A DNA stretch of 64,000 nt from Streptomyces sp. NBC_00250 (GTDB lineage Bacteria; Actinomycetota; Actinomycetes; Streptomycetales; Streptomycetaceae), in NCBI RefSeq assembly GCF_036192275.1, contig NZ_CP108088.1, forward strand, positions 620,001 to 684,000. The letters are read 5' to 3'. Shown here in pieces: positions 1-64,000 of the stretch (position 1 is its first letter; each line of letters opens with the position of its first letter). The notes beneath the pieces are model-generated. The model was not told where the DNA came from, made no database searches, and saw nothing but the letters and a program-made list of their open reading frames with translations. Position numbers and translations under genes: made by a program.

Positions 1-2016
1 GACGAGCGGCGGGACATGCCCGCACTGCTGCGACTCCTCGACCGGGAGGCGGTCGAGCGGGTCTTCCTGCCGTACGTCGCGCTGCAGCAACTCGCCGAGG
101 CCTCCGAGGCCCTCGGCATCCGCCCGGCCGCGCTGCGCGTGATCATCTCCTCCGGTGAGCAGCTGCGCGTCACCGACGAGATCCGCCGCTTCTGCGCCGC
201 GGTGCCGGGAACGGTGCTGGAGAACCAGTACGGCCCCACCGAGACCCACCTCCTCACCAGCTTCACCATGTCCGGTGACCCGGCGGAGTTCCCGGCACTG
301 CCGCCCATCGGCAGGCCCCTGGACGGCATCGACCTGTACGTGCTCGACGCCGACATGCGGCCCGTACCGCCCGGCGCGAAGGGCATCATCCACATCGGCG
401 GCGTCTGCCTGGCCCACGGCTACCTGGGGCGGCCCGACCTCACCGACGAGCGCTTCGTCCCCCATCCCTTCGGGGAGCCCGGCGAACGCCTCTACCGCAC
501 GGGCGACCTGGCCCGCCTCCTGCCGGGCGGCGACCTCGTCTGGCTCGGCCGGGAGGACTCCCAGGTCAAGGTGCGCGGCTTCCGCGTCGAACTCGCCGAG
601 GTGGAACTGGCACTGACCAAGCTGGCCGACGAGTACCCCGGTGTCCGCGAGGTCGCGGTCGTGGCCCGCCACCGTGACGGCGCCGACGCCTTCCTCGCGG
701 CCTTCCTCGTCGGCGAGGTGGGCGCGGCACCGGTCGAGGACCTCAGGGCGCGGCTGCGCGGGCTCCTGCCCGACTACATGGTGCCCTCGCACTTCGAGTG
801 GCTGCCCGCGCTGCCGCTGACCCCCAGCGGGAAGCGGGACGACGCACGGCTGCGCCGCACGGCCCTGGCCTCCCGGGTGAGCGCCGACCGGGTGGCGCCG
901 CGCGACGCCCAGGAACGCGCGCTGGCCGGAGTGCTGGCCGAGCTCCTGCAGGTGCCGGAGGTCGGGGTGCACGACGACTTCTTCGCGCTCGGCGGCACCT
1001 CGCTGACGGCGATGCGGCTCGTGGTGACGATCGAGAAGCTCTTCGGGGTCAACGTCCCGCTGTCGGCGCTCATCGGCACCCCCACCGTCGCCGGGCTCGC
1101 CGAGCGGCTGCGGGAGCGGGAGGCGGGCGTGGCCTACGACCCGGTCGTCCCGATCCGGACGACGGGCAGCCGCCCGCCGATGTTCCTCGTCCACCCGCTG
1201 GGCGGCAACGTGCTCTGCTACCTGGGCCTGGCCAAGCACCTGCCCGAGGACCAGCCGGTGTACGCGCTGCAGGCCGCCGGCACCCACCCGGGCGTCGAAC
1301 CGTCCGACTCCATACCCGAGATCGCCGCCCGCTACCTGGAGGCCGTCCGGCGGGCACGGCCCGACGGCCCGTACGTCATCGGCGGCTGGTCGTTCGGCGG
1401 CTTCATCGCGTTCGAGATGGCCCGGCAGCTGCGCCGTACCCATCCCGAGGACGTCGCCTCGCTGATCCTCATCGACCCGATCGCGGTCGCCCCCGGGGAC
1501 CGGCCGAGCATCGCCGACGGCTCCCTCCTGGAGTGGTTCTTCTGGGAACTGCTGTGGATGGAGCGCGGTGGGCAGACCCCGCTGGAGGCCATCCCCGAGG
1601 GCCTCGACGCCGACGGCAAGTTCGGCTTCGTCGTGGAGCGCGCCACGGCGGCGGGCATCCTGCCGGCGGAGGGGTCGCAGAGCGCGGTGCGCCGCCTCTT
1701 CGCGATGTTCAAGGCGCACTGGCACGCGCTGCTGACCTACCGGCCCGAGCGGGCCGACGAGGACCTCGTGCTGCTGCGGGCCGACGCTCCCCTGCCCAAG
1801 GTGCTCGAACCGATGCACGGTGCGGCCAGCAGCCTCCACGAGGACCCGTCGAACGGCTGGCGGGAGATGACCACCGGCCGGGTCGAGGTGGTCGACGTGC
1901 CCGGCGACCACTTGGTGCTTCTGGAGGAGCCGCACGTCGCCGTCGTCGCCGAGCATGTGGCACGGGCCGCTGAACGCCCCTTCCGGGAGGGAACTTCGGG
2001 GGAGGGGAGCAGGTAG
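1..2016 (+). CDS. Nonribosomal peptide synthetase, C-terminal end (partial A domain, PCP, thioesterase); 5' end outside window
   Basis: The reading frame is open through base 1, so the gene starts upstream; the first Met at 16 is internal. Residues to about 290 are the second half of an adenylation domain: SSGEQL, the A5 motif NQYGPTETH, the A7/A8 stretch YRTGDLARL ... VRGFRVELAEVE, and the A10 lysine in PLTPSGKRD. By alignment to the PheA pocket I read 299 Ile, 301 Ser, 322 Gln, 330 Leu, 331 Leu; 235-278 are missing, so the substrate is not predicted. A carrier domain follows with DDFFALGGTSLTAMRL (phosphopantetheine Ser). The last ~270 residues are a type I thioesterase with MFLVHPLGGNV, the nucleophile motif GGWSFGGF and a late His in PGDHLVLLEEPH. 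This is therefore the last module of an assembly line, releasing the peptide by hydrolysis or cyclisation. A hairpin follows the stop. Confidence 0.93.
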   Translation, partial: DERRDMPALLRLLDREAVERVFLPYVALQQLAEASEALGIRPAALRVIISSGEQLRVTDEIRRFCAAVPGTVLENQYGPTETHLLTSFTMSGDPAEFPALPPIGRPLDGIDLYVLDADMRPVPPGAKGIIHIGGVCLAHGYLGRPDLTDERFVPHPFGEPGERLYRTGDLARLLPGGDLVWLGREDSQVKVRGFRVELAEVELALTKLADEYPGVREVAVVARHRDGADAFLAAFLVGEVGAAPVEDLRARLRGLLPDYMVPSHFEWLPALPLTPSGKRDDARLRRTALASRVSADRVAPRDAQERALAGVLAELLQVPEVGVHDDFFALGGTSLTAMRLVVTIEKLFGVNVPLSALIGTPTVAGLAERLREREAGVAYDPVVPIRTTGSRPPMFLVHPLGGNVLCYLGLAKHLPEDQPVYALQAAGTHPGVEPSDSIPEIAARYLEAVRRARPDGPYVIGGWSFGGFIAFEMARQLRRTHPEDVASLILIDPIAVAPGDRPSIADGSLLEWFFWELLWMERGGQTPLEAIPEGLDADGKFGFVVERATAAGILPAEGSQSAVRRLFAMFKAHWHALLTYRPERADEDLVLLRADAPLPKVLEPMHGAASSLHEDPSNGWREMTTGRVEVVDVPGDHLVLLEEPHVAVVAEHVARAAERPFREGTSGEGSR

Positions 2017-2043
2017 TACGACGGCGGCTCCGCACTGATGCTG

Positions 2044-2061
2044 CCCGGCTTCGAGGCCGGG
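2044..2061 (+). terminator. Hairpin after the NRPS gene
   Basis: CCCGGC-TTCGAG-GCCGGG forms a 6-bp G/C stem 28 bases after the NRPS stop. There is no T tract, which is usual for Streptomyces terminators. Weak but well placed. Confidence 0.4.
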
Positions 2062-2520
2062 GGCCGGGGGTGACAGTGCGGAGTTCGCCGACGGGCGCCG
2101 AGCGCGGGGGAACGACCGCGCCGGCGCCGACGGGTTCGACCCCGCGGTCCGCCGCGGCCTGACCGGGGCGGCGACCGCCACCCGGCGGCCGGACGTGCGG
2201 CCCGGAGGACGTGGCCCCGGCGGGGGCCTGGCCGGGGTGACCTGGAGCGCTGGTACGGGATCACCGGCCGACGCTCTCGTCGTTGCGAGCGGCACTCCTC
2301 GACCACCACGACTCGGTGACGGGACACCTACGGGGTTTGCAGCCCGAAATTATGCGGCGATGACCGCCTGTTGACCATCAGGCCGATAGTGTCCAAAAAA
2401 CACTCTCACGCCAATCGGCAATACCCGCCCGCCTTGACGCCCAAACCTTGATCTCCATCTCAGTTCATCCGCCACGTATGCATTAGGCTGCCCGTGGAAC
2501 TTGGACTCCTTCGTAGTGCG

Positions 2521-2547
2521 GGGAATGCCCCTGGACGCAGGGGGGTT
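2521..2547 (+). promoter_or_regulatory. sigmaR-like promoter (GGGAAT-N18-GTT) of the XRE regulator
   Basis: GGGAAT at 2521-2526 is followed after exactly 18 bases by GTT at 2545-2547. This matches the consensus of the Streptomyces thiol-stress sigma factor SigR. The start codon at 2655 would leave a leader of about 100 bases. Chance matches are possible, but the site is in the right place and orientation. Confidence 0.5.
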
Positions 2548-2654
2548 GCAGTGCCGGTGGGCCTGACCCGGCACTGCCGACTCCACGCGGACACGGCGTA
2601 CCCCCGCACAACGGCGGATACGTGGGAATTCCTTATCGGGGAAGAAGAGACTTG

Positions 2655-3470
2655 ATGAATGGCGTTGCTTTAGACAACGAAGTCAGCAGGCAGGAACTCG
2701 CCCATTTCTTACGCACTCGACGCGAAAGTCTCAGCCCGGCGGATGTCGACCTCCCGAACGGCCCCCGGAGGCGGACCCCTGGCCTCCGCCGGGAAGAAGT
2801 GGCGGCACTCGCGGGGTTGAGCCTCACCTGGTACACACTGCTCGAACAGGGGAGGAACGTTTCCCCCTCATTCAAGGTCCTGGACAGCCTGGCCGGCGCC
2901 CTGAATCTGGCCGAACACGAGCGCGAATACATCCACCAGCTCGTCCACAGCCGGACCTTCCCGCAACGCCTCGAAAGACGGCACGCCCCGACCGAGACCG
3001 CGCTGCAGCAGGTGGCCGACTCGCTGAGCCCCAACCCCGCCTACGTCGTCAACAAGTTGGGTGACATCCTCGGCTGGAACGAGGCCGCCGCCGAGTGGTA
3101 CACGGACTTCGGGCGCATGCCTGAGGCCCGCCGGAACCTGCTCTGGTGGCTGTTCACCGCGCCCGAGGCGAGGGTTCGGCTGGCCGACTGGCGGCGCGAC
3201 GCCCGGGACCAGGTGGGCAGGTTGCGAGCGGTGTCGGCCGGTTTCCCCGGCCGGAGCTCCGTCAGCGAGATGGTCGAGGACCTCAAGCAGGTCAGTTGCG
3301 ATTTCCGAACCTTGTGGGGCGAGTACCGGGTGCTCAACACGGAGCCGCAGTTCCGTCGGCTCCGCCACCCGCGGCGCGGCACGGTCCCGATGCGACTGGT
3401 CATCCTCGCCGACGGCATGCATCCGTCGCTGGAGGTCGTCTACCACCTGCCGCAGCTCTCCGGTCACTGA
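2655..3470 (+). CDS. XRE-family (MmyB-type) transcriptional regulator with two TTA codons
   Basis: 271-aa DNA-binding regulator. Residues ~12-75 form an XRE helix-turn-helix (LRREEVAALAGLSLTWYTLLEQG), preceded by the LxxRR ... LPNGPRRRTPGLRREE signature typical of the actinobacterial MmyB-like family. The rest is the MmyB-type C-terminal ligand-binding domain (NPAYVVNKLGDILGWNEAA ... NLLWWLFT). The ATG at 2655 is chosen because GAAGAAGAGA lies just upstream; an in-frame GTG at 2622 has no such site. Codon 6 (2670-2672) and codon 19 (2709-2711) are TTA, so translation should depend on the bldA tRNA. The gene sits between the NRPS end and the convergent clpP pair and may control either; its ligand is unknown. 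Confidence 0.9.
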   Translation: MNGVALDNEVSRQELAHFLRTRRESLSPADVDLPNGPRRRTPGLRREEVAALAGLSLTWYTLLEQGRNVSPSFKVLDSLAGALNLAEHEREYIHQLVHSRTFPQRLERRHAPTETALQQVADSLSPNPAYVVNKLGDILGWNEAAAEWYTDFGRMPEARRNLLWWLFTAPEARVRLADWRRDARDQVGRLRAVSAGFPGRSSVSEMVEDLKQVSCDFRTLWGEYRVLNTEPQFRRLRHPRRGTVPMRLVILADGMHPSLEVVYHLPQLSGH

Positions 3471-3481
3471 GGGAACGACGA

Positions 3482-3517
3482 CGGCGGGGCCGGGGAGCGA
3501 ACTCCCCGGCCCCGCCG
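3482..3517. terminator. Strong bidirectional terminator hairpin
   Basis: A perfect 16-bp inverted repeat (3482-3497 with 3502-3517) closes a CGAA tetraloop. It starts 12 bases after the XRE stop and lies 80 bases from the convergent clpP stop, so it can end transcription from both sides. Confidence 0.85.
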
Positions 3518-3596
3518 GGTTCTGCTGCCCGCGGGCGTCAGAGCGGGGACCGCAAGGGCCCCCGCCGACGCGGACGACGCGGCGGACGGGTGCCCG

Positions 3597-4265
3597 TCAG
3601 GAGCCGCGGACGAGGGAGCGCGGGCTGATGACGTGGTCGATCAGTCCGAATTCCAGGGCCTGCTCGGCGGTGAGGACGTAGTCCCGCTCGACGTCCTCAC
3701 GGATCTGGTTCAGATCCCGCCGGGTGTGCTGGGCGAGCATGCCCTCCACCAGCTCACGCTGGCGCTGCACCTCGGTGGCCTCGATCACCAGGTCGGAGAC
3801 CTGGCCCTGCGTGCCGTGGCTGCGAGGCTGCTGCAGGAGGATCCGGGCACTGGGCAGGGCCGTGCGCTTGCCGGGCGTACCGGTGGCCAGGATCACGGCG
3901 GCCACCGAGTTGGCCTGCCCCAGGCAGACCGTCTGGATGTCGGGCTTGACGAACTGCATGGTGTCGTAGACGGCGGTGAGCGCCGTCAGGGACCCGCCGG
4001 GCGAGTTGATGTACAGGGAGATGTCCCGGTCCGGGTCGATGGACTCCAGGCATAACAGCTGGGCCATGATGTCGTTCGCCACGACGTCGTCGACCTCGTG
4101 GCCGAGGAAGATGATGCGCTCTTCGAAGAGCTTGGCGTACGGGTCGTACTCCCTGGTGCCCTGCGACGTGCGCTCGACGAAGCGCGGCACGATGTAGCGG
4201 CTCTGCGGGAGCATGGCACCGGAGCCGGCGGGGCCGGGTGCTGGGGAAGAAGTGGGCGTGCTCAT
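3597..4265 (-). CDS. clpP: ClpP-family protease subunit with catalytic His replaced by Gln
   Basis: 222-aa ClpP-type subunit; the family forms the tetradecameric chamber used by Clp ATPases. ERIIFLGHEVDD, LYINSPGGS and the tail GLIDHVI are typical. The nucleophile Ser is present (GQANSVAAVI, S120), and so is the Asp region (VERDYVLTA). The usual histidine motif (HQP) reads ILLQQP here, so Gln145 stands where the catalytic His should be; this subunit may be inactive and act as a structural or regulatory ring. Codon 71 (4053-4055) is TTA, predicting bldA dependence. It is the second gene of a two-clpP operon, 57 bp after the first, like the accessory clpP3-clpP4 pair of Streptomyces. Which paralogue it is cannot be settled here. 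Confidence 0.9.
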   Translation of the reverse strand: MSTPTSSPAPGPAGSGAMLPQSRYIVPRFVERTSQGTREYDPYAKLFEERIIFLGHEVDDVVANDIMAQLLCLESIDPDRDISLYINSPGGSLTALTAVYDTMQFVKPDIQTVCLGQANSVAAVILATGTPGKRTALPSARILLQQPRSHGTQGQVSDLVIEATEVQRQRELVEGMLAQHTRRDLNQIREDVERDYVLTAEQALEFGLIDHVISPRSLVRGS

Positions 4266-4322
4266 TGCGCGCGGTCCTCCGGGTGGGGATAGGTGCTGGG
4301 TCCGCCGGGAGGCGGGAGGGAG

Positions 4323-4967
4323 CTAGCGGGGCGTGACTGCGCCCACGCCGGGCAGGGCGGACGTCGACTGCATGACCTCGTCGATCAGGCCGTAGTCCTT
4401 GGCCTCCTGCGCGGTGAACCAGCGGTCGCGGTCCGAGTCGCGGGTGATCGTCTCGGTGCTCTGGCCGGAGTGGTGGGCGATGAGCTCGGCCATCTCCAGC
4501 TTGGTCCGCTTGAGCTGGTCCACGTAGATCTTGATGTCCGAGGCGGTGCCCGCGAATCCGGCCGAAGGCTGGTGCATCAGGATCTTGGTGTGGGGCAGCG
4601 CGAAGCGCTTGCCGGGCGCGCCGGCGGTGAGCAGGAACTGGCCCATGGAGGCGCAGAATCCCATGGCGATGGTGACGACGTCGTTCTTGATGTACTGCAT
4701 CGTGTCGTACACCGCCATTCCCGCGGTGACCGAACCACCGGGGGAATTGATGTACAGGTAAATGTCGCGGGTCGGGTCCGCTGCGAGCATCAGCAGCTGC
4801 GCGGTGATGCGGTTCGCGATGTCGTCGTCGACTTCCTTTCCGAGGAAGACGATCCGGTCGTTGAGAAGCCGGTTGTAAACGGCCTCACCGGCAGGTGCGT
4901 CACCGTGTCCGTCGAGGCCGTAAGGCGGCATCTGGTGCGATGCGAGCGGGAACTGCTGAGCGCCCAT
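4323..4967 (-). CDS. clpP: ClpP-family serine protease subunit, complete triad
   Basis: 214-aa ATP-dependent Clp protease proteolytic subunit. The catalytic residues are all visible: Ser107 in GFCASMGQ, His132 in ILMHQPSAG, and the Asp in SDRDRWFTA. DRIVFLGKEVDDDIANR and LYINSPGGSVTAGMAVYDTM are family signatures. The start at 4967 has a GAGGAG ribosome site nine bases upstream. It is the promoter-proximal gene of the clpP pair, so an active ring of this subunit could pair with a ring of the Gln-variant downstream. Two candidate operators lie upstream (5021-5033 and 5112-5129). Position beside an NRPS cluster raises the possibility of a target-copy self-resistance role, but it may equally be the normal accessory clpP operon. 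Confidence 0.93.
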   Translation of the reverse strand: MGAQQFPLASHQMPPYGLDGHGDAPAGEAVYNRLLNDRIVFLGKEVDDDIANRITAQLLMLAADPTRDIYLYINSPGGSVTAGMAVYDTMQYIKNDVVTIAMGFCASMGQFLLTAGAPGKRFALPHTKILMHQPSAGFAGTASDIKIYVDQLKRTKLEMAELIAHHSGQSTETITRDSDRDRWFTAQEAKDYGLIDEVMQSTSALPGVGAVTPR

Positions 4968-5020
4968 GTGATTTCACTCCTCATCCTTGCGAGGGTCCCG
5001 GTCCGGCCGAGCTCCGTCCA

Positions 5021-5033
5021 TTCGGTGAGCGAA
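5021..5033 (-). promoter_or_regulatory. Inverted repeat TTCG-N5-CGAA upstream of clpP
   Basis: TTCGGTGAGCGAA is a 4-bp-arm palindrome 54 bases before the clpP start codon. Read on the minus strand it begins TTCGCT, the same half-site as the ClgR-like box further upstream, so it may be a second, weaker site. Confidence 0.35.
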
Positions 5034-5111
5034 GCGGGAGTGAACACCCCCCACCCTCACATATGGCGAAGCTAACACGCACTCATGCCGGGGGCTGCAC
5101 GGCTGCCGAAT

Positions 5112-5129
5112 AGTTCGCTGAGAGCGGAG
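5112..5129 (-). promoter_or_regulatory. ClgR-like operator upstream of clpP operon
   Basis: The stretch AGTTCGCTGAGAGCGGAG agrees at 17 of 18 positions with the actinobacterial ClgR consensus WNNWCGCYNANRGCGWWS as I remember it. ClgR activates clp genes in Streptomyces and Corynebacterium. It lies 145 bases upstream of the first clpP start. The consensus match is seen in the sequence; binding is inferred. Confidence 0.5.
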
Positions 5130-5621
5130 GATCGCACCGTCCAGATCTTCAAGTGGCCTGAAAGCGAGGATTTTTGCGCGTGCGACAGGGCCGACGCCCC
5201 GTAGTCGGTGGACTGTCGTCCCAGCAGGAACGGTGCATACAGAAAGAATGGGAAAGAATCGGGAGACGAATCCGGCCAGGTGTGAAGCGACCGGCCAGGT
5301 ACCGGGAATGGCGACAGGGGCCGGATCCGGAAACGGTGGTCCGCGGACGGGAAGCCGACCGACGTCCATGACGCGGCCGGGGGCGGCCACTTCCGGCCAC
5401 CTCGGGCGGTCCCGCGGGCGGTCCGCGGGCGGCCCCGGCACCGCGTGGAAGGCTCCCGGTCCGACGGCGCCGACCCACTGCCCCTTCGCCGCCCGTCAAG
5501 GCGACACCCCCTCCGGCGCCCTGGCTTTGAGAGGGATCCTGTGTGCCATCGCCGCACGTCAGAGGCGCACCGGCGCGGTCGTGTCGGCGAGGAGACCAGC
5601 CCGACGGGAGTCGTCGATCAC

Positions 5622-5627
5622 TACAAT
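5622..5627 (+). promoter_or_regulatory. -10 box TACAAT, leaderless start of hydrolase gene
   Basis: TACAAT ends 8 bases before the ATG at 5636, so transcription should start at or next to the start codon. No Shine-Dalgarno sequence is present and no clear -35 box is seen. Confidence 0.5.
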
Positions 5628-5635
5628 CCAGACTT

Positions 5636-6361
5636 ATGAGGACGGTTACCACGCGCACGGTCGAGTACCCGGCCGACGGCCTGACGATGATCGGGCACCT
5701 CGCGCTCCCGGCCGGTGACGACCGTAGGCCCGCGGTCCTGGTCGGGCCCGAAGGGCCGGGGCTGAACGACTTCCAACGCCGCCGGGCCGACACCCTGGCC
5801 GAGTTGGGATACGTGGCGCTGGCCTTCGACATCAACGGCGGGCGCTGGTTCACCGACCCCGGGGAGATACTGGCGCGGGTGACCCCCCTGCTCGCCGACC
5901 CCGACCGCATGCGGGGCATCGGCCACGCGGCGCTGGACGTGTTGCTCGCCGAACCGCGGACCGACCCCGACCGGATCGGCGCCGTCGGCTACGGCACCGG
6001 GGGCGCCATCGTGCTGGAACTCGGGCGCGACGGCGTCGACCTGCGTGCGATCGGGACGGTGAACGCGCTGACCACGGGCCGCCCGGGCGAGGCGGCGCGC
6101 ATTCGCTGCCCGGTGTGGGCCGGAGTCGGGTCCGAGGACCCGATCATGCCGCCCCGGCAGCGGGAGGCGTTCACGGAGGAGATGGAGGCCGCGGGCGTCG
6201 ACTGGCGACTCGTGGTCTACGGCGGCGCCTTGCACGCCTTCCACCACCCGCCGGTCGACCAGGCCGTGGTCCCGGGCGTCGGCTACCACGCACGGCACGC
6301 ACGGCGAGCCTGGCGCGACGTCGTCGACCTGCTCGCCGAGTGCCTGCCCGTGACGGAGTGA
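5636..6361 (+). CDS. Dienelactone-hydrolase-like alpha/beta hydrolase lacking the nucleophile
   Basis: 241 aa, the usual size of the dienelactone hydrolase family (cytoplasmic alpha/beta hydrolases). DGLTMIGHLALP, VLVGPEGPGLNDF and the C-terminal GGALHAFHHP (His) are family landmarks, and GSEDPIMPP carries the acid. The nucleophile elbow, normally G-x-C-x-G-G, reads GYGTGG (118-123), so the Cys/Ser position is Gly120. The protein may be catalytically dead, or may use another residue such as the neighbouring Thr121. Start chosen at ATG 5636 because a TACAAT -10 box sits just upstream, implying a leaderless mRNA; upstream in-frame codons have no such support. No operon partner: the next gene has its own leaderless promoter. 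Confidence 0.85.
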   Translation: MRTVTTRTVEYPADGLTMIGHLALPAGDDRRPAVLVGPEGPGLNDFQRRRADTLAELGYVALAFDINGGRWFTDPGEILARVTPLLADPDRMRGIGHAALDVLLAEPRTDPDRIGAVGYGTGGAIVLELGRDGVDLRAIGTVNALTTGRPGEAARIRCPVWAGVGSEDPIMPPRQREAFTEEMEAAGVDWRLVVYGGALHAFHHPPVDQAVVPGVGYHARHARRAWRDVVDLLAECLPVTE

Positions 6362-6439
6362 TCCGGTCGGCCACGGCGATTTCGGTCCGCGCATCGGGCC
6401 GGTCGACGACGGCCGCACTCCAAGGCCGTCGCGCAGCCC

Positions 6440-6445
6440 TATCTT
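6440..6445 (+). promoter_or_regulatory. -10 box TATCTT, leaderless start of methyltransferase gene
   Basis: TATCTT ends six bases before ATG 6452 and no ribosome binding site is present, so a leaderless transcript is likely. Confidence 0.45.
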
Positions 6446-6451
6446 TGGCTG

Positions 6452-7120
6452 ATGCGTGAACACCTCATCGACCGCCCGTCCGATCTCGACGTCGTCCGTG
6501 AGTCCTATGACCGGGTGGCCGACAACTACGCCGACATGGTCCTGACGACGGGTATCGGCGACATCCGTCGCCATCCGTGGCACAAGGCGTCGATCGACGC
6601 CTTCGCCGACAGAGTGGGCGGGCTCGGGCCCGTCCTCGACGTCGGGTGCGGACCCGGAACGGTCACCGCCTACCTGGCCGAACGCGGTCTCGACGTGTCC
6701 GGGGTGGATCTCTCTCCCCGGATGATCGAGAACGCGCGCCGTCTGCACCCGCAGTGCCGTTTCAGCGTCGCCTCCGCCACCGACCTCGACCTCGCCGAAG
6801 CGTCCCTCGGCGGCGTGCTCGGGTGGTGGTCCCTGTTCAACCTCCCCCGTGACGTCCTTCCTCAGGTTCTCGCCCAGTTCACCCGCGCGTTGAAGCCGGG
6901 CGGACACTTCATCATGGCCACCCACGTCGGCGACGAGGACATGGTGCGGACCGAGGCGTACGGAGGCGTGCCCGTGCGCTGGACGACACACAAATGGCGG
7001 CCGGAACAGATCGTGGACCTGATCGAGCGGGCGGGCCTGCTTCCGGTCGCCGAACTCCGGCTCCCTCCGGAGGAGTACAGCGGGCCGGGTCTGGTCGTCA
7101 TGGCCAAGCGACCCGGCTGA
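6452..7120 (+). CDS. Class I SAM-dependent methyltransferase
   Basis: 222-aa methyltransferase with Rossmann-type SAM-binding motifs: motif I VLDVGCGPGTVTAYL (about residues 67-81), the acidic end of strand 2 in VSGVDLSPRMI, and FTRALKPGGHFIMATHV as motif III. It transfers a methyl group from S-adenosylmethionine to an unidentified small molecule. Nothing in the sequence fixes the acceptor. It has its own promoter and is followed by 162 bases before the SDR gene. It could tailor the NRPS product upstream, but such methyltransferases are also common outside clusters. Confidence 0.88.
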   Translation: MREHLIDRPSDLDVVRESYDRVADNYADMVLTTGIGDIRRHPWHKASIDAFADRVGGLGPVLDVGCGPGTVTAYLAERGLDVSGVDLSPRMIENARRLHPQCRFSVASATDLDLAEASLGGVLGWWSLFNLPRDVLPQVLAQFTRALKPGGHFIMATHVGDEDMVRTEAYGGVPVRWTTHKWRPEQIVDLIERAGLLPVAELRLPPEEYSGPGLVVMAKRPG

Positions 7121-7282
7121 GCCGACGGGCCGCCGGGACGACGAAAGGGCAGCACACGGCGGGTGCCGTCGGGCGGTCGGCGGGAGTGGTAGTCGGAGTA
7201 CCAGCATGCCGACGTTCTGGATACGCGCGCTCCCGCCGTGAAGGGTGATCCCCGAACAGCCGTCAGTTCGAGGGAGCTTCCA

Positions 7283-8023
7283 TTGCAGGATCGCCTTGCC
7301 GTCGTCACCGGTGGCACCAAGGGAATCGGGGTGAGCCTCAGCCGTCGGCTGGTGTCGACGGGCTACCGGGTCGTCGCCCTCTACCGGGGCGACCAGGAGT
7401 CCGCCGACCTCGCCGCGAAGGAACTGGGCGCCGGATTCACGGCGTTACGGGCGGACGTGTCCGACGCCGACGACGTCGCCCGGGTCACGGAGCTCGTCCT
7501 CGATGCCCATGGCACCCCGTCCGTGCTCGTCAACAACGCGGGCCGCAACATCGACGGACCGTTCCTGGAGATGACCACCTCGGACTGGGACCAGGTCCTC
7601 TCCGCCAATCTGTCCGGCCCCTTCTACATGACCAGGGCCCTGGCCCCGGCCATGCTGGCGGCCGGCGGCGGATCGGTGGTCAACGTGGCCGCCACCACCG
7701 GCATCCGGCCGCGGCTCAACGGAGCCAACTACTGCGCCAGCAAAGCCGGCCTGCTGCACCTCACCAAATGCCTGGCGCTGGAACTCGCCCCGGCGATCCG
7801 TGTGAACTCCCTGATCCCCGGAATGATCGACACCGAGGAGATGCGCACGCGTTTCCGCACGGACGAACAGGAATACCGGGACCGGCTGCTGGCCGAGATC
7901 CCGCAGGGCCGGATCGGCAGCCCGGAGGAGATGGCCGACGCCCTGGAGTTCCTGGTGAGCGACAAGGCCGCCTACATCACCGGCCAGAAGTTCATCGTCG
8001 ACGGCGGCCAGTTCATGTGGTAG
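7283..8023 (+). CDS. Short-chain dehydrogenase/reductase (FabG-like), TTG start, one TTA codon
   Basis: 246-aa NAD(P)-dependent oxidoreductase. TGGTKGIG (cofactor binding), NNAG, the catalytic Ser in ATTGIRPRL and YCASKAG (YxxxK) are all present, and the ending TGQKFIVDGGQFMW is FabG-like. I choose the TTG at 7283 because AGGGAG (7271-7276) lies at ideal spacing; an upstream in-frame GTG (7238) lacks a site and would add 15 residues before the usual N-terminus. Codon 55 (7445-7447) is TTA, so bldA control is likely. It starts a same-strand trio with the SIS protein and an aminotransferase, suggesting reduction or oxidation of a hydroxyl/keto intermediate in the same path. Confidence 0.9.
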   Translation: MQDRLAVVTGGTKGIGVSLSRRLVSTGYRVVALYRGDQESADLAAKELGAGFTALRADVSDADDVARVTELVLDAHGTPSVLVNNAGRNIDGPFLEMTTSDWDQVLSANLSGPFYMTRALAPAMLAAGGGSVVNVAATTGIRPRLNGANYCASKAGLLHLTKCLALELAPAIRVNSLIPGMIDTEEMRTRFRTDEQEYRDRLLAEIPQGRIGSPEEMADALEFLVSDKAAYITGQKFIVDGGQFMW

Positions 8024-8100
8024 CGACGCGAACCGCCGGACCGAAGATCCCTCTCTGCCTCAGCACCTCCCCCACATGGACAGTCGAAAGGGAACACCCC

Positions 8101-9204
8101 ATGCAGTCGCGTATCGATCGGTACGAGGAGTTTCTCACCAAGCAGTACCGGGGCGGCTTCCGCAAGCCGGAGGAGTACTCGATCGCCGAGATCACCCCCG
8201 CACTCCGCGACCGGATGAAGAACGGTCACTTCAAGCGTGTCGTCTTCACCGGCATGGGCTGCTCGGCCATCGTCTCCGATGTCGTCCGGGCCTTCTTCAC
8301 CTCCATCGACACCGAGCTGGAATTCCACGTCTTCAACGACTACGACTTCCGCTACCTCATACCGGAGTCCGTCATCGAGGACGAGCGGACGCTCGTCATC
8401 CTCAGCTCCTACAGCGGCCACTCCACCGAGCCGCTGCACGTCTTCCACCGCCTCGCGCACGCCCACGACCGGGTGCTGCTGCTCACCTCGGGCGGCAAGC
8501 TCGGCGATCTGGGCACGGAGCACGGCGTCTCCATCGCCCGCTGGCAGCTCAGCGAGCCGGACCGCGAGTACCCGCTGTTCCACGTCGGCCAGTACTTCGC
8601 GATCCTCCTCGACATGTTCTACGAACTGGGCCTGATCTCCCAGGACTTCCGCGCCGAGGTGGCAGCGCTCCCCGACCACCTGGAGCGCGACTTCACCCCC
8701 GCCCACCGTGAGCTCGCCCGCGCGGCCGCGGCCCGCAGCGAGGGCGCCAACGTCATCATGCTGGCGTCCCCCAAGTGGCACGAGAGCCTGCTGAAGCTGG
8801 CCAAGATGCACCTCAACGAGATCGCGATGGTCCCGGCCACGCGGAACTACTTCCACGAGTTCTGCCACAGCGAGGTCGCGACCCTCTCCGACCCCTCGCG
8901 CAAGCACAGCGTGCTGATCCTGCAGGACGACGAGGACGACGAGTACACCAAGCAGAAGATGGCGAACCTGATCCGGCTGCTGACCGGCGACCTGCCGCAG
9001 AACCGCAACATCGAGGTCACCACCATCGCGCTGGACCAGCCCACCTTCATGCGGAAGTACTTCACCGCGCTGGAGCTGATCCAGTACCTCACCCTCGACC
9101 TCGGCCGGGTCTACGACACCGACTCGCGGAACCTGATCTCCGAGGCCGCCGGCAACCCCTGGTACCACGGGGACACCATCCGTGCGGAGCTGGCACAGGG
9201 TTAG
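8101..9204 (+). CDS. SIS-domain protein, phosphosugar isomerase-like
   Basis: 367 aa with two sugar-isomerase (SIS) folds in the manner of bifunctional phosphoglucose/phosphomannose isomerases. The first contains VVFTGMGCSAIVSDVV and the phosphate-binding loop SSYSGHSTEPL (about residues 101-111; the family usually has SGNTEET). The second contains VIMLASPKWHESLLKLAKMHLNE and a conserved-looking HEFCHSE. The start at ATG 8101 has GAAAGGGA upstream. Placed 77 bp after the SDR gene and 50 bp before the aminotransferase, it probably isomerises a phosphorylated sugar or similar substrate made or consumed by these two. I do not know a characterised pathway with exactly this trio. Confidence 0.8.
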   Translation: MQSRIDRYEEFLTKQYRGGFRKPEEYSIAEITPALRDRMKNGHFKRVVFTGMGCSAIVSDVVRAFFTSIDTELEFHVFNDYDFRYLIPESVIEDERTLVILSSYSGHSTEPLHVFHRLAHAHDRVLLLTSGGKLGDLGTEHGVSIARWQLSEPDREYPLFHVGQYFAILLDMFYELGLISQDFRAEVAALPDHLERDFTPAHRELARAAAARSEGANVIMLASPKWHESLLKLAKMHLNEIAMVPATRNYFHEFCHSEVATLSDPSRKHSVLILQDDEDDEYTKQKMANLIRLLTGDLPQNRNIEVTTIALDQPTFMRKYFTALELIQYLTLDLGRVYDTDSRNLISEAAGNPWYHGDTIRAELAQG

Positions 9205-9254
9205 GCAGTCCGCCTCGACCCCCAGGAACATTCGAGAAAGAGGCCCCGGACACC

Positions 9255-10463
9255 GTGCACGACGCCTCCCGCCCGACGGTCCCCGTCCGTGACCGGGCCC
9301 TCCGCATCCAGCACTTCCGGCCCTCGGTCTTCAGCGAGATGCGGGACCTGGCCGTCCGTACCGGGGCCGTCGACGTGGGGCAGGGGGCGCCCGCCATGGC
9401 CGCCCCCGCCGCCCTGACGGCCGCGGTCACCGCGGCCGTGGCGAAGGGCCTCAACCAGTACTCCCCGGCGGCCGGACTCCCCGAGCTCCGCGAGTCCGTG
9501 GCCTCCTACCGGCGGCGCACCACCGGTGTCCGGTACCGGCCGGACACCGAGGTGGTCATCACCGCCGGTGCCACCGAGGCGCTGTCGGCCGCCCTGCTCG
9601 CCCTCTGCGACCCGGGGGACGAGGTCCTCACCTTCGACCCCTGCTACGACGCCTACTCAGCCTGCGCCGACCTGGCCGGCGCCCGGCTGGTGACCGTACC
9701 CCTGGCCTCCGCGGACGACGGCTTCGCCCTGGACGAGGCCGCGCTTCGGGCCGGCTTCGGGCCACGCACCCGGGTACTGCTGTTCAACACCCCGCACAAC
9801 CCGACCGGAAAGGTCTTCACCGACGAGGAACTCGCCGTCGTCGCCGCCCTGTGCCAGGAGCACGGGGTGATCGTCGTCGCCGACGAGGTCTACGAGCACC
9901 TGACGTACGACGGGCGGCGCCACCGCACCATCGCCGCCCTGCCCGGCATGCGGGAACGCACCCTCGTCGTCTCCGGGGCGGGCAAGACGTTCAACGTCAC
10001 CGGCTGGCGGATCGGCTGGGCCTGCGGCCCCGCCCCGCTGGTGGACGCCCTCCTCTCCGTCAAACAGTTCGTCACCTTCTCCGCCGGCACGCCCTTCCAG
10101 GCCGCCGTCGCCGGGGCGCTGTGGGACGTCGAGGGCTGGACCGCCGAACTGCGCGAGGAGCTGTCCGGCCGCCGCACCCTGCTGCGGGACGGGCTGGAGG
10201 CGGCCGGACTGCCCACTCTCGCCGGTGAGGGCGGCTACTTCGTCCTGGCGGACGTACGGGGCTGGGGCTACACGGACGACGTGGAGTTCTGCCGCGACCT
10301 GCCGACGCGCGCCGGAGTGGTGGCCATCCCCTGCTCCGCCTTCCACCACCGCGACGACGCCCCGCGGTGGCTGGCCCGCTTCGCCTTCTGCAAGTCCGCC
10401 GAGGCCGTCACCGAGGCGGTGGCCCGCCTCGGTGCGGCGGGGAAGGAGATCGCCAGGGGGTGA
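9255..10463 (+). CDS. PLP-dependent aminotransferase, class I/II
   Basis: 402-aa fold-type I aminotransferase. Visible landmarks: VDVGQGAP near the N-terminus, NQYSPAAGLPELRESV, FNTPHNPTGKVF (PLP/substrate contact), VVADEVYEHL, the PLP lysine Lys244 in VVSGAGKTFNVTGWRIGW, and an Arg near the end (PRWLARFAFCK). The pattern resembles kynurenine/methionine-type enzymes, but substrate cannot be read. GTG 9255 is chosen because GAAAGAGG lies upstream at 9235-9243. It is the last gene of the SDR-SIS-aminotransferase set; amination of a keto-sugar or keto-acid product is a reasonable guess. It converges on the NLR gene, 87 bases away, without an obvious terminator hairpin. Confidence 0.9.
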   Translation: MHDASRPTVPVRDRALRIQHFRPSVFSEMRDLAVRTGAVDVGQGAPAMAAPAALTAAVTAAVAKGLNQYSPAAGLPELRESVASYRRRTTGVRYRPDTEVVITAGATEALSAALLALCDPGDEVLTFDPCYDAYSACADLAGARLVTVPLASADDGFALDEAALRAGFGPRTRVLLFNTPHNPTGKVFTDEELAVVAALCQEHGVIVVADEVYEHLTYDGRRHRTIAALPGMRERTLVVSGAGKTFNVTGWRIGWACGPAPLVDALLSVKQFVTFSAGTPFQAAVAGALWDVEGWTAELREELSGRRTLLRDGLEAAGLPTLAGEGGYFVLADVRGWGYTDDVEFCRDLPTRAGVVAIPCSAFHHRDDAPRWLARFAFCKSAEAVTEAVARLGAAGKEIARG

Positions 10464-10550
10464 GCCGCCCCGCCTTCCGCCCGCCCCACTCGGTTCCGTG
10501 TCCCGTCGGATCGACGTCCGGTCGGTTCGGTGTCCGGCGTCGTTGCGCCC

Positions 10551-12767
10551 TCACGAACCCCCCTCGGTCGACGGGTCGGCCGGCCGGTCCCCGGGCTCCG
10601 TGCCGTCGCGTGCCACGAGACGGAGTCGTACCTCCTCCGCCATCGGGTTTCCGAGCGATTCGAGGATCGCGACCGCCTCGACCAGGGCCTCCTGGGCGTC
10701 GGCCGTGCGACCGACGGTGACGAGCTGTTCGGCGAGCCGGTCGAGCGAGCGGGCCAGGCCGAGCAGGTCGCCGACGCGCCGTCGTACGTCGACCGCCTGC
10801 TCGTACCAGCCGATCGCCTCGTCGGTGCGGCCGACCGTCCGGCAGACATCGCCCAGCCCGTGCAGGGACTTGGCCTCCGTCGGCAGGTCGGCCGTCACCC
10901 GGGCACCGTCCAGGGCCCGCTCGTACTCCTCGAACGCCGCGGTCGGCCGACCGAGGGCCAGGCTCGACGCGGCCATCTCGGTCCGCGTGATCGCCTCGCC
11001 CCGCCGGTCGCCGATGCTCCGATGGATCGGCAGCGCCTCCCGCTGGCGTTCCAGTGCCTCCTCGTAGCGCCCCATGAGGCGGAGCGTCCAGGCGATGTTG
11101 TAGATGCTGTTCGCCTGCCAGTGGCTGTCGCCGATGGCCTGGCTGATCCTCAGCGCCTCGGTGAAGTGGCGCATGGCGTCCTCGTGGAGCCCCATGTCCG
11201 ACTCCGCCCCGGCGACACAGATGAGGCTCCAGGTCTCGGCCCACTGGTCGTCCAGACGGCGGGCGGCCCGCACGGCGGTGTCCGACAGGACCCGCCGGTG
11301 GGTGTCGTGCCGGCGCAGCCGCAGGAAGTACACCAGCGCCACCGGCAGCTTCCAGGCCACGTCGTCCAGACCGAGCTCCACCGCCTGACCCACGGCGGGT
11401 ACCAGGCTCGGCAGTTCGGAGTCGCACCACGCGAGGGCCGCCTCCGGCCCCGGGAACGGTGTGTTCGCGCCGTCCGCGTGGCGTTCGAGGGGTACGTGCT
11501 GGCGCTCGGGCACCAGGACCCGGTCCGCGGCATCCGCCATCCACAGATAGTGGGACAGCTCGCGCCCCAGCGCCTGGGCCCGTACCTCGGGGGGCTCCTC
11601 CGCCTCGACCCGCTCCCGGGCGTAGTCCCGCAGCAGGTCGTGGTAGCCGTACCGTCTCGGTCCCGCCGCCTCCAGCATGTTGACCGCCACGAGGTCGCGC
11701 AGGACCCGCCGGGTCTCCACCTCGGGCAGGTCGATCAGCGCGGCGGCCGTCGACACGGAGAAGTCCGGCCCGGCGTGCAGCGCGAGGAGCCGGAACGCCC
11801 TGGCGCCGGCGGGGGTGAGTTGCTGATAGGACCACGAGAACACCGTGCGCACTCCGCTTCGCTCGTCCGACATGGATAGCGATTCCAGCCGGAGGCCGTC
11901 GCCTTCCAGCTCTTCGATCAGTTCACCCAGACTCGTGCCGGCGCCTGCCTGCTGGGCGGCGATCCGGACGGTGAGCGGGAGGCGACCACAGCGCCGCACC
12001 AGCCTGGTCACTCCTTCCCCGGTCACGCCTTCCGCCTCGTCGTCGCCCGCCAGTCGGCGGAACAGCTCCACCGCGTCCGACGTGTCCAGCGGTCGCATCG
12101 CGACGGGCGTGGCACCGTCCACGGCGGTCAGGGCCCCGAGCCTGCTCCTGCTCGTGACGATCGTGAAGCAACCGGGCGCGGACGGAAGCAGCGGCCGTAC
12201 CTGGTCCGCGCTGCCCGCGTTGTCCGCGACGAGCAGCACCCGCTTCCCGTCGAGCAGGGAGCGGAAGAGCGAGGACATGGCGTCCAGCGAGCCCGGCACC
12301 CGGTCCGCGGGGGCGCCCAGGGCCGAGAGGAACCCGTGGAGGACCTCTTCGGGCGCAAGGGGTGCGAGCCGGTCGTAGCCCCTCAGGTTCGCGTAGAGCT
12401 GGCCGTCCGGGTACCGGTCCCGCGCCTGATGTCCCCAGTGGACGGCGAGCGCGCTCTTGCCCACCCCCGCCGTCCCCGAGATCATGACGACCCCGTTCGA
12501 GGTGGCGGAGACCGCGTTCAGCGCGGCCAGGAGGTCCGACCGGTCGGTGAAACAGGTCGCGACTCGGGGCAGTTGCCTCGGCACCGGCAGGGTCGGCGCC
12601 GAGGGGGCGTCCCGGCCGCCGTGCACGCCACCGTAGATGACCCCGGCCTGCACCACATGGGTGGCGTGGCCGGCGAAGGCATTGCTCCCGTTGTCTGCGG
12701 TGCCTGCGCTCCGTGCGTCGCCCGCACTGCTTGTGCTACCTGCGCTCCCTGCGCTGTCTGCGTTCAC
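10551..12767 (-). CDS. NLR-type NB-ARC/TPR protein (FxsT-like) with N-terminal amyloid-like motif
   Basis: 738 aa. Residues 29-51 form a motif N-x-F-x-G-x(5)-VVQAGxIxGGVHGG, discussed under findings. An NB-ARC STAND ATPase domain follows: P-loop ISGTAGVGKSALAVHWG, LLVADNAG (Walker B), VTSRSRLG and RRCGRLPLTVRIAA (GLPL equivalent). The C-terminal ~330 residues are TPR repeats (for example EALERQREALPIHRSIGDRR and AIGWYEQAVDVRRRVGD), the usual sensor part. The GTG start overlaps the fxsB stop as GTGA, so the two are translationally coupled. It matches the FxSxx-system TPR protein by position and architecture, but lacks an obvious effector domain, which fits a signalling hub that recruits a partner through its N-terminal motif. 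Confidence 0.88.
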   Translation of the reverse strand: MNADSAGSAGSTSSAGDARSAGTADNGSNAFAGHATHVVQAGVIYGGVHGGRDAPSAPTLPVPRQLPRVATCFTDRSDLLAALNAVSATSNGVVMISGTAGVGKSALAVHWGHQARDRYPDGQLYANLRGYDRLAPLAPEEVLHGFLSALGAPADRVPGSLDAMSSLFRSLLDGKRVLLVADNAGSADQVRPLLPSAPGCFTIVTSRSRLGALTAVDGATPVAMRPLDTSDAVELFRRLAGDDEAEGVTGEGVTRLVRRCGRLPLTVRIAAQQAGAGTSLGELIEELEGDGLRLESLSMSDERSGVRTVFSWSYQQLTPAGARAFRLLALHAGPDFSVSTAAALIDLPEVETRRVLRDLVAVNMLEAAGPRRYGYHDLLRDYARERVEAEEPPEVRAQALGRELSHYLWMADAADRVLVPERQHVPLERHADGANTPFPGPEAALAWCDSELPSLVPAVGQAVELGLDDVAWKLPVALVYFLRLRRHDTHRRVLSDTAVRAARRLDDQWAETWSLICVAGAESDMGLHEDAMRHFTEALRISQAIGDSHWQANSIYNIAWTLRLMGRYEEALERQREALPIHRSIGDRRGEAITRTEMAASSLALGRPTAAFEEYERALDGARVTADLPTEAKSLHGLGDVCRTVGRTDEAIGWYEQAVDVRRRVGDLLGLARSLDRLAEQLVTVGRTADAQEALVEAVAILESLGNPMAEEVRLRLVARDGTEPGDRPADPSTEGGS

Positions 12768-15298
12768 TCGGACGAGCCCGCCCTTCGTACTGTGGCCCTA
12801 CGGCGGGGAACCGCCGTCGCCGGGACCTGGTCCGCGGACAGACGGTCGATCGCGGTACGCAGACCGGCCACGAACCGCGCCCCGGCCGGGGCCGGCGCTG
12901 CCTCGGCGGCGAGCGCGTCGACGGCGGCGTCGGCCCACGCCGAACGGCGGCGGAAGGCCGCGGCGGCCCGTGCCGATCGCATACGGTCCCGTCCACCGAA
13001 CGTCTCCCCAGGCGTGGCACCGGCCGGCCGCTCACGGCGTGGCGGCCCGACGGCACGTGCGCGCCAGAGTTCCGCCAGGGCGACCTGGGCGTACAGGCCG
13101 TGGAGCGCCTGTTCCCGCGGTACGGGGGCGGTCTGCCACGGCACGGAGAGGAAGGCGGGCCCGCCGTTGTCGAAGAAGACGTACGCGTCCATCAGCGCGT
13201 CGAGTTTGGCGCGCTGGAACTCCTGGAGCAGCGCGGCCGCCACGTCGGTGGTTCCCGTGGGCATCGCCAGGCCCGCCGCGCCGAACGGCGGCCGCCGGTG
13301 GAGGGCGTGTGCCTGCCGGTCCCCCGGCAGCGGCTGCAGGGGGACCACGGCCCGTAATGCCGTCCGTAGCGGCGCGGCGTAATCCGGTACGAGCAGGGTC
13401 AGCTCGCGTCCCGCCCGGCTGAGTGCGACCTGCCAGGCCGTCCACTGCCGGGGGGAGAGACGGTCGAGGGCCGTGCGACGGACCGTGGGGTGGGCCACGG
13501 GGGCGTGCCCGGTGATGTCGTCGGCGGGAGGGGCACGGTAGGGGTCGAGGTCGTCCAGGGCGACGGGCAGCCAGGGTGTGGTCAGGCGTCTGACGCCGAT
13601 CCAGCGGTGGGGCAGCCGGTCCGTCCCCCCGACGCTCACCTCCGCCGTGGTCCCCGCCTGTTCCACCGGCACCGCGCCCAGGCCCGGCAGGTGCGCGAGT
13701 CCGTCCCGTACGGGGAGGGGCAGCCGGGTCGGGACGCCGGCGCGCCAGGCGACGGCCGCCGCGACGCCGGCGAGGTGTGCCAGGTCGCGCGCTCCGTCCC
13801 CCGCGTCGGCCGGCGGCCCGTGGCCCGCGCCTGCCGGGGCCTCGCGGCGCAGTGCCTGGGCCCGGGCCCACGTCCGGACGAACGGATGACGGAGGACCTC
13901 GGCGGTTTCGGCCGGATGGCTGCCGTCCAGCTCTACGAGGAGTCGCCACCCGAGAACGGCCGCCGCCGCCAGGTCCGATGTGCCGCCGTCGCCCGGGTCA
14001 AGACCCGCGACGAGGGCCCTGGTCAGGGAAAGCTGCATGTCCGCGAGGGCTTGCGTGCCGTGGACCGTCCCCGCGCCGGCGGCGAACCCGTCGAAGGCGC
14101 CCTCGGGCAGCTGATGGACGGGGGGCGGGGCGGGATCCGGGTCGGCACCGGCACTGGTACGGGGACCGGCGTCGTGCGGAACCGCGATTCCCCGCATCCG
14201 CGCCGCCGGGATCTCCGATGCCAGCCGCTTCAGATCGGCGCAGTACACGGACGGGTTGTCGAAGCCGTTCCCGGGGCGGAAGCGGTGGGCGTAGAGGCCG
14301 CCCCCGCAGACGCGGACCACGGGGCAGGCGAGGCAGGTGGCGCACAGGTCCGCGTACCCCTGGTTGCGGGCGGCCACCCCGGGATGGGCGGCGACGTGGT
14401 CCACGCTGTGCGTGAAGACGGACATGCCGGTCGCCGGGGCGCCGTCGTAGGCGGTCTTGAGGGAGTCCGCCTGCTCCCACGATCCGTCGGTGTCCACGAC
14501 GGCGAGGGCGACGGGCCGGAGTCCCACGGCCTCGCTGCCGCTCGCACCGCCCCAGGCCGCCGCGGTGAGGGCGTCGAACAGACGGATCGGCACGGGCCGG
14601 CCGTCGGCGATCCAGCGTGCGTGGATACGGCCGAGCCAGTCGGCGTACGGCGCGGGTGCCCCGCTCGGCCTGGGCGGCGGGTGCGCCCACGTGGCTTGCG
14701 GCAGGAGGAAGTCGAGGTGGGGCGGCGCCTGTTCCAGCAGGGCTTCGTACACGGCGATGGGGTCGTTCTCGACGTCCACGGTGCAGAGGATCCCGCCGTA
14801 GAGAGGGCGGAACTCCTGGCGGCGCAGCAGGGCCAGGCCGCGCAGCACCGCGGGATGGCTGCTGCGGCCGTTCGCGTACCGACGGTGCCGGTCGTTCGCG
14901 GCCCGGTCGCCGTCGAGCGAGACGCCCACCTGCACCCCCCAGGCGGCGAAGAGGTCGAGGAACGTCTTGTCGAGCGTCACACCGTTGGTCTGGATGTGGA
15001 GGCCGAGCTGGACGACGTCGTCCAGGACGGTGCGGAGCGTGCGGATCAGCTCGTGCAGGCGCTCGACGCCGAGGAGGAGCGGTTCGCCTCCGTGGAGGGT
15101 GAGGCGCACCGTGGGTACCGCGTGCCGCTCCACGTGCTCCGCGATGCGCTTCGCGACCTGTTCCGCGACGGTCGGACTCATGGTCCGGGGTTTCGTCCGC
15201 CAGCTCTGGTCCGCGTGCTCGTACACATAGCAGTGGTCGCAGGCCAGATCGCAGGCGCCGTGGACCTTCAGGACGTACTGGTCGATGAAGGAAGGCAC
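12764..15298 (-). CDS. fxsB: FxsB-type radical SAM/SPASM peptide-modifying enzyme with degenerate HExxH domain
   Basis: 844 aa. The radical SAM cluster motif is ACDLACDHCYVYE, followed by LTLHGGEPLLLG and the SPASM cysteines (CATCLACPVVRVCGGGLY ... YC). FxsB enzymes crosslink residues in FxSxx peptides. The C-terminal ~450 residues match the FxsB-associated HExxH peptide-hydroxylase-like domain (HRWIGVRRL, AWQVALSRAG, YVFFDNGGP), but the HExxH core reads QEFQR (692-696), losing both His. The GTG at 15298 follows GGTGGGGACAA and overlaps fxsA by 31 bp; earlier in-frame codons would read back through fxsA. A TTA codon at 13355-13357 suggests bldA control. It is coupled at its end to the NLR gene. 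Confidence 0.9.
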   Translation of the reverse strand: MPSFIDQYVLKVHGACDLACDHCYVYEHADQSWRTKPRTMSPTVAEQVAKRIAEHVERHAVPTVRLTLHGGEPLLLGVERLHELIRTLRTVLDDVVQLGLHIQTNGVTLDKTFLDLFAAWGVQVGVSLDGDRAANDRHRRYANGRSSHPAVLRGLALLRRQEFRPLYGGILCTVDVENDPIAVYEALLEQAPPHLDFLLPQATWAHPPPRPSGAPAPYADWLGRIHARWIADGRPVPIRLFDALTAAAWGGASGSEAVGLRPVALAVVDTDGSWEQADSLKTAYDGAPATGMSVFTHSVDHVAAHPGVAARNQGYADLCATCLACPVVRVCGGGLYAHRFRPGNGFDNPSVYCADLKRLASEIPAARMRGIAVPHDAGPRTSAGADPDPAPPPVHQLPEGAFDGFAAGAGTVHGTQALADMQLSLTRALVAGLDPGDGGTSDLAAAAVLGWRLLVELDGSHPAETAEVLRHPFVRTWARAQALRREAPAGAGHGPPADAGDGARDLAHLAGVAAAVAWRAGVPTRLPLPVRDGLAHLPGLGAVPVEQAGTTAEVSVGGTDRLPHRWIGVRRLTTPWLPVALDDLDPYRAPPADDITGHAPVAHPTVRRTALDRLSPRQWTAWQVALSRAGRELTLLVPDYAAPLRTALRAVVPLQPLPGDRQAHALHRRPPFGAAGLAMPTGTTDVAAALLQEFQRAKLDALMDAYVFFDNGGPAFLSVPWQTAPVPREQALHGLYAQVALAELWRARAVGPPRRERPAGATPGETFGGRDRMRSARAAAAFRRRSAWADAAVDALAAEAAPAPAGARFVAGLRTAIDRLSADQVPATAVPRRRATVRRAGSSE

Positions 15299-15468
15299 TT
15301 GTCCCCACCGATTTCGGAGTTGAACGCCGCCATCCGGACGGGGGTCTCCGGGGTGACGACGTGAATGCGGAATTCCGCGACCAGACCGGCGCGATCCGCG
15401 ACGAGGCTTGCCAGCGAGACATTCCTGAGGTCGGGAAGCGGACGCCCGAGAGGTTCGATGTCGCTCAT
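15268..15468 (-). CDS. fxsA: FxsA-like precursor peptide with FxSxx motif not at the C-terminus
   Basis: 66-aa peptide, the size and layout of FxSxx-COOH precursors: LPDLRNVSLASLVADR (the LPDL...L leader pattern), a charged middle, and AAFNSEI carrying F-x-S-x-x. In the family the protein ends right after FxSxx; here 13 more residues (GGDKCLPSSTSTS) follow, reading over the start of fxsB. ATG 15468 is chosen for its AAAGGTGA site. It is the first gene of fxsA-fxsB-NLR, and would be the substrate that FxsB crosslinks at Phe-Asn-Ser. Either the tail is cleaved, or a stop codon was lost by mutation. Confidence 0.82.
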   Translation of the reverse strand: MSDIEPLGRPLPDLRNVSLASLVADRAGLVAEFRIHVVTPETPVRMAAFNSEIGGDKCLPSSTSTS

Positions 15469-15622
15469 GGTCACCTTTTCCACTGCGGCTGGAGATGATG
15501 GCCGATCGAGTGTGTTCGAGAGTGCTCAGGTCTGCGAAGGGACCCACTGGCCTTACCAGGCTAGCAGCGAGACGTCCTGTCTGTCCCTCTCCTCTCCCAT
15601 CCCTTTCCTCGGGACGCTGCCG

Positions 15623-15628
15623 TACAAT
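15623..15628 (+). promoter_or_regulatory. -10 box TACAAT, leaderless start of GNAT gene
   Basis: TACAAT ends seven bases before GTG 15636. The same box and spacing occur at 5622-5627. The 167-bp region back to fxsA should also carry the divergent fxsA promoter, which I could not pinpoint. Confidence 0.5.
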
Positions 15629-15635
15629 CGACGGC

Positions 15636-16220
15636 GTGCGCAACGCATGTGATCGGGTGTCACAGATCGTGCTACGGCCGGTGGCCGCGACCGACGAGCA
15701 GAGATTCCTCGAACTGGCGCGTGAGAGTGCGGAGTTCCATCATCCGTGGGTGGAACTTCCCTGTACGCCGAATGTTTTCGCCTCCTACGTGGCTCGATCC
15801 GACCAGGTGAATGCCGCCTGCATGGTGGTTGCCCGTAAAGACCGGGGCGACCTCGTGGGAATGATCAACATAAACGGCATCGTGCGCGGTCCCTATCAGC
15901 GGGGCGTTCTCGGGTATGCCGTGTTCCTTTCCCATGCAGGGCAGGGATACATGTCCGCCGGAGTGGCGCTCGCCGTGCACTATGCCTTCGAAGTCATGGG
16001 ACTGAACCGGTTGGAAGCCGATATCCAGCCGGATAACAAGACCTCCCTCGAACTGGTCCGCCGGCTCGGTTTCCGGAGGGAGGGCCTCTCGCCGGGCTTC
16101 ATCAGGATCGCCGGGGTGTGGCGAGACCACGAGCGCTGGGCCATCACGTCGGACATGCCCCTGCCGTCCGTGCACGGGGGCGGAGGATGGGACGGAAACG
16201 GGGGCGGAGGCGCGGCGTGA
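15636..16220 (+). CDS. GNAT N-acetyltransferase (RimJ/RimL type)
   Basis: 194-aa acetyltransferase using acetyl-CoA. The fold landmarks are LRPVAATDEQRFLEL, GVLGYAVFLSHAGQGYMSAGVALAVHYAF (acetyl-CoA binding region, Q/RxxGxG/A variant), LNRLEADIQPDNKTSLELV and RLGFRREGLSPGFIRIAGVWRDHERWAI, which match ribosomal-protein or amino-group acetyltransferases of the RimJ/RimL family. The GTG at 15636 is supported by the abutting TACAAT box. The last 18 residues are Gly-rich. It diverges from fxsA and converges on the small motif-bearing protein with only 13 bp between stops. The substrate is unknown. Confidence 0.88.
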   Translation: MRNACDRVSQIVLRPVAATDEQRFLELARESAEFHHPWVELPCTPNVFASYVARSDQVNAACMVVARKDRGDLVGMININGIVRGPYQRGVLGYAVFLSHAGQGYMSAGVALAVHYAFEVMGLNRLEADIQPDNKTSLELVRRLGFRREGLSPGFIRIAGVWRDHERWAITSDMPLPSVHGGGGWDGNGGGGAA

Positions 16221-16233
16221 GAACGGAGCGGGA

Positions 16234-16554
16234 TCACCCCATCGTCAGGCCACCATGGATCTCGCCCGTCTGCACGACGTTCTTCGCCTGGCCGTGAAAG
16301 GAGTTGGCGACGCCACCGGCCGCCGCCTGGTTCCACAGCGTCTCGCACTCCTGCCGGAACGACGGGTCCCGCGTGAACTCCTCGTCCAGCGCGGTCGCGA
16401 TCTCGGCCTCCGCCTCGGGCACGACCTCGCGACCCGCGAAGCGCTCCCTGACGCGCCGCCACAGCGTGGGCAGGGCCACTCCGGCGGACTCACCCGCTCC
16501 GGTGGCGACCCCGGCCGCGAGGGCCCCGGCGATGGCGAGGGACAAGGGATCCAT
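16234..16554 (-). CDS. 106-aa protein with C-terminal motif matching the NLR; candidate effector
   Basis: Residues 1-30 (MDPLSLAIAGALAAGVATGA...) are hydrophobic and small-residue rich, followed by WRRVRERF and an acidic helical stretch to ~78. The last 23 residues contain N-x-F-x-G-x(5)-VVQTGEIHGG (84-102), sharing at least 11 identical positions with residues 29-51 of the NLR at 10551-12767. The start ATG 16554 has GGAGG seven bases upstream. A short N-terminal helical/membrane-type domain with a C-terminal amyloid-like motif is the layout of bacterial cell-death effectors (Bell-type) that pair with NLRs. Function is inferred from layout only; I recognise no enzymatic domain. Confidence 0.8.
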   Translation of the reverse strand: MDPLSLAIAGALAAGVATGAGESAGVALPTLWRRVRERFAGREVVPEAEAEIATALDEEFTRDPSFRQECETLWNQAAAGGVANSFHGQAKNVVQTGEIHGGLTMG

Positions 16555-16702
16555 GAACGACCTCCACTCGGCAGGCACGGCGCGCCCCGTCCATCATGGA
16601 GCCGCGGACGCGCGCGCACCATAGGGCTGGGACGGGGAGGGCGGGCACGTGCCGCTTCCACGCGCACCTCAGGTCACATGCCTCACAACCCACCCTGATA
16701 TC

Positions 16703-18244
16703 TCACCAGTTGGGGTCCAGCACGAGGGGGACGTCTTCGGGGTCGACCATCCAGGCGTCGAACTCCTCAGGGGTGAGGTGGAGGGGGACACCCGCATGCT
16801 CGGCGGTGACAGCGGCCAGGGAGAACAGGGCGCGGGCGGGGTCGGTGCCGGTGAGGTGGTCGCGGACAGGGGTGAGCTCGGGCAGCACGGTGATGCCGGT
16901 GCGAGTGCTCGGGCCCAGTGAGGCGGATGCGGTGGCCAGCAGGCCGGTGGTCAGGGAGGCCGCGAGGAGTTCGTGTTCGAGAGAGTGCGTCCCGGCGCTG
17001 CGGGTGCCCCGGGCGATGACGACGGCCGCCTGCAGACCCTGGACGATGACGGTTCCGGCGGCCTGGCCCACGAGCCCGCCGACCAGCGCTCCGACGACGG
17101 GGACGGGGATCACGCTCTGGGCGACGGCGCCGCAGGCCCAGGTGAGGGAAGCGCGCAGGGCGGCCTCGCCGCTCCGCGCGGCGAACTCCTGGCCGTCGAT
17201 GCGCCCTTGCGCGAGCTGGAGGCCGGCTTCGGCGACGGCGAAGGCCGCCGTCGCGGTGGCGGTCGCGAGCTCGCCGCCGCCGAAGGCGGCAGGCAGACGA
17301 CCCGCGCGGCCCGCGGTGCGGACCAGCGAGCCAAGGCCCGCCAGGGAGCCCGAACGGGCTGCGTCGCGGGCCGCCGCCGCGGCCGCGGTGACGGCGGCCT
17401 GGGCGGCTGACGTCTCCCCGGCCCGGATACGCCCGAGCTGCGCGGCGGCCGTGACGGCGGCGGAGACCGCGGCGCCTGCCGCCGCCCCCGTGACGGCGGC
17501 CGCGGCGGCCTCCCGGCCCACCGTCCTGCGTACCTGGCCGCGCATCCACTTCTCGGGGTCGACGGCATGGCGGTGAGCGTCGGCCAGATCCACCGGCTTC
17601 GAGGCGATGTCGCCGTAGGCGATGGAATCGCCGAGGTGCGCGCGGGCGTCGGCGTAGTCGGCAAAGCCGAGCCCGTCCGGGTTCATGGCGAGGCGCCGCT
17701 CAAGGAGGCTGTCGACGGCGGCCAGTCTGTCCCCGGCCACCAGGCGCGTCATCCCCGTGTAGTGGCCGCGTCGAATCTGATATCCGGTGCCGTACACCGA
17801 ATCCATCAGCTTGGCCTGCACCTGACCGACCGTCTGTGTCCCCTCGACGAGCAGGATGTCGGCGGCGGCCGTGGAGGACCCTCCGGCCGCCCACTCCGTG
17901 ACCACCGCCCGCACGCCGGATCCCGCCCGGGCCGCGGCCTGATTGAACGAGAGCGCGTGCTCCACCTCGAAGAGATGGCCGGCCCGCTGGGCGTTGGCGA
18001 TGGCCCCGTAGCGCCGGGCGAGGCGCTGCACGGTCTCCCTGGTGTCCAACGTCTCCATCGTCGCGGCGGCGAACCCCCGGGTCGCCGAATCCGCCGCCCA
18101 CCACGCCACGGCGGCCCCGGCCCACCGTGTGGTGGGCGACGCGGTGGGCGGAACGGTCGGCGACGTGGTGAACGGCGCGGTGGGCGGGACTGTGAACGCC
18201 GCACGGTCGGCTCCCACGGACCCCTCCGTGGCGCTGTCGCTCAC
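16703..18244 (-). CDS. Unknown protein, candidate PD-(D/E)XK-like domain plus Ala/Gly-rich helical domain
   Basis: 513 aa, family not recognised. The N-terminal 40 residues are a Pro/Thr-rich linker. Residues ~80-190 (GHLFEVEHALSFNQAAA, AAADILLVEG, VGQVQAKLMDS) have the spacing of a PD-(D/E)XK nuclease-like core: Glu93, Asp129 and Gln143-x-Lys145. This assignment is my inference. Residues ~240-420 are extremely Ala/Gly-rich with hydrophobic stretches (VIPVPVVGALVGGLVGQAAGTVIVQGL), suggesting membrane or helical packing. The C-terminus has LTPEEFDAWMVDPEDVPLVLDPNW. It overlaps the upstream 308-aa gene by ATGA, so the two are coupled. Long repetitive Ala codons make frame errors possible, but the frame is continuous. 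Confidence 0.7.
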   Translation of the reverse strand: MSDSATEGSVGADRAAFTVPPTAPFTTSPTVPPTASPTTRWAGAAVAWWAADSATRGFAAATMETLDTRETVQRLARRYGAIANAQRAGHLFEVEHALSFNQAAARAGSGVRAVVTEWAAGGSSTAAADILLVEGTQTVGQVQAKLMDSVYGTGYQIRRGHYTGMTRLVAGDRLAAVDSLLERRLAMNPDGLGFADYADARAHLGDSIAYGDIASKPVDLADAHRHAVDPEKWMRGQVRRTVGREAAAAAVTGAAAGAAVSAAVTAAAQLGRIRAGETSAAQAAVTAAAAAARDAARSGSLAGLGSLVRTAGRAGRLPAAFGGGELATATATAAFAVAEAGLQLAQGRIDGQEFAARSGEAALRASLTWACGAVAQSVIPVPVVGALVGGLVGQAAGTVIVQGLQAAVVIARGTRSAGTHSLEHELLAASLTTGLLATASASLGPSTRTGITVLPELTPVRDHLTGTDPARALFSLAAVTAEHAGVPLHLTPEEFDAWMVDPEDVPLVLDPNW

Positions 18245-19167
18245 GCTGCCGCTTCCAGTGCCGCCAGCCGTACCCGGGCGTCGGCGACCACCCGGCCCGA
18301 GAGCTCGCTGACGCGGCCGTCCTCACCGGCCGGTGGCGCTCCCATCACCGCGACCGTGGCCACGGCGAGGTCGAACATCTCCTTCGTCAAGGCCCGTGCG
18401 CCGGGACCGTACGACGCGTAGTCGTCGCAGCGTTCCACCAGTTCGGCGAAGGCCGCCTGTCGGACCTGCATGGCCCGGCCCAGGTCGTTGAGGACCAGGC
18501 GGATCTCGCGGCTGCGTCGGAACACCGCCGACAGCTCCGTCCGGGCCTTCCTCAGCTCCCGGTCGGCCTCGGCCAGCCGACGGGCGAACGCCCGCTGTTC
18601 GTCCTTCGCCGCGCGGCCGCGCCACTCCAGCAGGACTCCCGCCGCGAGCAGCGCCGGGCCGGCCACCAGGGCGGTCATCACCAGCGTGCCCGCCGCGACA
18701 CCGCCGCCCCCGGCCGCCAGGGACCCTCCGCCCAGCCAGGCAAGGGTGGCGCTGGTGGCAGCCGCCCCGGAAAGCCCTGAAATCGCCGCACCCGTCGACG
18801 CCGTCGCGAAGGCCCCCACCGCCACGTACGTCACGGCCCCCACACCCGCGCCGGCGGCGGCGCCCCCGGCGAGCGAGGCCACCGCCGTGAGCGCCACGTG
18901 CTGCAGCTCGCGCAGTGCCACGTCCGATACCCCGGCATCGGCCGGGTCCACGGGCGCCAGCTCCGCCAGGTCCACCTGTTTGAGCCGCGCGAAGACCTGC
19001 TGGAAGGGAACCAGAGCCTCGTCGTAGGCAGTTCGGCGGCGCGCGTCCTGCGCCTCGCTCTCCTGCCGGATGTGTCGCTCCAGCTTCTTGCGCCGCTGCG
19101 TGAGCTTCTCGAACCGCTGCTTGTTCCTGTGTGCGATCCGTACCGCTCCGACCATGGCCACCGGCAT
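18241..19167 (-). CDS. Coiled-coil protein with central glycine-zipper membrane segment
   Basis: 308 aa, unknown function. Residues ~10-75 are a strongly charged coiled coil (RFEKLTQRRKKLERHIRQE). Residues ~95-180 form a Gly/Ala-rich zipper with the recurring bacterial motif STGAAISGLSGAAA followed by LAWLGGGSLAAGGGG, then hydrophobic LVMTALVAGPALLAAGVLL. A second coiled coil (FARRLAEADRELRKARTELSAVF) and a helical tail complete it. The start ATG 19167 has GGGGAGG upstream. It is the first gene of a coupled pair with the 513-aa candidate nuclease-like protein. The layout fits a membrane-inserting partner or pore; this is inference. Confidence 0.75.
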   Translation of the reverse strand: MPVAMVGAVRIAHRNKQRFEKLTQRRKKLERHIRQESEAQDARRRTAYDEALVPFQQVFARLKQVDLAELAPVDPADAGVSDVALRELQHVALTAVASLAGGAAAGAGVGAVTYVAVGAFATASTGAAISGLSGAAATSATLAWLGGGSLAAGGGGVAAGTLVMTALVAGPALLAAGVLLEWRGRAAKDEQRAFARRLAEADRELRKARTELSAVFRRSREIRLVLNDLGRAMQVRQAAFAELVERCDDYASYGPGARALTKEMFDLAVATVAVMGAPPAGEDGRVSELSGRVVADARVRLAALEAAA

Positions 19168-19333
19168 CTCGGGCCTCCCCTCCCCCAGGCACAGCCGACA
19201 AGGCGGCGCGCGCCCTCAAGTTACACAAACCGTGAGGGCATGCCACCCGATGAGCACAGCGTGAGAGGAATCGACACTTCCTGCGCGCTTACGGCGTGTT
19301 TGTGTCCGAGCCGCCGCCGAGCTGTCCGGAGCC

Positions 19334-19609
19334 TTGTACGTCGGGTACCTCTCCGATCCCGAAGAACCGTGCGCACGGGTCCGCTACGCCGCCGCACTCA
19401 CCCGGCTCGGCCCGCCGGCCGTGGATCCAGCCACCGGCCGTACGTACCTCCGGATCCTGACGACCCCGGAACAGGCCCTTGATCTCTTCGACTGGGGCCC
19501 GTCCGCGATCGAGCAGCTCGCCGCCGTCCGCCACGCCCGAGACCGCCTCGGCCTCCCCCACGCCCGGCGCGGGCCCGTCACCGAACTCAGCGGGCCCACC
19601 ACCTGGTGA
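19334..19609 (+). CDS. Small hypothetical protein, possibly a truncated gene remnant
   Basis: 91 aa from a TTG (YVGYLSDPEEPCARVRYAAAL...). Third-position G/C is high, so the frame looks protein-coding, but there is no good ribosome site: GGAG lies only two bases before the TTG. The frame is open back to 19265 without an ATG or GTG and includes a TTA codon, so it may be the 3' end of a decayed longer gene. No family recognised. It converges on the sigma-like/CAP gene with 33 bp between stops. Confidence 0.45.
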   Translation: MYVGYLSDPEEPCARVRYAAALTRLGPPAVDPATGRTYLRILTTPEQALDLFDWGPSAIEQLAAVRHARDRLGLPHARRGPVTELSGPTTW

Positions 19610-19642
19610 CCGGGGCCGGGTCCGGGCGTGGGGGCGGCAGGG

Positions 19643-21577
<1,935 letters not shown>

Positions 21578-21751
21578 GCCGACCGTCCCGTCCGTTGGAG
21601 ATGTTTACGCCTGGGAGAGCCTGGGGCGCGCCGTCGATAACGGAAAGCCGGGGGACGGAGAAAGTGATGTGGGTCACTCATGTCGACGGCCACCGGTTCC
21701 GGGCGCCGAGCGTGGCCGGGAGGCCGTGGTCGTCGGCCGCGTACCGCCGGG

Positions 21752-22132
21752 TCAATGACCTTCCAGCTCGGCCGCCAGGTCCGCGTCGCACATGCCGGGA
21801 AGTGCGTAGCCTTCGCTCTCGTCCCAGGGGACGTCGAGGTCGTCCAGGTGCACGTGCCATGTCGCTCCCGGCAGGGCACGGTGCAACTCGGTCACGGAGT
21901 CCAGGACATGGACGATCACCGGCAGGAGCCGCCCGAGGTCGAGCGGCATCTTCGTGGACCCGGCCACGATCTCGTCCGGCGGAGTGCGATCGCCGCTGTA
22001 CAGGCAGAGGCTTTCCTGGTCCCGATAGGGGAAGGACGACTCGTGGGCGGCGACGATGCGCGCGACGGCGGCGGACTCGACAGCCGTCAGCGGCGTCGTC
22101 CGGCGGGCGGAGTAGTAGAGGGAGACGCTCAT
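21752..22132 (-). CDS. Hypothetical protein, 126 aa
   Basis: Family not recognised. A soluble, mixed-composition protein (SVSLYYSARRTTPLTAVESAAV ...) with an acidic C-terminal third containing WHVHLDDLDVPWDESEGYALPGM. No membrane segment or metal motif beyond scattered His/Asp. Upstream on its strand TAGGCT lies six bases before the ATG, so it is probably leaderless. It diverges from the padR gene across 68 bp. Third-position G/C is high. Confidence 0.7.
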   Translation of the reverse strand: MSVSLYYSARRTTPLTAVESAAVARIVAAHESSFPYRDQESLCLYSGDRTPPDEIVAGSTKMPLDLGRLLPVIVHVLDSVTELHRALPGATWHVHLDDLDVPWDESEGYALPGMCDADLAAELEGH

Positions 22133-22185
22133 GGGCCGAGCCTAGGGAAGGGGTACGACAACCACGAGTCTCTTGCGGCGCAAGG

Positions 22186-22198
22186 TAGTCCCTGACTA
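22186..22198 (+). promoter_or_regulatory. Inverted repeat TAGTC-CCT-GACTA at the padR start
   Basis: A perfect 5-bp-arm palindrome ends two bases before ATG 22201, in the place of the core promoter. PadR proteins usually repress their own operon, so this is a plausible autoregulatory operator. Confidence 0.45.
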
Positions 22199-22200
22199 TC

Positions 22201-22635
22201 ATGCACCGCATGACAAAGGAGCTGTCGACGGCCGGTGACCAACGGCGCAGCCAGCTTCTGCGCGGTGTGCTCGACCTGTGCCTGCTGTCCTTGATCGCCG
22301 AACGGCCGCGTTACGGCTACGAGTTCGTGGAAGCGCTCACGGCGAGCGGGCTTGAACTGGTGAGCGAGGGAAGCATCTATCCCCTCCTGGCCAGGATGGA
22401 GCGCGCGGGACTCGTGGAATCGTTCCGCGCCCCGTCGTCCAGTGGCGGGGCGCCGCGCAAGTACTACCGGCTGTCCGGGGCCGGACGGGCCGAACTGGAC
22501 CACGGGCGGGCCGTGTGGCGGGGGTTCACCACCCAGGCCGACCGGATTCTCGTCGGCGCGGCCGGAACGAAGCAGCCCACCGAGACGATCGAGACGACCG
22601 AGACCGAACGACCCACGGGGGAACCGACACCATGA
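22201..22635 (+). CDS. PadR-family transcriptional regulator
   Basis: 144 aa. The PadR winged helix is clear: LLRGVLDLCLLSLIAERPRYGYEFVEAL, SEGSIYPLLARMERAGLVESF, GAPRKYYRLSGAGRAEL. An unstructured tail rich in Glu/Thr follows (ETIETTETERPT). The start could be 22201 or ATG 22210; neither has a ribosome site, so a leaderless mRNA from the overlapping promoter is likely. The stop overlaps the next start as ATGA, the common arrangement of a PadR repressor with a membrane protein it controls. The inducer is unknown. Confidence 0.9.
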   Translation: MHRMTKELSTAGDQRRSQLLRGVLDLCLLSLIAERPRYGYEFVEALTASGLELVSEGSIYPLLARMERAGLVESFRAPSSSGGAPRKYYRLSGAGRAELDHGRAVWRGFTTQADRILVGAAGTKQPTETIETTETERPTGEPTP

Positions 22636-23189
22636 CGAACGAGCGCGTGCTCGCGGTCTGCCGCAGCAACTGGGAGTACCGGGGCATCGACGACGCATCC
22701 GTCCGGGAGATGCTCGCCGAGCTCACCGCCCATCTGGAGGACGCCGCGGCGGCCGGCCGCACCCCCCAGGAGGTCGTCGGCCGCGACGTCAAGGCCTTCG
22801 CCGCGTCCTGGGCCAGGGCGCGGATGCCGCTGCACCGGCGCGTGCTGAGGATGGCGGCGCTGGTTCCCCTGGTCGTGGGCGGGCTGCTGCTGATGTCGCA
22901 CCTCGTCCACCGGACGACGGTCGTGGACATCGACGCCGGGCGGCTGGCCTTCTGGCTGAGCATCGGCGTCGCCACCGTGGTCCTCGAACTGCGCCGAGGC
23001 ACCCTCGGCTTCGGCAAGGGCTGGATCGTGGCGCTCGTCGTCGGACTGCCGGTCATGTTCCTCACGAAGAAGCTGGTCGGCGAGGAGACGCTGTTCCTGC
23101 TCCCGTTGTGGGGCACCGCCCTGCTGACCCTGCCGGGCATCGCGTACCTCGTCGCCGAACGGCGCGGGCCCCGGCCGACGGAGTCCTGA
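22632..23189 (+). CDS. Membrane protein, PadR-operon partner
   Basis: 185 aa. The cytoplasmic N-terminal ~75 residues (VLAVCRSNWEYRGIDDASVREMLAELTAHLEDAAAAG) resemble the helical N-domain of DUF1700/HAAS-type PadR partners. About four membrane spans follow (LVPLVVGGLLLMSHLV, FWLSIGVATVVLEL, WIVALVVGLPVMFL, FLLPLWGTALLTLPGIAYLV). Translationally coupled to padR through ATGA. It may sense envelope conditions or antagonise the regulator; function is inferred from context. Confidence 0.82.
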   Translation: MTNERVLAVCRSNWEYRGIDDASVREMLAELTAHLEDAAAAGRTPQEVVGRDVKAFAASWARARMPLHRRVLRMAALVPLVVGGLLLMSHLVHRTTVVDIDAGRLAFWLSIGVATVVLELRRGTLGFGKGWIVALVVGLPVMFLTKKLVGEETLFLLPLWGTALLTLPGIAYLVAERRGPRPTES

Positions 23190-23654
23190 AGCCGGGGAGA
23201 CAAGCACCGGCGAGTACCACGAGCACGGCGAGCACGGCGGGCGGGCCGGTGCGGGACGTCCCGCACCGGCCCGTCCGCCGTCGCGCAGCACCTGAACGCC
23301 CACCGCACCCGCCACGGGCCGGCCGATCCGGCGCTGATCGCCGCGCGGCCCGCCCAGGGCGGCAACGCCGTACACGGCGACTTCGGACGGGTACCCGGCC
23401 CCCGTCCGCAACGGGGTCGACCACCCGGGCTTCGGGACCGCCTCAGGGCCCACAGGACTCTCCCCGGGCCCACGAACCGCGTCCGCGTTCAGCGCCGACG
23501 CGATCCCCGCCCCTCCGTTCCTCATGCCCGCCACGAACGGCCTCGCGCCGCCGGGCCGGCGACGGGCCTCACCCGCGCGGCCCCGCAGGGATGCCCGCCG
23601 GGCTCGGAGCGTGAACGCTGGGGGGACGGACCGGGCTGAGAGGCGGGACACGGG
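23190..23654. other. 465-base stretch with no supported gene
   Basis: GC-rich sequence between the PadR-partner stop and the lipid kinase. All frames here are short or have poor codon bias and no ribosome site. One plus-strand frame reads ALIAARPAQGGNAVHGDFGRV, which looks protein-like, so a decayed gene fragment is possible. Near the start is a short direct repeat (GAGCACGGCGAGCACGGCG). Confidence 0.5.
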
Positions 23655-25178
23655 ATGGGCCAGGACGGCAGGGGTGAGACGCGGACGACGGGCTCCGGCG
23701 CGGATGCCGGCGCGCGGCTCCTCGCACGTCTGGCCGTGCTGGCGGCGATCGGCTCCCTGGTCGTGCTGGTGCTCGCGATCGGCGACGGCGGCCTCGTGGT
23801 CGTCGGGGCCGGACTGCTCGGGCTCGTCGTCTGTGCCGCGGGTGTGTGGTGGTTCCTGGCGCACCGCGGTGTGGTCCGCCTGTTCGGGGCCCTCGTCGCC
23901 ATCGCCGCGCCGGTCGGCGTCGTGGTGCTCTTCGCGCGGGACGGTCTGTGGCAGACGGCGCTGGTGCTGGTCCTGTGCTGGGGCCTGGCGGCGGCCTTCG
24001 CCCGGGCCGCGCTGCGCAGGGCGCGTCCCCGACGGTCCAAACGGGCGATCGCCAGCACCCGACCCCAGCGGCCGTTCCTCATCATGAACCCGAAGTCGGG
24101 GGGCGGGAAGGTCGGCCGCTTCGAGCTGGTCGACCGGGCCGAGGCGCTGGGCGCCCGGGTGTTCGTACTCGATCCGTCCGCCCCCGCCGACGTCGCCGAG
24201 CTCGCTCGCGAGGCGGTGGCCGAGGGAGCGGACCTGCTCGGCGTCGCCGGTGGCGACGGCACCCAGGCCCTGGTCGCGGCGATCGCCGCCGAGCACGACC
24301 TGCCGTTCCTCGTCATCTCGGCCGGCACCCGCAACCACTTCGCCATGGACCTCGGGCTCGACCGGTCCGACCCGGCGCGCTGCCTCGACGCGCTGACGGA
24401 CGGCGAGGAGCTCCGGATCGACCTCGGTGACGTCGCGGGCCGGGCCTTCGTCAACACCGTGTCCTTCGGCGTCTACGCCGATGTCGTACAGCGCCCCGAG
24501 TACCGCGACGCCAAGGCGGGCACGGCCCTGACCCTCATGCCGGACCTGCTCGTCGGCGAAGGGATGCGGAGGCTCGACGTGCGGATCGACGGTACGCCGC
24601 TGATGTCCCAGCAGGCGCTCCTGGTCAGCAACAACGCGTACACCTCGCCCGACGTGCTGAGCGGAGGCGCTCGCCGGCCCAGTCTCGACGACGGCGAGCT
24701 GGGTGTGCTGGGGATCCGGGTGGAGGGCGCTGCGGAGGCCGCGGATCTCGCCGTGCGCGGCTCGCAGTCCACCGGCCTGACCGTGACGACCGCCCGACGG
24801 GTCGAGGTGACCTCCTCCGCCACGCACCGACCCGACCCGGACGAACCCGGCCCGGACGCCTCCGCCACGGACGGATCCGAAACGGACCACGCCGTCACGA
24901 ACGCCCCCGATGCGGACGACTCCGGTACGGATGAGTCCGGTACGGATGAGTCCGGTACGCACGACTCCGGTACGCACGAGATCCCCGTGGCGGTGGACGG
25001 CGAGGCGCTGCGCCTGCCCACGCCCGTCGTGTGCACCCTGCGCCCGGGGGCCCTGCGGGTCCTGGTGCCACGTGACCGTCCCGGCGTCGTGGTCCCCGCA
25101 CCGCCCGTGGACTGGCGACGCCTCCTCGACCTCGCCTTCGGCCGTTCCGGACACAGCTCCGCGGTACATCGCAGCTGA
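23655..25178 (+). CDS. Diacylglycerol kinase-family lipid kinase with membrane N-terminus and repeat insertion
   Basis: 507 aa. The first ~120 residues carry about four membrane spans (LAVLAAIGSLVVLVLAI, LLGLVVCAAGVWWFL, LVAIAAPVGVVVLF, ALVLVLCWGLAAAFA). The kinase catalytic region follows: FLIMNPKSGGGKVGRF, GVAGGDGTQALVAAIA (GGDGT nucleotide motif), ISAGTRNHFAMDLGL, and the later DDGELGVLGIRV. It would phosphorylate a lipid such as diacylglycerol at the membrane. Between two strands of the C-terminal domain there is an acidic low-complexity insert (about residues 393-440) with four (D/E)SGT(D/H) repeats, after which the fold resumes (IPVAVDGEALRLPTPV). Start ATG 23655. It stands alone and converges on the oxidoreductase gene. 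Confidence 0.87.
   Translation: MGQDGRGETRTTGSGADAGARLLARLAVLAAIGSLVVLVLAIGDGGLVVVGAGLLGLVVCAAGVWWFLAHRGVVRLFGALVAIAAPVGVVVLFARDGLWQTALVLVLCWGLAAAFARAALRRARPRRSKRAIASTRPQRPFLIMNPKSGGGKVGRFELVDRAEALGARVFVLDPSAPADVAELAREAVAEGADLLGVAGGDGTQALVAAIAAEHDLPFLVISAGTRNHFAMDLGLDRSDPARCLDALTDGEELRIDLGDVAGRAFVNTVSFGVYADVVQRPEYRDAKAGTALTLMPDLLVGEGMRRLDVRIDGTPLMSQQALLVSNNAYTSPDVLSGGARRPSLDDGELGVLGIRVEGAAEAADLAVRGSQSTGLTVTTARRVEVTSSATHRPDPDEPGPDASATDGSETDHAVTNAPDADDSGTDESGTDESGTHDSGTHEIPVAVDGEALRLPTPVVCTLRPGALRVLVPRDRPGVVVPAPPVDWRRLLDLAFGRSGHSSAVHRS
24918..24977 (+). repeat. 15-bp tandem repeat, four copies, inside lipid kinase gene
   Basis: Unit GAsTCCGGTACGsAy in frame, coding (D/E)-S-G-T-(D/H). The copies differ only at the third-position or Asp/His bases. 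It lengthens an acidic insert in the kinase C-terminal domain. Confidence 0.85.
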
Positions 25179-25269
25179 TCCAGCACTGCTTCTCGGACCG
25201 TCACCATGTCGAGGTCGAACCCATGTTCGCCTCTGGAGCATCGTGGCCGAGGACGGCTGCACCACGATG

Positions 25270-26454
25270 TCAGCGGCTCTGGCCGCGGGCGAAGTACGCG
25301 ATCAGTTCGGGGTCGAGGGCCGGGACCGCTCGGGGCGCGCCTCCCGTACGCAGGGACTCGGTCGCTCGGACACCGGCCGCCACGGACATCCTGGCGGCCA
25401 CCGGTGAGGTGTCGGTGCGGCCGCCGTCGCGGGCGAATCGGACGAACTCGTCGACGAGGAGGGGGTCCGCGCCGCCGTGCCCGGCGTTGTCCTCCGCCGC
25501 CGGTACGGGATACTCGGCGTCCGGCTCCTCCCGGTAGCCCGAACGGCGGGAGTTCCACACCCGGACCGCCCCGCCCGGACCGTCCCCGAAGTTCTCCAGC
25601 CGCCCCGCATCACCGATGACCGTGTAGTTGCGCCAGTAGTCGGGGGTGAAGTGGCACTGCTGGTAGGCGGCGAGGACGCCGTTGTCCAGGCGCATGTTGA
25701 CCAGGGACACGTCCTCGACGTCGATCACCGGGTTGAGGCCGCGCTGGGTGTGCGGCGGCCAGTGGCCGTCCTTCGTGTACCAGTCGTCGGGCTTGGGTTC
25801 GCCGGGGGCCCGGCGGTGCGGGTTGTCGCCGTAGACCATGAGGTCGCCCAGCGCCTGCACCTGCTCCGCGTACCCGCCGGCGAGCCAGTGGAGGACGTCG
25901 ATGTCGTGGGCGGCCTTCTGGAGCAGCAGCCCGTTCGTGTACCGCCGTTCGGCGTGCCAGTCCTTGAAGTACCAGTCACCGCCGTAGCCGACGAAGTGAC
26001 GGACCCAGATCGTCTTGACCGTGCCGATCTCGCCGCGTTCGATGACGTCCCGCATCAGCCGGACCACGGGCATGTGGCGCATGTTGTGTCCGACGTAGAG
26101 GCGGGTGCCCGTCTCGTGGGCGGTGCGCAGAATGGCGTCGCAGCTCTCGATGTCGACGGCGAGGGGCTTCTCGACGAAGACGGGCTTGCCCGCCTTCAGC
26201 GCTTCGCAGGCCAGGTCGGCGTGGGTGTGGTCGGGGGTGAGGACGAGGACGGCGTCGATGTCGGGGTCCTCGACGATGTCGCGGTGGTCGGTGGAGATCC
26301 GCGCGCCGGGGAAGGCCGTGGCCGCCTCCGCCCGGGCCCGTGCGTCGTGCTCCGCGAGGGCGGTGACCCGTGAGCCGGCGCCGGGGCGGTGGGCCGTACG
26401 GGCGAGTGAGCCGCGCAGTCCGTAGCCGAGGACACCGAGGCGGAGGTCGGTCAT
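25270..26454 (-). CDS. Gfo/Idh/MocA-family oxidoreductase
   Basis: 394-aa NAD(P)-dependent sugar oxidoreductase. The Rossmann start LRLGVLGYGLRGSLAR, VLVLTPDHTHADLACEAL, and the family signature PVFVEKPLAVD (EKP lysine) are present. HDIDVLHWLAGG supplies the usual active-site His region. It is the last gene of the minus-strand operon of ABC importer, peptidase and beta-helix protein, 46 bp after the latter, and ends convergent to the lipid kinase. Likely role: oxidation or reduction of a sugar released by the secreted enzymes. The substrate is unknown. Confidence 0.92.
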   Translation of the reverse strand: MTDLRLGVLGYGLRGSLARTAHRPGAGSRVTALAEHDARARAEAATAFPGARISTDHRDIVEDPDIDAVLVLTPDHTHADLACEALKAGKPVFVEKPLAVDIESCDAILRTAHETGTRLYVGHNMRHMPVVRLMRDVIERGEIGTVKTIWVRHFVGYGGDWYFKDWHAERRYTNGLLLQKAAHDIDVLHWLAGGYAEQVQALGDLMVYGDNPHRRAPGEPKPDDWYTKDGHWPPHTQRGLNPVIDVEDVSLVNMRLDNGVLAAYQQCHFTPDYWRNYTVIGDAGRLENFGDGPGGAVRVWNSRRSGYREEPDAEYPVPAAEDNAGHGGADPLLVDEFVRFARDGGRTDTSPVAARMSVAAGVRATESLRTGGAPRAVPALDPELIAYFARGQSR

Positions 26455-26500
26455 GGTCGTTCCTTCCGGGCCGGGAGGCAGCCTGTGGGTCGGTCGCGCG

Positions 26501-28729
26501 TCACGGATGGATCAGGACGTGGGCGAGGGCCACACGGCCCGTGCCACGGTGCACGATCCTCAGGTAGCGGGCTTCCGTGTCGGTGGTCAGCAGGGTGGGC
26601 CGGAGCGCTTTCCCGGTGACGTGCACCGTCGTCGCGTCGCTGAAGTCGGGTGACGCGGCGAGCTGGACGTCGACGTCCGCCGTCGTCATGGAGGTGTTGT
26701 TCCACAGTTCGACCTGGCCGACGTGCCGTACGGCTCCGAGGTCGGCCTGCCACCAGGCGCCCGGCTCGGAGAGGGTGCGGGTGTCGGTGGTGGTGTCGCC
26801 GTCGACGGCGTACGCGGCGATGGCGGCGCCGTCGGTCGAGGACTGGGTCACCGTGGCCGACCGGGCCAGGTCGGGGCGGAGTCGTTCGACGGTCCCCCGG
26901 CCGTCCGCGCCCGCCGCGCCGGCCACTTTCAGGGCCTCGGCGGGGAGCCGGTCGAGCGAGGTGTGGTTGTCGGTCGTCGTCGAGCCGGTGCCGGTGAGGG
27001 CGGGTGCGGCGGTGTCGGTCCAGTTGCCCGTGGCGTGGTTGTCGATGCCGTAGTCGGCCCAGTTGGAGACCCATTTGTAGCCGACGCGGGTGATCACGTT
27101 GCCCTCCACGCGGATGTGGCTGGACTGTTCGTCGAGGTAGATGCCGTTCCCGTCACGCTCGGTGTTTCCGTAGGCGCTGCGGTTGATGTAGTTGCCGGAG
27201 ACGATCGTGCCCGGCTGGGCGCCCTGGGTGTAGACGGCGCCGCCGTCGTGCTGGTCGTCCGTCACCCGCATGACGTCGGTGATGCGGTTCGCGGTGATCC
27301 GGTTGTCGCGGAGGACGGAGGTGCGGGCCTCCGGCTGGTTCCATCCCCAGCCGACCGAGATGCCGGAGTACGGCAGGTCCGCGAGGGTGTTGTGGTCGAC
27401 GGTGAGTTCGGCCTCGTATCCCGCCCAGATGCCGACGGAGTCGGTGTACTCGACGCCCGTGCGCCGGATCGTGTTGTACGAGAGGGTGTTCCGCTCGCCC
27501 GCGCGCTCGGTGTCGGGCAGGGGTTCCGTGTCGCCGACGTAGACGGCGCCGGAGGACAGGTCGGTGAAGCGGGAGCGGGTGACCGTGGAGTCCTTGGTGC
27601 CGCCCTCCAGGACGAGCCCGGCGCCGCCGAGTCGGCTGAAGTCCACGTGGTCGACGACGACGCCACGGCCTCCGCGTACGGTGAGGGCGGCGGCGGGCTT
27701 GGTGTAGTGGCGGCCCGCGTGGTCCACGGGGCCGGTGGCTCCGGTGAGGGTGAGTCCGGCCTGCGTACCGGCGTACCCGTCGCCGGTGTTCGGCTGGTCC
27801 CAGGCCGCGTACCGCAGGGCGAGGCGCTCGATGCGCACGTCGTGGGCGCCGTCGAGGACGAGCAGCTGCTCGGTGGCGGGCGTGACGGCCCGCGCGCGGC
27901 GCATGTCCTCGCCGCCACGGGGGAGGTACGTGATCGTCCGCAGCGTGGAGTTCCAGACGAACTCGCCTGGCTCGTCGAGGAGTTCGTTCGCGTTCTCGAA
28001 GTGGGCCACTTTCGTGTAGCGGGTGGAGTCCACGGTCGTCGTGTCCCAGGCCGGCCCCGTACGGTCCGTTCCGGAGGCGGAGTTCGACCAGCACGGCTGG
28101 GCGAAGGTCAGCAGGTCGCCGTCGACGCCGGTGATGCGGCAGTGGTAGTTGCGCCAGCGGACGCTGATGACGGCCTCGACGTCGGTGGGCCGGGCCCAGT
28201 GCGCGATACCGGTGGCCACGGCGCCGGTCATGGCCGTCTTCGTCGCGTCGCAGACGGAGGCCGGACAGGATCCGCCCCTCGCGCGGACGGCCCGGACTCC
28301 GTCGACGAACATCTGGCGCGGGGTGACGCCGTCGGGGACGCCGGTGGTCCAGGTGCCGTCGGGGTTCTCGGTCCAGCCGTTCAGGGTGCGTCCGCCGGAG
28401 AGGACCGGGTCGGCGCCGTCCGCGGCGGTCCAGGTGACGGTGTGGCCCCCGCGGCCGGAGTCCTCCTCCCCCAGGATCAGCGGCCGGGTCAACACGTAGG
28501 TGCCGTCGTCGAGTTCGATGCGTATGTCCCGGCCTTCGATCCGGCGTGCCGCGTCCCGTGCGCCGGTGAGGGAGCAGGGGTGGCCGGTGGTGCACCGCGT
28601 TCCCGAGCCGTCGGGTGCGGCATGCAGGATCCTGGGCGTCGTCCCGCCGGTGGCCGACGCCGGCTGCCCGCTCGCGAGAAGGCCCGCGGCCAGGGCTGTC
28701 AGGGCGGCCAGGACACGGATCCGCCTCAT
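26501..28729 (-). CDS. Secreted right-handed beta-helix protein with C-terminal discoidin-like domain
   Basis: 742 aa. It has a Sec signal peptide (MRRIRVLAALTALAAGLLASGQPASA). ILHAAPDGSG, DDGTYVLTRPLILGEEDSG and DPVLSGGRTLNGWTEN followed by RQMFVDGVRAVRARG resemble GH141-type or related parallel beta-helix glycan-active enzymes. Repeating strands follow (VVDHVDFSRLGGAGLVLEGG, DSTVTRSRFTDLSSGAVYV, NTLSYNTIRRTGV). The last ~140 residues look like an F5/8 (discoidin) carbohydrate-binding domain (ATVTQSSTDGAAIAAYAVDG, WWQADLGAVRHVGQVELWN). A GTG at 28738 overlapping the upstream stop is an alternative start. It probably cuts or binds an external polysaccharide for the importer in this operon; exact activity is not known. 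Confidence 0.87.
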   Translation of the reverse strand: MRRIRVLAALTALAAGLLASGQPASATGGTTPRILHAAPDGSGTRCTTGHPCSLTGARDAARRIEGRDIRIELDDGTYVLTRPLILGEEDSGRGGHTVTWTAADGADPVLSGGRTLNGWTENPDGTWTTGVPDGVTPRQMFVDGVRAVRARGGSCPASVCDATKTAMTGAVATGIAHWARPTDVEAVISVRWRNYHCRITGVDGDLLTFAQPCWSNSASGTDRTGPAWDTTTVDSTRYTKVAHFENANELLDEPGEFVWNSTLRTITYLPRGGEDMRRARAVTPATEQLLVLDGAHDVRIERLALRYAAWDQPNTGDGYAGTQAGLTLTGATGPVDHAGRHYTKPAAALTVRGGRGVVVDHVDFSRLGGAGLVLEGGTKDSTVTRSRFTDLSSGAVYVGDTEPLPDTERAGERNTLSYNTIRRTGVEYTDSVGIWAGYEAELTVDHNTLADLPYSGISVGWGWNQPEARTSVLRDNRITANRITDVMRVTDDQHDGGAVYTQGAQPGTIVSGNYINRSAYGNTERDGNGIYLDEQSSHIRVEGNVITRVGYKWVSNWADYGIDNHATGNWTDTAAPALTGTGSTTTDNHTSLDRLPAEALKVAGAAGADGRGTVERLRPDLARSATVTQSSTDGAAIAAYAVDGDTTTDTRTLSEPGAWWQADLGAVRHVGQVELWNNTSMTTADVDVQLAASPDFSDATTVHVTGKALRPTLLTTDTEARYLRIVHRGTGRVALAHVLIHP

Positions 28730-28734
28730 CGCGC

Positions 28735-30192
28735 TCACACCCAGTCCGGGTGTCCGGGCATGGGCGGGTTCTCCGTGCTGAAGAGCCATTCCTCCAGGAA
28801 GGGGCGCAGGGAGCTGTCGTGCGTGACGCGGACGGCGTTGTCGATGAAGTCCTGCGAGTCGGCGTTGCCGTTGCGGTGCTTCCTCAGCCAGGAGGTGATG
28901 ATCGCGTCGAACTCCTCCTGTCCGACCTGTTGATGGAGGGCGTAGAGGACGACGGCGGCGCCGTCGTAGATGTTGAAGCCGCCGAGCGCGGTGGGCAGCC
29001 CGGGCGGACCGTCGGTCTTCCGGACCGCGTCCAGCTTGGTGTACGCCGCCTTCATCTTGTCCCGCATCGAGGCGGTGCCCTGCTGGTCGGCCCAGAGGGC
29101 CGCGTAGTAGACGGCCGGGCCCTCGTTGAGCCAGGCGCTCTGCCAGGTCGTGGGGGTGACGGAGTCCCCGAACCACTGGTGGGTCAGTTCGTGGATCATG
29201 ACGTTGGTGTACGTCGTGGAGGTGGCGGCGTTCTTGAACCAGTTCGGCCCGAAGAGCGAAAGGGTCTGGTTCTCGAGGGCGTCGCCGTAGCCGTCGCGGA
29301 CGATCTGCATCCCGTAGGTGTCGAAGGGGTACCGGACGCCGAGGGTGTCCTCCAGCCAGGCGATCTGCCCGGCGGTCCGCTCGACGATCGGCCGGTACGT
29401 GGCGACCTGGTCCTCGGGGACGTAGTGGCGGAGCGTGATGCCGTGCGGGCCCCGTCCGGTCAGGACGGTCTGGCGGGCGACGGAGATGCCGAGGAGTTCG
29501 GGGGCCATGGGCGCGTCGAGCCGGAAGTCCCAGGTGGTCCTTCCGGGGCCGGCCGGACGGGTGCCGGTGGCCGTGCCGTTGGCTGCGGGCGTGTAGCCGT
29601 CCGGCGCGGTGAGGTGGAAAGTCCAGTTCGCCTTGTCCATGGTGGTGTCGTTGACGGGGGCGAAGGTGTCGGCGCGGGAGGCCTGGGCGGCGGAGGCGAA
29701 GCCGCCGTCGCTGATGTGGCGCCAGCCGGGGGCGCCGATCGGCTTGGTCTTGCCGTTGCCGTGGTAGGCGACGGTCACCTCGAAGGGGCGGTGGTCGCGC
29801 AGGCCGCCGTCGGGGGTGACGGTGAGCTCCTGGCCGCTGCTGCCGGGTGAGACGGCCCAGGCGGCGTCCTTGCCGTCGACGGTGACGGCGTCGACGGCGA
29901 GGGAGTCGATGTCGAGGTTGAACGAGGACAGGTCCTGGGTGGCCCGGGCGCTGATCTTCATGCTGCCGGTGAAGTCGTAGGTGACCGGGGTGAAGTCGAA
30001 GGAGAGGTCGTAGTGCCGTACGTCGTACCCGCCGTTGCCGAGCGTGGGGAACAGCGGGTCCCCGGCTCCGGGCGCGCCGGGCCCGGGGCCGAAGGAGCCG
30101 GCGTGAGAGGGGTCGGCGTGCGCGGGGACGGCGACGGCGAGCACGGCCGTCGCGGCGACGGTGGCGACTGCTGCGCGCAGGGTGCGGGTCAC
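28735..30192 (-). CDS. Secreted M1-family metallopeptidase
   Basis: 485 aa with a signal peptide (TLRAAVATVAATAVLAVAVPAHA). The N-terminal beta domain (YDVRHYDLSFDFTPVTYDFTG) leads to the thermolysin-like domain with the zinc motif HELTHQWFGD and the third ligand Glu in WLNEGPAVYY, the HExxH-x18-E spacing of M1 aminopeptidases. The substrate loop reads LENQTLSLF where many relatives have GAMEN. A C-terminal helical segment follows. The GTG start overlaps the binding-protein stop as GTGA, so it is coupled to the importer genes. It would trim peptides outside the cell, consistent with attack on glycoproteins or proteoglycans. Confidence 0.92.
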   Translation of the reverse strand: MTRTLRAAVATVAATAVLAVAVPAHADPSHAGSFGPGPGAPGAGDPLFPTLGNGGYDVRHYDLSFDFTPVTYDFTGSMKISARATQDLSSFNLDIDSLAVDAVTVDGKDAAWAVSPGSSGQELTVTPDGGLRDHRPFEVTVAYHGNGKTKPIGAPGWRHISDGGFASAAQASRADTFAPVNDTTMDKANWTFHLTAPDGYTPAANGTATGTRPAGPGRTTWDFRLDAPMAPELLGISVARQTVLTGRGPHGITLRHYVPEDQVATYRPIVERTAGQIAWLEDTLGVRYPFDTYGMQIVRDGYGDALENQTLSLFGPNWFKNAATSTTYTNVMIHELTHQWFGDSVTPTTWQSAWLNEGPAVYYAALWADQQGTASMRDKMKAAYTKLDAVRKTDGPPGLPTALGGFNIYDGAAVVLYALHQQVGQEEFDAIITSWLRKHRNGNADSQDFIDNAVRVTHDSSLRPFLEEWLFSTENPPMPGHPDWV

Positions 30193-31904
30193 TGCTTCGT
30201 TCCCTTCTGGGCTGCTTCCTCGAACTCGCGTCGGGCCTGGTCGCCGCCCTTGGCGCGGTACTCCTTGACGAGGCCGTCGTAGCTGCTCATGGGCTTGCGG
30301 CCGGTGACGATGTCCTTGATCCAGTCGCCCTTGAGGGTGTTGAGGGTGCCGGACGACTTTGAGTCCCAGGTCGGCGAGGAGTAGCTGGACGTGGGGTCGG
30401 GGGTCATCTTGGGGATGAGCCGCGCGTAGGCGTCGTGGAGGTGCTTGACGCCCTGCGCGTTGGTGGCGGAGTAGAGGGCGGGCGTGGCCGAGGCCATCAG
30501 CTGCCAGGGGACGGCGACGTCCTGGCCGCCCTGCTCGGTGAGGATGGGTGCGCCCTTGCCGTCCCGTTCGTGGTCGGTTCCCTCGACTCCGTAGGCGAGG
30601 AGGGTGTACTCCTCGGAACCGAACGGCGCGGCCACCCAGTTGGCGAGCTGGAGGATCTCCCTGACGCGGCCGGCGTCGGCCTTCCTGACGAAGGACTCGC
30701 TGAGCCGTGCGTTGTTGTTCCAGGCGACGGCGTCCTTGCCGATCGGTGTCATCGGGCGGACGTCGTACGTGGGGTCGATCGCGGCCATCGCGTCGAGGTA
30801 TCCGGTGCTGGGGGTGAGGTAGGCGGGCCAGCCGTCGAAGACGTAGGCGGCGCGGCCGTTCTTGAACAGGTCGGTGTACTGGGCCTTCTGGGCGCCCGAC
30901 ATCTGCACGGTGCCCGGGTAGTAGCAGCCCGCCTTGTACAGCTTGGCCGCCATCTCGATCGCGGCCCGGTACTCGTCCGTCTCCAGGTCGAGGGTGAACT
31001 TCCCGGTCGTGGCGTCCATGCGCCAGTAGTAGGGGGCGCCGTACGACATGGCGATCAGGGTGGTGACGCCGGCGGAGATGGCGTACTGCTTCTCCTTGGG
31101 GCGGGTCAGCTCCTTGCACAGTTCGAAGAAGCGGTCCATGTCGTCGATCTGGTCGAGGCTGGTGACCCCGGCCGCGGCGAACAGGTCGTGGCGGTAGTAT
31201 CCGGCGCCGCCGGTGCCGGCGCGCGCGATCGGTATGCCGTACAGCTTGCCGCCGTAGATGGACCCCTGCCAGGCGCCCTTCGGGATCGCCGCGAGGTTCG
31301 GGTAGTCCTTGATCCTGTCGCCGGAGAGGTACGGGGTGAGGTCGGCGCACTTGGCGGCGAGGAACGCGGCCTTGTGGTCGACGCCGCCCGTCTCCGGGTA
31401 CATGAAGATGTCGGTGAGGGTGTCGCTCGCGACCATGGTGGAGAACTTGGTGGGCCAGTCGTCGGCGGCGACGGCCTGGATGTCGACCCTGGTGCCGAGC
31501 CGCTTCTCGATCTCCTGCCAGGCGGCGTTCCGGTCGCGTCCGGGGGCGGGCGGCTTGAACGTCTCCAAGGAGGCGGTGATGGCCTTGGCCCCCTTGAGCG
31601 GAGTGCCCGGGACCGAGCGGACGGGCTTGGCCGGGTACCGGCTGAATCCCTGGGGGACGCCCTGGGCGGTGCCGGGGTGGTCGGGGGTGATGCCGAGGTC
31701 GCGCAGGATCGTGTTCGGCAGGAGCGAGCCGCTCTTGACCGATGCCTTCTCCGTCGCGGCCCCGCTGCCTCCACAGGCGGTGAGCAGGGGAGCGGCGGCG
31801 ACACCCAGGCCGGCGCCGGCCCCGAGGCGGAGGAGCGTTCTGCGGTCGAGCGGGAGGGAGGGGATGGACCGGGAAGACCGGGAAGACCGTGAAGAGGGGG
31901 ACAT
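30189..31904 (-). CDS. Extracellular solute-binding lipoprotein of a CUT1 ABC importer (LipO/LplA-like)
   Basis: 571 aa. A long Ser-rich N-terminus precedes a twin-arginine-like export signal (LDRRTLLRLGAGAGLG) and a lipobox (LLTACGG), so the mature protein is a lipoprotein. YYRHDLFAAAGV and MFYPETGG-type segments are typical of large family 1 binding proteins for oligosaccharides. It is the third gene of the importer operon, 52 bp after the second permease. No ATPase gene lies nearby; Streptomyces CUT1 importers usually share the MsiK ATPase encoded elsewhere. The ligand is probably a glycan fragment made by the neighbouring lyase and hydrolases. Confidence 0.9.
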   Translation of the reverse strand: MSPSSRSSRSSRSIPSLPLDRRTLLRLGAGAGLGVAAAPLLTACGGSGAATEKASVKSGSLLPNTILRDLGITPDHPGTAQGVPQGFSRYPAKPVRSVPGTPLKGAKAITASLETFKPPAPGRDRNAAWQEIEKRLGTRVDIQAVAADDWPTKFSTMVASDTLTDIFMYPETGGVDHKAAFLAAKCADLTPYLSGDRIKDYPNLAAIPKGAWQGSIYGGKLYGIPIARAGTGGAGYYRHDLFAAAGVTSLDQIDDMDRFFELCKELTRPKEKQYAISAGVTTLIAMSYGAPYYWRMDATTGKFTLDLETDEYRAAIEMAAKLYKAGCYYPGTVQMSGAQKAQYTDLFKNGRAAYVFDGWPAYLTPSTGYLDAMAAIDPTYDVRPMTPIGKDAVAWNNNARLSESFVRKADAGRVREILQLANWVAAPFGSEEYTLLAYGVEGTDHERDGKGAPILTEQGGQDVAVPWQLMASATPALYSATNAQGVKHLHDAYARLIPKMTPDPTSSYSSPTWDSKSSGTLNTLKGDWIKDIVTGRKPMSSYDGLVKEYRAKGGDQARREFEEAAQKGTKQ

Positions 31905-31956
31905 GGGGACTCCTGTGACGAGAGGCGTGGGTCAGCCCTTTGCGACGTGGGGTGGG

Positions 31957-33015
31957 TCAGCCCTTGATGGCGCCGGTGAGCACACCCTTGGTGAAGTAGC
32001 GCTGCAGGAAGGGGTAGACGCAGAGGATGGGGAGGACGGCCACGACGAGCACGGCCATCTGGACCGACTGCTGGGGAGCGACGGCCTCGCCGGCGACGGC
32101 GCTGTCGAGGCTCTGGCCCTGGAGGACGAAGGTGCGGAGCACCATCGGCAGGGGCCACTTCTCGCTGTCGCCGAGGTAGAGCATGGCGTTGAAGAAGGCG
32201 TTCCAGTACGTCACCGCGTAGAAGAGGCTGACGACCGCGATGACGGCCTTGGACAGCGGCAGTACGACCTGCAGGAGGATGCGCAGGTCGCCAGCGCCGT
32301 CCACCTTCGCCGCGTCGTACAGCTCCTCGGGGAGGTTCATGAAGAAGGAGCGGAGGACGACCAGGTTGAAGGCGCTGACCAGGGTCGGCATGACCAGGGC
32401 GGCGAAGGTGTCGTAGAGGCCGAGTTCGTTGACGAGCAAGAAGTTCGGGATGACGCCCGGGTTGAAGAGCATCGTGAAGAGCGCGGTCATCAGGATGACG
32501 CGGGATCCGACGACGTCGCGCCGGGACAGACCGTAGGCCATGCCGATGGTGAGGAGCAGGGCGCAGCCGGTTCCGACGACCGTGACGCCGATGCTGACGA
32601 GGAGCGCGCGGGTGACGACACCGCCGGTGAAGATCGTGCGGTACGCGTCCAGGGTGGGGTGGTCGGGCCAGAGGACGAGGCCCGCGGACCTGATGATGTC
32701 GCTCTGGGAGGCGAAGCTGGTGCCGATGACCCCGAGGAGGGGGTAGGCGACGGCGGCGACCACGAGGGTGAGGGCGAGGCCCTTGGCCGCCAGGCCGATG
32801 CGGGTCGGCCGTTCCATCCACGGGGGGCGGCCGTCGGCGGTACGGCGGTTCCTCCCGGCGGCGCGCGGCGCGGTCCCGGCGCCGCGGGGGGTCCCGGGGC
32901 CGCGGGGAGTCTCGGCGAGGCGGGTGGCGTCCGCGACGCCGACCGTCTTCGTGGCACGGGACGTGTCGGCGCCGGGAGAGGTCTCAGCGATCGGCGCCAC
33001 GGTAGATCCCTTCAT
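31957..33015 (-). CDS. ABC sugar transporter permease (LplC/MalG-like)
   Basis: 352 aa. About 70 disordered N-terminal residues precede six predicted membrane spans (GLAAKGLALTLVVAAVAYPLLGVIG ... MAVLVVAVLPILCVYPFLQ). The cytoplasmic EAA loop that contacts the ATPase is NLPEELYDAAKVDGAGDLRI. The start lies inside the end of the preceding permease gene (32-bp overlap), so it is coupled. With the LplB-like partner it forms the channel of the CUT1 importer. Confidence 0.93.
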   Translation of the reverse strand: MKGSTVAPIAETSPGADTSRATKTVGVADATRLAETPRGPGTPRGAGTAPRAAGRNRRTADGRPPWMERPTRIGLAAKGLALTLVVAAVAYPLLGVIGTSFASQSDIIRSAGLVLWPDHPTLDAYRTIFTGGVVTRALLVSIGVTVVGTGCALLLTIGMAYGLSRRDVVGSRVILMTALFTMLFNPGVIPNFLLVNELGLYDTFAALVMPTLVSAFNLVVLRSFFMNLPEELYDAAKVDGAGDLRILLQVVLPLSKAVIAVVSLFYAVTYWNAFFNAMLYLGDSEKWPLPMVLRTFVLQGQSLDSAVAGEAVAPQQSVQMAVLVVAVLPILCVYPFLQRYFTKGVLTGAIKG

Positions 33016-33985
33016 GGCCGAAGTGGTGGGCGAGCTTGTTGGCGCCGAGGACGAGGATCGTGCCGACCACCGCCTTGACGAGGCCGACGGCGGCCGAGAC
33101 GCCCCAGTCGCCGTCCTTGATGCCGTGGAAGTAGACGTAGGTGTCGAGGACTTCGCCGGCCTCCGGGCCGACGGCGTCGCGCTGGAGCAGGATCTGCTCG
33201 AAGCCGACCGAGAGGATCTGGCCGAGGTTGAGGATGAGCAGCAGGATGACGACGGGCGCGATGCCCGGCAGGGTGACGTGCCACAGGCGTCGGATCCGGC
33301 CCGCGCCGTCGATCGCGGCCGCCTCGTACTGCTGCCGGTCGATGGTGAGCAGCGCGGCGAGGATGATGATCGTGCCCCAGCCCGCGTCCTTCCAGACCAG
33401 CTGGAGCGTGAGCAGCCAGGGGAAGGCGTCCGGGTCGCTCATCATGTCGTACCGGGGCAGGCCGGCCGAGTCGAGCAGCTCGGGCAGGACGCCGGCGCCG
33501 CCGAGGACCTGCTGGAAGATCGAGACGATGATGACCCAGCCGATGAAGTGCGGCAGATAGACCACGCTCTGCACGAAGCGGCGGAGCCTGTCGCTGACGA
33601 CGCTGTTGAGCAGCAGTGCGAGGGCGATCGGCAGGGGGAAGAAGAAGACCAGCTCGACGAGGGCGATGGTCAGCGTGTTGCGTACCGCCGACCAGAAGGC
33701 CGGTTCGGCGAAGGCCGTCGTGAAGTTGCTCAGGCCCACCCAGGCACTGTCCGCGTACCCGAGGTACGGCTGGTAGTCCTGGAACGCCGTGATGTATCCG
33801 AGCAGCGGTACGTAGTGGAAGACGAGGAAGTAGAGCAGACCCGGCAGGCAGAGCAGCAGCATGACTTTGTCGCGCTTGATCCGCTGCCAGAGGGTCGCTT
33901 TTCCGCGGAGGGCGACGGGCGGTGCCGTCGCCCCGGCGTCCTGCCGCCGGCCCTTCCGGGGCAGCGGGGTTGCTGTGTCAGCCAT
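32984..33985 (-). CDS. ABC sugar transporter permease (LplB/MalF-like)
   Basis: 333 aa. The start is ATG 33985 (MADTATPLPRKG), not an upstream in-frame codon at 34072, because the family N-terminus and an AGGA site fit it. Six membrane spans are visible (VMLLLCLPGLLYFLVFHYV, LTIALVELVFFFPLPIALAL, VIIVSIFQQVLGGAGVL and others). The EAA loop is YEAAAIDGAGRIRRLWHVTLPG. It is the first gene of a six-gene minus-strand operon that runs to 25270. A LacI-type operator candidate lies 63 bp upstream. Confidence 0.93.
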   Translation of the reverse strand: MADTATPLPRKGRRQDAGATAPPVALRGKATLWQRIKRDKVMLLLCLPGLLYFLVFHYVPLLGYITAFQDYQPYLGYADSAWVGLSNFTTAFAEPAFWSAVRNTLTIALVELVFFFPLPIALALLLNSVVSDRLRRFVQSVVYLPHFIGWVIIVSIFQQVLGGAGVLPELLDSAGLPRYDMMSDPDAFPWLLTLQLVWKDAGWGTIIILAALLTIDRQQYEAAAIDGAGRIRRLWHVTLPGIAPVVILLLILNLGQILSVGFEQILLQRDAVGPEAGEVLDTYVYFHGIKDGDWGVSAAVGLVKAVVGTILVLGANKLAHHFGHEGIYRGADR

Positions 33986-34047
33986 GGAGGAGTCCTGTTC
34001 GGCTGGTGGCGCAGGGAAGTCGAAGTGACGTTCTGCGGCGGCAACGT

Positions 34048-34060
34048 AGTAAGCGGTTAA
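34048..34060 (-). promoter_or_regulatory. LacI-type operator candidate of the ABC importer operon
   Basis: On the minus strand this reads TTAACCGCTTACT. It aligns without gaps to sites at 34221-34234 and 36732-36745 (shared core K-Y-A-M-M-C-G-Y-TTAC). It is 63 bp upstream of the first permease start. Confidence 0.55.
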
Positions 34061-34176
34061 CCCAGGCGTCAAGAGCGAGTGTGGATCCGTTCGCGATTCG
34101 ACCGGGTCAACTGGGCCTGTTTCTTAGCCATTCCGGCTGCCTGTTGGCCAATTCCGGGCTGGTGAGGGGCGATTGC

Positions 34177-34206
34177 TTGACGGTCCAGGGCATCTGTCCC
34201 TAGCGT
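34177..34206 (+). promoter_or_regulatory. Promoter TTGACG-N18-TAGCGT of the dehydrogenase-lacI unit
   Basis: A -35 box TTGACG (34177-34182) and -10 box TAGCGT (34201-34206) are 18 bp apart. The operator candidate at 34221-34234 lies just downstream, where a repressor would block elongation. A second -10-like TACTAT lies inside the operator. Confidence 0.45.
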
Positions 34207-34220
34207 GCGCAGTCATCTGT

Positions 34221-34234
34221 AGTACACGTTTACT
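34221..34234 (+). promoter_or_regulatory. LacI-type operator candidate upstream of the dehydrogenase gene
   Basis: AGTACACGTTTACT is a near-palindrome (AGTA...TACT arms around a central CG), typical for LacI-family sites in CUT1 loci. Confidence 0.6.
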
Positions 34235-34244
34235 ATCCGGAGGC

Positions 34245-35321
34245 ATGGTGCGAACCTCTGACGAACCGTCGGCACGGCCCGGCGTGAACGGCGGGGCGCC
34301 CACGCTCCCCCGCCGCCCGCGGACGCTCCTCGCCATGGACCCCGCGCTGCTCGACGACGTCTTCCCGCCCGTCGTACGAGCCCGGCTGGAGGACGCCGCC
34401 GACCTGCGGCTTCCGTTCCCCGTGGAGGAGTTCGACAGCCCCGTGGCGACGGCCGCGCTCGCCGACTGCGAGGTGCTCCTGACGGGCTGGGGCTGCCCGC
34501 CCGTCGACGCGGACGTCCTGGACCGCGCGCCCCGGCTCGGCGCGGTGATCCACTCGGCGGGCACAGTGAAGACCTTCCTGAGCAGCACCGCCTACGAACG
34601 CGGGATCACCGTCTCCTCGGCCGCCGCCGCCAACGCCGTCCCGGTCGCCGAGTTCACGCTCGCCGCGATCATCCTCGGCGCCAAGCGTGCCTTCCCGCTC
34701 GCCCAGCTCTTCCGCACCCGCAGGTCGCACCGGACCACGGCCGATCTGGACCGGCTGCACTGGCTCGGCACCCACGGCATCACGGTCGGTGTGGTCGGCG
34801 CCTCCCGCATCGGGCGCCGCGTCGTCGAGCTGCTGCGCACCCTCGACGCCGAGGTGCTCCTGCACGACCCGTACGTGAGCCCCGCCGAGGCGCGGGAACT
34901 GGGGGCGACCGGCACCGACCTGGACACCCTCGTCGCCACCAGCGACGTGGTGACCCTGCACGCGCCCGCCACCCCCGACACCCACCACCTGCTCGACGAG
35001 CGACGTCTCGCGCTCCTGCGCCCGGGCGCCCTGCTCGTGAACACCGCGCGCGGCCCGCTCGTGGACACCGAGGCGCTCGTCCCCCACCTGGTCAGCGGCC
35101 GGATAGACGCCGTCCTGGACGTGACCGACCCGGAGCCGCTCCCCCGGCACCATCCGCTGTGGGACCTGCCGAACGTGTTCATCACCCCTCACCTGGCCGG
35201 CGCCCAGGGCAACGAGGCGGGGCGGCTCGGGGCGCTCGCCGTCGACGAACTCGGCCGCTACGCGCGCGGGGTCCCGCTCCACCACGCCGTACTCCTGTCG
35301 GACCTGGAGCGGATCGCATGA
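34245..35321 (+). CDS. D-2-hydroxyacid dehydrogenase (phosphoglycerate dehydrogenase-like)
   Basis: 358 aa. The NAD-binding segment reads GITVGVVGASRIGRRVVELL; the usual GxGxxG is GASRIG here. Catalytic landmarks of the family are present: LVNTARGPLVD (Arg), DVTDPEPLP (Glu) and FITPHLAGAQGNE (His). GGAGG (34239-34243) is very close to ATG 34245, so the next codon GTG 34248 is an alternative start. It is transcribed away from the importer operon and is followed, after 239 bp, by the lacI gene. It probably reduces or oxidises a 2-keto/2-hydroxy acid derived from sugar breakdown. Confidence 0.88.
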   Translation: MVRTSDEPSARPGVNGGAPTLPRRPRTLLAMDPALLDDVFPPVVRARLEDAADLRLPFPVEEFDSPVATAALADCEVLLTGWGCPPVDADVLDRAPRLGAVIHSAGTVKTFLSSTAYERGITVSSAAAANAVPVAEFTLAAIILGAKRAFPLAQLFRTRRSHRTTADLDRLHWLGTHGITVGVVGASRIGRRVVELLRTLDAEVLLHDPYVSPAEARELGATGTDLDTLVATSDVVTLHAPATPDTHHLLDERRLALLRPGALLVNTARGPLVDTEALVPHLVSGRIDAVLDVTDPEPLPRHHPLWDLPNVFITPHLAGAQGNEAGRLGALAVDELGRYARGVPLHHAVLLSDLERIA

Positions 35322-35560
35322 ACGGGCGGCCCGACCACGCCGCCGGCACGGCCCCCGGCTCCGCTCCCGGTCCCGTACCCGAGCGCAGCTCCGACCGCAC
35401 TCCAGGACAGGGCCTAGGCTGGGGGCCCGACGCGGGGCGGGGCCGTCCGTCCGGAGGCACCGGGCGGAGCAAGGCCCGGGAGCCGGCGGGCCGTACCCTC
35501 CGGGGAAGGCCGCCGGTGGGCCCGCACAGTGACGACGAGACGCTCCAGGGGGAGGACCGG

Positions 35561-36658
35561 ATGTCCCGGCAGGATTCGACGGCGGCCGGACAGCGCCGAG
35601 CGACGGTCGTGGACGTGGCGCGCCTCGCGGGGGTGTCCACGGCGACCGTGTCCCGTGTGATGAACCGCAACTACCCGGTCGCGGCCGCCACACGCGAGCG
35701 CGTCGAGGCCGCCATGCGGGGGCTCGGCTATGTGGTCAACGCGCATGCGCGCGCCCTCGCCGGGGTCTCCGGCCGCACGGTGGGCATCATCATCAGCGAT
35801 GTCGTCGATCCCTTCTACGCCTACATCGCGCGCGGTGTGGAGCGCGAGGCGGCGGCGGGCGACCGGCTCTGCCTGGTCTGCACGACCCAGGGCGACCCCC
35901 AGCGCGAACTCGCCTTCATCGAGCTCATGCACGAGCGTCGCGCCGACGCCGTGATCCTCGTCGGCGGCAGCGTCGCCGACCGCACCTACCGGGCCGAACT
36001 CGCCCGGCGCGCCCACGACCTGGACGCCGGAGGCTCCAAGCTGGTCCTCTGCGGCCGACCCTCGCTCGGCGAGGGCGTGCCCACGGTAGGCGTGGAGTAC
36101 GACAACGAGGGCGGCGCCTTCGCGATCACCGATCACCTCCTGACGCAGGGGCACGAGCGGATCCTCTACCTCGGCGGCCCTCCCGGGCTCTCCACCACCC
36201 GGGACCGCATCGCCGGACACCGGCGCGCCCTGGAGCTGCGCGGGGTCGCCCACGACCCGGAGCTGGAGCAGCCGGGTGCGTTCAGCCGGGCCTTCGGCTA
36301 CCGGCGGATGAACGAACTGCTCCGGGAGGGGCTGCGGTTCACGGCCGTCTTCGCCGCGAACGACATCGTCGCGGCCGGTGCCGCCCAGGCCCTGGAGGAG
36401 GCCGGGATCGGCGTTCCGCAGGACGTCTCCCTGGTCGGATACGACGACGTGCCCGTCGCCCAGGAGCTGCGGCCGCGGCTCACCACCGTCCACGTACCGC
36501 TGGAGGAGCTGGGGCGGCAGGCGGTGCGGGTCGCCGTCGACGGGGGCGACGAGGACGACTGGCGCGCGCCGACCACCGGCACCCTGCGGCTCGGGACCCA
36601 TATCGTCGTCCGCGACTCGGTGGCACCGCCGCGCACCGCGAAACGCCGTCGATCCTGA
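35561..36658 (+). CDS. LacI-family transcriptional regulator
   Basis: 365 aa. The N-terminal helix-turn-helix VVDVARLAGVSTATVSRVMN and the hinge (VNAHARALAGVSGRTVGIII) are textbook LacI. The ligand domain follows with VEYDNEGGAFAITDHLLTQGHERILYLGG and FAANDIVAAGAAQALEEAGI. ATG 35561 is chosen because GGGGGAGGA lies upstream; an earlier ATG (35318, overlapping the dehydrogenase stop) would add 81 low-complexity residues before the DNA-binding domain. It very likely represses the surrounding catabolic genes through the three similar operators at 34048, 34221 and 36732, with a released sugar as inducer. Confidence 0.93.
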   Translation: MSRQDSTAAGQRRATVVDVARLAGVSTATVSRVMNRNYPVAAATRERVEAAMRGLGYVVNAHARALAGVSGRTVGIIISDVVDPFYAYIARGVEREAAAGDRLCLVCTTQGDPQRELAFIELMHERRADAVILVGGSVADRTYRAELARRAHDLDAGGSKLVLCGRPSLGEGVPTVGVEYDNEGGAFAITDHLLTQGHERILYLGGPPGLSTTRDRIAGHRRALELRGVAHDPELEQPGAFSRAFGYRRMNELLREGLRFTAVFAANDIVAAGAAQALEEAGIGVPQDVSLVGYDDVPVAQELRPRLTTVHVPLEELGRQAVRVAVDGGDEDDWRAPTTGTLRLGTHIVVRDSVAPPRTAKRRRS

Positions 36659-36731
36659 GCGATTGCGCGTGTACGAGGGCCTGTTGACGCAGTAACGAAC
36701 AGAAACACGCCCTGCCCCCTTGCGGACGGAC

Positions 36732-36745
36732 AGCAAACGCTTACA
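36732..36745 (+). promoter_or_regulatory. LacI-type operator candidate upstream of the M60-like peptidase
   Basis: AGCAAACGCTTACA matches the two operators of the divergent promoters. It is in the 215-bp gap after lacI and would place peptidase, PL8 lyase and DUF2264 genes under the same repressor. Confidence 0.55.
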
Positions 36746-36873
36746 TGCTGGCGCGCAGCTCCCCGAACCTCGCGCCGTGCAGCTCGCGCCTCGCTCCGAG
36801 CCGAGTTCAGGGCTGCCTCCGGGATGCACACACCCCGCCTTCTGCACCTCCTCGCCCCCAGGAGACGACAACC

Positions 36874-38250
36874 ATGCAGATTCCTCCGCTTCCCCCGCTT
36901 CCCCCGCTTCCCCCGCTTCCCTCCCCCTCCCCCTCGCACAGCTCCGCCCCGTCCCGTCGTTCGGTCCTCGCCACGATGACCGCGGCCGGTGCCGCGCTCG
37001 CCGTCGGATCGGGTACGGCCCACGCCCACGGCGGGCCGACGGTCGCCCTGACGGCACGCCCTTCCGCCGAGGCCGAGCGGCTGCGCCTCGCGTCCGCCCT
37101 GCGGGCGAGCGAGTACCAGCCCACCGGCCAGTACGCCACCGCGAACAACCCGCTGCGGTTCGACGTCCTGCCGTTCGACGGGCTCGTGCCGTCCCTGTGG
37201 ATCGGCCACTGGGACTACTACGGCACGCTCAAGGAGCCCCGCAGGTACGCGCTCAAGCCCGGCAGCAACACCGTGACCGATCCGCACGGCGGACCGGTGT
37301 ACTTCACCCTGGAAGGGCGCGGCGAGCGGGCCGGCGTGCGGTTCAGGGGCGGGTACCGCCCGATGCCCGTCTTCACGCTCGGCCGCACCGGGGAGGCGGA
37401 GTTCCAGCGACAGCTGGACACCCTCGCCGACGTCCCGGTGGTCGAACTCCACGGCCCTCGCACCCTCGTCACGCTGACCCGCGAAGGCGCCCTCCTCCAC
37501 CGCGGCGAGGACCACGCGGCGCTGCTGTCGCTGCTCGAGGAGATCGTCCGGGCCGAGCAGGACATCAGCGGCCTCGACGGTTCCTCGCCGCTGCACCGGC
37601 CGAAGTCCGGCCGCTTCCACTTCACCGAGGTGTCGGTGGTCCCGGCCGGGGTCGGCGCCTTCGCCACCCACGGCTACAACGGCTTCCCGCGCGCCTACCT
37701 GGACCGGGCCACCACCGTGCAGGGCCTGCGCACCCGCGGCTGGGGCCTGTACCACGAACTCGGCCACGCCCACCAGCAGATGGCCTACAAGCCGACCGGC
37801 CTCACCGAGGTCACGGTGAACATCTACTCCCTCGCGGTGCAGCGCGCCCTGGGGCAGACCTCGAACCTCCTCCTGCCCGACGCGAAGACCGGCCTCACCC
37901 CCTTCCAGTCGGCCCTGCCCAAGCTCGGCGGACCCGGCCTCGTGTACGAGAAGTCCTTCGGGGCGTACGAGAAGCTCGTACCGCTGCGCCAGCTGGAGCT
38001 TGCCTTCGGGGCCGACTTCTGGCCGCGGATGCACCGGCTGGTCCGCGAGGAGAACCCCGCCTCGGACTACACGGAGACCGCGAAGCGCTACCGCTACCTC
38101 GCCCTCTACGCCAGCCGCGTGGCCGGCCGGGACCTCACCGACTTCTTCGTGAACCGGTGGGCGTTCCCTCTCGACGAGCAGGGCAGGGCGGAACTCGCGG
38201 CCCTGGGCCTGCCGCAGCCGGCCGTCGACCCGTCCGCCCTCACCGACTGA
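36874..38250 (+). CDS. Secreted M60-like (enhancin/SslE-type) metallopeptidase
   Basis: 458 aa. After a PPLPPLP repeat comes a twin-arginine export signal (SRRSVLATMTAAGAALAVGSGTAHA). The zinc motif is H294-E-L-G-H298 in GLYHELGHAHQQMAYKP, with Glu312 (LTEVTVNIY) as third ligand, fitting the M60 HExxH-x(8-28)-E signature. M60 enzymes cleave mucin-type O-glycoproteins. Further family-like parts are PVFTLGRTGEAEFQRQL and FEVSVVPAGVGAFATHGYNGF-type strands. ATG 36874 has AGGAGA nine bases before it. It is followed at 70 bp by the PL8 lyase, so both probably attack the same protein-polysaccharide material. Confidence 0.87.
   Translation: MQIPPLPPLPPLPPLPSPSPSHSSAPSRRSVLATMTAAGAALAVGSGTAHAHGGPTVALTARPSAEAERLRLASALRASEYQPTGQYATANNPLRFDVLPFDGLVPSLWIGHWDYYGTLKEPRRYALKPGSNTVTDPHGGPVYFTLEGRGERAGVRFRGGYRPMPVFTLGRTGEAEFQRQLDTLADVPVVELHGPRTLVTLTREGALLHRGEDHAALLSLLEEIVRAEQDISGLDGSSPLHRPKSGRFHFTEVSVVPAGVGAFATHGYNGFPRAYLDRATTVQGLRTRGWGLYHELGHAHQQMAYKPTGLTEVTVNIYSLAVQRALGQTSNLLLPDAKTGLTPFQSALPKLGGPGLVYEKSFGAYEKLVPLRQLELAFGADFWPRMHRLVREENPASDYTETAKRYRYLALYASRVAGRDLTDFFVNRWAFPLDEQGRAELAALGLPQPAVDPSALTD
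36886..36921 (+). repeat. 9-bp tandem repeat CCGCTTCCC, four copies
   Basis: In-frame repeat at the 5' end of the M60-like gene, coding Pro-Pro-Leu units ahead of the Tat signal. Such a repeat can change copy number without shifting the frame. Confidence 0.85.
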
Positions 38251-38320
38251 GGCGCTCCCCGCCCGCCCCACCTCCCCCTCCCCGCATTCCTCGGCCGATC
38301 AGCAGGAGGCGCTACCGGTC

Positions 38321-40759
38321 ATGGCTCTCCCCAGACGACAGTTGCTCGCGCTCGCCGGCGCCACGCCGGTCATCTCCTTCCTTCCCGTGGCGGCGGCCGT
38401 TCCCGCCGTGGCGGCGGCCGACGGCCCCGCCGACTCCGCCGATCCCTACGACACCCTTCTCGCCCGGGCCGAACAGGAGCTCACCGGCGGCGCCTTCGAC
38501 CTCGCGGACCCGCACTTCGCCGGCGCGCTCGCCGCCCTCGATTCCGAGGCCACCACCTGGTGGGAGCGGTTCGTCACCACGCAGGGACGCACAGCCCTGT
38601 GGGCGGACCTCTCCCCCGCGTCCGACCCCGGCATGTTCGGCCAGAGCTACCCGCGGCTGCGCACGATCGCGACCGCCTGGGCGACCCCCGGCACCTCGTT
38701 GACGGGTCGCCAGGACGTGCTCGACACCCTCCTGGAGGGACTGCGCTTCCTGCACAGCGTCGGCTATCACCCGGGGCGCGCCGAGTCCGGCAACTGGTGG
38801 TTCTGGGAGATCGGCGCGCCCCGCGCGCTGATGGACACCTGTGTGCTGCTGCGCGCGCATCTGCTCCCGGCCGACCTCGCCGCCTATGTCGCCACCGTCG
38901 CCCGGTTCTGCCCGAACCCCGATCGCCGTACGAACATCCCGACCCTGGCCGAGACCGGCGCCAACCGTGCCGACAAGGCCGTCATCGTCGCCCTTCGGGG
39001 CCTCCTCGCCCGGGACCCCGCCACGCTGGTCCTCGCCCGCGACGGCCTCTCCGACGTACGGGACGGCGGGCGCAACAGTCTTTTCCGGTACGTCACGTCC
39101 GGGGACGGCTTCTACGAGGACGGGTCGTTCGTCCAGCACGGCAGCGTCGCCTACACCGGCACCTACGGCAGCGTGCTCCTCGGCGGTGCGGGGCAGCTCA
39201 TCGCACTGCTCGCCGGGTCCGAGTGGGCGGTGTCCGATCCCGCCGTGACCGTGCTGTACGAGGCGGTGGAGCGGTCGTTCTCCCCGGTGATCTTCGACGG
39301 CGTGATGATGGACGCCGTCCGTGGCCGGGCGGTGTCGCGCGAGCGGTCCCGTGACCACCACGACGGGGCGGTGACCGTCTCCCGCATCCTGCAGCTCGCC
39401 GGGGGCGCTCCCGCCGCCCGCGGCGACCGCTGGCGGTCCCTCGCGAAGGGCTGGATCCTCCGCAACGGGGCGACGCCCTATGAGGGGCTCGTGGGGATTC
39501 CGGCGCTCGCCCGCGCCAAGGCCGTCCTCGACGACCCCGCGGTGCGGGCCGCCGAGCGGCCGACCGGACACCTCGTCCTCGCCGACATGGACCGTGTGGT
39601 GCACCGGCGGCCCCGCTGGGCCTGCGCGCTCTCCCTGTCGTCCCGGCGCATCGCGGCGTACGAGGCGGGCAACGGCGAGAACCTGCACGGCTGGTACACC
39701 GGCGACGGCATGACCTATCTGTACGACGGCGACGACCCGGCGGTCTTCGGCGACGGGTTCTGGCCCACCGTCGACCCGTACCGCCTCCCCGGCACGACCG
39801 TGGACACCCGGGCACGCGCGGACCTCGGCACGAGCGCCGGCACCAGCACGTACCGCCCCACGAACGCCGTGGCGGGAGGCGCGTCGCTCGACGGCCGGTT
39901 CGGCGCGGCAGCGATGGAACTGGCCGCGCAGGGCAGCACGCTGCGGGCGAGGAAGGCGTGGTTCTTCCTCGACAACGCCGTCGTGGCGCTGGGCGCGGAC
40001 ATCTCGGCGAGCGACGGCCGGGCCGTCGAGACGGTCGTCGAGAACCGGAATCTGCACGCCGAAGGGCGACAGCGCTTCACCGTCGACGGGCGCCTGCAGC
40101 CCGACGAGCAGGGCTGGCGGGCCGACCTCTCGGGTGCCCGGTGGGCCCATCTGGAGGGCTTCGGCGGCTTCGTGTTCCCCCGCCCGCCGGGCGGTGCCAC
40201 CGAAGCGAACGGCTCCTTGCAGGCGCTTCGCGAGGAACGCACCGGCACCTGGCGTGCCCTCAACACCGGCGCGGACACCGGCGGCACCGGCACCCCGGTC
40301 ACCCGTCGCTTCCTGACCCTCTGGTTCGACCACGGCCTCTCCCCCTCGTCCGCGTCCTACTCCTACGTCCTGCTCCCCGGCGCGAGCGCCGCGGCGACCG
40401 GTGTCCGGTCGCTCTCCCGCCCCGTCGTCGTGGTCGCCAACAACGCCACCGTCCAGGCCGTCGAGGCCCACCGGCACGGCCTGCTCGCCGCGCACTTCTG
40501 GCAGACGGGAACCACGGGAGGCGTCTCCCTGTCGGGGCCCGGCACCGTGCTCGTACGCCGCACCGGCCGGCATGTGTCGGTGGCGGTCGCCGATCCCGGG
40601 CGCACGGGCACGGAGCTCACGGTCGAACTCCCCTTCCGCGTCCGCCACGTGGTCCGCGCCGACGACACGGTCACCGTCACCCCGGGCGGCCGCACCGTGC
40701 TCACGGTCCGGGTCGGCGGCTCGCGCGGCCACAGTCACACGACCGAGCTCGTCCGATAG
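38321..40759 (+). CDS. Polysaccharide lyase family 8 (hyaluronate/chondroitin/xanthan lyase type)
   Basis: 812 aa. Export signal (LPRRQLLALAGATPVISFLPVAAAVPAVAA, Tat-like RR). The (alpha/alpha) domain shows the PL8 residues: NWWFWEIGAPRAL, Asn215 in ETGANRADK, His273 and Tyr282 in SFVQHGSVAYTGTYG (the 9-residue His-Tyr spacing of characterised lyases), and Arg in RGRAVSRER. The antiparallel beta-sandwich C-terminal half follows (GKAWFFLDNAVVALG-like strands). PL8 enzymes cut uronic-acid polysaccharides by beta-elimination outside the cell. Its specificity cannot be read. Start ATG 38321 with AGGAGG upstream; 36 bp separate it from the DUF2264 gene. Confidence 0.93.
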   Translation: MALPRRQLLALAGATPVISFLPVAAAVPAVAAADGPADSADPYDTLLARAEQELTGGAFDLADPHFAGALAALDSEATTWWERFVTTQGRTALWADLSPASDPGMFGQSYPRLRTIATAWATPGTSLTGRQDVLDTLLEGLRFLHSVGYHPGRAESGNWWFWEIGAPRALMDTCVLLRAHLLPADLAAYVATVARFCPNPDRRTNIPTLAETGANRADKAVIVALRGLLARDPATLVLARDGLSDVRDGGRNSLFRYVTSGDGFYEDGSFVQHGSVAYTGTYGSVLLGGAGQLIALLAGSEWAVSDPAVTVLYEAVERSFSPVIFDGVMMDAVRGRAVSRERSRDHHDGAVTVSRILQLAGGAPAARGDRWRSLAKGWILRNGATPYEGLVGIPALARAKAVLDDPAVRAAERPTGHLVLADMDRVVHRRPRWACALSLSSRRIAAYEAGNGENLHGWYTGDGMTYLYDGDDPAVFGDGFWPTVDPYRLPGTTVDTRARADLGTSAGTSTYRPTNAVAGGASLDGRFGAAAMELAAQGSTLRARKAWFFLDNAVVALGADISASDGRAVETVVENRNLHAEGRQRFTVDGRLQPDEQGWRADLSGARWAHLEGFGGFVFPRPPGGATEANGSLQALREERTGTWRALNTGADTGGTGTPVTRRFLTLWFDHGLSPSSASYSYVLLPGASAAATGVRSLSRPVVVVANNATVQAVEAHRHGLLAAHFWQTGTTGGVSLSGPGTVLVRRTGRHVSVAVADPGRTGTELTVELPFRVRHVVRADDTVTVTPGGRTVLTVRVGGSRGHSHTTELVR

Positions 40760-40795
40760 CCCCTCGGACCGCCCGGACCCTCGAAAGGAGCCCTC

Positions 40796-42697
40796 GTGCC
40801 CGCACCCCATCTGCGCCTGCCGCCGACCGACCGCGTCCTGTCCCCCCGTACCGGCTGGACGCGTGCCCACTGGGAGGCGCTCGCCGACCGGCAGTTGGAG
40901 GCGCTCGTCCCGTACGCCACCCCGGGCTTCGCTCAGTACCGCCTGCCGGGCCGCACCAGCTGGTCGGGCGTCGTCTCCGACGGCCTCGAAGGGTACGCAC
41001 GGTCATTTCTGCTCGCCTCCTTCCGGATCGCGGGTGCGGACGGAAAGGTCGACCCGCGTCTGATCGAAAGGTATACGCAGGGTCTGACAGCGGGCACGCT
41101 GCGTGACAGTCCCGAAGCCTGGCCGGCGCTCACCGACTGCTCGCAGCAGATGGTGGAGGCGGCCTCCATCGCCATCGGTCTGCACGAGACGCGCCCGTGG
41201 ATCTGGGACACGCTCGACTCCGCCGACCAGGAGCGGGTGGTCGAGTGGCTCTCCGGCTTCGTGGGGGCCCGCACCTGGGACAACAACTGGCGGCTGTTCC
41301 AGGTGGTGTCGGAGCAGTTCCTGGCCTCCGTCGGCGCACCGCACAGCAAGGACGACATCGAGGGCGGCCTGGAGCGCATCGAGGACTGGTACGTCGGCGA
41401 CGGCTGGTACAGCGACGGCGACGGCCGGAACTTCGACTACTACATCGGCTGGGCCATGCATCTGTACCCGCTGCTGTGGGCCCGTATGGCCGGACCGGAC
41501 GGGGACGGCGGCCGGGGCGCGGTCTACCGGGAGCGTCTCTCCCTTTTCCTGTCCGCGTACCCGCAGTTCTTCGGCGCCGACGGGGCACCCGTCCACCAGG
41601 GGCGTTCGCTGACGTACCGGTTCGCCGCGACGGCGCCGGTGTGGCTCGGCGCCCTCGCCGACTGCACACCGCTCGCCCCCGGTCTCACCCGGCGCCTGGC
41701 CTCGGGGACGGCGCGGCACTTCGTGGAGCGCGGTGTCCCGGACGAGCGCGGACTGCTGCCCCTGGGGTGGTACGGCACCCATCTGCCGACGACCCAGCCG
41801 TACTCGGGACCGGCGTCCCCGTACTGGGCGAGCAAGGCCTTCCTCGGCCTGCTGCTGCCCGCGGACCATCCCGTGTGGACGGAGCGCGAGCAGCCCCTGC
41901 CGGTGGAGGAGGGCACGCAGTACACGGCGCTTCCGGCCCCCGGCTGGCTGCTGCACGGCACCCCGCACGACGGCATCGTCCGGCTCGTCAACCACGGCAG
42001 CGACCACAACCCGCCCGACGGTCCCGGCGAGGACGATCCGCACTACGCGAAGTTCGGGTACTCGACGGCCACGGCACCGGAGTCGGCCCCCCACGCGTGG
42101 GAGCGCACCGTGGACGGCCATCTGGCGCTCCTCGCCACCGACGGCACGCCGTCCCGGCGCAGCCGCATCCATCCGGTGTCCTGCGAGGGACGCACGGCCT
42201 CGTCCCGCCACACCGCACGGCTCCCCGGGTACGACGAGGAGTTCCCCGTCGAGTCGACGAGCCTGTTGCACGGTCCCTGGGAGATCCGCGTGCACCGGCT
42301 GCGTACCCCCGAGGGGGTACGGGTGCGCGAGGGCGGGTACGCGGTCGCGGACGTCACGCCGCCGCACGTCCTGCGGGGTCCCGGCTGGGCGCTCGCGCGG
42401 ACGGAGGCGGGGCTCACGAGTGCGGTGGTGGGCCTGCACGGCTGGGAGGAGGAGGGCGAGATCGCCCGCGAGGTCGAGGCCAACGCCTTCGGTCCGCACT
42501 CGGCGACGCCGTACCTGTTGACCTCCGGTCCGTTCGATCCCGGGCACGCGGGCGGCACGCGCGTGCAGGTGACGCTGGTGGTTCTGACCCGGGACGCGGT
42601 GCACCCCGAGGCCCTGCGCTCGGCGATCCACTGCGAGAGGGGGGAGGACGACCGGATCCGGATCACGTTCCCGGACGGCGAGACGCTGACGACCTGA
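40796..42697 (+). CDS. DUF2264-domain protein, probable cytoplasmic glycan enzyme
   Basis: 633 aa with no signal peptide. The sequence matches the DUF2264 family: SGVVSDGLEGYARSFLLASF, WPALTDCSQQMVEAASIAIGL, TWDNNWRLFQVVSEQFLASVG, WYVGDGWYSDGDGRNFDYYIGWAMHLYPLL, which suggest an (alpha/alpha)6-barrel like those of polysaccharide lyases and unsaturated-uronyl hydrolases. A beta-rich C-terminal half follows. The GTG start has AAAGGAG just upstream. In the PL8/M60 operon it likely finishes breakdown of imported unsaturated oligosaccharides; this is inferred from context. The stop codon is the first copy of an 8-bp tandem repeat. Confidence 0.87.
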   Translation: MPAPHLRLPPTDRVLSPRTGWTRAHWEALADRQLEALVPYATPGFAQYRLPGRTSWSGVVSDGLEGYARSFLLASFRIAGADGKVDPRLIERYTQGLTAGTLRDSPEAWPALTDCSQQMVEAASIAIGLHETRPWIWDTLDSADQERVVEWLSGFVGARTWDNNWRLFQVVSEQFLASVGAPHSKDDIEGGLERIEDWYVGDGWYSDGDGRNFDYYIGWAMHLYPLLWARMAGPDGDGGRGAVYRERLSLFLSAYPQFFGADGAPVHQGRSLTYRFAATAPVWLGALADCTPLAPGLTRRLASGTARHFVERGVPDERGLLPLGWYGTHLPTTQPYSGPASPYWASKAFLGLLLPADHPVWTEREQPLPVEEGTQYTALPAPGWLLHGTPHDGIVRLVNHGSDHNPPDGPGEDDPHYAKFGYSTATAPESAPHAWERTVDGHLALLATDGTPSRRSRIHPVSCEGRTASSRHTARLPGYDEEFPVESTSLLHGPWEIRVHRLRTPEGVRVREGGYAVADVTPPHVLRGPGWALARTEAGLTSAVVGLHGWEEEGEIAREVEANAFGPHSATPYLLTSGPFDPGHAGGTRVQVTLVVLTRDAVHPEALRSAIHCERGEDDRIRITFPDGETLTT

Positions 42698-42766
42698 CTT
42701 CCTGAGTTCCTGACTCCCCGACTCCCTGGCTTCCTGGCCTCCTGGCCTCCTGGCTTCCTGGCTGCC
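42695..42766 (+). repeat. 8-bp minisatellite, nine copies, beginning at the DUF2264 stop codon
   Basis: Units TGACTTCC / TGGCTTCC and close variants run head to tail for 72 bp. The period is not a multiple of three, and the first copy supplies the stop. It fills most of the 108-bp gap before the metzincin gene. Confidence 0.85.
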
Positions 42767-42805
42767 TCACGACCGCACATCCGACAGCACGCTCTTGGAG
42801 GAGCG

Positions 42806-44410
42806 ATGAAACGACGGTTCGCCCCACTGACCTCGGTGAGAGCGTGGGCCGCACCGGCCGCACTTCTCGCGGTCGTCTCCGTGTTCTCCTACACGCCTGC
42901 GACCGCGGCGCCCTCGCAGGAGACGCAACGGACAGCGCAGGCGCAGCAGGCACAACCGCTCAAGAGCAAGTACCGCGCGGACGCCGCACTCGGAGACTGT
43001 CTGCGCACCTTCGACGGCAACGACACCGTCCAGGTCGGCGCCTGCACCCCCGCCACGGGCGAATACACCTCCATGCGCCAGTGGGAGGCCGTCGACCAGG
43101 GCAACGGTTACGTCCTGGTCAAGAACAAGTACCGCGCGGACGCCGCACTCGGAGACTGTCTGCGCACCTTCAGCGGCAACGACACCGTCCAGGTCGGCGC
43201 CTGCACCCCCGCCACGGGCGAATACACCTCCATGCGCCTCTGGAAGGCCGTCGACCAGGGCAACGGATACGTCCTCCTCAAGAACAAGTACCGCGCGGAC
43301 GCCGCACTCGCGGACTGTCTCCGCACCTTCAGCGGCAACGACACCGTCCAGGTCGGCACCTGCACCCCCGCCACGGGCGAATACACCTCCATGCGCCTCT
43401 GGAACGCCGCCGCCTTCTCCACCGGCTGGCCGACCCGCCCCGTCACCGGTCAGAAGCGGGCGCTGGTGATGGCCACCCACTGGGACGATGCCGTGCCGGT
43501 CGATCCCGCGCCCGTCGAGCAGGCGACCCTGGGGGCAGGCGCGCCGTCCCTCCGGACGTATCTCCAGGAGGTGTCGGGCGGGGCGCTCGACCTCACGGGA
43601 GACATGCTGACCGGCGTCGACCTCGGGGCGCGCCCGACCGGGTGCGAGTCGGCGGCCATCCTGAGCGCCGCCCGGGCCGCCGCGCGGGCGCGGGGCGTCG
43701 AGCCGGACTCGTACGACTACCTGTTCGTCGACATCTCCCGCCACTCGGCGTGTCCTTGGGAGGGGCTTGCCGCCATGCCCGGCAACTGGGTCCTCTCCAA
43801 CGGTGTGGGGCACAAGACATGGATGTGGACGCACGAGTTCGGCCACTCCCTGGGCTTCCAGCACTCCGACACCCTCAAGGCCTGTCCGGTCGCGGGCGCC
43901 GTCACGACGGTGAACGGCACGTGCACGGTGTCCGGGGGCGACGATCCGACCGACACCATGGGCGGCGGCGGGATGCACCTCTACCCGGTCGACTACCGGC
44001 AGTTCGCCGGCTGGGTGCCGGACTCCCGGGTCCCGCGCGTCACGGCCGCCGGGAGCTATCAGCTGGGCGTGCTCGGGGAGAGCGGCACCCAGGAGTTCCG
44101 GATCGGCCGCCCCGACGGCAGCCTCCTGTCCCTGGAGTACCGCCGGGCCACTCCGCCCTACGACGACTACCTCGCGACCGACCCGCTGGTCAACGGCGTC
44201 ATCGTCCGCGTCGTCACCGCCGGCGGCACGGTGAGGAACCGGCTCGTGGACGCGACACCGGCGACGTCCACCACCGACGACGCGCCGCTGGCCGTGGGCA
44301 GGACGCTGGTGGACGAGGTCGCCGACGCGGCCGTCACGGTGTGCTCGGTGGGCGCCCAGGGCGCCGACCTGCGGATCGCGGTGGGTGGCACGACACCTCC
44401 CGCCTGCTGA
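42806..44410 (+). CDS. Secreted metzincin-type metalloprotease with triplicated lectin-like domain
   Basis: 534 aa. A signal peptide (about residues 1-35, ending TPATAA) is followed by three near-identical 53-residue units (KYRADAALGDCLRTFxGND), together the size of a beta-trefoil, each with two cysteines. The catalytic part has HEFGHSLGFQH (343-353), the HExxHxxGxxH zinc motif of metzincins, with the Met-turn probably at DTMGGGGMHLYP. Further landmarks: YLFVDISRHSACPWEG and QEFRIGRPDGSLLSLEYR. It would bind an external surface or glycan through the repeats and cleave protein. TTGGAGGAGCG precedes the ATG. A terminator hairpin follows the stop. It adjoins the glycan locus but lacks the LacI operator. 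Confidence 0.9.
   Translation: MKRRFAPLTSVRAWAAPAALLAVVSVFSYTPATAAPSQETQRTAQAQQAQPLKSKYRADAALGDCLRTFDGNDTVQVGACTPATGEYTSMRQWEAVDQGNGYVLVKNKYRADAALGDCLRTFSGNDTVQVGACTPATGEYTSMRLWKAVDQGNGYVLLKNKYRADAALADCLRTFSGNDTVQVGTCTPATGEYTSMRLWNAAAFSTGWPTRPVTGQKRALVMATHWDDAVPVDPAPVEQATLGAGAPSLRTYLQEVSGGALDLTGDMLTGVDLGARPTGCESAAILSAARAAARARGVEPDSYDYLFVDISRHSACPWEGLAAMPGNWVLSNGVGHKTWMWTHEFGHSLGFQHSDTLKACPVAGAVTTVNGTCTVSGGDDPTDTMGGGGMHLYPVDYRQFAGWVPDSRVPRVTAAGSYQLGVLGESGTQEFRIGRPDGSLLSLEYRRATPPYDDYLATDPLVNGVIVRVVTAGGTVRNRLVDATPATSTTDDAPLAVGRTLVDEVADAAVTVCSVGAQGADLRIAVGGTTPPAC
42968..43405 (+). repeat. 159-bp in-frame tandem triplication in the metzincin gene
   Basis: Copies start at 42968, 43127 and 43286; the period is exactly 159 bp (53 codons). 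Long blocks are identical at the DNA level, including silent positions, which indicates recent duplication or gene conversion. The third copy diverges after the Trp near 43404. Confidence 0.93.
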
Positions 44411-44461
44411 TCGCGCGGGGTGACGGTGGGGCGACGAGCCCCGTGTCCCTCCGCACCGGAA

Positions 44462-44490
44462 CGGCCCGGGACAATGGCAGCCCCGGGCCG
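44462..44490 (+). terminator. Terminator hairpin after the metzincin gene
   Basis: CGGCCCGGG (44462-44470) pairs with CCCGGGCCG (44482-44490) across an 11-base loop, 51 bases after the stop. No T tract. Confidence 0.65.
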
Positions 44491-44542
44491 TTCCTCGGAC
44501 GTACGTGGTCGTGGCCCGGCCGAGCGGAGAGACGAAGGATCG

Positions 44543-44935
44543 ATGACGCTGAAAGTGGGCGGGCGCGTGAAGCTCGCGGTGGAGCTCACCCTGACGGGAC
44601 AGGTCGCCCTGGCCGGGGAATCCCCGACGGAGCCGGCCGCCGTCGTGGGGTTCCTGGCCCTGGCGGCGGGTACCGAGGGCACCGTCGAGGAGGTGGACGA
44701 CGACCGGCAGGAGACCAAGGAGGTCCGCGAGTACGCACGGCTCAAGTCCCTCCTCGACGACTTCGGCCACCAGATGCCGCCGGGGAGCAGGGCGCAGCTG
44801 GTGGAGCAGGTCGCCGCCCTGGAACCCGCGTGGATCGCGTACCAGGAGGCGGAGATCCCGGTGAGGGTCCGCGTACGGCTCGACAACGGGTTCGTCCTCC
44901 GCGACACCGCCGGGGACGTCTTCGTCGCCGTCTGA
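44543..44935 (+). CDS. Hypothetical protein, 130 aa
   Basis: Family not recognised. ATG 44543 with GAAGGA upstream. The first half is beta-rich (LKVGGRVKLAVELTLTGQVALAG, GTEGTVEEVDDD), resembling a small SH3- or OB-like barrel. The middle is a charged helix (EVREYARLKSLLDDFG) followed by EIPVRVRVRLDNGFVLRDTAGDVFVAV. No signal peptide. It converges on the MFS gene, with 24-bp tandem repeats between the two stops. High third-position G/C supports it as a real gene. Confidence 0.75.
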   Translation: MTLKVGGRVKLAVELTLTGQVALAGESPTEPAAVVGFLALAAGTEGTVEEVDDDRQETKEVREYARLKSLLDDFGHQMPPGSRAQLVEQVAALEPAWIAYQEAEIPVRVRVRLDNGFVLRDTAGDVFVAV

Positions 44936-44958
44936 CACCCGCGTGTCGCGGCGGCGCA

Positions 44959-45053
44959 CCGGTCACGGTCTCTTCCCCGCGCCGGTCACGGTCCCTTCGC
45001 CGGTACCGGTCACGGTCCCTTCGCCGGCACAGGTCACGGCCCCTTCGCCGGCA
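44959..45053 (-). repeat. 24-bp tandem repeat, four copies, spanning the MFS stop codon
   Basis: Unit CCGGTCACGGTCCCTTCGCCGG plus two bases (first copy 23 bp). The last 20 bp code the PAKGP end of the MFS protein; the other copies lie past its stop, so each carries a copy of the stop codon. Confidence 0.85.
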
Positions 45054-46299
45054 CCGGTCGCCGGATCAGATACGCGGCGGCGGAGGCGACGAGCACCAGC
45101 ATGCAGGCGATGAACACCAGCCCCGCCCCCTCCAGGCCGAGCGGGTCGGCCAGCAGGCCCACGCCGATCACCGGGATCGAGATGCCGGTGTACGCGACCA
45201 CGAACAGCGTCGAGATCACCGCCGCGCGCCGGTCCGGCGGCGCCGCGGCGGCGACGGAGGACAGGGCCGCGCGGAAGGCGAGGCCCTGCCCCATGCCGCC
45301 GACCACGGCGGCCAGGACGACCAGCGCCAGGAGGTCCGTGTACAGCGCCGCCCCGAGGAGGACGAGGCCGAAGAAGAGCACCGCGCAGCCCAGGGGCAGC
45401 GAGCGCGTCACTCCCACGCGGTCGACGGCCAGTTGTCCGGCCGTGGAGGCGAAGAAGGCGAGGGCCACGATCAGGCCGCTCACGGCGTGATCGTCGACGT
45501 GCAGATAGCGGGCGAGGAACGCGGGGCTCACGGAGGTGAACACCCCGAAGAGAGCGAACCCCACGAACGAGGCGATCGCCGCCGGCACGAACACCGCTCG
45601 CACCTGCGGCGGCAGCGCGGGCAGCTGTGGACGGACGGCGGACGGACCTCGCCTTTCCCGTACGGTCTCGGGGAGCCACAGCAGGACGACGACGGAGATC
45701 GCCACCAGGCCGAGGTGCACGGCGAACGGCAGGACCAGGGGCTCGGGGGCGTACTCCGCGAGCAGTCCGGCGAGCAGGGGGCCGCAGCCGAGTCCTCCCA
45801 TGTTGGCGGCCGTGGCCACGAGCGTCGCCCGGGACGCTCCGCCGGCCGGGGCCAGTTCCATGACGTACGCGGTGGCGGCGCCGGTGAACAGACCGGCCGA
45901 CAGACCGGAGAGGAGACGGCCCGCGTACAGCCAGCCCACGGTGTCGGCGAGCAGGAAGCACACGGCGCTCGCCGCCGCGAATCCCAGGCCGCAGAGCAGC
46001 GTGGGCCGTCTGCCGACCGTGTCAGAGGCGTTGCCCGCGAGCAGGAGTACGCCGATGACCCCGAAGGCGTACACGGCGTACACGACGGTCACGGTCAGCT
46101 CGGAGAATCCGAACTTCTCCTGGTAGAGGGGGTAGAGCGGGGTCGGCAGCGTGGTGCCGGCCATGCACACGACGAAGACGGCCCCGGCGAGCAGACACCG
46201 CAACCAGCCCTGTCGGTCGCCTTCGGTGCGGGGGCCACCTTCCGTGCCAGGGTCGTCGTCCATGCCAGGGTCGTCGTCCGTGCCACGGTCACCTTTCAT
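45034..46299 (-). CDS. MFS transporter
   Basis: 421 aa with twelve predicted membrane spans. Landmarks: loop 2-3 GNASDTVGRRPTLLCG (the MFS D-x-x-GRR signature), span 5 GAATAYVMELAPAGGASRATLVA, and VVGGMGQGLAFRAAL. It resembles drug/proton antiporters of the MFS. About 30 acidic residues with DDDPG repeats form the N-terminus. ATG 46299 is chosen because a -10-like TACGGT on its strand (46307-46312) ends seven bases before it, implying a leaderless mRNA; longer frames upstream are unsupported. It diverges from the small membrane protein gene. It may export a cluster product, but nothing proves the link. Confidence 0.88.
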   Translation of the reverse strand: MKGDRGTDDDPGMDDDPGTEGGPRTEGDRQGWLRCLLAGAVFVVCMAGTTLPTPLYPLYQEKFGFSELTVTVVYAVYAFGVIGVLLLAGNASDTVGRRPTLLCGLGFAAASAVCFLLADTVGWLYAGRLLSGLSAGLFTGAATAYVMELAPAGGASRATLVATAANMGGLGCGPLLAGLLAEYAPEPLVLPFAVHLGLVAISVVVLLWLPETVRERRGPSAVRPQLPALPPQVRAVFVPAAIASFVGFALFGVFTSVSPAFLARYLHVDDHAVSGLIVALAFFASTAGQLAVDRVGVTRSLPLGCAVLFFGLVLLGAALYTDLLALVVLAAVVGGMGQGLAFRAALSSVAAAAPPDRRAAVISTLFVVAYTGISIPVIGVGLLADPLGLEGAGLVFIACMLVLVASAAAYLIRRPVPAKGP

Positions 46300-46502
46300 G
46301 CAGCGGACCGTAACCCCGCCGACCGCCGGCCGGGCGGCACGAACTGCGGCAACCGCGCAGACGTCACCCGGTCGACGACGCCACCCGAGACGGTGCCCGC
46401 GAAGGCCGGTGCTCGCGGGGGACGGACACCTCCCCCACACGGCGGAGCTGCCCGGACCGCGGGGAGGATTCCTCGTGACGCCCGTTCCACGAGGGTGGAG
46501 CC

Positions 46503-47066
46503 ATGTCGCCGAAGCTCCTTCACATGCCCCCGCCCGTCAGTGACACCGAACAGCCGGTGCCCCGCTGGGCGATGCGCCTCGCCTACGCGTTGCCGCTCCT
46601 GCTGCTGCCGTCGTGTCTCTGGCGGCTGCCCTTCGCCCTCCACTTCGAGATGGGGCAGGTGCAGGGGCGCGGTATGCCGCCGTACTGGGTGAGCATCCCG
46701 TACGTCCTCGGGCTCAGCGTGCTCACGGAAGTGACCGCGCTCCTGGCCATCGGGCTCGTCCGGGGGTGGGGCGAGGTGGCGCCCCACTGGATACCGTTCA
46801 TCGGCGGCAGACGGGTCCGGCCGATGGCAGCCGTGGTCCCCGCTCTCGTCGGCGGTCTGATCCTCACCGTGCTGTTCACAGCCGTTCCGATCGGCGACGG
46901 ACGCAGGCTGACCGCGTACGGCGTCGTCGACGGCGTCGCGTACACCGACGACGCCTGGGAGACGCTCGCGACGGTGTGTATCGCTCCGACCGCCCTGTGG
47001 GGACCCGTCATCATCGTCCTCGCGGTCGCCTACTACCACCGTCGGAACCGCGTCCGCCCGGCATGA
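46503..47066 (+). CDS. Small membrane protein, unknown function
   Basis: 187 aa with about four membrane spans (LAYALPLLLLPSCLWRLPFAL, VSIPYVLGLSVLTEVTALLAIGL, MAAVVPALVGGLILTVLFTAVPI, CIAPTALWGPVIIVLAVAYY). Between spans 1 and 2 is a polar loop (HFEMGQVQGRGMPPY), between 2 and 3 RGWGEVAPHWIPFIGGRRV. Similar proteins are common in Streptomyces without known role. The stop lies 15 bp from the convergent oxygenase stop. Confidence 0.8.
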   Translation: MSPKLLHMPPPVSDTEQPVPRWAMRLAYALPLLLLPSCLWRLPFALHFEMGQVQGRGMPPYWVSIPYVLGLSVLTEVTALLAIGLVRGWGEVAPHWIPFIGGRRVRPMAAVVPALVGGLILTVLFTAVPIGDGRRLTAYGVVDGVAYTDDAWETLATVCIAPTALWGPVIIVLAVAYYHRRNRVRPA

Positions 47067-47081
47067 GGGCCGTTCGGGGCG

Positions 47082-48473
47082 TCACGCCCTCGCTCGTGTA
47101 CGGGCGAGGGCGGCCGAACGCCAGGCCGGTCTGAGACCCGGTGTGGCGGGGCCCGACAGCCGCGGGTGGTGGAGTTCCTCCTCCCGGTCGCCGTAGAGCA
47201 TGGTCACGTTGATGCGGAGGTTCTCGTAGCCGGGGCGGAAGCGGACCGCGTCCGACGCGTGGAAGAGGTCGGAGTTGAAGATCACCGCCCGGTTCTGCCG
47301 GTAGGGGATGGTGATGCTGCGGGCCCCGCGGCTGCGCAGGAACGGGCGGATCAGGTCCTGGCGGCCGTTGTAGCTGTCGAAGCCCCAGGACAACGGGGCG
47401 TCCACGTCGTGCACCACCAGGCCGCCCGAGTGCTCGTCGGCGTTCGCGGCGTCCGGCGTGATCCAGAAGTTGACGTTGACGGCGGCGAAGTCCGCGTGCG
47501 TGGTGACGTCGGCCGGTACCTCGGGGCCGCATTTGAAGCCCCAGATCTGGCGCAGCGGGTACCGGTCCCCGATGAGCCGCGGCAGGGCGGCCCGCAGTTC
47601 CTCGGCGATCTGGGTGAGCAGGGGGCAGACGAAGCCGTCCTGCATGAGCGAGCCCAGTCGGCCGTGGTCGTAGCGGTTGCCGAACCACACCGTCGACTCC
47701 AGACTGAACCGGTACAGCTCGTCCAGCGCCTCCTGGCTGAGGAAGTCGTCGACGGTCACCACGCCGGGTGCGTTCGCCACGTACTGCTCCTCGACCGTGG
47801 CGGGATCCCAGCGGCCGGACAGGGCACGCGCCACGCGCGGGGTGTCCCGGACGTGCAGGAGACGGTTGTACGTGGGTGCGATGGCCCGGTTGGCGTCGGT
47901 GTCGAGGGGCTCCCGTGCCCCGGGGCCGTCGGCCGCCAGCCGGTCGTGCACCGACCGGTAGGCGTCGACGACCGGGTCGTACTCCGCACCCAGCACGCCC
48001 AGGTGCCGGAGGTGCAGCATCTGGTCGATGTCGTGCCGCAGTTTGGGCACGCTCAGCGGGACGACCGACCGTACGGCGGGGTCGGAGGAGCCCCAGCGCA
48101 GGCGGGCGAAGAGCAGGGCGCATCCCTCGGCGAGGGGGAAGTCGCGGCGTTCCAGGGCCACCGTGATCGCCTCGGGCAGCCACTCCTCGTCGTCGGCGCC
48201 CGCATCCGCATCCGCGCCCACAGCCGCGTCGGCACCCGCGCCCGCGCCCGGTTCGTCGCACCACGGCAGCGCCTCCTCCCAACGCCCCGAGGCCACCAGC
48301 AGGAGCACCAACTCGCGCCGGGCCGAACGGTCCTGGGGGTCGGCCCGGAGGGCGGCGCCGAGAACGCGCGCCGCCTCCTCCGTACCGCCGGAGCCGACGG
48401 TCGCCCTCACCCGGGCGACCACCGGACCGGCGTCCCACGACGCGGCCACCCGCGCCGCCCGAACCCGCATCAT
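47082..48473 (-). CDS. 2-oxoglutarate/Fe(II)-dependent oxygenase with N-terminal TPR-like region
   Basis: 463 aa. Residues ~1-150 are helical and TPR-like (AARVLGAALRADPQDRSARRELVLLLVASG), with an Ala/Asp-rich repeat insert. The C-terminal half is a prolyl-hydroxylase-type jelly roll: TTHADFAAVNVNFWITPD gives the H-x-D metal ligands, AVIFNSDLFHASDAV the distal His, and GYENLRINVTMLYG the Arg for 2-oxoglutarate. It would hydroxylate a residue of the RiPP or another protein. The ATG overlaps the stop of the previous gene (ATGA), so it is the last gene of the left RiPP operon. It ends convergent to the membrane protein. Confidence 0.85.
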   Translation of the reverse strand: MMRVRAARVAASWDAGPVVARVRATVGSGGTEEAARVLGAALRADPQDRSARRELVLLLVASGRWEEALPWCDEPGAGAGADAAVGADADAGADDEEWLPEAITVALERRDFPLAEGCALLFARLRWGSSDPAVRSVVPLSVPKLRHDIDQMLHLRHLGVLGAEYDPVVDAYRSVHDRLAADGPGAREPLDTDANRAIAPTYNRLLHVRDTPRVARALSGRWDPATVEEQYVANAPGVVTVDDFLSQEALDELYRFSLESTVWFGNRYDHGRLGSLMQDGFVCPLLTQIAEELRAALPRLIGDRYPLRQIWGFKCGPEVPADVTTHADFAAVNVNFWITPDAANADEHSGGLVVHDVDAPLSWGFDSYNGRQDLIRPFLRSRGARSITIPYRQNRAVIFNSDLFHASDAVRFRPGYENLRINVTMLYGDREEELHHPRLSGPATPGLRPAWRSAALARTRARA

Positions 48474-49243
48474 CCGAGCCCGAGCGCGCCGCGCGCCCGG
48501 AGCTCCACCGCGTACCTGGCGAGACCGTCGAGGGTCACCGTGGCGTACGGCGGCGCGAAGTCCGCGCCGATCGCGTGGGCTTCCTCGACCTGCGTGGTTC
48601 TGATCCACGTGGTCCAGGTGATGGAGGTCAGCGGTGTGATGCCCCGGGGCTCGATCCCGACGCCCTCCCGGGACTCCCCGGAAGAGTCGGCCGGCCGGCG
48701 GCCGTTCTCGTCGCCGCAGAGGGTGTGCGCGGCATGGAGGTTGACGAAGTAGTGCAGCAGGTCCTCGGTGAGCCCGTGGATGCCGGTCTCCGCCGCGCAG
48801 CCTTCGAGCAGGGCGGCGACGACGTCCTGACCGCCGTGACTCACCGTCGCCCCGCAGAAGTCGGTGAGGAACTCCGCGCCGGTGGGCACCCTGTCCGTGT
48901 GGCTGTGCACGTAGTCCTGAAGCCACTGCAGCAGCTTCGGGTTGGCGAAGACCGCGTACACGAGCCGGTCGGTGAAGACGGCCTGCTCCGCCGATACGGG
49001 CGGGACGTCGAGGTACTCCGTCAGGATCCGGGACGGCCCGGTGATGAACTGCTCACGCAGCAGAAAATCCGTCTCCATGGCCTGGAACAGGGCGTCGATG
49101 CGCCGAACGTTCGCGGCGCGGGACATCATGGTGGACCGTTGCCCGTTCCACGACCGCGCCGACGCCGGCGCGGGCCTCGCCGGTGTCAGCTCCGCCTCCT
49201 TCTCCAGCGTGCTCGCCAACTCGTTCTCCAAGGTGCTCTCCAC
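48470..49243 (-). CDS. Unknown RiPP-cluster protein, 257 aa
   Basis: Family not recognised. I use GTG 49243 because AAGGAG sits seven bases before it; a GTG at 49285 would add 14 residues. A short acidic N-terminus (STLENELASTLEKEAELTP) precedes a helical region (NVRRIDALFQAMETDFLLREQFI, QAVFTDRLVYAVFANPKLLQWLQDYV) and a C-terminal part with SITWTTWIRTTQVEEAHAIG. No cofactor motif is evident. It overlaps the previous gene by 191 bp and the oxygenase by ATGA, so it belongs to the left operon. It could be a partner of the oxygenase or a second carrier/leader-type protein. Confidence 0.75.
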   Translation of the reverse strand: MESTLENELASTLEKEAELTPARPAPASARSWNGQRSTMMSRAANVRRIDALFQAMETDFLLREQFITGPSRILTEYLDVPPVSAEQAVFTDRLVYAVFANPKLLQWLQDYVHSHTDRVPTGAEFLTDFCGATVSHGGQDVVAALLEGCAAETGIHGLTEDLLHYFVNLHAAHTLCGDENGRRPADSSGESREGVGIEPRGITPLTSITWTTWIRTTQVEEAHAIGADFAPPYATVTLDGLARYAVELRARGALGLG

Positions 49244-50156
49244 GGTCTTCTCCTTCGGTCTCGTCGATCGATCGGGGGGTTTCACGGGGTGTGTCGGGTG
49301 TGTCGGGTGTGTCGAGGTGCGGTGCGAGGAGGCTGCCCCATGCCATCCACTGCTCCGGGGCGGCGCTCACGCACCGGTCCAGCCACGCGCCGTAGGCGTC
49401 GAGGGCCGCGTCGAGGGAACCGGGCAGCCGGTCCCCGACGCGAGGGGTGATACGGCCCGCGACCTCGGGGGCGGCGACGGCGCGCGTGTCGAGTTTCCGT
49501 CGTGCCGCCAGGGCCAGCAGTCCGGTCGGCACGTCCAGCCGGCCGCCGAGCACCGACAGAGTGCGTACGTGCCGGGTGCCGGGGTAGCAGGTGTCCAGAT
49601 TCGCGACCATGACGGCGTCCGAGCCCAGCCAGCGTCGGATGTCGGCGGACCCGAGCCGCGTAAGCAGCAGGGGTTCGCCCCGTCGCAGCCGCTTCGCGTA
49701 CATCTCCCGCACGAGGGGGTTCCGGTCGTGCACGATCGGCAGGACCGGCCGGCCCGTGGCCTCCTCCACGAGCAGCGGCACCATCAGCGCGTGCCCGAGC
49801 TGGGTGGTCAGGACGAGGCGCGTCGTACCGATGCGCGCGCGCACGTCGGCGACGGCCTCGTCCCATCCGGGGAGGACCTCGCGCGGTCCGTGCCGCAGGA
49901 TGTCGTGCAGGCTCAGGTAGTACCCGGCCAGTCGGCTCACCATGGCGACGAACGGATCGGAGGGGTGCCGCCACCGTGCGGCGTACCGCGCGCCGTGGCA
50001 CCGGAGGAACAGTTTGACGTCGTCGCCGATGGTCTCGGCGAGCAGTCGTACGGCGTGCCGGTGCCGCGCCCCCTCACCGTACGGAGGAGGTGGATGCGCG
50101 GCCAGTGCCCGCAGCATGGCGACGTCCCAGTCGGAGCCGGCGATCCGGATGCTCAT
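49053..50156 (-). CDS. LPLAT-like (LpxL/PIM acyltransferase-type) protein, weak match
   Basis: 367 aa. The order of motifs resembles lysophospholipid/lipid A-type acyltransferases in degenerate form: RLVLTTQLGHALMVPLLVEEATG (usual H-x4-D region), RGEPLLLTRLGSADIRRWLGSD, VLGGRLDVPTGLLALAARRKLDTRAV. The classical H-x4-D/E is not clear, so activity is uncertain. It would attach an acyl group, perhaps lipidating the RiPP. ATG 50156 overlaps the radical SAM stop. After a 9-bp repeat (LDTPDTPDTPRETP) the frame runs on for ~80 residues of poor composition and overlaps the next gene by 191 bp; the real end may be near 49282, where another frame has a stop. Confidence 0.6.
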   Translation of the reverse strand: MSIRIAGSDWDVAMLRALAAHPPPPYGEGARHRHAVRLLAETIGDDVKLFLRCHGARYAARWRHPSDPFVAMVSRLAGYYLSLHDILRHGPREVLPGWDEAVADVRARIGTTRLVLTTQLGHALMVPLLVEEATGRPVLPIVHDRNPLVREMYAKRLRRGEPLLLTRLGSADIRRWLGSDAVMVANLDTCYPGTRHVRTLSVLGGRLDVPTGLLALAARRKLDTRAVAAPEVAGRITPRVGDRLPGSLDAALDAYGAWLDRCVSAAPEQWMAWGSLLAPHLDTPDTPDTPRETPRSIDETEGEDRGEHLGERVGEHAGEGGGADTGEARAGVGAVVERATVHHDVPRRERSAHRRPVPGHGDGFSAA

Positions 50157-51733
50157 CGCGGAGGCGCGGTGGCGAGGTCGGGTGCCCCGGCCGCCGCCTG
50201 GGACTTCGCCCGCTCGTAGTAGGCGCGGAGCGCGGAACCGGGACGGGACACGTCCTCCAGGATTCGGGGGAAGAGCGCGAGCCGGGTCGTGCATTCGAGC
50301 TCGTCCACCGAGTACAGGGAGCCGTTGTTGATCAGGGCGCGGGCCGGGCAGGTGCCCGCGCACTGGTGCAGCCAGGGGCAGGAGGAGCACGGCGCGTCGT
50401 TGAGGAGCCACTGCTCCCGGTCGCGCAGGGCCGCCGCCGCCGGGGTGTTCCGGCTGCGTACGGTCAGCGAGCCGTCGGCGATCGGCAGGACCGTGCGTCC
50501 GGGTGGGGGTGACACCGCGGCCCTGGGCAGCAGTTGGAACGCGGGATGGTAACTGCAGTCGCAGGCACGGACGGAGCCCACCGCATCGAGGACCAGCAGG
50601 TCGTTGGAGGCACCGCAGGGCATCTTCATGCACATGTTGGGGCGTTCGACGGTGAGGAACGGCTCGATCAGCTGCACCAGGTTGGTGAGGTACGGGGGTT
50701 CCAGGTCGCCGTCGAGGATCTCCGTCAGCCGTCGGTCGAGGAAGGCGGCGAACGTCTGCCGGAAGCGCTGGGTCTCGGGCTTGTCGTCGGCGCGCCCCTC
50801 CGCGTCGGCGGGGAGCATCTTCCAGCTGTGCACGCCCATGCTCCGGAAGAACTCCCACACGCGGTCGAGTTCGTCCGGTGTGGTGTCGGTGCCGACGACG
50901 CTGATGTAGCCGACCTCGTCGCGCATGAACTCGGGGAAGCGGTCGAAGTTCTCGGCGATCCGCGCGAAGGTGCCACGGCCGCGGTGGTCGACGCGGTGCC
51001 GGTCGTTGATGTCCTGCGGCCCGTCCAGGGAGACGCCGACCGTGAACGCGTACCGGCGCAGGAACGCGACGACGTCTTCGGTGAAGTGCCGGCCGTTGGT
51101 CTGGACGGTGAAGTGCACGGACGCCCCCACCTCGGTGGCGCGCAGTTCCGCGAACTCCACGAGCTCGCGGATCTGGCCGAACCGCAGCATGGGTTCGCCG
51201 CCGTGGAACATCAGGGTCAGACGGCGCCCGGGAACCAGGCATTCGGTGATGAGCCGCCTGGCCACCTCGGAGGTCATCCGGCCCGGCCAGCGTCCGCTGT
51301 CGAAGTCGTAGCAGTAGTCGCAGGCGATGTCGCAGGCGCCGGTGAGCTTCAGGAGGAGCGCCGTCGGCGGCTCGGCGCCGCCGGACCCGCCGCCACGTGA
51401 GCCGTCTCCGTCACCGTCGCCGCGCGGTGCGGGTACGGCGCGGACGCCCGTGCGGCCGCCGACGAAGACCAGGCCCGCGTCGTAGAGCGCCCGCACGGTG
51501 CCGGCCGCGTCGGGGAAGCCCGGCCAGGCGGTGAAGTCGGCGACGCTCGTGCCGTCCAGTGCGTCGAGCATCGGGTAGAGGGCGGCGGGCAGGCGGAGCC
51601 AGCCCGGCCGTCCGTGGGGCAGCAGGAGGAGTTCGTCGTCCGCGACGGGGATGCGGTAGTGGCGGGCGACGCGGATCGGCTCGCCGCCGTCCAGGTCCTT
51701 CCAGCGGGGCAGCGGAGCGATGCTGTACTTCAT
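50153..51733 (-). CDS. Radical SAM/SPASM peptide maturase with N-terminal RRE-like domain
   Basis: 526 aa. Residues ~15-95 form a PqqD/RRE-like winged helix for leader binding (YRIPVADDELLLLPHGRPG, MLDALDGTSVADF). After a Gly/Asp linker the radical SAM core has CDIACDYCYDF (CxxxCxxC), LMFHGGEPMLRFG and VQTNGRHFTEDVV, with VGVSLDGPQDINDRHR. The C-terminal SPASM region supplies the auxiliary cluster cysteines (MPCGASNDLLVLD, ACDCSYHP, CSSCPWLHQCAGTCPARAL). Such enzymes form C-C or C-S crosslinks in RiPPs. It starts seven bases after the precursor-like gene stop, the classic precursor-maturase order. Confidence 0.93.
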   Translation of the reverse strand: MKYSIAPLPRWKDLDGGEPIRVARHYRIPVADDELLLLPHGRPGWLRLPAALYPMLDALDGTSVADFTAWPGFPDAAGTVRALYDAGLVFVGGRTGVRAVPAPRGDGDGDGSRGGGSGGAEPPTALLLKLTGACDIACDYCYDFDSGRWPGRMTSEVARRLITECLVPGRRLTLMFHGGEPMLRFGQIRELVEFAELRATEVGASVHFTVQTNGRHFTEDVVAFLRRYAFTVGVSLDGPQDINDRHRVDHRGRGTFARIAENFDRFPEFMRDEVGYISVVGTDTTPDELDRVWEFFRSMGVHSWKMLPADAEGRADDKPETQRFRQTFAAFLDRRLTEILDGDLEPPYLTNLVQLIEPFLTVERPNMCMKMPCGASNDLLVLDAVGSVRACDCSYHPAFQLLPRAAVSPPPGRTVLPIADGSLTVRSRNTPAAAALRDREQWLLNDAPCSSCPWLHQCAGTCPARALINNGSLYSVDELECTTRLALFPRILEDVSRPGSALRAYYERAKSQAAAGAPDLATAPPR

Positions 51734-51740
51734 CGTGGCG

Positions 51741-52463
51741 TCAGCAGCAGGTGGTCTTGGACCAGGACGGGGGCAGCAGTTCGTCGCTGCCCGACTCGTC
51801 CACCTGACGGACGTCGAAGCGGCCGAACCGGTCGACGTCGAACCCGCTGTCCCTCAGATAGTCGTGGATCTCCGGGCTGACCCGTGAGGTGAAGGGAACG
51901 CCGTCGCCGCCGAGGAGGCCCCGGTTGTTCGCCGCGATCGTCTCCAGGTCCACGCCGTGGGTGCGCAGATAGGAGCGGGCCCGCTCCGAGAGCCGGCAGT
52001 CCCCGAACAGGGCGGTCGCCACGTCCTCGGTGAGCTCGGCCGACTCGGCGATGTCCCGTGCGGTGGTGCCGGGGAGCTTGATGTTGATCTCCAGCGCGTC
52101 GGAGGGCCGCTCCGTGCCGTCGTAGGCGTCGTACGTGAACGTCATGAGGGCACAGCCGCCCGAGGTGAGGTCGATGCCGTGCCGTCGGCAGACCTCGGCG
52201 AGCTTGTCGCTCGGGACGAACTCCACGGCGCCCGGGGACGGGCAGACACCGAGGGGCTCGCGTGCGGCGAGCGAGGCGAGGTGGTTGAAGTCGACGCCGT
52301 GCTCAGCCAGCACGCCGCTCAGCTCGGGCCTGACGCGCTCGTTGCCGAAGAGGAAGCGGGCGAGGGACTGCTCGAAGCGGGCGCGCTGCCCGGCCGGCAC
52401 GTCCACGGGGACGAGGACCTCGATCTGGACGAGGGGGACGCTCTTGGTCTTCTGGGGGGTCAT
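51741..52463 (-). CDS. Precursor-like protein with repeated leader and Trp-Ser-Lys-Thr-Thr-Cys-Cys C-terminus
   Basis: 240 aa, no known family recognised. The protein contains an internal duplication: residues 38-66 (LFGNERVRPEL ... AEHGVDFNHLASLA) align with 151-178 (LFGDCRLSERA ... RTHGVDLETIAA), each followed by a shorter related helix (CRRHGIDL near 95; RDSGFDVDRF near 208). A short acidic spacer leads to the end PPSWSKTTCC. The layout is a large folded leader with a short C-terminal core. The core's Ser, Thr, Cys, Trp and Lys are the residues used by the LanB, YcaO, radical SAM and Cys-decarboxylase enzymes encoded around it. It lies between the decarboxylase gene and the radical SAM gene. 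GGAG precedes the ATG. Confidence 0.78.
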   Translation of the reverse strand: MTPQKTKSVPLVQIEVLVPVDVPAGQRARFEQSLARFLFGNERVRPELSGVLAEHGVDFNHLASLAAREPLGVCPSPGAVEFVPSDKLAEVCRRHGIDLTSGGCALMTFTYDAYDGTERPSDALEINIKLPGTTARDIAESAELTEDVATALFGDCRLSERARSYLRTHGVDLETIAANNRGLLGGDGVPFTSRVSPEIHDYLRDSGFDVDRFGRFDVRQVDESGSDELLPPSWSKTTCC

Positions 52464-52488
52464 CTGCTGTGCTCCGTTCTCGGGGGAC

Positions 52489-53088
52489 TCATGAGGGAGG
52501 AGTTTGCGCCGGTACGGCGGTCAGCGCGGCGAGTGCCGCGGCGACCTCCGCCACCGGTGGTGCGGCACCGTCGCGGGGATGCAGCACCTGGGCTCCGGCG
52601 GCCATGAGCCGCCGGACGTTCTGCCGTACCAGGGCGCCGTTCCCCATGCGCGGGTGCATCGACGGCACGACCAGGGTGGGAATCCCCGTCGCGCACAGAT
52701 AGGTGGTGGAGGCCAGGTCGGTCGCGAGGCCGCCGGCCACCCGCCCGAGGAACCCGGCCGAGGCCGGGTAGACCAGCACCCGCCGCGCGACGTCGGTGAG
52801 CCAGACGTGCAGCGGCCGGAGCTCGGGCCCGGTGGTCTCGCAGGTCAGCACCGGGCAGCGGCCGAGGTGGCGCACCGCCGCCGGGGTCACGAACCGCCGT
52901 GCCGCCTCGGTGAGGATCACGGCCGTCGGTCCCGGAAGTACCGACGACAGTTCGTGGAGGAGGCCGCCGATGTTGACCGCGGCGACCGATCCGGTGCCGA
53001 TGACGAGCGTGAGCCCGTCGCGGGAGGCCGTCTCGGTGAACGCCTCGGTGAGACCGTGTGGGAGCGGCGCACCGATGTCGTCGAACAT
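52489..53088 (-). CDS. Flavoprotein of the HFCD/PPC-decarboxylase family (peptidyl-Cys decarboxylase candidate)
   Basis: 199 aa, the size of EpiD/MrsD-type flavin decarboxylases. LTLVIGTGSVAAVNIGGLL is the FMN-binding start, VILTEAARRFVTPAAV a middle signature, and LVYPASAGFLGRVAGGLATDLASTT and LVVPSMHPRMGN the later ones. VPSMHPRMGN takes the place of the P-A-M-N-x-x-M motif in degenerate form. The catalytic His may be one of those in LRPLHVW or MHP; the usual His position was not securely aligned. It is the first gene of the left RiPP operon, 25 bp before the precursor-like gene, whose C-terminal Cys is the natural substrate. CGGAG precedes ATG 53088. Confidence 0.85.
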   Translation of the reverse strand: MFDDIGAPLPHGLTEAFTETASRDGLTLVIGTGSVAAVNIGGLLHELSSVLPGPTAVILTEAARRFVTPAAVRHLGRCPVLTCETTGPELRPLHVWLTDVARRVLVYPASAGFLGRVAGGLATDLASTTYLCATGIPTLVVPSMHPRMGNGALVRQNVRRLMAAGAQVLHPRDGAAPPVAEVAAALAALTAVPAQTPPS

Positions 53089-54285
53089 CCTTGTCTCCGG
53101 GTGAGGTGGGTCGGTTCAGCGCCTCGCGGGACCGGAGCGGAAGCGCCATGGCTTCATCGATAGCAGGACCGGATGGGCTCGCCGGGGAACAGGCCCGCGA
53201 CTCCCGACACTCCATCCCAACAGCGGTCCGACATGTGGGGTACGGCCCTCAGCGCGGCATTTCGTCCGGCTCATGCTGCCGAGGCGCGGGGGAATTCCGG
53301 CCCGTGCAGGGGCGGTTCGAGTTCCGGTTTCCGGATTCCGGTTCCCTGATTCCCATCGACGCGCCATACGCCTTGGGGCCGCCTCGGAATTCCGGAAGTC
53401 CCGGCGCGTTCCTGATCGTGGTCGACACCTGTCCGTCCCGGCTGCGGGACGCCTCGGCGGCCTGTCCGGCCCTCGCTCGCGGCGGTCCCGCCGCACCGGC
53501 TGACGGCGGCGCCCGGCTCCAGGCCTTGACCCCGTGCACGTACTCCGTTGGGGCGGCGCACGCAGTGTTCGCCGGCCGCTCTTCCGCGAGTCTCGCGCTG
53601 TTGGCCGGAACTCACCTGGCCGGCCTGGCGGCGGGTGCCGGTCCGGGCTCCCCGGTGACCAAGGGCGTCGACTCACCCGCCGTTCGCGCGGGGGATGTTC
53701 TCTTGAGATGCGTCGTTCACGCTGGTCGCGGCGGCATGTCGGCGGAGGGCCGAGGGCGGCTGGCCACCCGGGTCGCACCCCCGTGGAGTTCATCGCCCCT
53801 CATGGCCACCGAGGCTCATGTCGGACGGTCGGGAAGCAGCCATTCTTTGCCTCCGGCGTACCTCATGGGCGATCTTCCGCGGGTGGCGGCTCGTTCCCGA
53901 CGGTCGTCCGGATAGCGGACAGAGGGTGTCATGACCTCATCACCGCCTCCCCTCGTCCTCATCGCATCCGCGTCGCTGCACGCACGCGCCGCACCGTCAA
54001 CCGCTCACCCGCAGATGTCCGGAAGGACTCAGGCCCCGTCCCCTCCCGGACGCCGCCGCTGTACCTTCCTCCTGACCCTGACGCCGACCGGGGTCAGGGT
54101 CAGGAGGAAGGTACAGCAGCCCAGTGCGTCGCCCCTGCCTCGTGCCGTCCCTCTGCCTTCCCGGTGGTTCGCCATGCCCGCTGCACCCGCCCGGCCCCCG
54201 ACCTCCCGCCCCCGGCCGCCGCACGACTCCGGCCGACCGTAGGGGACCCACCCGGCACCAGCGGACGAGGAAGGCGAACACGACT
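53089..54285. other. 1.2-kb divergent region between the two RiPP arms
   Basis: No gene is supported: frames up to ~440 codons exist but have unsuitable codon bias and no homology that I recognise. Composition is patchy, with TTCCGG/GGATTCC repeats near 53310-53400 that lower GC. The region must hold the left-arm promoter and the SARP promoter. It contains the long inverted repeat listed at 54058-54117. A decayed gene cannot be excluded. Confidence 0.55.
54058..54117. repeat. 25-bp perfect inverted repeat upstream of the SARP gene
   Basis: 54058-54082 is exactly complementary to 54093-54117 around a 10-base spacer; two further pairs form beyond a mismatch. It ends 168 bases before the SARP start. 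It may be a terminator insulating the two arms, a leader attenuator, or a remnant of a small element. No T tract follows. Confidence 0.9.
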
Positions 54286-56229
54286 GTGCGATTCCAACTG
54301 CTCGGGCCCCTCAGCGTCACCGACGGGCGGGACGTCGTGGTGCTCCCGCCCTCCAAGCCGACCGCGCTGCTCGCCGCACTGCTCCTCCGCCCGGGCTCCA
54401 TCGTCTCCACCGACCGCCTGCGCGACATCGTCTGGGGCGAGGAACACCCACCGACGGCCAAGACCGCCCTGCAGAGCTGTGTCCTGCGGCTGCGGCGGCT
54501 CTTCGCCAAGTACGGCATCGAGAACCAGGCCGTCGTCGCGGTGGCCGGCGGCTACCGCATCGACGCCGACACGGGGACGCTCGACCTGCTCCACTTCCGC
54601 CGCCTCGTCGAGCAGGCCACCGCCTCCGGGAACGACTCCGAGCTGTACACCCTGCGGACTTCCCTCGCCCTGTGGCAGGGAGCCCTGCTCTCCAACGTCC
54701 CCTCCGACCTGCTGCACCGGGACGAGGTGCCCCGACTCGCGGAGGAGCGGCTGCGGGTTCTGGAGCGCGTCTGCGACATCGAACTGGAGCACGGCCGATG
54801 TCGCGAAGCCCTCGTTGATCTTTGGGAGGTTACGCGCGTATACCCCGCCCACGAGCGGTTCGCCGAGCAACTGATCGAGGCGCTGTACCGGACGGGCCGG
54901 CAGACCGAGGCGCTCGCGGAGTACCGCCGGATCAAGGGGCACCTGAGGGAGCGGCTCGGCGTCGATCCGCGGGCCGAACTCCAGCGTCTGGAACTGGCGA
55001 TCCTGCGGGGTGAGGACCTCGGCCGCCTCGACGCGGCGCGGGAGCGGGCCGCCGCGACCACGGCCCCGGGCGGGCTCTTACCGACAGCGGCGGCCGCCGC
55101 ACCCTCCCGTGTTCCCGCGCCGGCGGATCAGACCGGGGCCCACGGACCGCAAGCCCTCCACACCTCTGTCCCCGCTTCCCCTCCTCCGCCTCCGCCGATT
55201 CCGACCGTGCCCGGCTTCACCGGGCGCGAGGGCGAAGTCGACTCCCTGGTCCGGCTGTTGACAGCCGGCGGGCCCCGCGAGGAAGCACCGCGAACCCCGT
55301 TCGCCGTCCTCTCCGGAGCGCCCGGCATCGGCAAGACCGCCCTCGCGCTCCACGTCGCCCATCTGGTGAGCGGTCACTTTCCCGGCGGCTCCGTCCTGGT
55401 GCCGCTGACCCGTCCGGACGGAAGCCCCCGCCCGGCGGAGGAGGCCGCCGACGAGGTCCGGCGGGCGCTGCCCGCCGTGCCCGGGGCGGACCGGGGCCCC
55501 GCCCTTCTCGTCCTCGACGATGTCGTCCACCCCGATCAGGTCCGCCCCCTGCTGACCGCGCACGCCTGCGGTGCGGCGATCGTCACCAGCCGGATGGGGC
55601 TGGCCGCGCTCGTCGCCACCCACGGCGGCACCGTGCACCGGCTCGGCGCTCTCGATCCGGAGCAGTCGCAGGCGCTCCTCACCGCGGTCGTCGGCCGGGA
55701 GCGGATCGCCGCCGAGCCCGCCGCGGCGCTCCCCCTCGCGACCGCGTGCGGCCACCATCCGCTCGCCCTGCGCATCGCCGCCGCTCGGCTGCTCACCCGG
55801 CCCCGGCTCCGCCTCGCGGACTACACCGACTGGCTGCTGCACGACCCCGTCGGCCGGCTCAGCCTCGCCGACGATCCCCAGATGTCGGTGCCGCACCGGC
55901 TGGACGAGGCCCTGAAGCGGCTCCCGCCGGCGCTCGCCGAGGCCCATCTGCGGCTGGCCGCGTCACCCCACGACCCGCTGACCACCGCACGGGCCGCCGC
56001 CGCCCTCGGCCTTCCGGAGGAGACGACGGAGCAGGTCGTCGAGCGGCTCCTCGACGCCGGTTTCCTGGAGGAGGGCCGGCCGGGCGCCTTCTGGACGCAC
56101 GATCTGCTGCGCGCGCACGCCCGCCGTGCGGCGGGCCCCTCCCCCGGCCACGCCCCGGCCCTCCTCCGCCCGCCCCGCGACGGGGAGTTCCCGCAGCTGG
56201 ACGGCACCAGGCCCGCCGCCCTGAGGTGA
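54286..56229 (+). CDS. SARP-family regulator with NB-ARC domain (AfsR-type, short), one TTA codon
   Basis: 647 aa. Residues 1-95 are the OmpR-like DNA-binding domain (VRFQLLGPLSVTDGRDVV, RDIVWGEEHPPTAKTAL, VVAVAGGYRI). The bacterial transcriptional activation domain follows to ~240 (LDLLHFRRLVEQATASG, EALAEYRRIKGHLRERLGVD). After a linker, NB-ARC covers ~305-600: VLSGAPGIGKTALALHVAHL, LLVLDDVVHPDQVRPLL, VTSRMGLAAL, CGHHPLALRIAAARLL. The TPR tail of AfsR is missing. Codon 265 (55078-55080, linker) is TTA, making the cluster activator bldA-dependent. GTG 54286 has AGGAAGG upstream. It directly precedes the TOMM genes (76-bp gap), so it is the likely pathway-specific activator. Confidence 0.93.
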   Translation: MRFQLLGPLSVTDGRDVVVLPPSKPTALLAALLLRPGSIVSTDRLRDIVWGEEHPPTAKTALQSCVLRLRRLFAKYGIENQAVVAVAGGYRIDADTGTLDLLHFRRLVEQATASGNDSELYTLRTSLALWQGALLSNVPSDLLHRDEVPRLAEERLRVLERVCDIELEHGRCREALVDLWEVTRVYPAHERFAEQLIEALYRTGRQTEALAEYRRIKGHLRERLGVDPRAELQRLELAILRGEDLGRLDAARERAAATTAPGGLLPTAAAAAPSRVPAPADQTGAHGPQALHTSVPASPPPPPPIPTVPGFTGREGEVDSLVRLLTAGGPREEAPRTPFAVLSGAPGIGKTALALHVAHLVSGHFPGGSVLVPLTRPDGSPRPAEEAADEVRRALPAVPGADRGPALLVLDDVVHPDQVRPLLTAHACGAAIVTSRMGLAALVATHGGTVHRLGALDPEQSQALLTAVVGRERIAAEPAAALPLATACGHHPLALRIAAARLLTRPRLRLADYTDWLLHDPVGRLSLADDPQMSVPHRLDEALKRLPPALAEAHLRLAASPHDPLTTARAAAALGLPEETTEQVVERLLDAGFLEEGRPGAFWTHDLLRAHARRAAGPSPGHAPALLRPPRDGEFPQLDGTRPAALR

Positions 56230-56305
56230 CGGCGCGGCCCCACCCGCAGAGACGCCCACCACCCCGGGCCCCATCTCGCCCTGCCACGAGAGGTGTGACG
56301 CACGC

Positions 56306-58546
56306 ATGACCCTTACGTCGTACGCGGAGATCGCCGGAACCCGGCCCCGAGTCCGTCGAGATGTCCTGTTCACCCAGACCCCGAACGGCGTGATCTTCCA
56401 CAACGCCGACGGCGGTTTCCAGCTCACCGCCAAGTCCGGCTACCGGTTCGCCACGCTGCTCATGCCGTACCTGGACGGCAGCAGAGCGGTCGAGGAGATC
56501 TGCGCGGGCTTCGGCGACACCCAGAAGGCCATGGTGGGCGAGCTGGTGCAGGCGCTCTACGGGCGCGGCTTCGCCCGTCCCGTTCCGGCGCCGGAGGAGG
56601 CGGCGCCCGTGCCCGCTCCGCCCGTCGCCGCCCGCTTCGCCCCGCAGATCGCCTACATCGACCACTACGCCGATGCCGCCGACGCCCGGTTCGCCCGCTT
56701 CCGGGCGACCCGGGTCGCGGTCATCGGCGACGGGCCGGTGGCCCGCTGGTGCGTGCTCTCCCTCGTCCGGAACGGCTGCGCCGCCATCGGTGTCGACCGC
56801 TCCCTCGCCGAGGGCACCGCCGGGGTGACTCCGGAGGAGTTCGCGGCCGTCCGCGGGGAGGTCGCCGCGCTCGCCGAGGAGGGCTGCCCCGTCGAACTGC
56901 CGCTGCTGCCCGAGCCGGTGGCGGGCCGACCGCGGGAGGGCTGGTCCGCGTACGAGGGGTACGACGTGGTGGTGGCCGCCGCCGGGCCCGGCGTTCCGGC
57001 CGTCCTGCTGCCGCTGCTGCGGGAGGGCATGCCGCAGGGCCGTACGCTCCTGCCCGCCTGGACGTTCGGCGGCTCGGCCGTCGTCGGCCCGGCCATGACC
57101 GCCGAGGCGGCGTCCTGCTGGTCCTGCGCCGCCCTGCGGCTCGGGGCGGCCGGTGGTGCCGCCGCCTCGGACGCCGCCGAGCTGTGGAGCGGTCTCGCCC
57201 TCGGCACCGGTACGCCCGGGGTCCAGCCGACCGGACCGCTCGCGGCGATGCTCGGAAACCTGCTCGGGTACGAGGTGTTCCGCCTGGTCACCGGGGCGCT
57301 GCCGGCCGAGACCCGGGACCGGGTGCTCGTCCAGTCCATGGCGAGCCTCGACGTCGCTTCGGAGCCGCTGCTCGCCCACCCGAGCTGTCCGTTCTGCTCG
57401 TCCCCGGTGGGGCTGCCCGAACCGGTCGACCTGGCGTCGGCCCCGGCACGACCCGCGTTCCTGCCCACCGTCGCCACCGCCCCCGACGACGACGCCGCCC
57501 AGGGGCCGCTGGCCGAGCTCGAACGACGTTCGGCGCTCGTCCGCCCGTTCACCGGGGTCTTCACGTCCTACGCCGACGAGCCGCTGACGCAGACGCCCCT
57601 CAAGGTGGGCTCGGTCGTCCTCGGCCTGGGTGCGCGGGGCACCCGTACGATCACCGCCTTCGACGTGCACCACACCGCCGGAGCTCGGCTGCGGGCGCTG
57701 AACGCTGCGGCCGCGGTCTACGCCGAACACGTGCTCCCCGCCGCCGCCTCCGCCGGTCCGCTCGACGAACTGACGGCGGTGGCCCCGGACACGCTCACGA
57801 TCGCGTCGGGAACCGGCGGCTCCGACGGTACGACCGCCTGGACGCCGGCCACCTCTCTGATCACCAAGGAGACCGTACGGGTGCCCAGCGGCGCGGTACG
57901 TCCCTTCGGGCGGGACAACGCCCACCGTCGCTTCGAGCCGACCCGGGCCGGGTCCGGGGCGGGCTCGGACCTGCCGGAGGCGGCGGCCACCGGTCTGCTG
58001 TCGGCGCTCGCCCACGACGCCCTGCGCCGTGCCGTCGCCGGCTCCGGCGAGGTCGCGCTGCTCGCGCCCGAGGTCTTCGGCGAGGACCCCGAGACGAGGT
58101 TCCTGCTCCGGTCGGCCGCCCTCCTCGGCCTCACGGTCGAACTGCTCGACCTCGGCGAGCGGGCGTACTCGGGGGCGTCGGTCGTCCTGGCGAGGACGGC
58201 CGGGGGCACGGGTGCCGGCCGTTGGGCTGTCGGCGCCGGCCTGGACCTGACCTCGGCCGCCGTCGACGCCGTACGGGACCTCCTCGGGGCGGCCCAACTG
58301 GCCGGGGAGGACGTGGTCACCGACGACGGAGACCCCCTCCTTCGGGACCTGGACGCGACCCTTGTGCCGGTCACCGGGGTCGAGCCCGCCGGGCTACCGG
58401 GCGAGCCCATGGAGTGGGCCCGGGTCCTGGACCGCCTCGCCGCCGCCGGCCGCGACGCCCTGGTCGCGCCGACGCACGCCACGGACCTGCCGGCCGGGGG
58501 CATCCACACCGTGCGTGTCCTGCTCACCCGGGGCGGCACTCGATGA
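56306..58546 (+). CDS. TOMM precursor leader peptide-binding protein (ThiF-like, YcaO partner)
   Basis: 746 aa. Residues ~15-95 form an RRE-type winged helix for leader binding (DVLFTQTPNGVIFHNADGG, LMPYLDGSRAVEEICAGF, LVQALYGRGFARP). A degenerate ThiF/E1-like Rossmann domain follows (ATRVAVIGDGPVARWCVLSLV), lacking a full ATP-binding arginine set. Two CxxC pairs, SCWSCAALR and SCPFCSSP, are the usual structural zinc ligands. The C-terminal half (from ~395) resembles the ocin/TOMM extension. It delivers the precursor to the YcaO enzyme. The ATGA overlap with the YcaO gene shows coupling. The start at 56306 has GAGAGG upstream. Confidence 0.9.
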   Translation: MTLTSYAEIAGTRPRVRRDVLFTQTPNGVIFHNADGGFQLTAKSGYRFATLLMPYLDGSRAVEEICAGFGDTQKAMVGELVQALYGRGFARPVPAPEEAAPVPAPPVAARFAPQIAYIDHYADAADARFARFRATRVAVIGDGPVARWCVLSLVRNGCAAIGVDRSLAEGTAGVTPEEFAAVRGEVAALAEEGCPVELPLLPEPVAGRPREGWSAYEGYDVVVAAAGPGVPAVLLPLLREGMPQGRTLLPAWTFGGSAVVGPAMTAEAASCWSCAALRLGAAGGAAASDAAELWSGLALGTGTPGVQPTGPLAAMLGNLLGYEVFRLVTGALPAETRDRVLVQSMASLDVASEPLLAHPSCPFCSSPVGLPEPVDLASAPARPAFLPTVATAPDDDAAQGPLAELERRSALVRPFTGVFTSYADEPLTQTPLKVGSVVLGLGARGTRTITAFDVHHTAGARLRALNAAAAVYAEHVLPAAASAGPLDELTAVAPDTLTIASGTGGSDGTTAWTPATSLITKETVRVPSGAVRPFGRDNAHRRFEPTRAGSGAGSDLPEAAATGLLSALAHDALRRAVAGSGEVALLAPEVFGEDPETRFLLRSAALLGLTVELLDLGERAYSGASVVLARTAGGTGAGRWAVGAGLDLTSAAVDAVRDLLGAAQLAGEDVVTDDGDPLLRDLDATLVPVTGVEPAGLPGEPMEWARVLDRLAAAGRDALVAPTHATDLPAGGIHTVRVLLTRGGTR

Positions 58547-60540
58547 GAGCCGAGAACGCGACCCGGCCGAGAGCCGTGGCGGCGGCCTCGGCGGGAGCCG
58601 CCTCCGCGGCTGCCCCCGAGGCGTCCGCGCGCGCCGGGTCCTCGTTCCGGTTCGCCGTCGCCCTGCGCGCGGCACTCGACGAGATCGGGGACTCCTCGGG
58701 CGGACCGGTCCCGGCCGTGACCGTCTCCCCGCTCGGCGTCCGGGACGCGTACGCCGACGCGGGCTCGTCCGACGGTCAGGAGTCGGGCGACGTGTCCGCC
58801 GCCGCGGTGCGCGGCCGGCTCCCCGTGCATCTCTACGGACGTCAGGTCATCGTCGGTCCGTGGCCCGCGGAACCCGGAGGCGCCGGGTGCGCGACCTGCC
58901 TCCGGCGCCGTTGGCAGGGCGTGCGGTCCGTGCCCCTGCGCGAGGGACTTGAGCTCGGGTCCGAGACCCGGTCGGCGGGCGACTGGCCGTACGCCGTCCC
59001 CTTCGCCGCCACCGCCGTGGCCGCGCTCGTGGCGGGGCTCGCGGACGCGGGGCCGGTCGCCGGCCCGTACCCGCGGGTCCATCTGCTCGACCTCGACGCC
59101 ATGACCGTACGGAGCCATCCGCTCGTACCCGACCCGGAATGCCCGTCCTGCGGGACGCCCGAGGCGGACACGGCCGAGGCCGCCACGCTGACGCTGCGGG
59201 CGGCGCCCAAGTACCGGCCCGGTGTCTTCCGGGTCCGCCGGATCGAGGACTACCGGCTGCCCCTGGACGCCTTCGCCAACCCCCACTGGGGGGCGATCGG
59301 CCCGTCGGTCGTCTGCGATGTCGCGTCCACCACCACGTCGGCCACCGTCGGCTGCTTCTCGTCCCGCTCCGGGGAGTACCTGCGCGAGACGTTCTGGGGC
59401 GGCCACGCCGACACCTATGAGCGCAGCCAGTTCATCGGCGTGCTCGAAGGCCTTGAGCGCTACGCGGGGATGCGCGCCCGGACGCGTACCGCCCGTCTCA
59501 CGGCCTCCCTCGACGACCTCGGCCCGACGGCCGTGGACCCGCGCGAGACCGGTCTGTACGCGGACGCCTTCCACCGCGACAACCCTCGCGTCAGGCCTTT
59601 CACCCCGGACCGGGCGATCCCCTGGGTGTGGGGCTGGTCGCTGCGCGACGAAGAGCCGCGCGCGGTGCCGGAGGTCCTCGCCTACTACCACGCGCCGGGC
59701 CTGGAGAACCGGTTCGTGCAGGAGAGCTCCAACGGGTGCGCGTCCGGGGGCAGTACGGAGGAGGCCGTCTACTTCGGGCTGATGGAGGTCGTCGAGCGGG
59801 ACGCCTTCCTGCGGGCCTGGTACGGGCAGGTCCCCCTGCGTGAGATCGACCCGTCGACCAGCACCCGGCCGAGCACCCGGCACATGGTCGACAGGCTTGC
59901 CATGTACGGCTACCGGGCACGCTTCTTCGACACCCGCGCCGACCTCCCGATCCCGGTGGTCACCGCGTGTGCCGAGCGCTTCGACGGCGGCACGGGCCGC
60001 ATGTGCTTCGGTGCGGGGGCGGGACTGGACCCCGAGTCGGCGCTGGACTCGGCGCTCTGCGAGATCGCCACCGACTCCGTCAACCTCGTCGGGCGGACCC
60101 GGCGCGACGAGGAACGGCTGCGGGCGATGGCCGCCGACTTCGACCGGGTCACCACGCTCCACGACCATCCCCTGGTCTACGGCGTCCCGGAGATGGGCCG
60201 CCACGCCGACTTCCTGCTGCGGCAGCCGGATCCCCGACCGTCCCTGGTCGTCGCCGACCTCGCGTGGCCGGACGCCGACGGCGCCACCGTGGCCACGGAC
60301 CTGCGCGAGGACCTGCTGCGCGTGGTGGGCGCGGTGACGGCCCGCGGCTTCGACGTGGTGGTGGTCGACCAGACGCTGCCCGAGCAGCGTGCGCTCGGCC
60401 TGCACACCGTGAAGGTCCTGGTGCCCGGTCTGCTGCCCATCGACTTCGGCTGGTCCCGGCAGCGGGCCCGTCACATGCCCCGGATGCGTGCGGCCCTGGG
60501 GGCCGCCGGTCTCCACCCCGCACCCCACCCCTTCCCGTAG
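58543..60540 (+). CDS. YcaO-type azoline-forming cyclodehydratase
   Basis: 665 aa. The N-terminal ~215 residues carry CATCLRRRW and CPSCGTPE zinc cysteine pairs. The YcaO domain follows: SFVQESSNGCASGGS-type ATP region (here FVQESSNGCASGGSTEEAV), YFGLMEVVERDAFLRAWYG (Glu pairs for Mg-ATP), SQFIGVLEGLERYAGM, and DSALCEIATDSVNLVGR. The protein ends in PHPFP, matching the Pro-rich C-terminus that azoline-forming YcaO enzymes need. It uses ATP to cyclise Cys/Ser/Thr onto the preceding carbonyl, giving thiazolines or oxazolines. Coupled to the leader-binding protein upstream; 42 bp before the dehydrogenase. Confidence 0.94.
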   Translation: MRAENATRPRAVAAASAGAASAAAPEASARAGSSFRFAVALRAALDEIGDSSGGPVPAVTVSPLGVRDAYADAGSSDGQESGDVSAAAVRGRLPVHLYGRQVIVGPWPAEPGGAGCATCLRRRWQGVRSVPLREGLELGSETRSAGDWPYAVPFAATAVAALVAGLADAGPVAGPYPRVHLLDLDAMTVRSHPLVPDPECPSCGTPEADTAEAATLTLRAAPKYRPGVFRVRRIEDYRLPLDAFANPHWGAIGPSVVCDVASTTTSATVGCFSSRSGEYLRETFWGGHADTYERSQFIGVLEGLERYAGMRARTRTARLTASLDDLGPTAVDPRETGLYADAFHRDNPRVRPFTPDRAIPWVWGWSLRDEEPRAVPEVLAYYHAPGLENRFVQESSNGCASGGSTEEAVYFGLMEVVERDAFLRAWYGQVPLREIDPSTSTRPSTRHMVDRLAMYGYRARFFDTRADLPIPVVTACAERFDGGTGRMCFGAGAGLDPESALDSALCEIATDSVNLVGRTRRDEERLRAMAADFDRVTTLHDHPLVYGVPEMGRHADFLLRQPDPRPSLVVADLAWPDADGATVATDLREDLLRVVGAVTARGFDVVVVDQTLPEQRALGLHTVKVLVPGLLPIDFGWSRQRARHMPRMRAALGAAGLHPAPHPFP

Positions 60541-60582
60541 CGGCCGCCCGTCCCGCACGCCGTCCGAAAGGAGGCCGACCCC

Positions 60583-62217
60583 ATGGGGTACGCCCATGAG
60601 TACGCCGATGCCGTCCTGCACCGCGGCCGGGTTCCGATGGAACCCGCCGACTTCGTCCCCGACTGGCCCGACGGCCCGCGCAGGGGGAAGTTCTACCCCG
60701 GCGTGGAGTCCTACGCCCTGCCCGACGGGGACGACCTGGCCGACGCGCCCGCGAGGCTCGGTCTCCTCCCTCCGGCCCCCGAGGACGGCAGTCCCGGCGG
60801 GGACGGTGCTCCCGGAGGGCACCGCGGCTTCACGCTGCCGCTCCTGTCCTCGATGCTCAAGGACTCGTACGGACTGACCGGCCGCCGTCTGGGCATCCAG
60901 GCCAACAGCGACCTGTCCGGGCTGCCGTTCTACACCCACGCCAACTGGTCGCGCGGCACGGCGGGCGGCGGCGGCCTGTACCCGGTCGGGGTGTACTGGG
61001 CCTCGGGTCCGTCGGGCCCGCTCACGCCCGGGATCCACTACTACGACGTCCATCGGCACGCCGTGCAGCGGCTGTTGACGGGGGACGTGACGGCCCGGGT
61101 CCGCGAGGCGCTGGGACCGGACGCGCCCGCCGAGGCGCTGGAGACCGACCAGTACCTGATCCTCGGCGTCAAGTACTGGCAGACGACCTTCAAGTACAAC
61201 AGCTTCGGCTATCACGTGGTCTGCACCGATGTCGGGACGCTCGCGCAGACGTGGCGGATCTGGGCCGCCGCCCACGGGCTGCGCACGGCACCCGTCCTGT
61301 GGTTCGACGAGCCGCGGCTGAACGGCCTGCTCGGCACGGACGGCGAGGAGGAGGGCGTCTTCGCCGTCGTGCCCCTGCGCTGGGAGGGCGCCCGCTCCGC
61401 ACCGCGCACGGCCGGCCCGGACGGCCCCGACCCGGCGGTGCGACACCGGGACGTCGAGCGTTCCCGTACCGTCGTCGAGTTCCCCACGGTGCTCGCGATG
61501 CACGCGGCGACCGTGGCCGACGCGGACGGCCGACCCGCGCCCGGGGCCCTCACCGCGGCGGCGGCCCGGCCCGTCCCCGAGGGCGGCACCCGGGTCACCC
61601 TGCCCGCCCCCTCCTTCCCCGAAGTGCCGGTGCGTCAGGTCCTGCGCACCCGGCGCAGCAGCTTCGGCCGCTTCGACGCGACCGGCCCCGTCACACCCGG
61701 TCAGCTGTCCTCCGTGCTCGCGGCCTGCGCGGCGGCCTCCTTCGGCGGGGAGACGGATCCGGACGGCACGCTCCGGCAGGTCCGCCTGTACGCCTTCGTC
61801 AACCACGTCGCGGGCATCGCCCCCGGCGCGTACGTCTACGACTCCGACGCGGGCGATCTCGCACTCGTCGTCCCCGGCCCGCAGGGGGCGTTCCTCCAGG
61901 AGAACTACTTCCTGGCCAACTACAACCTGGAGCAGGCCGGTGTGGTCATCGTGCCGACGGTCCGGACCACGGCCGTCCTGGACGCGGTCGGGGACCGGGG
62001 CTACCGGCTGGCCGTCGGCACGGCGGGGGCCGTGGCGCAGACGTTCTATCTGGCCGCGTCCGCCCTCTCGCTCGGTGCGGGAGTGGCGCTGGGCTTCGAC
62101 AACGTGTCGTTCGTCGAACGGCTCGGCCTGGAAGGCACCGCCGAGGCACCCCTGCTGATCATGCCGCTCGGCAACGAGCGACCCGGCCCCGCCGACTTCC
62201 GCCACGAGATCGCCTGA
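60583..62217 (+). CDS. SagB-type double nitroreductase (azoline dehydrogenase)
   Basis: 544 aa, twice the usual length, with two nitroreductase-like halves. The first (to ~270) has NWSRGTAGGGGLYPVGVYW and YLILGVKYWQTTFKYNSFGYH; the second (from ~345) has PVRQVLRTRRSSFGRFD, QENYFLANYNLEQAGVVIV and RLAVGTAGAVAQTFYLAASAL, and ends LLIMPLGNERPG. FMN enzymes of this type oxidise azolines to azoles in TOMMs and thiopeptides. AAGGAGG precedes ATG 60583. It sits between YcaO and LanB genes, so some of the product's azolines are probably aromatised. Confidence 0.92.
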   Translation: MGYAHEYADAVLHRGRVPMEPADFVPDWPDGPRRGKFYPGVESYALPDGDDLADAPARLGLLPPAPEDGSPGGDGAPGGHRGFTLPLLSSMLKDSYGLTGRRLGIQANSDLSGLPFYTHANWSRGTAGGGGLYPVGVYWASGPSGPLTPGIHYYDVHRHAVQRLLTGDVTARVREALGPDAPAEALETDQYLILGVKYWQTTFKYNSFGYHVVCTDVGTLAQTWRIWAAAHGLRTAPVLWFDEPRLNGLLGTDGEEEGVFAVVPLRWEGARSAPRTAGPDGPDPAVRHRDVERSRTVVEFPTVLAMHAATVADADGRPAPGALTAAAARPVPEGGTRVTLPAPSFPEVPVRQVLRTRRSSFGRFDATGPVTPGQLSSVLAACAAASFGGETDPDGTLRQVRLYAFVNHVAGIAPGAYVYDSDAGDLALVVPGPQGAFLQENYFLANYNLEQAGVVIVPTVRTTAVLDAVGDRGYRLAVGTAGAVAQTFYLAASALSLGAGVALGFDNVSFVERLGLEGTAEAPLLIMPLGNERPGPADFRHEIA

Positions 62218-62228
62218 GGGGGCTCACG

Positions 62229-64000
62229 ATGACCCTGTTGCCCACCACCGACACGGCATGCCCGAGACCGGCCACCTGGGAGGTGGGCCGACGTTTCCTG
62301 CTCCGGGCCGCCGGTCTGCCCGTGGAAGCCGTGCACGGGCTGCGCTGCCCGCGTACCCGTGCCTGGGCCGACGAGGTCCTGGCTCGCGAGGAACGCCTCG
62401 GCGTCGGCGGTCCTGCCCTGAGCGAGGCGCTGCACGCTCTGGTCGAGGCCGCCGACGCGGTCGGCGCCGACGCCCGCCGCGGCCTGCTCGCGCTGCGTCG
62501 CCAGATCTTCAACAACCGGCTGCCCGTCGACCCGGGGGCGGCCGTCCGCCTGGTGACCGGACTCGACGAGTCGGTCGGCGCGCGCGTCTCCGCCTGGCTG
62601 AACGACCGTGTCGCGTTCGGTGAACTCCTCGCCAAGGGCCCGGCCCTGATCGATGAGGAACTCGACGCCGCACGCGGCGAGTTGCGTGCCGCACTGGCCC
62701 GGGAGCCGCTCCGCAGGGGACTGCTCCTGGCCTCGCCGGTGCTCGACGGCCGGCTCGACGCCTACCTGGGTGACACCCGACCCGACGCGGGCAGGCGGAT
62801 GCGCAAGATCGAACGGTCGGCGCTCACGTATCTGTACCGCACGACGTACAAGACCAGCCCGTTCAGCACCTTCACCCCGGTCGCGACCGGCGTCTTCGAC
62901 GCCGAGGCGGTCGAGGGCGCCGACCTGCGCATCGGGGAGGAGTGGACGGGGCACGTACGCCTCAACGTCGTCGCCCTCGGGCGGCTGGCCGAGCTGATCC
63001 TCGGCGACCCCGTGCGCCGCCAGGACCTCCCCGTCGCGCTGTCCCCGGGCTGGGGGCGCGACGAGGACCGGATCCGCTACGTGCGGCAGTGGGTGACGAG
63101 CGGTGACGACGACGCTTCCGTCACCTTCGACTCCGTCCGCGACCGGCTGTTCTACCTTCGTGGCAGCGGCACTCTGGAACGGCTGCTCGCGTTCCTCGAC
63201 GGCCGCACGGGACTGCGCCACCGCGATCTGGTCGAGTGGCTCGGGGCCGAGCACGGCGCCGACCCCGCCGAGTGCGAGCGGTACGCCGCCGCGCTGCTCC
63301 AGCTCGGCATGGTCCAAGTGCCGTGTCTACGCACCGATGTGCACTGCCCGGACCCGTTGCGGTCCTTCCAGCGGGCCCTGCGCGAGCTCGCGGCCCCGTG
63401 GGCCGACTCCGTGGCCGACGCCCTGGACGGCCCGGCCGCCTGCCTGGCCGCGTATCCCACGTCCGGTCTCGCCGGACGACGCACCCTGCTGCGGACCTTG
63501 CGTGAGCAACTCTTGGACATACAGAGGGACTTGGGCGCTGAAGAGCCGACGCTTCCTCGGACGCTCCTGTACGAGGACGTCAGCGCGGGTGACGATCTGG
63601 CCTGCGGAGAGGAACTCTGGGCGGGCGCCACAGGACAGGCCCTGCGTGCGGTCGAGGGCGTCCTGCCGATGTTCGACCTCACACTGCCCCACCGCATCAC
63701 CCTGCACGGCTTCTTCCTGGCCCGTTTCGGACGCGGCGGCCGGTGCGACGACCTGCTCGGCCTGGTGCACGACTTCCACGAGGACTTCTTCGACCAGTAC
63801 GTCTCCTTCGCCGCGAAGCGCACACCGTTCGACGAGAGCGGGGAGTACGTCCCCGAGGAGAACTGGCTCGGTCAGCCCGCGCTGCGCGGCCTGGACGGAG
63901 CCCGTCGCCACTTCGTCGCCGGAATGCGGGCGCTGTGGGAGCGCCACGAAGGAGAGGACGAGCTGCGGTTGCCCGCCGACCTCCTCGCCGCGGTGTCGGG
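62229..64000 (+). CDS. LanB-type lantibiotic dehydratase, N-terminal part (3' end outside window)
   Basis: At least 590 aa; the frame is open to the right edge. It begins 11 bp after the dehydrogenase stop. The glutamylation-domain signatures of LanB proteins are present: RRFLLRAAGLPVEAV at the start, LRRQIFNNRLP, RKIERSALTYLYRTTYKTSPFSTFTPVATGVF, VLPMFDLTLPHRITLHGFFLARFG. Such enzymes use glutamyl-tRNA to dehydrate Ser/Thr in a precursor; some relatives instead add amino acids (PEARL-type) or make thiopeptide rings. Whether the elimination domain is attached or encoded separately cannot be seen. It is the fourth gene of the right RiPP arm. Confidence 0.92.
   Translation, partial: MTLLPTTDTACPRPATWEVGRRFLLRAAGLPVEAVHGLRCPRTRAWADEVLAREERLGVGGPALSEALHALVEAADAVGADARRGLLALRRQIFNNRLPVDPGAAVRLVTGLDESVGARVSAWLNDRVAFGELLAKGPALIDEELDAARGELRAALAREPLRRGLLLASPVLDGRLDAYLGDTRPDAGRRMRKIERSALTYLYRTTYKTSPFSTFTPVATGVFDAEAVEGADLRIGEEWTGHVRLNVVALGRLAELILGDPVRRQDLPVALSPGWGRDEDRIRYVRQWVTSGDDDASVTFDSVRDRLFYLRGSGTLERLLAFLDGRTGLRHRDLVEWLGAEHGADPAECERYAAALLQLGMVQVPCLRTDVHCPDPLRSFQRALRELAAPWADSVADALDGPAACLAAYPTSGLAGRRTLLRTLREQLLDIQRDLGAEEPTLPRTLLYEDVSAGDDLACGEELWAGATGQALRAVEGVLPMFDLTLPHRITLHGFFLARFGRGGRCDDLLGLVHDFHEDFFDQYVSFAAKRTPFDESGEYVPEENWLGQPALRGLDGARRHFVAGMRALWERHEGEDELRLPADLLAAVS

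Follow-up and report, generated by a model that had tools for sequence, protein, structure and literature searches.

A candidate RiPP-type cassette of Streptomyces and Streptacidiphilus with a conserved Trp-x-Lys/Arg-x-Thr-Cys-Cys tail on a duplicated leader domain

The window, meaning the whole stretch of 64,000 nucleotides that was analyzed, comes from Streptomyces sp. NBC_00250 (620001-684000 of contig C1 in a 9.27-Mb genome; G+C 72%). On its minus strand lie four genes, in the order HFCD flavoprotein, precursor, radical SAM/SPASM enzyme and LPLAT-fold protein, with a 4-base overlap between the last two. These constitute what we refer to as the cassette, and the features that concern us are as follows.

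47082..48473, minus strand: TPR protein (TPR_16, 4.5e-7) whose C-terminal part may resemble a 2OG-Fe(II) oxygenase; membership of the cassette uncertain
48470..49285, minus strand: 271-aa protein with no family match, in Streptomyces loci only, uncertain member of the cassette
49053..50156, minus strand: LPLAT-fold protein, 367 aa (PatA/LpxM-like fold in a predicted model)
50153..51733, minus strand: radical SAM/SPASM enzyme, 526 aa, predicted tail crosslinker (Pfam Radical_SAM, 1.1e-17)
51741..52463, minus strand: precursor protein, 240 aa, with a duplicated folded leader and a C-terminal tail
51744..51764, minus strand: codons of the predicted core heptapeptide W-S-K-T-T-C-C (residues 234-240), from tail conservation in homologues
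51765..51794, minus strand: variable linker (residues 224-233) of low pairwise identity, between leader domain and tail
52489..53088, minus strand: HFCD-family flavoprotein, 199 aa, predicted oxidative decarboxylase of the C-terminal Cys (Pfam Flavoprotein, 4.7e-13)
54124..56229, plus strand: SARP-family protein between both operons, a possible regulator (BTAD, 2.8e-31)
56306..64000 and on to C1:690990 (L007:8933-10990), opposite strand to the cassette: YcaO/LanB operon

The precursor reading frame begins with ATG and its translation ends in ...LLPPSWSKTTCC, i.e., with WSKTTCC last, just as the initial annotation of this DNA had described for a 240-residue protein. The nearest proteins retrieved by single-sequence search are of Streptomyces origin. 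An internal repeat (38-66 against 151-178, with a weaker second helix in each half) had also been pointed out, and the repetition proves to be both solid and wider than that. Local alignment of residues 8-112 with residues 120-224 scores 53, a value matched by none of 2000 shuffles (mean 25.2, maximum 47). Profile-profile comparison of the halves, which has no shuffle control of its own, gives a probability of 90.9% (P 1.1e-6) over 96 columns, covering almost the entire half. In the AlphaFold2 model (mean pLDDT 80, pTM 0.75) the main elements are E11-17/H24-39/H46-54/H59-66/H86-94/E104-110 in the first half and E124-130/H142-153/H160-168/H173-179/H197-205/E216-223 in the second, and a low-confidence strand (E234-237) is placed in the tail. 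Across 28 sequences chosen from 44, the leader has 23 invariant columns, including C74 and C156.

Consistent with the earlier statement that no described family was known to have such a precursor, searching Pfam, NCBIfam, PHROGs and PADLOC with the window's protein gave no family with an E-value as low as 0.01, and fold searches returned no confident match. Set against the tautomerase superfamily (4-OT, MIF), for which Foldseek gives E 0.18 at best and a TM of about 0.2, the predicted fold has helical insertions. The likeness may be just a common arrangement, and we claim no relation. Weak candidates were set aside, namely PF02817 E3_binding (E 0.078), acetylcholine-binding protein (E 0.034), the NF045560 aroma_sacti_dom profile (matched by a single member out of 28, at E 0.011 and under its cut-off) and RecX (4 of 28, best 0.0023, far below cut-off); the remaining weak matches were likewise dropped.

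Homologues of the precursor number 43 in total (31 by single-sequence search and 42, of which 12 were new, by profile search), and 37 of them end exactly in W-x-[KR]-[TAV]-T-C-C. Among these 37 tails, positions 1 (W), 5 (T), 6 (C) and 7 (C) are invariant, position 3 holds K (35 tails) or R (two), and positions 2 and 4 vary, with S, T, E, K or R at position 2. In 37 full-length sequences (the window's precursor and 36 homologues, with the linker scored from residue 223), pairs of sequences are on average 52% identical over the leader, 11.5% over the linker and 84% over the last seven residues, and the distance from the G214 position to the tail Trp ranges from 15 to 28 residues. Judged by these identities, the W-x-[KR]-x-T-C-C tail is under far stronger constraint than the linker that precedes it. 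Given that 37/43 homologues carry the exact C-terminal motif, the tail is not a matter of chance.

The precursor shares the aromatic-x-x motif of triceptides, as W-x-[KR] in 37/43, and this conserved unit, to which the Trp-Ser-Lys singled out earlier belongs, is doubled in five of the 43 (P0031, P0048, P0050, P0051 and P0053). These five read W-T-K-[TA]-[VI]-W-S-[KR]-[TA]-T-C-C, from which we take W-x-K to be repeated as a unit. Darobactin contains W-S-K.

Homologues that lack the terminal Trp and Cys residues had been named beforehand as evidence against a precursor. There are such homologues, six in all, yet the 37 others keep the tail. Two of the six (P0028 and P0032) have odd ends. The other four (P0055, P0057, P0058 and P0059) are divergent and all stop at the same place, just past the last strand of the domain. 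In the tree they group with the tailed P0052 with support of 1.000 (0.316 for the four alone), and we read their loss of the tail as probably secondary. The group nevertheless counts against any strict rule that the domain always bears a tail.

Two Streptacidiphilus loci (G062 and G054) have these four genes with order and orientation unchanged, and there identity to the window is 53%-54% for the precursor, 62%-64% for the radical SAM enzyme, 66%-67% for the flavoprotein and 56%-57% for the LPLAT-fold protein. In Streptomyces sp. NBC_00572, cassette proteins are 92%-99% identical to those of the window. In all four loci read, the series flavoprotein, precursor, radical SAM/SPASM enzyme and LPLAT-fold protein is conserved as a unit. 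Precursor homologues include records from Streptacidiphilus anmyonensis and Streptacidiphilus melanogenes. For the LPLAT-fold protein, eight of 15 homologues apparently share a genome record with a precursor homologue (locus tags 10 apart in four), and seven (P0036, P0037, P0039, P0042, P0043, P0044 and P0046) have no precursor homologue paired with them, although clusters were collapsed at 90% identity, which might mask such pairing.

The cassette is rare and patchily distributed. It was found in 2/14 genomes of the genus of G062 and, credibly, in at least three of 394 genomes of the family, where a fourth match (G347) was rejected as a precursor homologue (E 6.5e-4, 31% identity, inside a long frame that appears noncoding by eye). 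At least one of 394 genomes of the class has it, namely the window's own, and the matches in at least two of 396 genomes of the phylum are the window's own and a rejected stretch in G1182 of just 37 residues (E 8.5e-4). The LPLAT-fold profile finds at least three of 392 genomes of the genus: the window's own, a second from that species, and G024, which has a remnant. Plasmids gave no match and viral contigs none that was confirmed, so that nothing points to carriage by plasmids or viruses. By eye on translations, the neighbors of the Streptacidiphilus cassettes look like hydrolases, regulators, a dehydrogenase and peptidoglycan-binding proteins. In about 20 kb around each, no gene for proteolysis, export or immunity was recognized as belonging to the shared cassette, using a crude ORF caller that missed the flavoprotein and LPLAT-fold genes themselves and could overlook a small gene.

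To judge from the sequences, the precursor family has the anatomy of a RiPP precursor, i.e., a conserved folded leader, a variable linker and a conserved short C-terminal core, encoded beside modifying enzymes; this includes the conserved leader and C-terminus next to a radical SAM/SPASM gene that the initial annotation had proposed to look for among homologues. We consider it reasonably probable that the 240-aa protein serves as precursor in a RiPP-type pathway whose leader, of about 225 residues, is folded, internally duplicated and unusually large. Against this reading are the six of 43 homologues without a tail, the shared cassette's want of a recognized protease or exporter, and enzymes that score below the NCBIfam cut-offs listed. 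Among the literature matches listed (open access, titles and the starts of abstracts), we found no description of the tail or of the gene combination, and the letters of the tail, used as a query of the open-access literature, retrieved no paper.

The alternative that survives best, although we regard it as rather unlikely, is that the protein is a lasting one and its modified tail a built-in cofactor or metal site from which nothing is released. By analogy with the cofactors that radical SAM enzymes build from protein residues, vicinal thiols, perhaps with an enethiol, would sit beside a crosslinked Trp-Lys. A folded leader of about 220 residues, with its 23 invariant columns, C74 and C156 among them, is under more constraint than docking of enzymes should require, and around the Streptacidiphilus cassettes no transporter or protease was recognized by crude ORF calling. 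The radical SAM enzyme also matches the profile of the quinohemoprotein amine dehydrogenase maturase (2.6e-32, below cut-off), but that profile is only fourth by E-value of the 68 matched. The hypervariable linker resembles a cleavage or tether region, the patchy distribution (at least three credible cases in 394 family genomes) suits secondary rather than core metabolism, the fold searches gave no confident match, and both Streptomyces loci have an MFS transporter gene (45034-46440 in the window) close by. Were the tail nonetheless retained, the radical SAM enzyme and the flavoprotein might make W-x-K-x-T-C-C into a protein-bound prosthetic group on the duplicated domain, in which a crosslinked Trp-Lys beside a Cys/enethiol pair would bind a soft metal or carry electrons, with the degenerate LPLAT-fold protein as its assembly chaperone, a version to which we give the same low credence.

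Returning to the RiPP reading, which chemistry the radical SAM enzyme performs must be argued from context. Its motifs are CX3CX2C at 134 and CX2CX5CX3C at 449, and like the triceptide systems (XncB, OscB, YhhB) and darobactin, the locus has a SPASM radical SAM enzyme beside a precursor in which an aromatic-x-x motif is conserved. Triceptide precursors are short. Here, by contrast, a duplicated and folded domain of some 225 residues makes up the leader, the precursor has a flavoprotein and an LPLAT-fold protein as further partners, and the crosslink is a predicted one. For the best 25 of 68 NCBIfam profiles matched, the enzyme is under the cut-off; these matches include PapB, DynA, YhhB and other peptide maturases. 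Its chemistry is therefore not assignable by family, and it falls outside the known cyclophane-forming families, given that YhhB, AmcB, FxsB, GrrM/OscB and XyeB are all below their curated cut-offs. Residues 1-107 gave no RRE or PqqD match at E up to 5 once weak matches were filtered out, and PADLOC returned only viperin matches to the radical SAM core.

It is conceivable, but we think unlikely, that this enzyme instead makes Cys thioethers of the sactipeptide or ranthipeptide type and that W-x-K is merely a recognition element. The top NCBIfam profile by E-value is indeed that of the ranthipeptide maturase PapB (1.6e-35, under its cut-off), and both cysteines are invariant in 37/37 tails. However, the tandem repeats copy W-x-K without a cysteine, the C-terminal Cys is the expected substrate of the decarboxylase, and the profile of DynA, a Trp-crosslinking enzyme, aligns over residues 128-482, compared with 124-391 for PapB.

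The initial annotation had also noted that Thr-Thr-Cys-Cys suits LanB, YcaO and Cys-decarboxylase chemistry. The last of these is upheld by the flavoprotein gene that adjoins the precursor; the LanB and YcaO part is not, in that the corresponding genes were not found in about 20 kb around G062 and G054 and are mostly missing in NBC_00572. The divergent operon of the window encodes a ThiF-like protein, YcaO, a nitroreductase, a split LanB, an M50 peptidase, an ABC transporter and a second YcaO. NBC_00572 has the cassette intact, with 96% DNA identity on that side, and is missing about 15 kb of this operon, starting at ThiF residue 315. The part that matches L006:17256 runs straight into one that matches L007:12231, and because the ThiF gene is cut short at this point we read the gap as a deletion (in one assembly). 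With the window's SARP, ThiF, YcaO, nitroreductase, LanB, M50, ABC and MFS proteins as queries, no homologue was found at E 1e-3 in about 20 kb around either G062 or G054. We thus rejected the operon as the defining pathway, and neither a TOMM-type YcaO cyclodehydratase nor an AviCys-type dehydratase (the window's LanB as query) is kept with the precursor in G062, G054 and NBC_00572.

A narrower proposal is that in the window's strain the operon also acts on Thr-Thr-Cys-Cys, so that thiazoles or dehydrobutyrine would be added to whatever the radical SAM enzyme makes. The operon is adjacent, with the SARP gene between, and none of the eight small ORFs in its gaps that passed a filtered scan is precursor-like by eye. 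Its own precursor could, however, sit elsewhere in the genome or have escaped the filter; together with the retention of the cassette in NBC_00572 and the absence of operon homologues around either Streptacidiphilus cassette, this makes the proposal quite improbable.

The flavoprotein makes 13 PDB sequence matches, among them CypD and, in order, 6jls, a flavoprotein decarboxylase that we take to be TvaF (6.3e-12), then 7cfu, CoaBC (6tgv), MrsD and EpiD. Its best NCBIfam profile is CoaBC (6.7e-24, 84.7 bits, cut-off 219.7), whereas it scores 16 against a cut-off of 215 for CypD, and in this respect it is unlike the CypD-type decarboxylases. It thus appears to match CoaBC about as well as the peptide decarboxylases, and PF02441 flavoproteins are found outside RiPP clusters too, according to the decRiPPter report (PMC7794033). 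That it is a phosphopantothenoylcysteine decarboxylase or other HFCD enzyme unrelated to the tail is nevertheless very improbable: CoaBC is its best profile, though far under cut-off, and third among its PDB matches, above MrsD and EpiD, but the genome already has a separate full-length CoaBC (407 bits, above cut-off), so that the flavoprotein is not the genome's CoaBC, and its gene adjoins that of the Cys-ending precursor in 4/4 loci read.

An HFCD flavoprotein next to a peptide ending in Cys is what the peptidyl-Cys decarboxylases EpiD, MrsD, TvaF, CypD and RosD also present, and in this combination the locus agrees with AviCys-type RiPPs. Unlike the lanthipeptide, thioamitide and linaridin systems with such decarboxylases, the cassette travels without a LanB dehydratase homologue, and as neither Streptacidiphilus locus has one we do not expect a classical AviCys ring. 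It should be noted that the flavoprotein of the window reads 'PSMHPRMGN', with Gly at a position where the three other loci have Trp ('PRMWN', 'PRMWA'). The 'PSMHPRM' region is presumably the substrate clamp, and the copy in the window's strain may therefore be weakened.

The fourth cassette protein (49053-50156) has the LPLAT fold in a predicted model and lacks the catalytic HX4D/E motif of the acyltransferases of that fold. Compared with PatA and LpxM, the 16 members of its family have no HX4D/E at any common position, and they share an invariant Gln119 and an invariant His143-Asp144 pair. Slx4, a weak match in 3/16 members (best 0.0039), was rejected. Beyond it, the genes at 48470-49285 and 47082-48473 (the latter with its start picked by eye, and with an E-value of only 0.2 for 2OG-FeII_Oxy_3) are kept in NBC_00572 and were not found at the G062 and G054 Streptacidiphilus loci. 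Both survive in G024 beside fragments of the LPLAT-fold gene, and we conclude that the cassette was seemingly lost there. The MFS transporter gene downstream of the cassette is likewise present in NBC_00572 and not in the Streptacidiphilus loci. Separately, the protein encoded at 42806-44410 contains three near-identical 'KYRADAALGDCLRTF'-type repeats and is conserved in NBC_00572.

For the product of a RiPP-type pathway we propose a Trp-Lys/Arg cyclophane together with a decarboxylated Cys, because W-x-[KR] and the C-terminal Cys suit the two recognizable enzymes. XncB is described as joining Trp C6 to the C-beta of an Arg or Asn located at i+2 (PMC11002830). RosD is described as converting a C-terminal Cys to an enethiol, and LanX-type partners as shielding such enethiols (PMC12291118). 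In the scheme we envisage, the leader domain would dock the enzymes, and the radical SAM enzyme would bond the Trp ring to the Lys or Arg two residues on, giving a three-residue cyclophane, one per W-x-K unit and hence two in the tandem members. An enethiol would arise at the last Cys when the flavoprotein decarboxylates it oxidatively, a reaction for which PMC7794033 gives a mass loss of 46 Da. The LPLAT-fold protein, with no acyltransferase motif, may bind or cyclize the labile thiol-bearing tail rather than acylate it, and a host protease may cleave within the variable linker.

If this reading is true, it would have consequences for how such pathways are sought. Genome mining with decRiPPter, which included Streptomyces, accepted as candidates only proteins under 100 aa (PMC7794033), and a 240-aa precursor would therefore be passed over. 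The cassette would then represent a RiPP-type pathway missed by size-limited precursor mining, in which radical SAM crosslinking is paired with C-terminal Cys decarboxylation and no LanB-type dehydratase is conserved, and an LPLAT-fold protein would gain a role other than acyl transfer.
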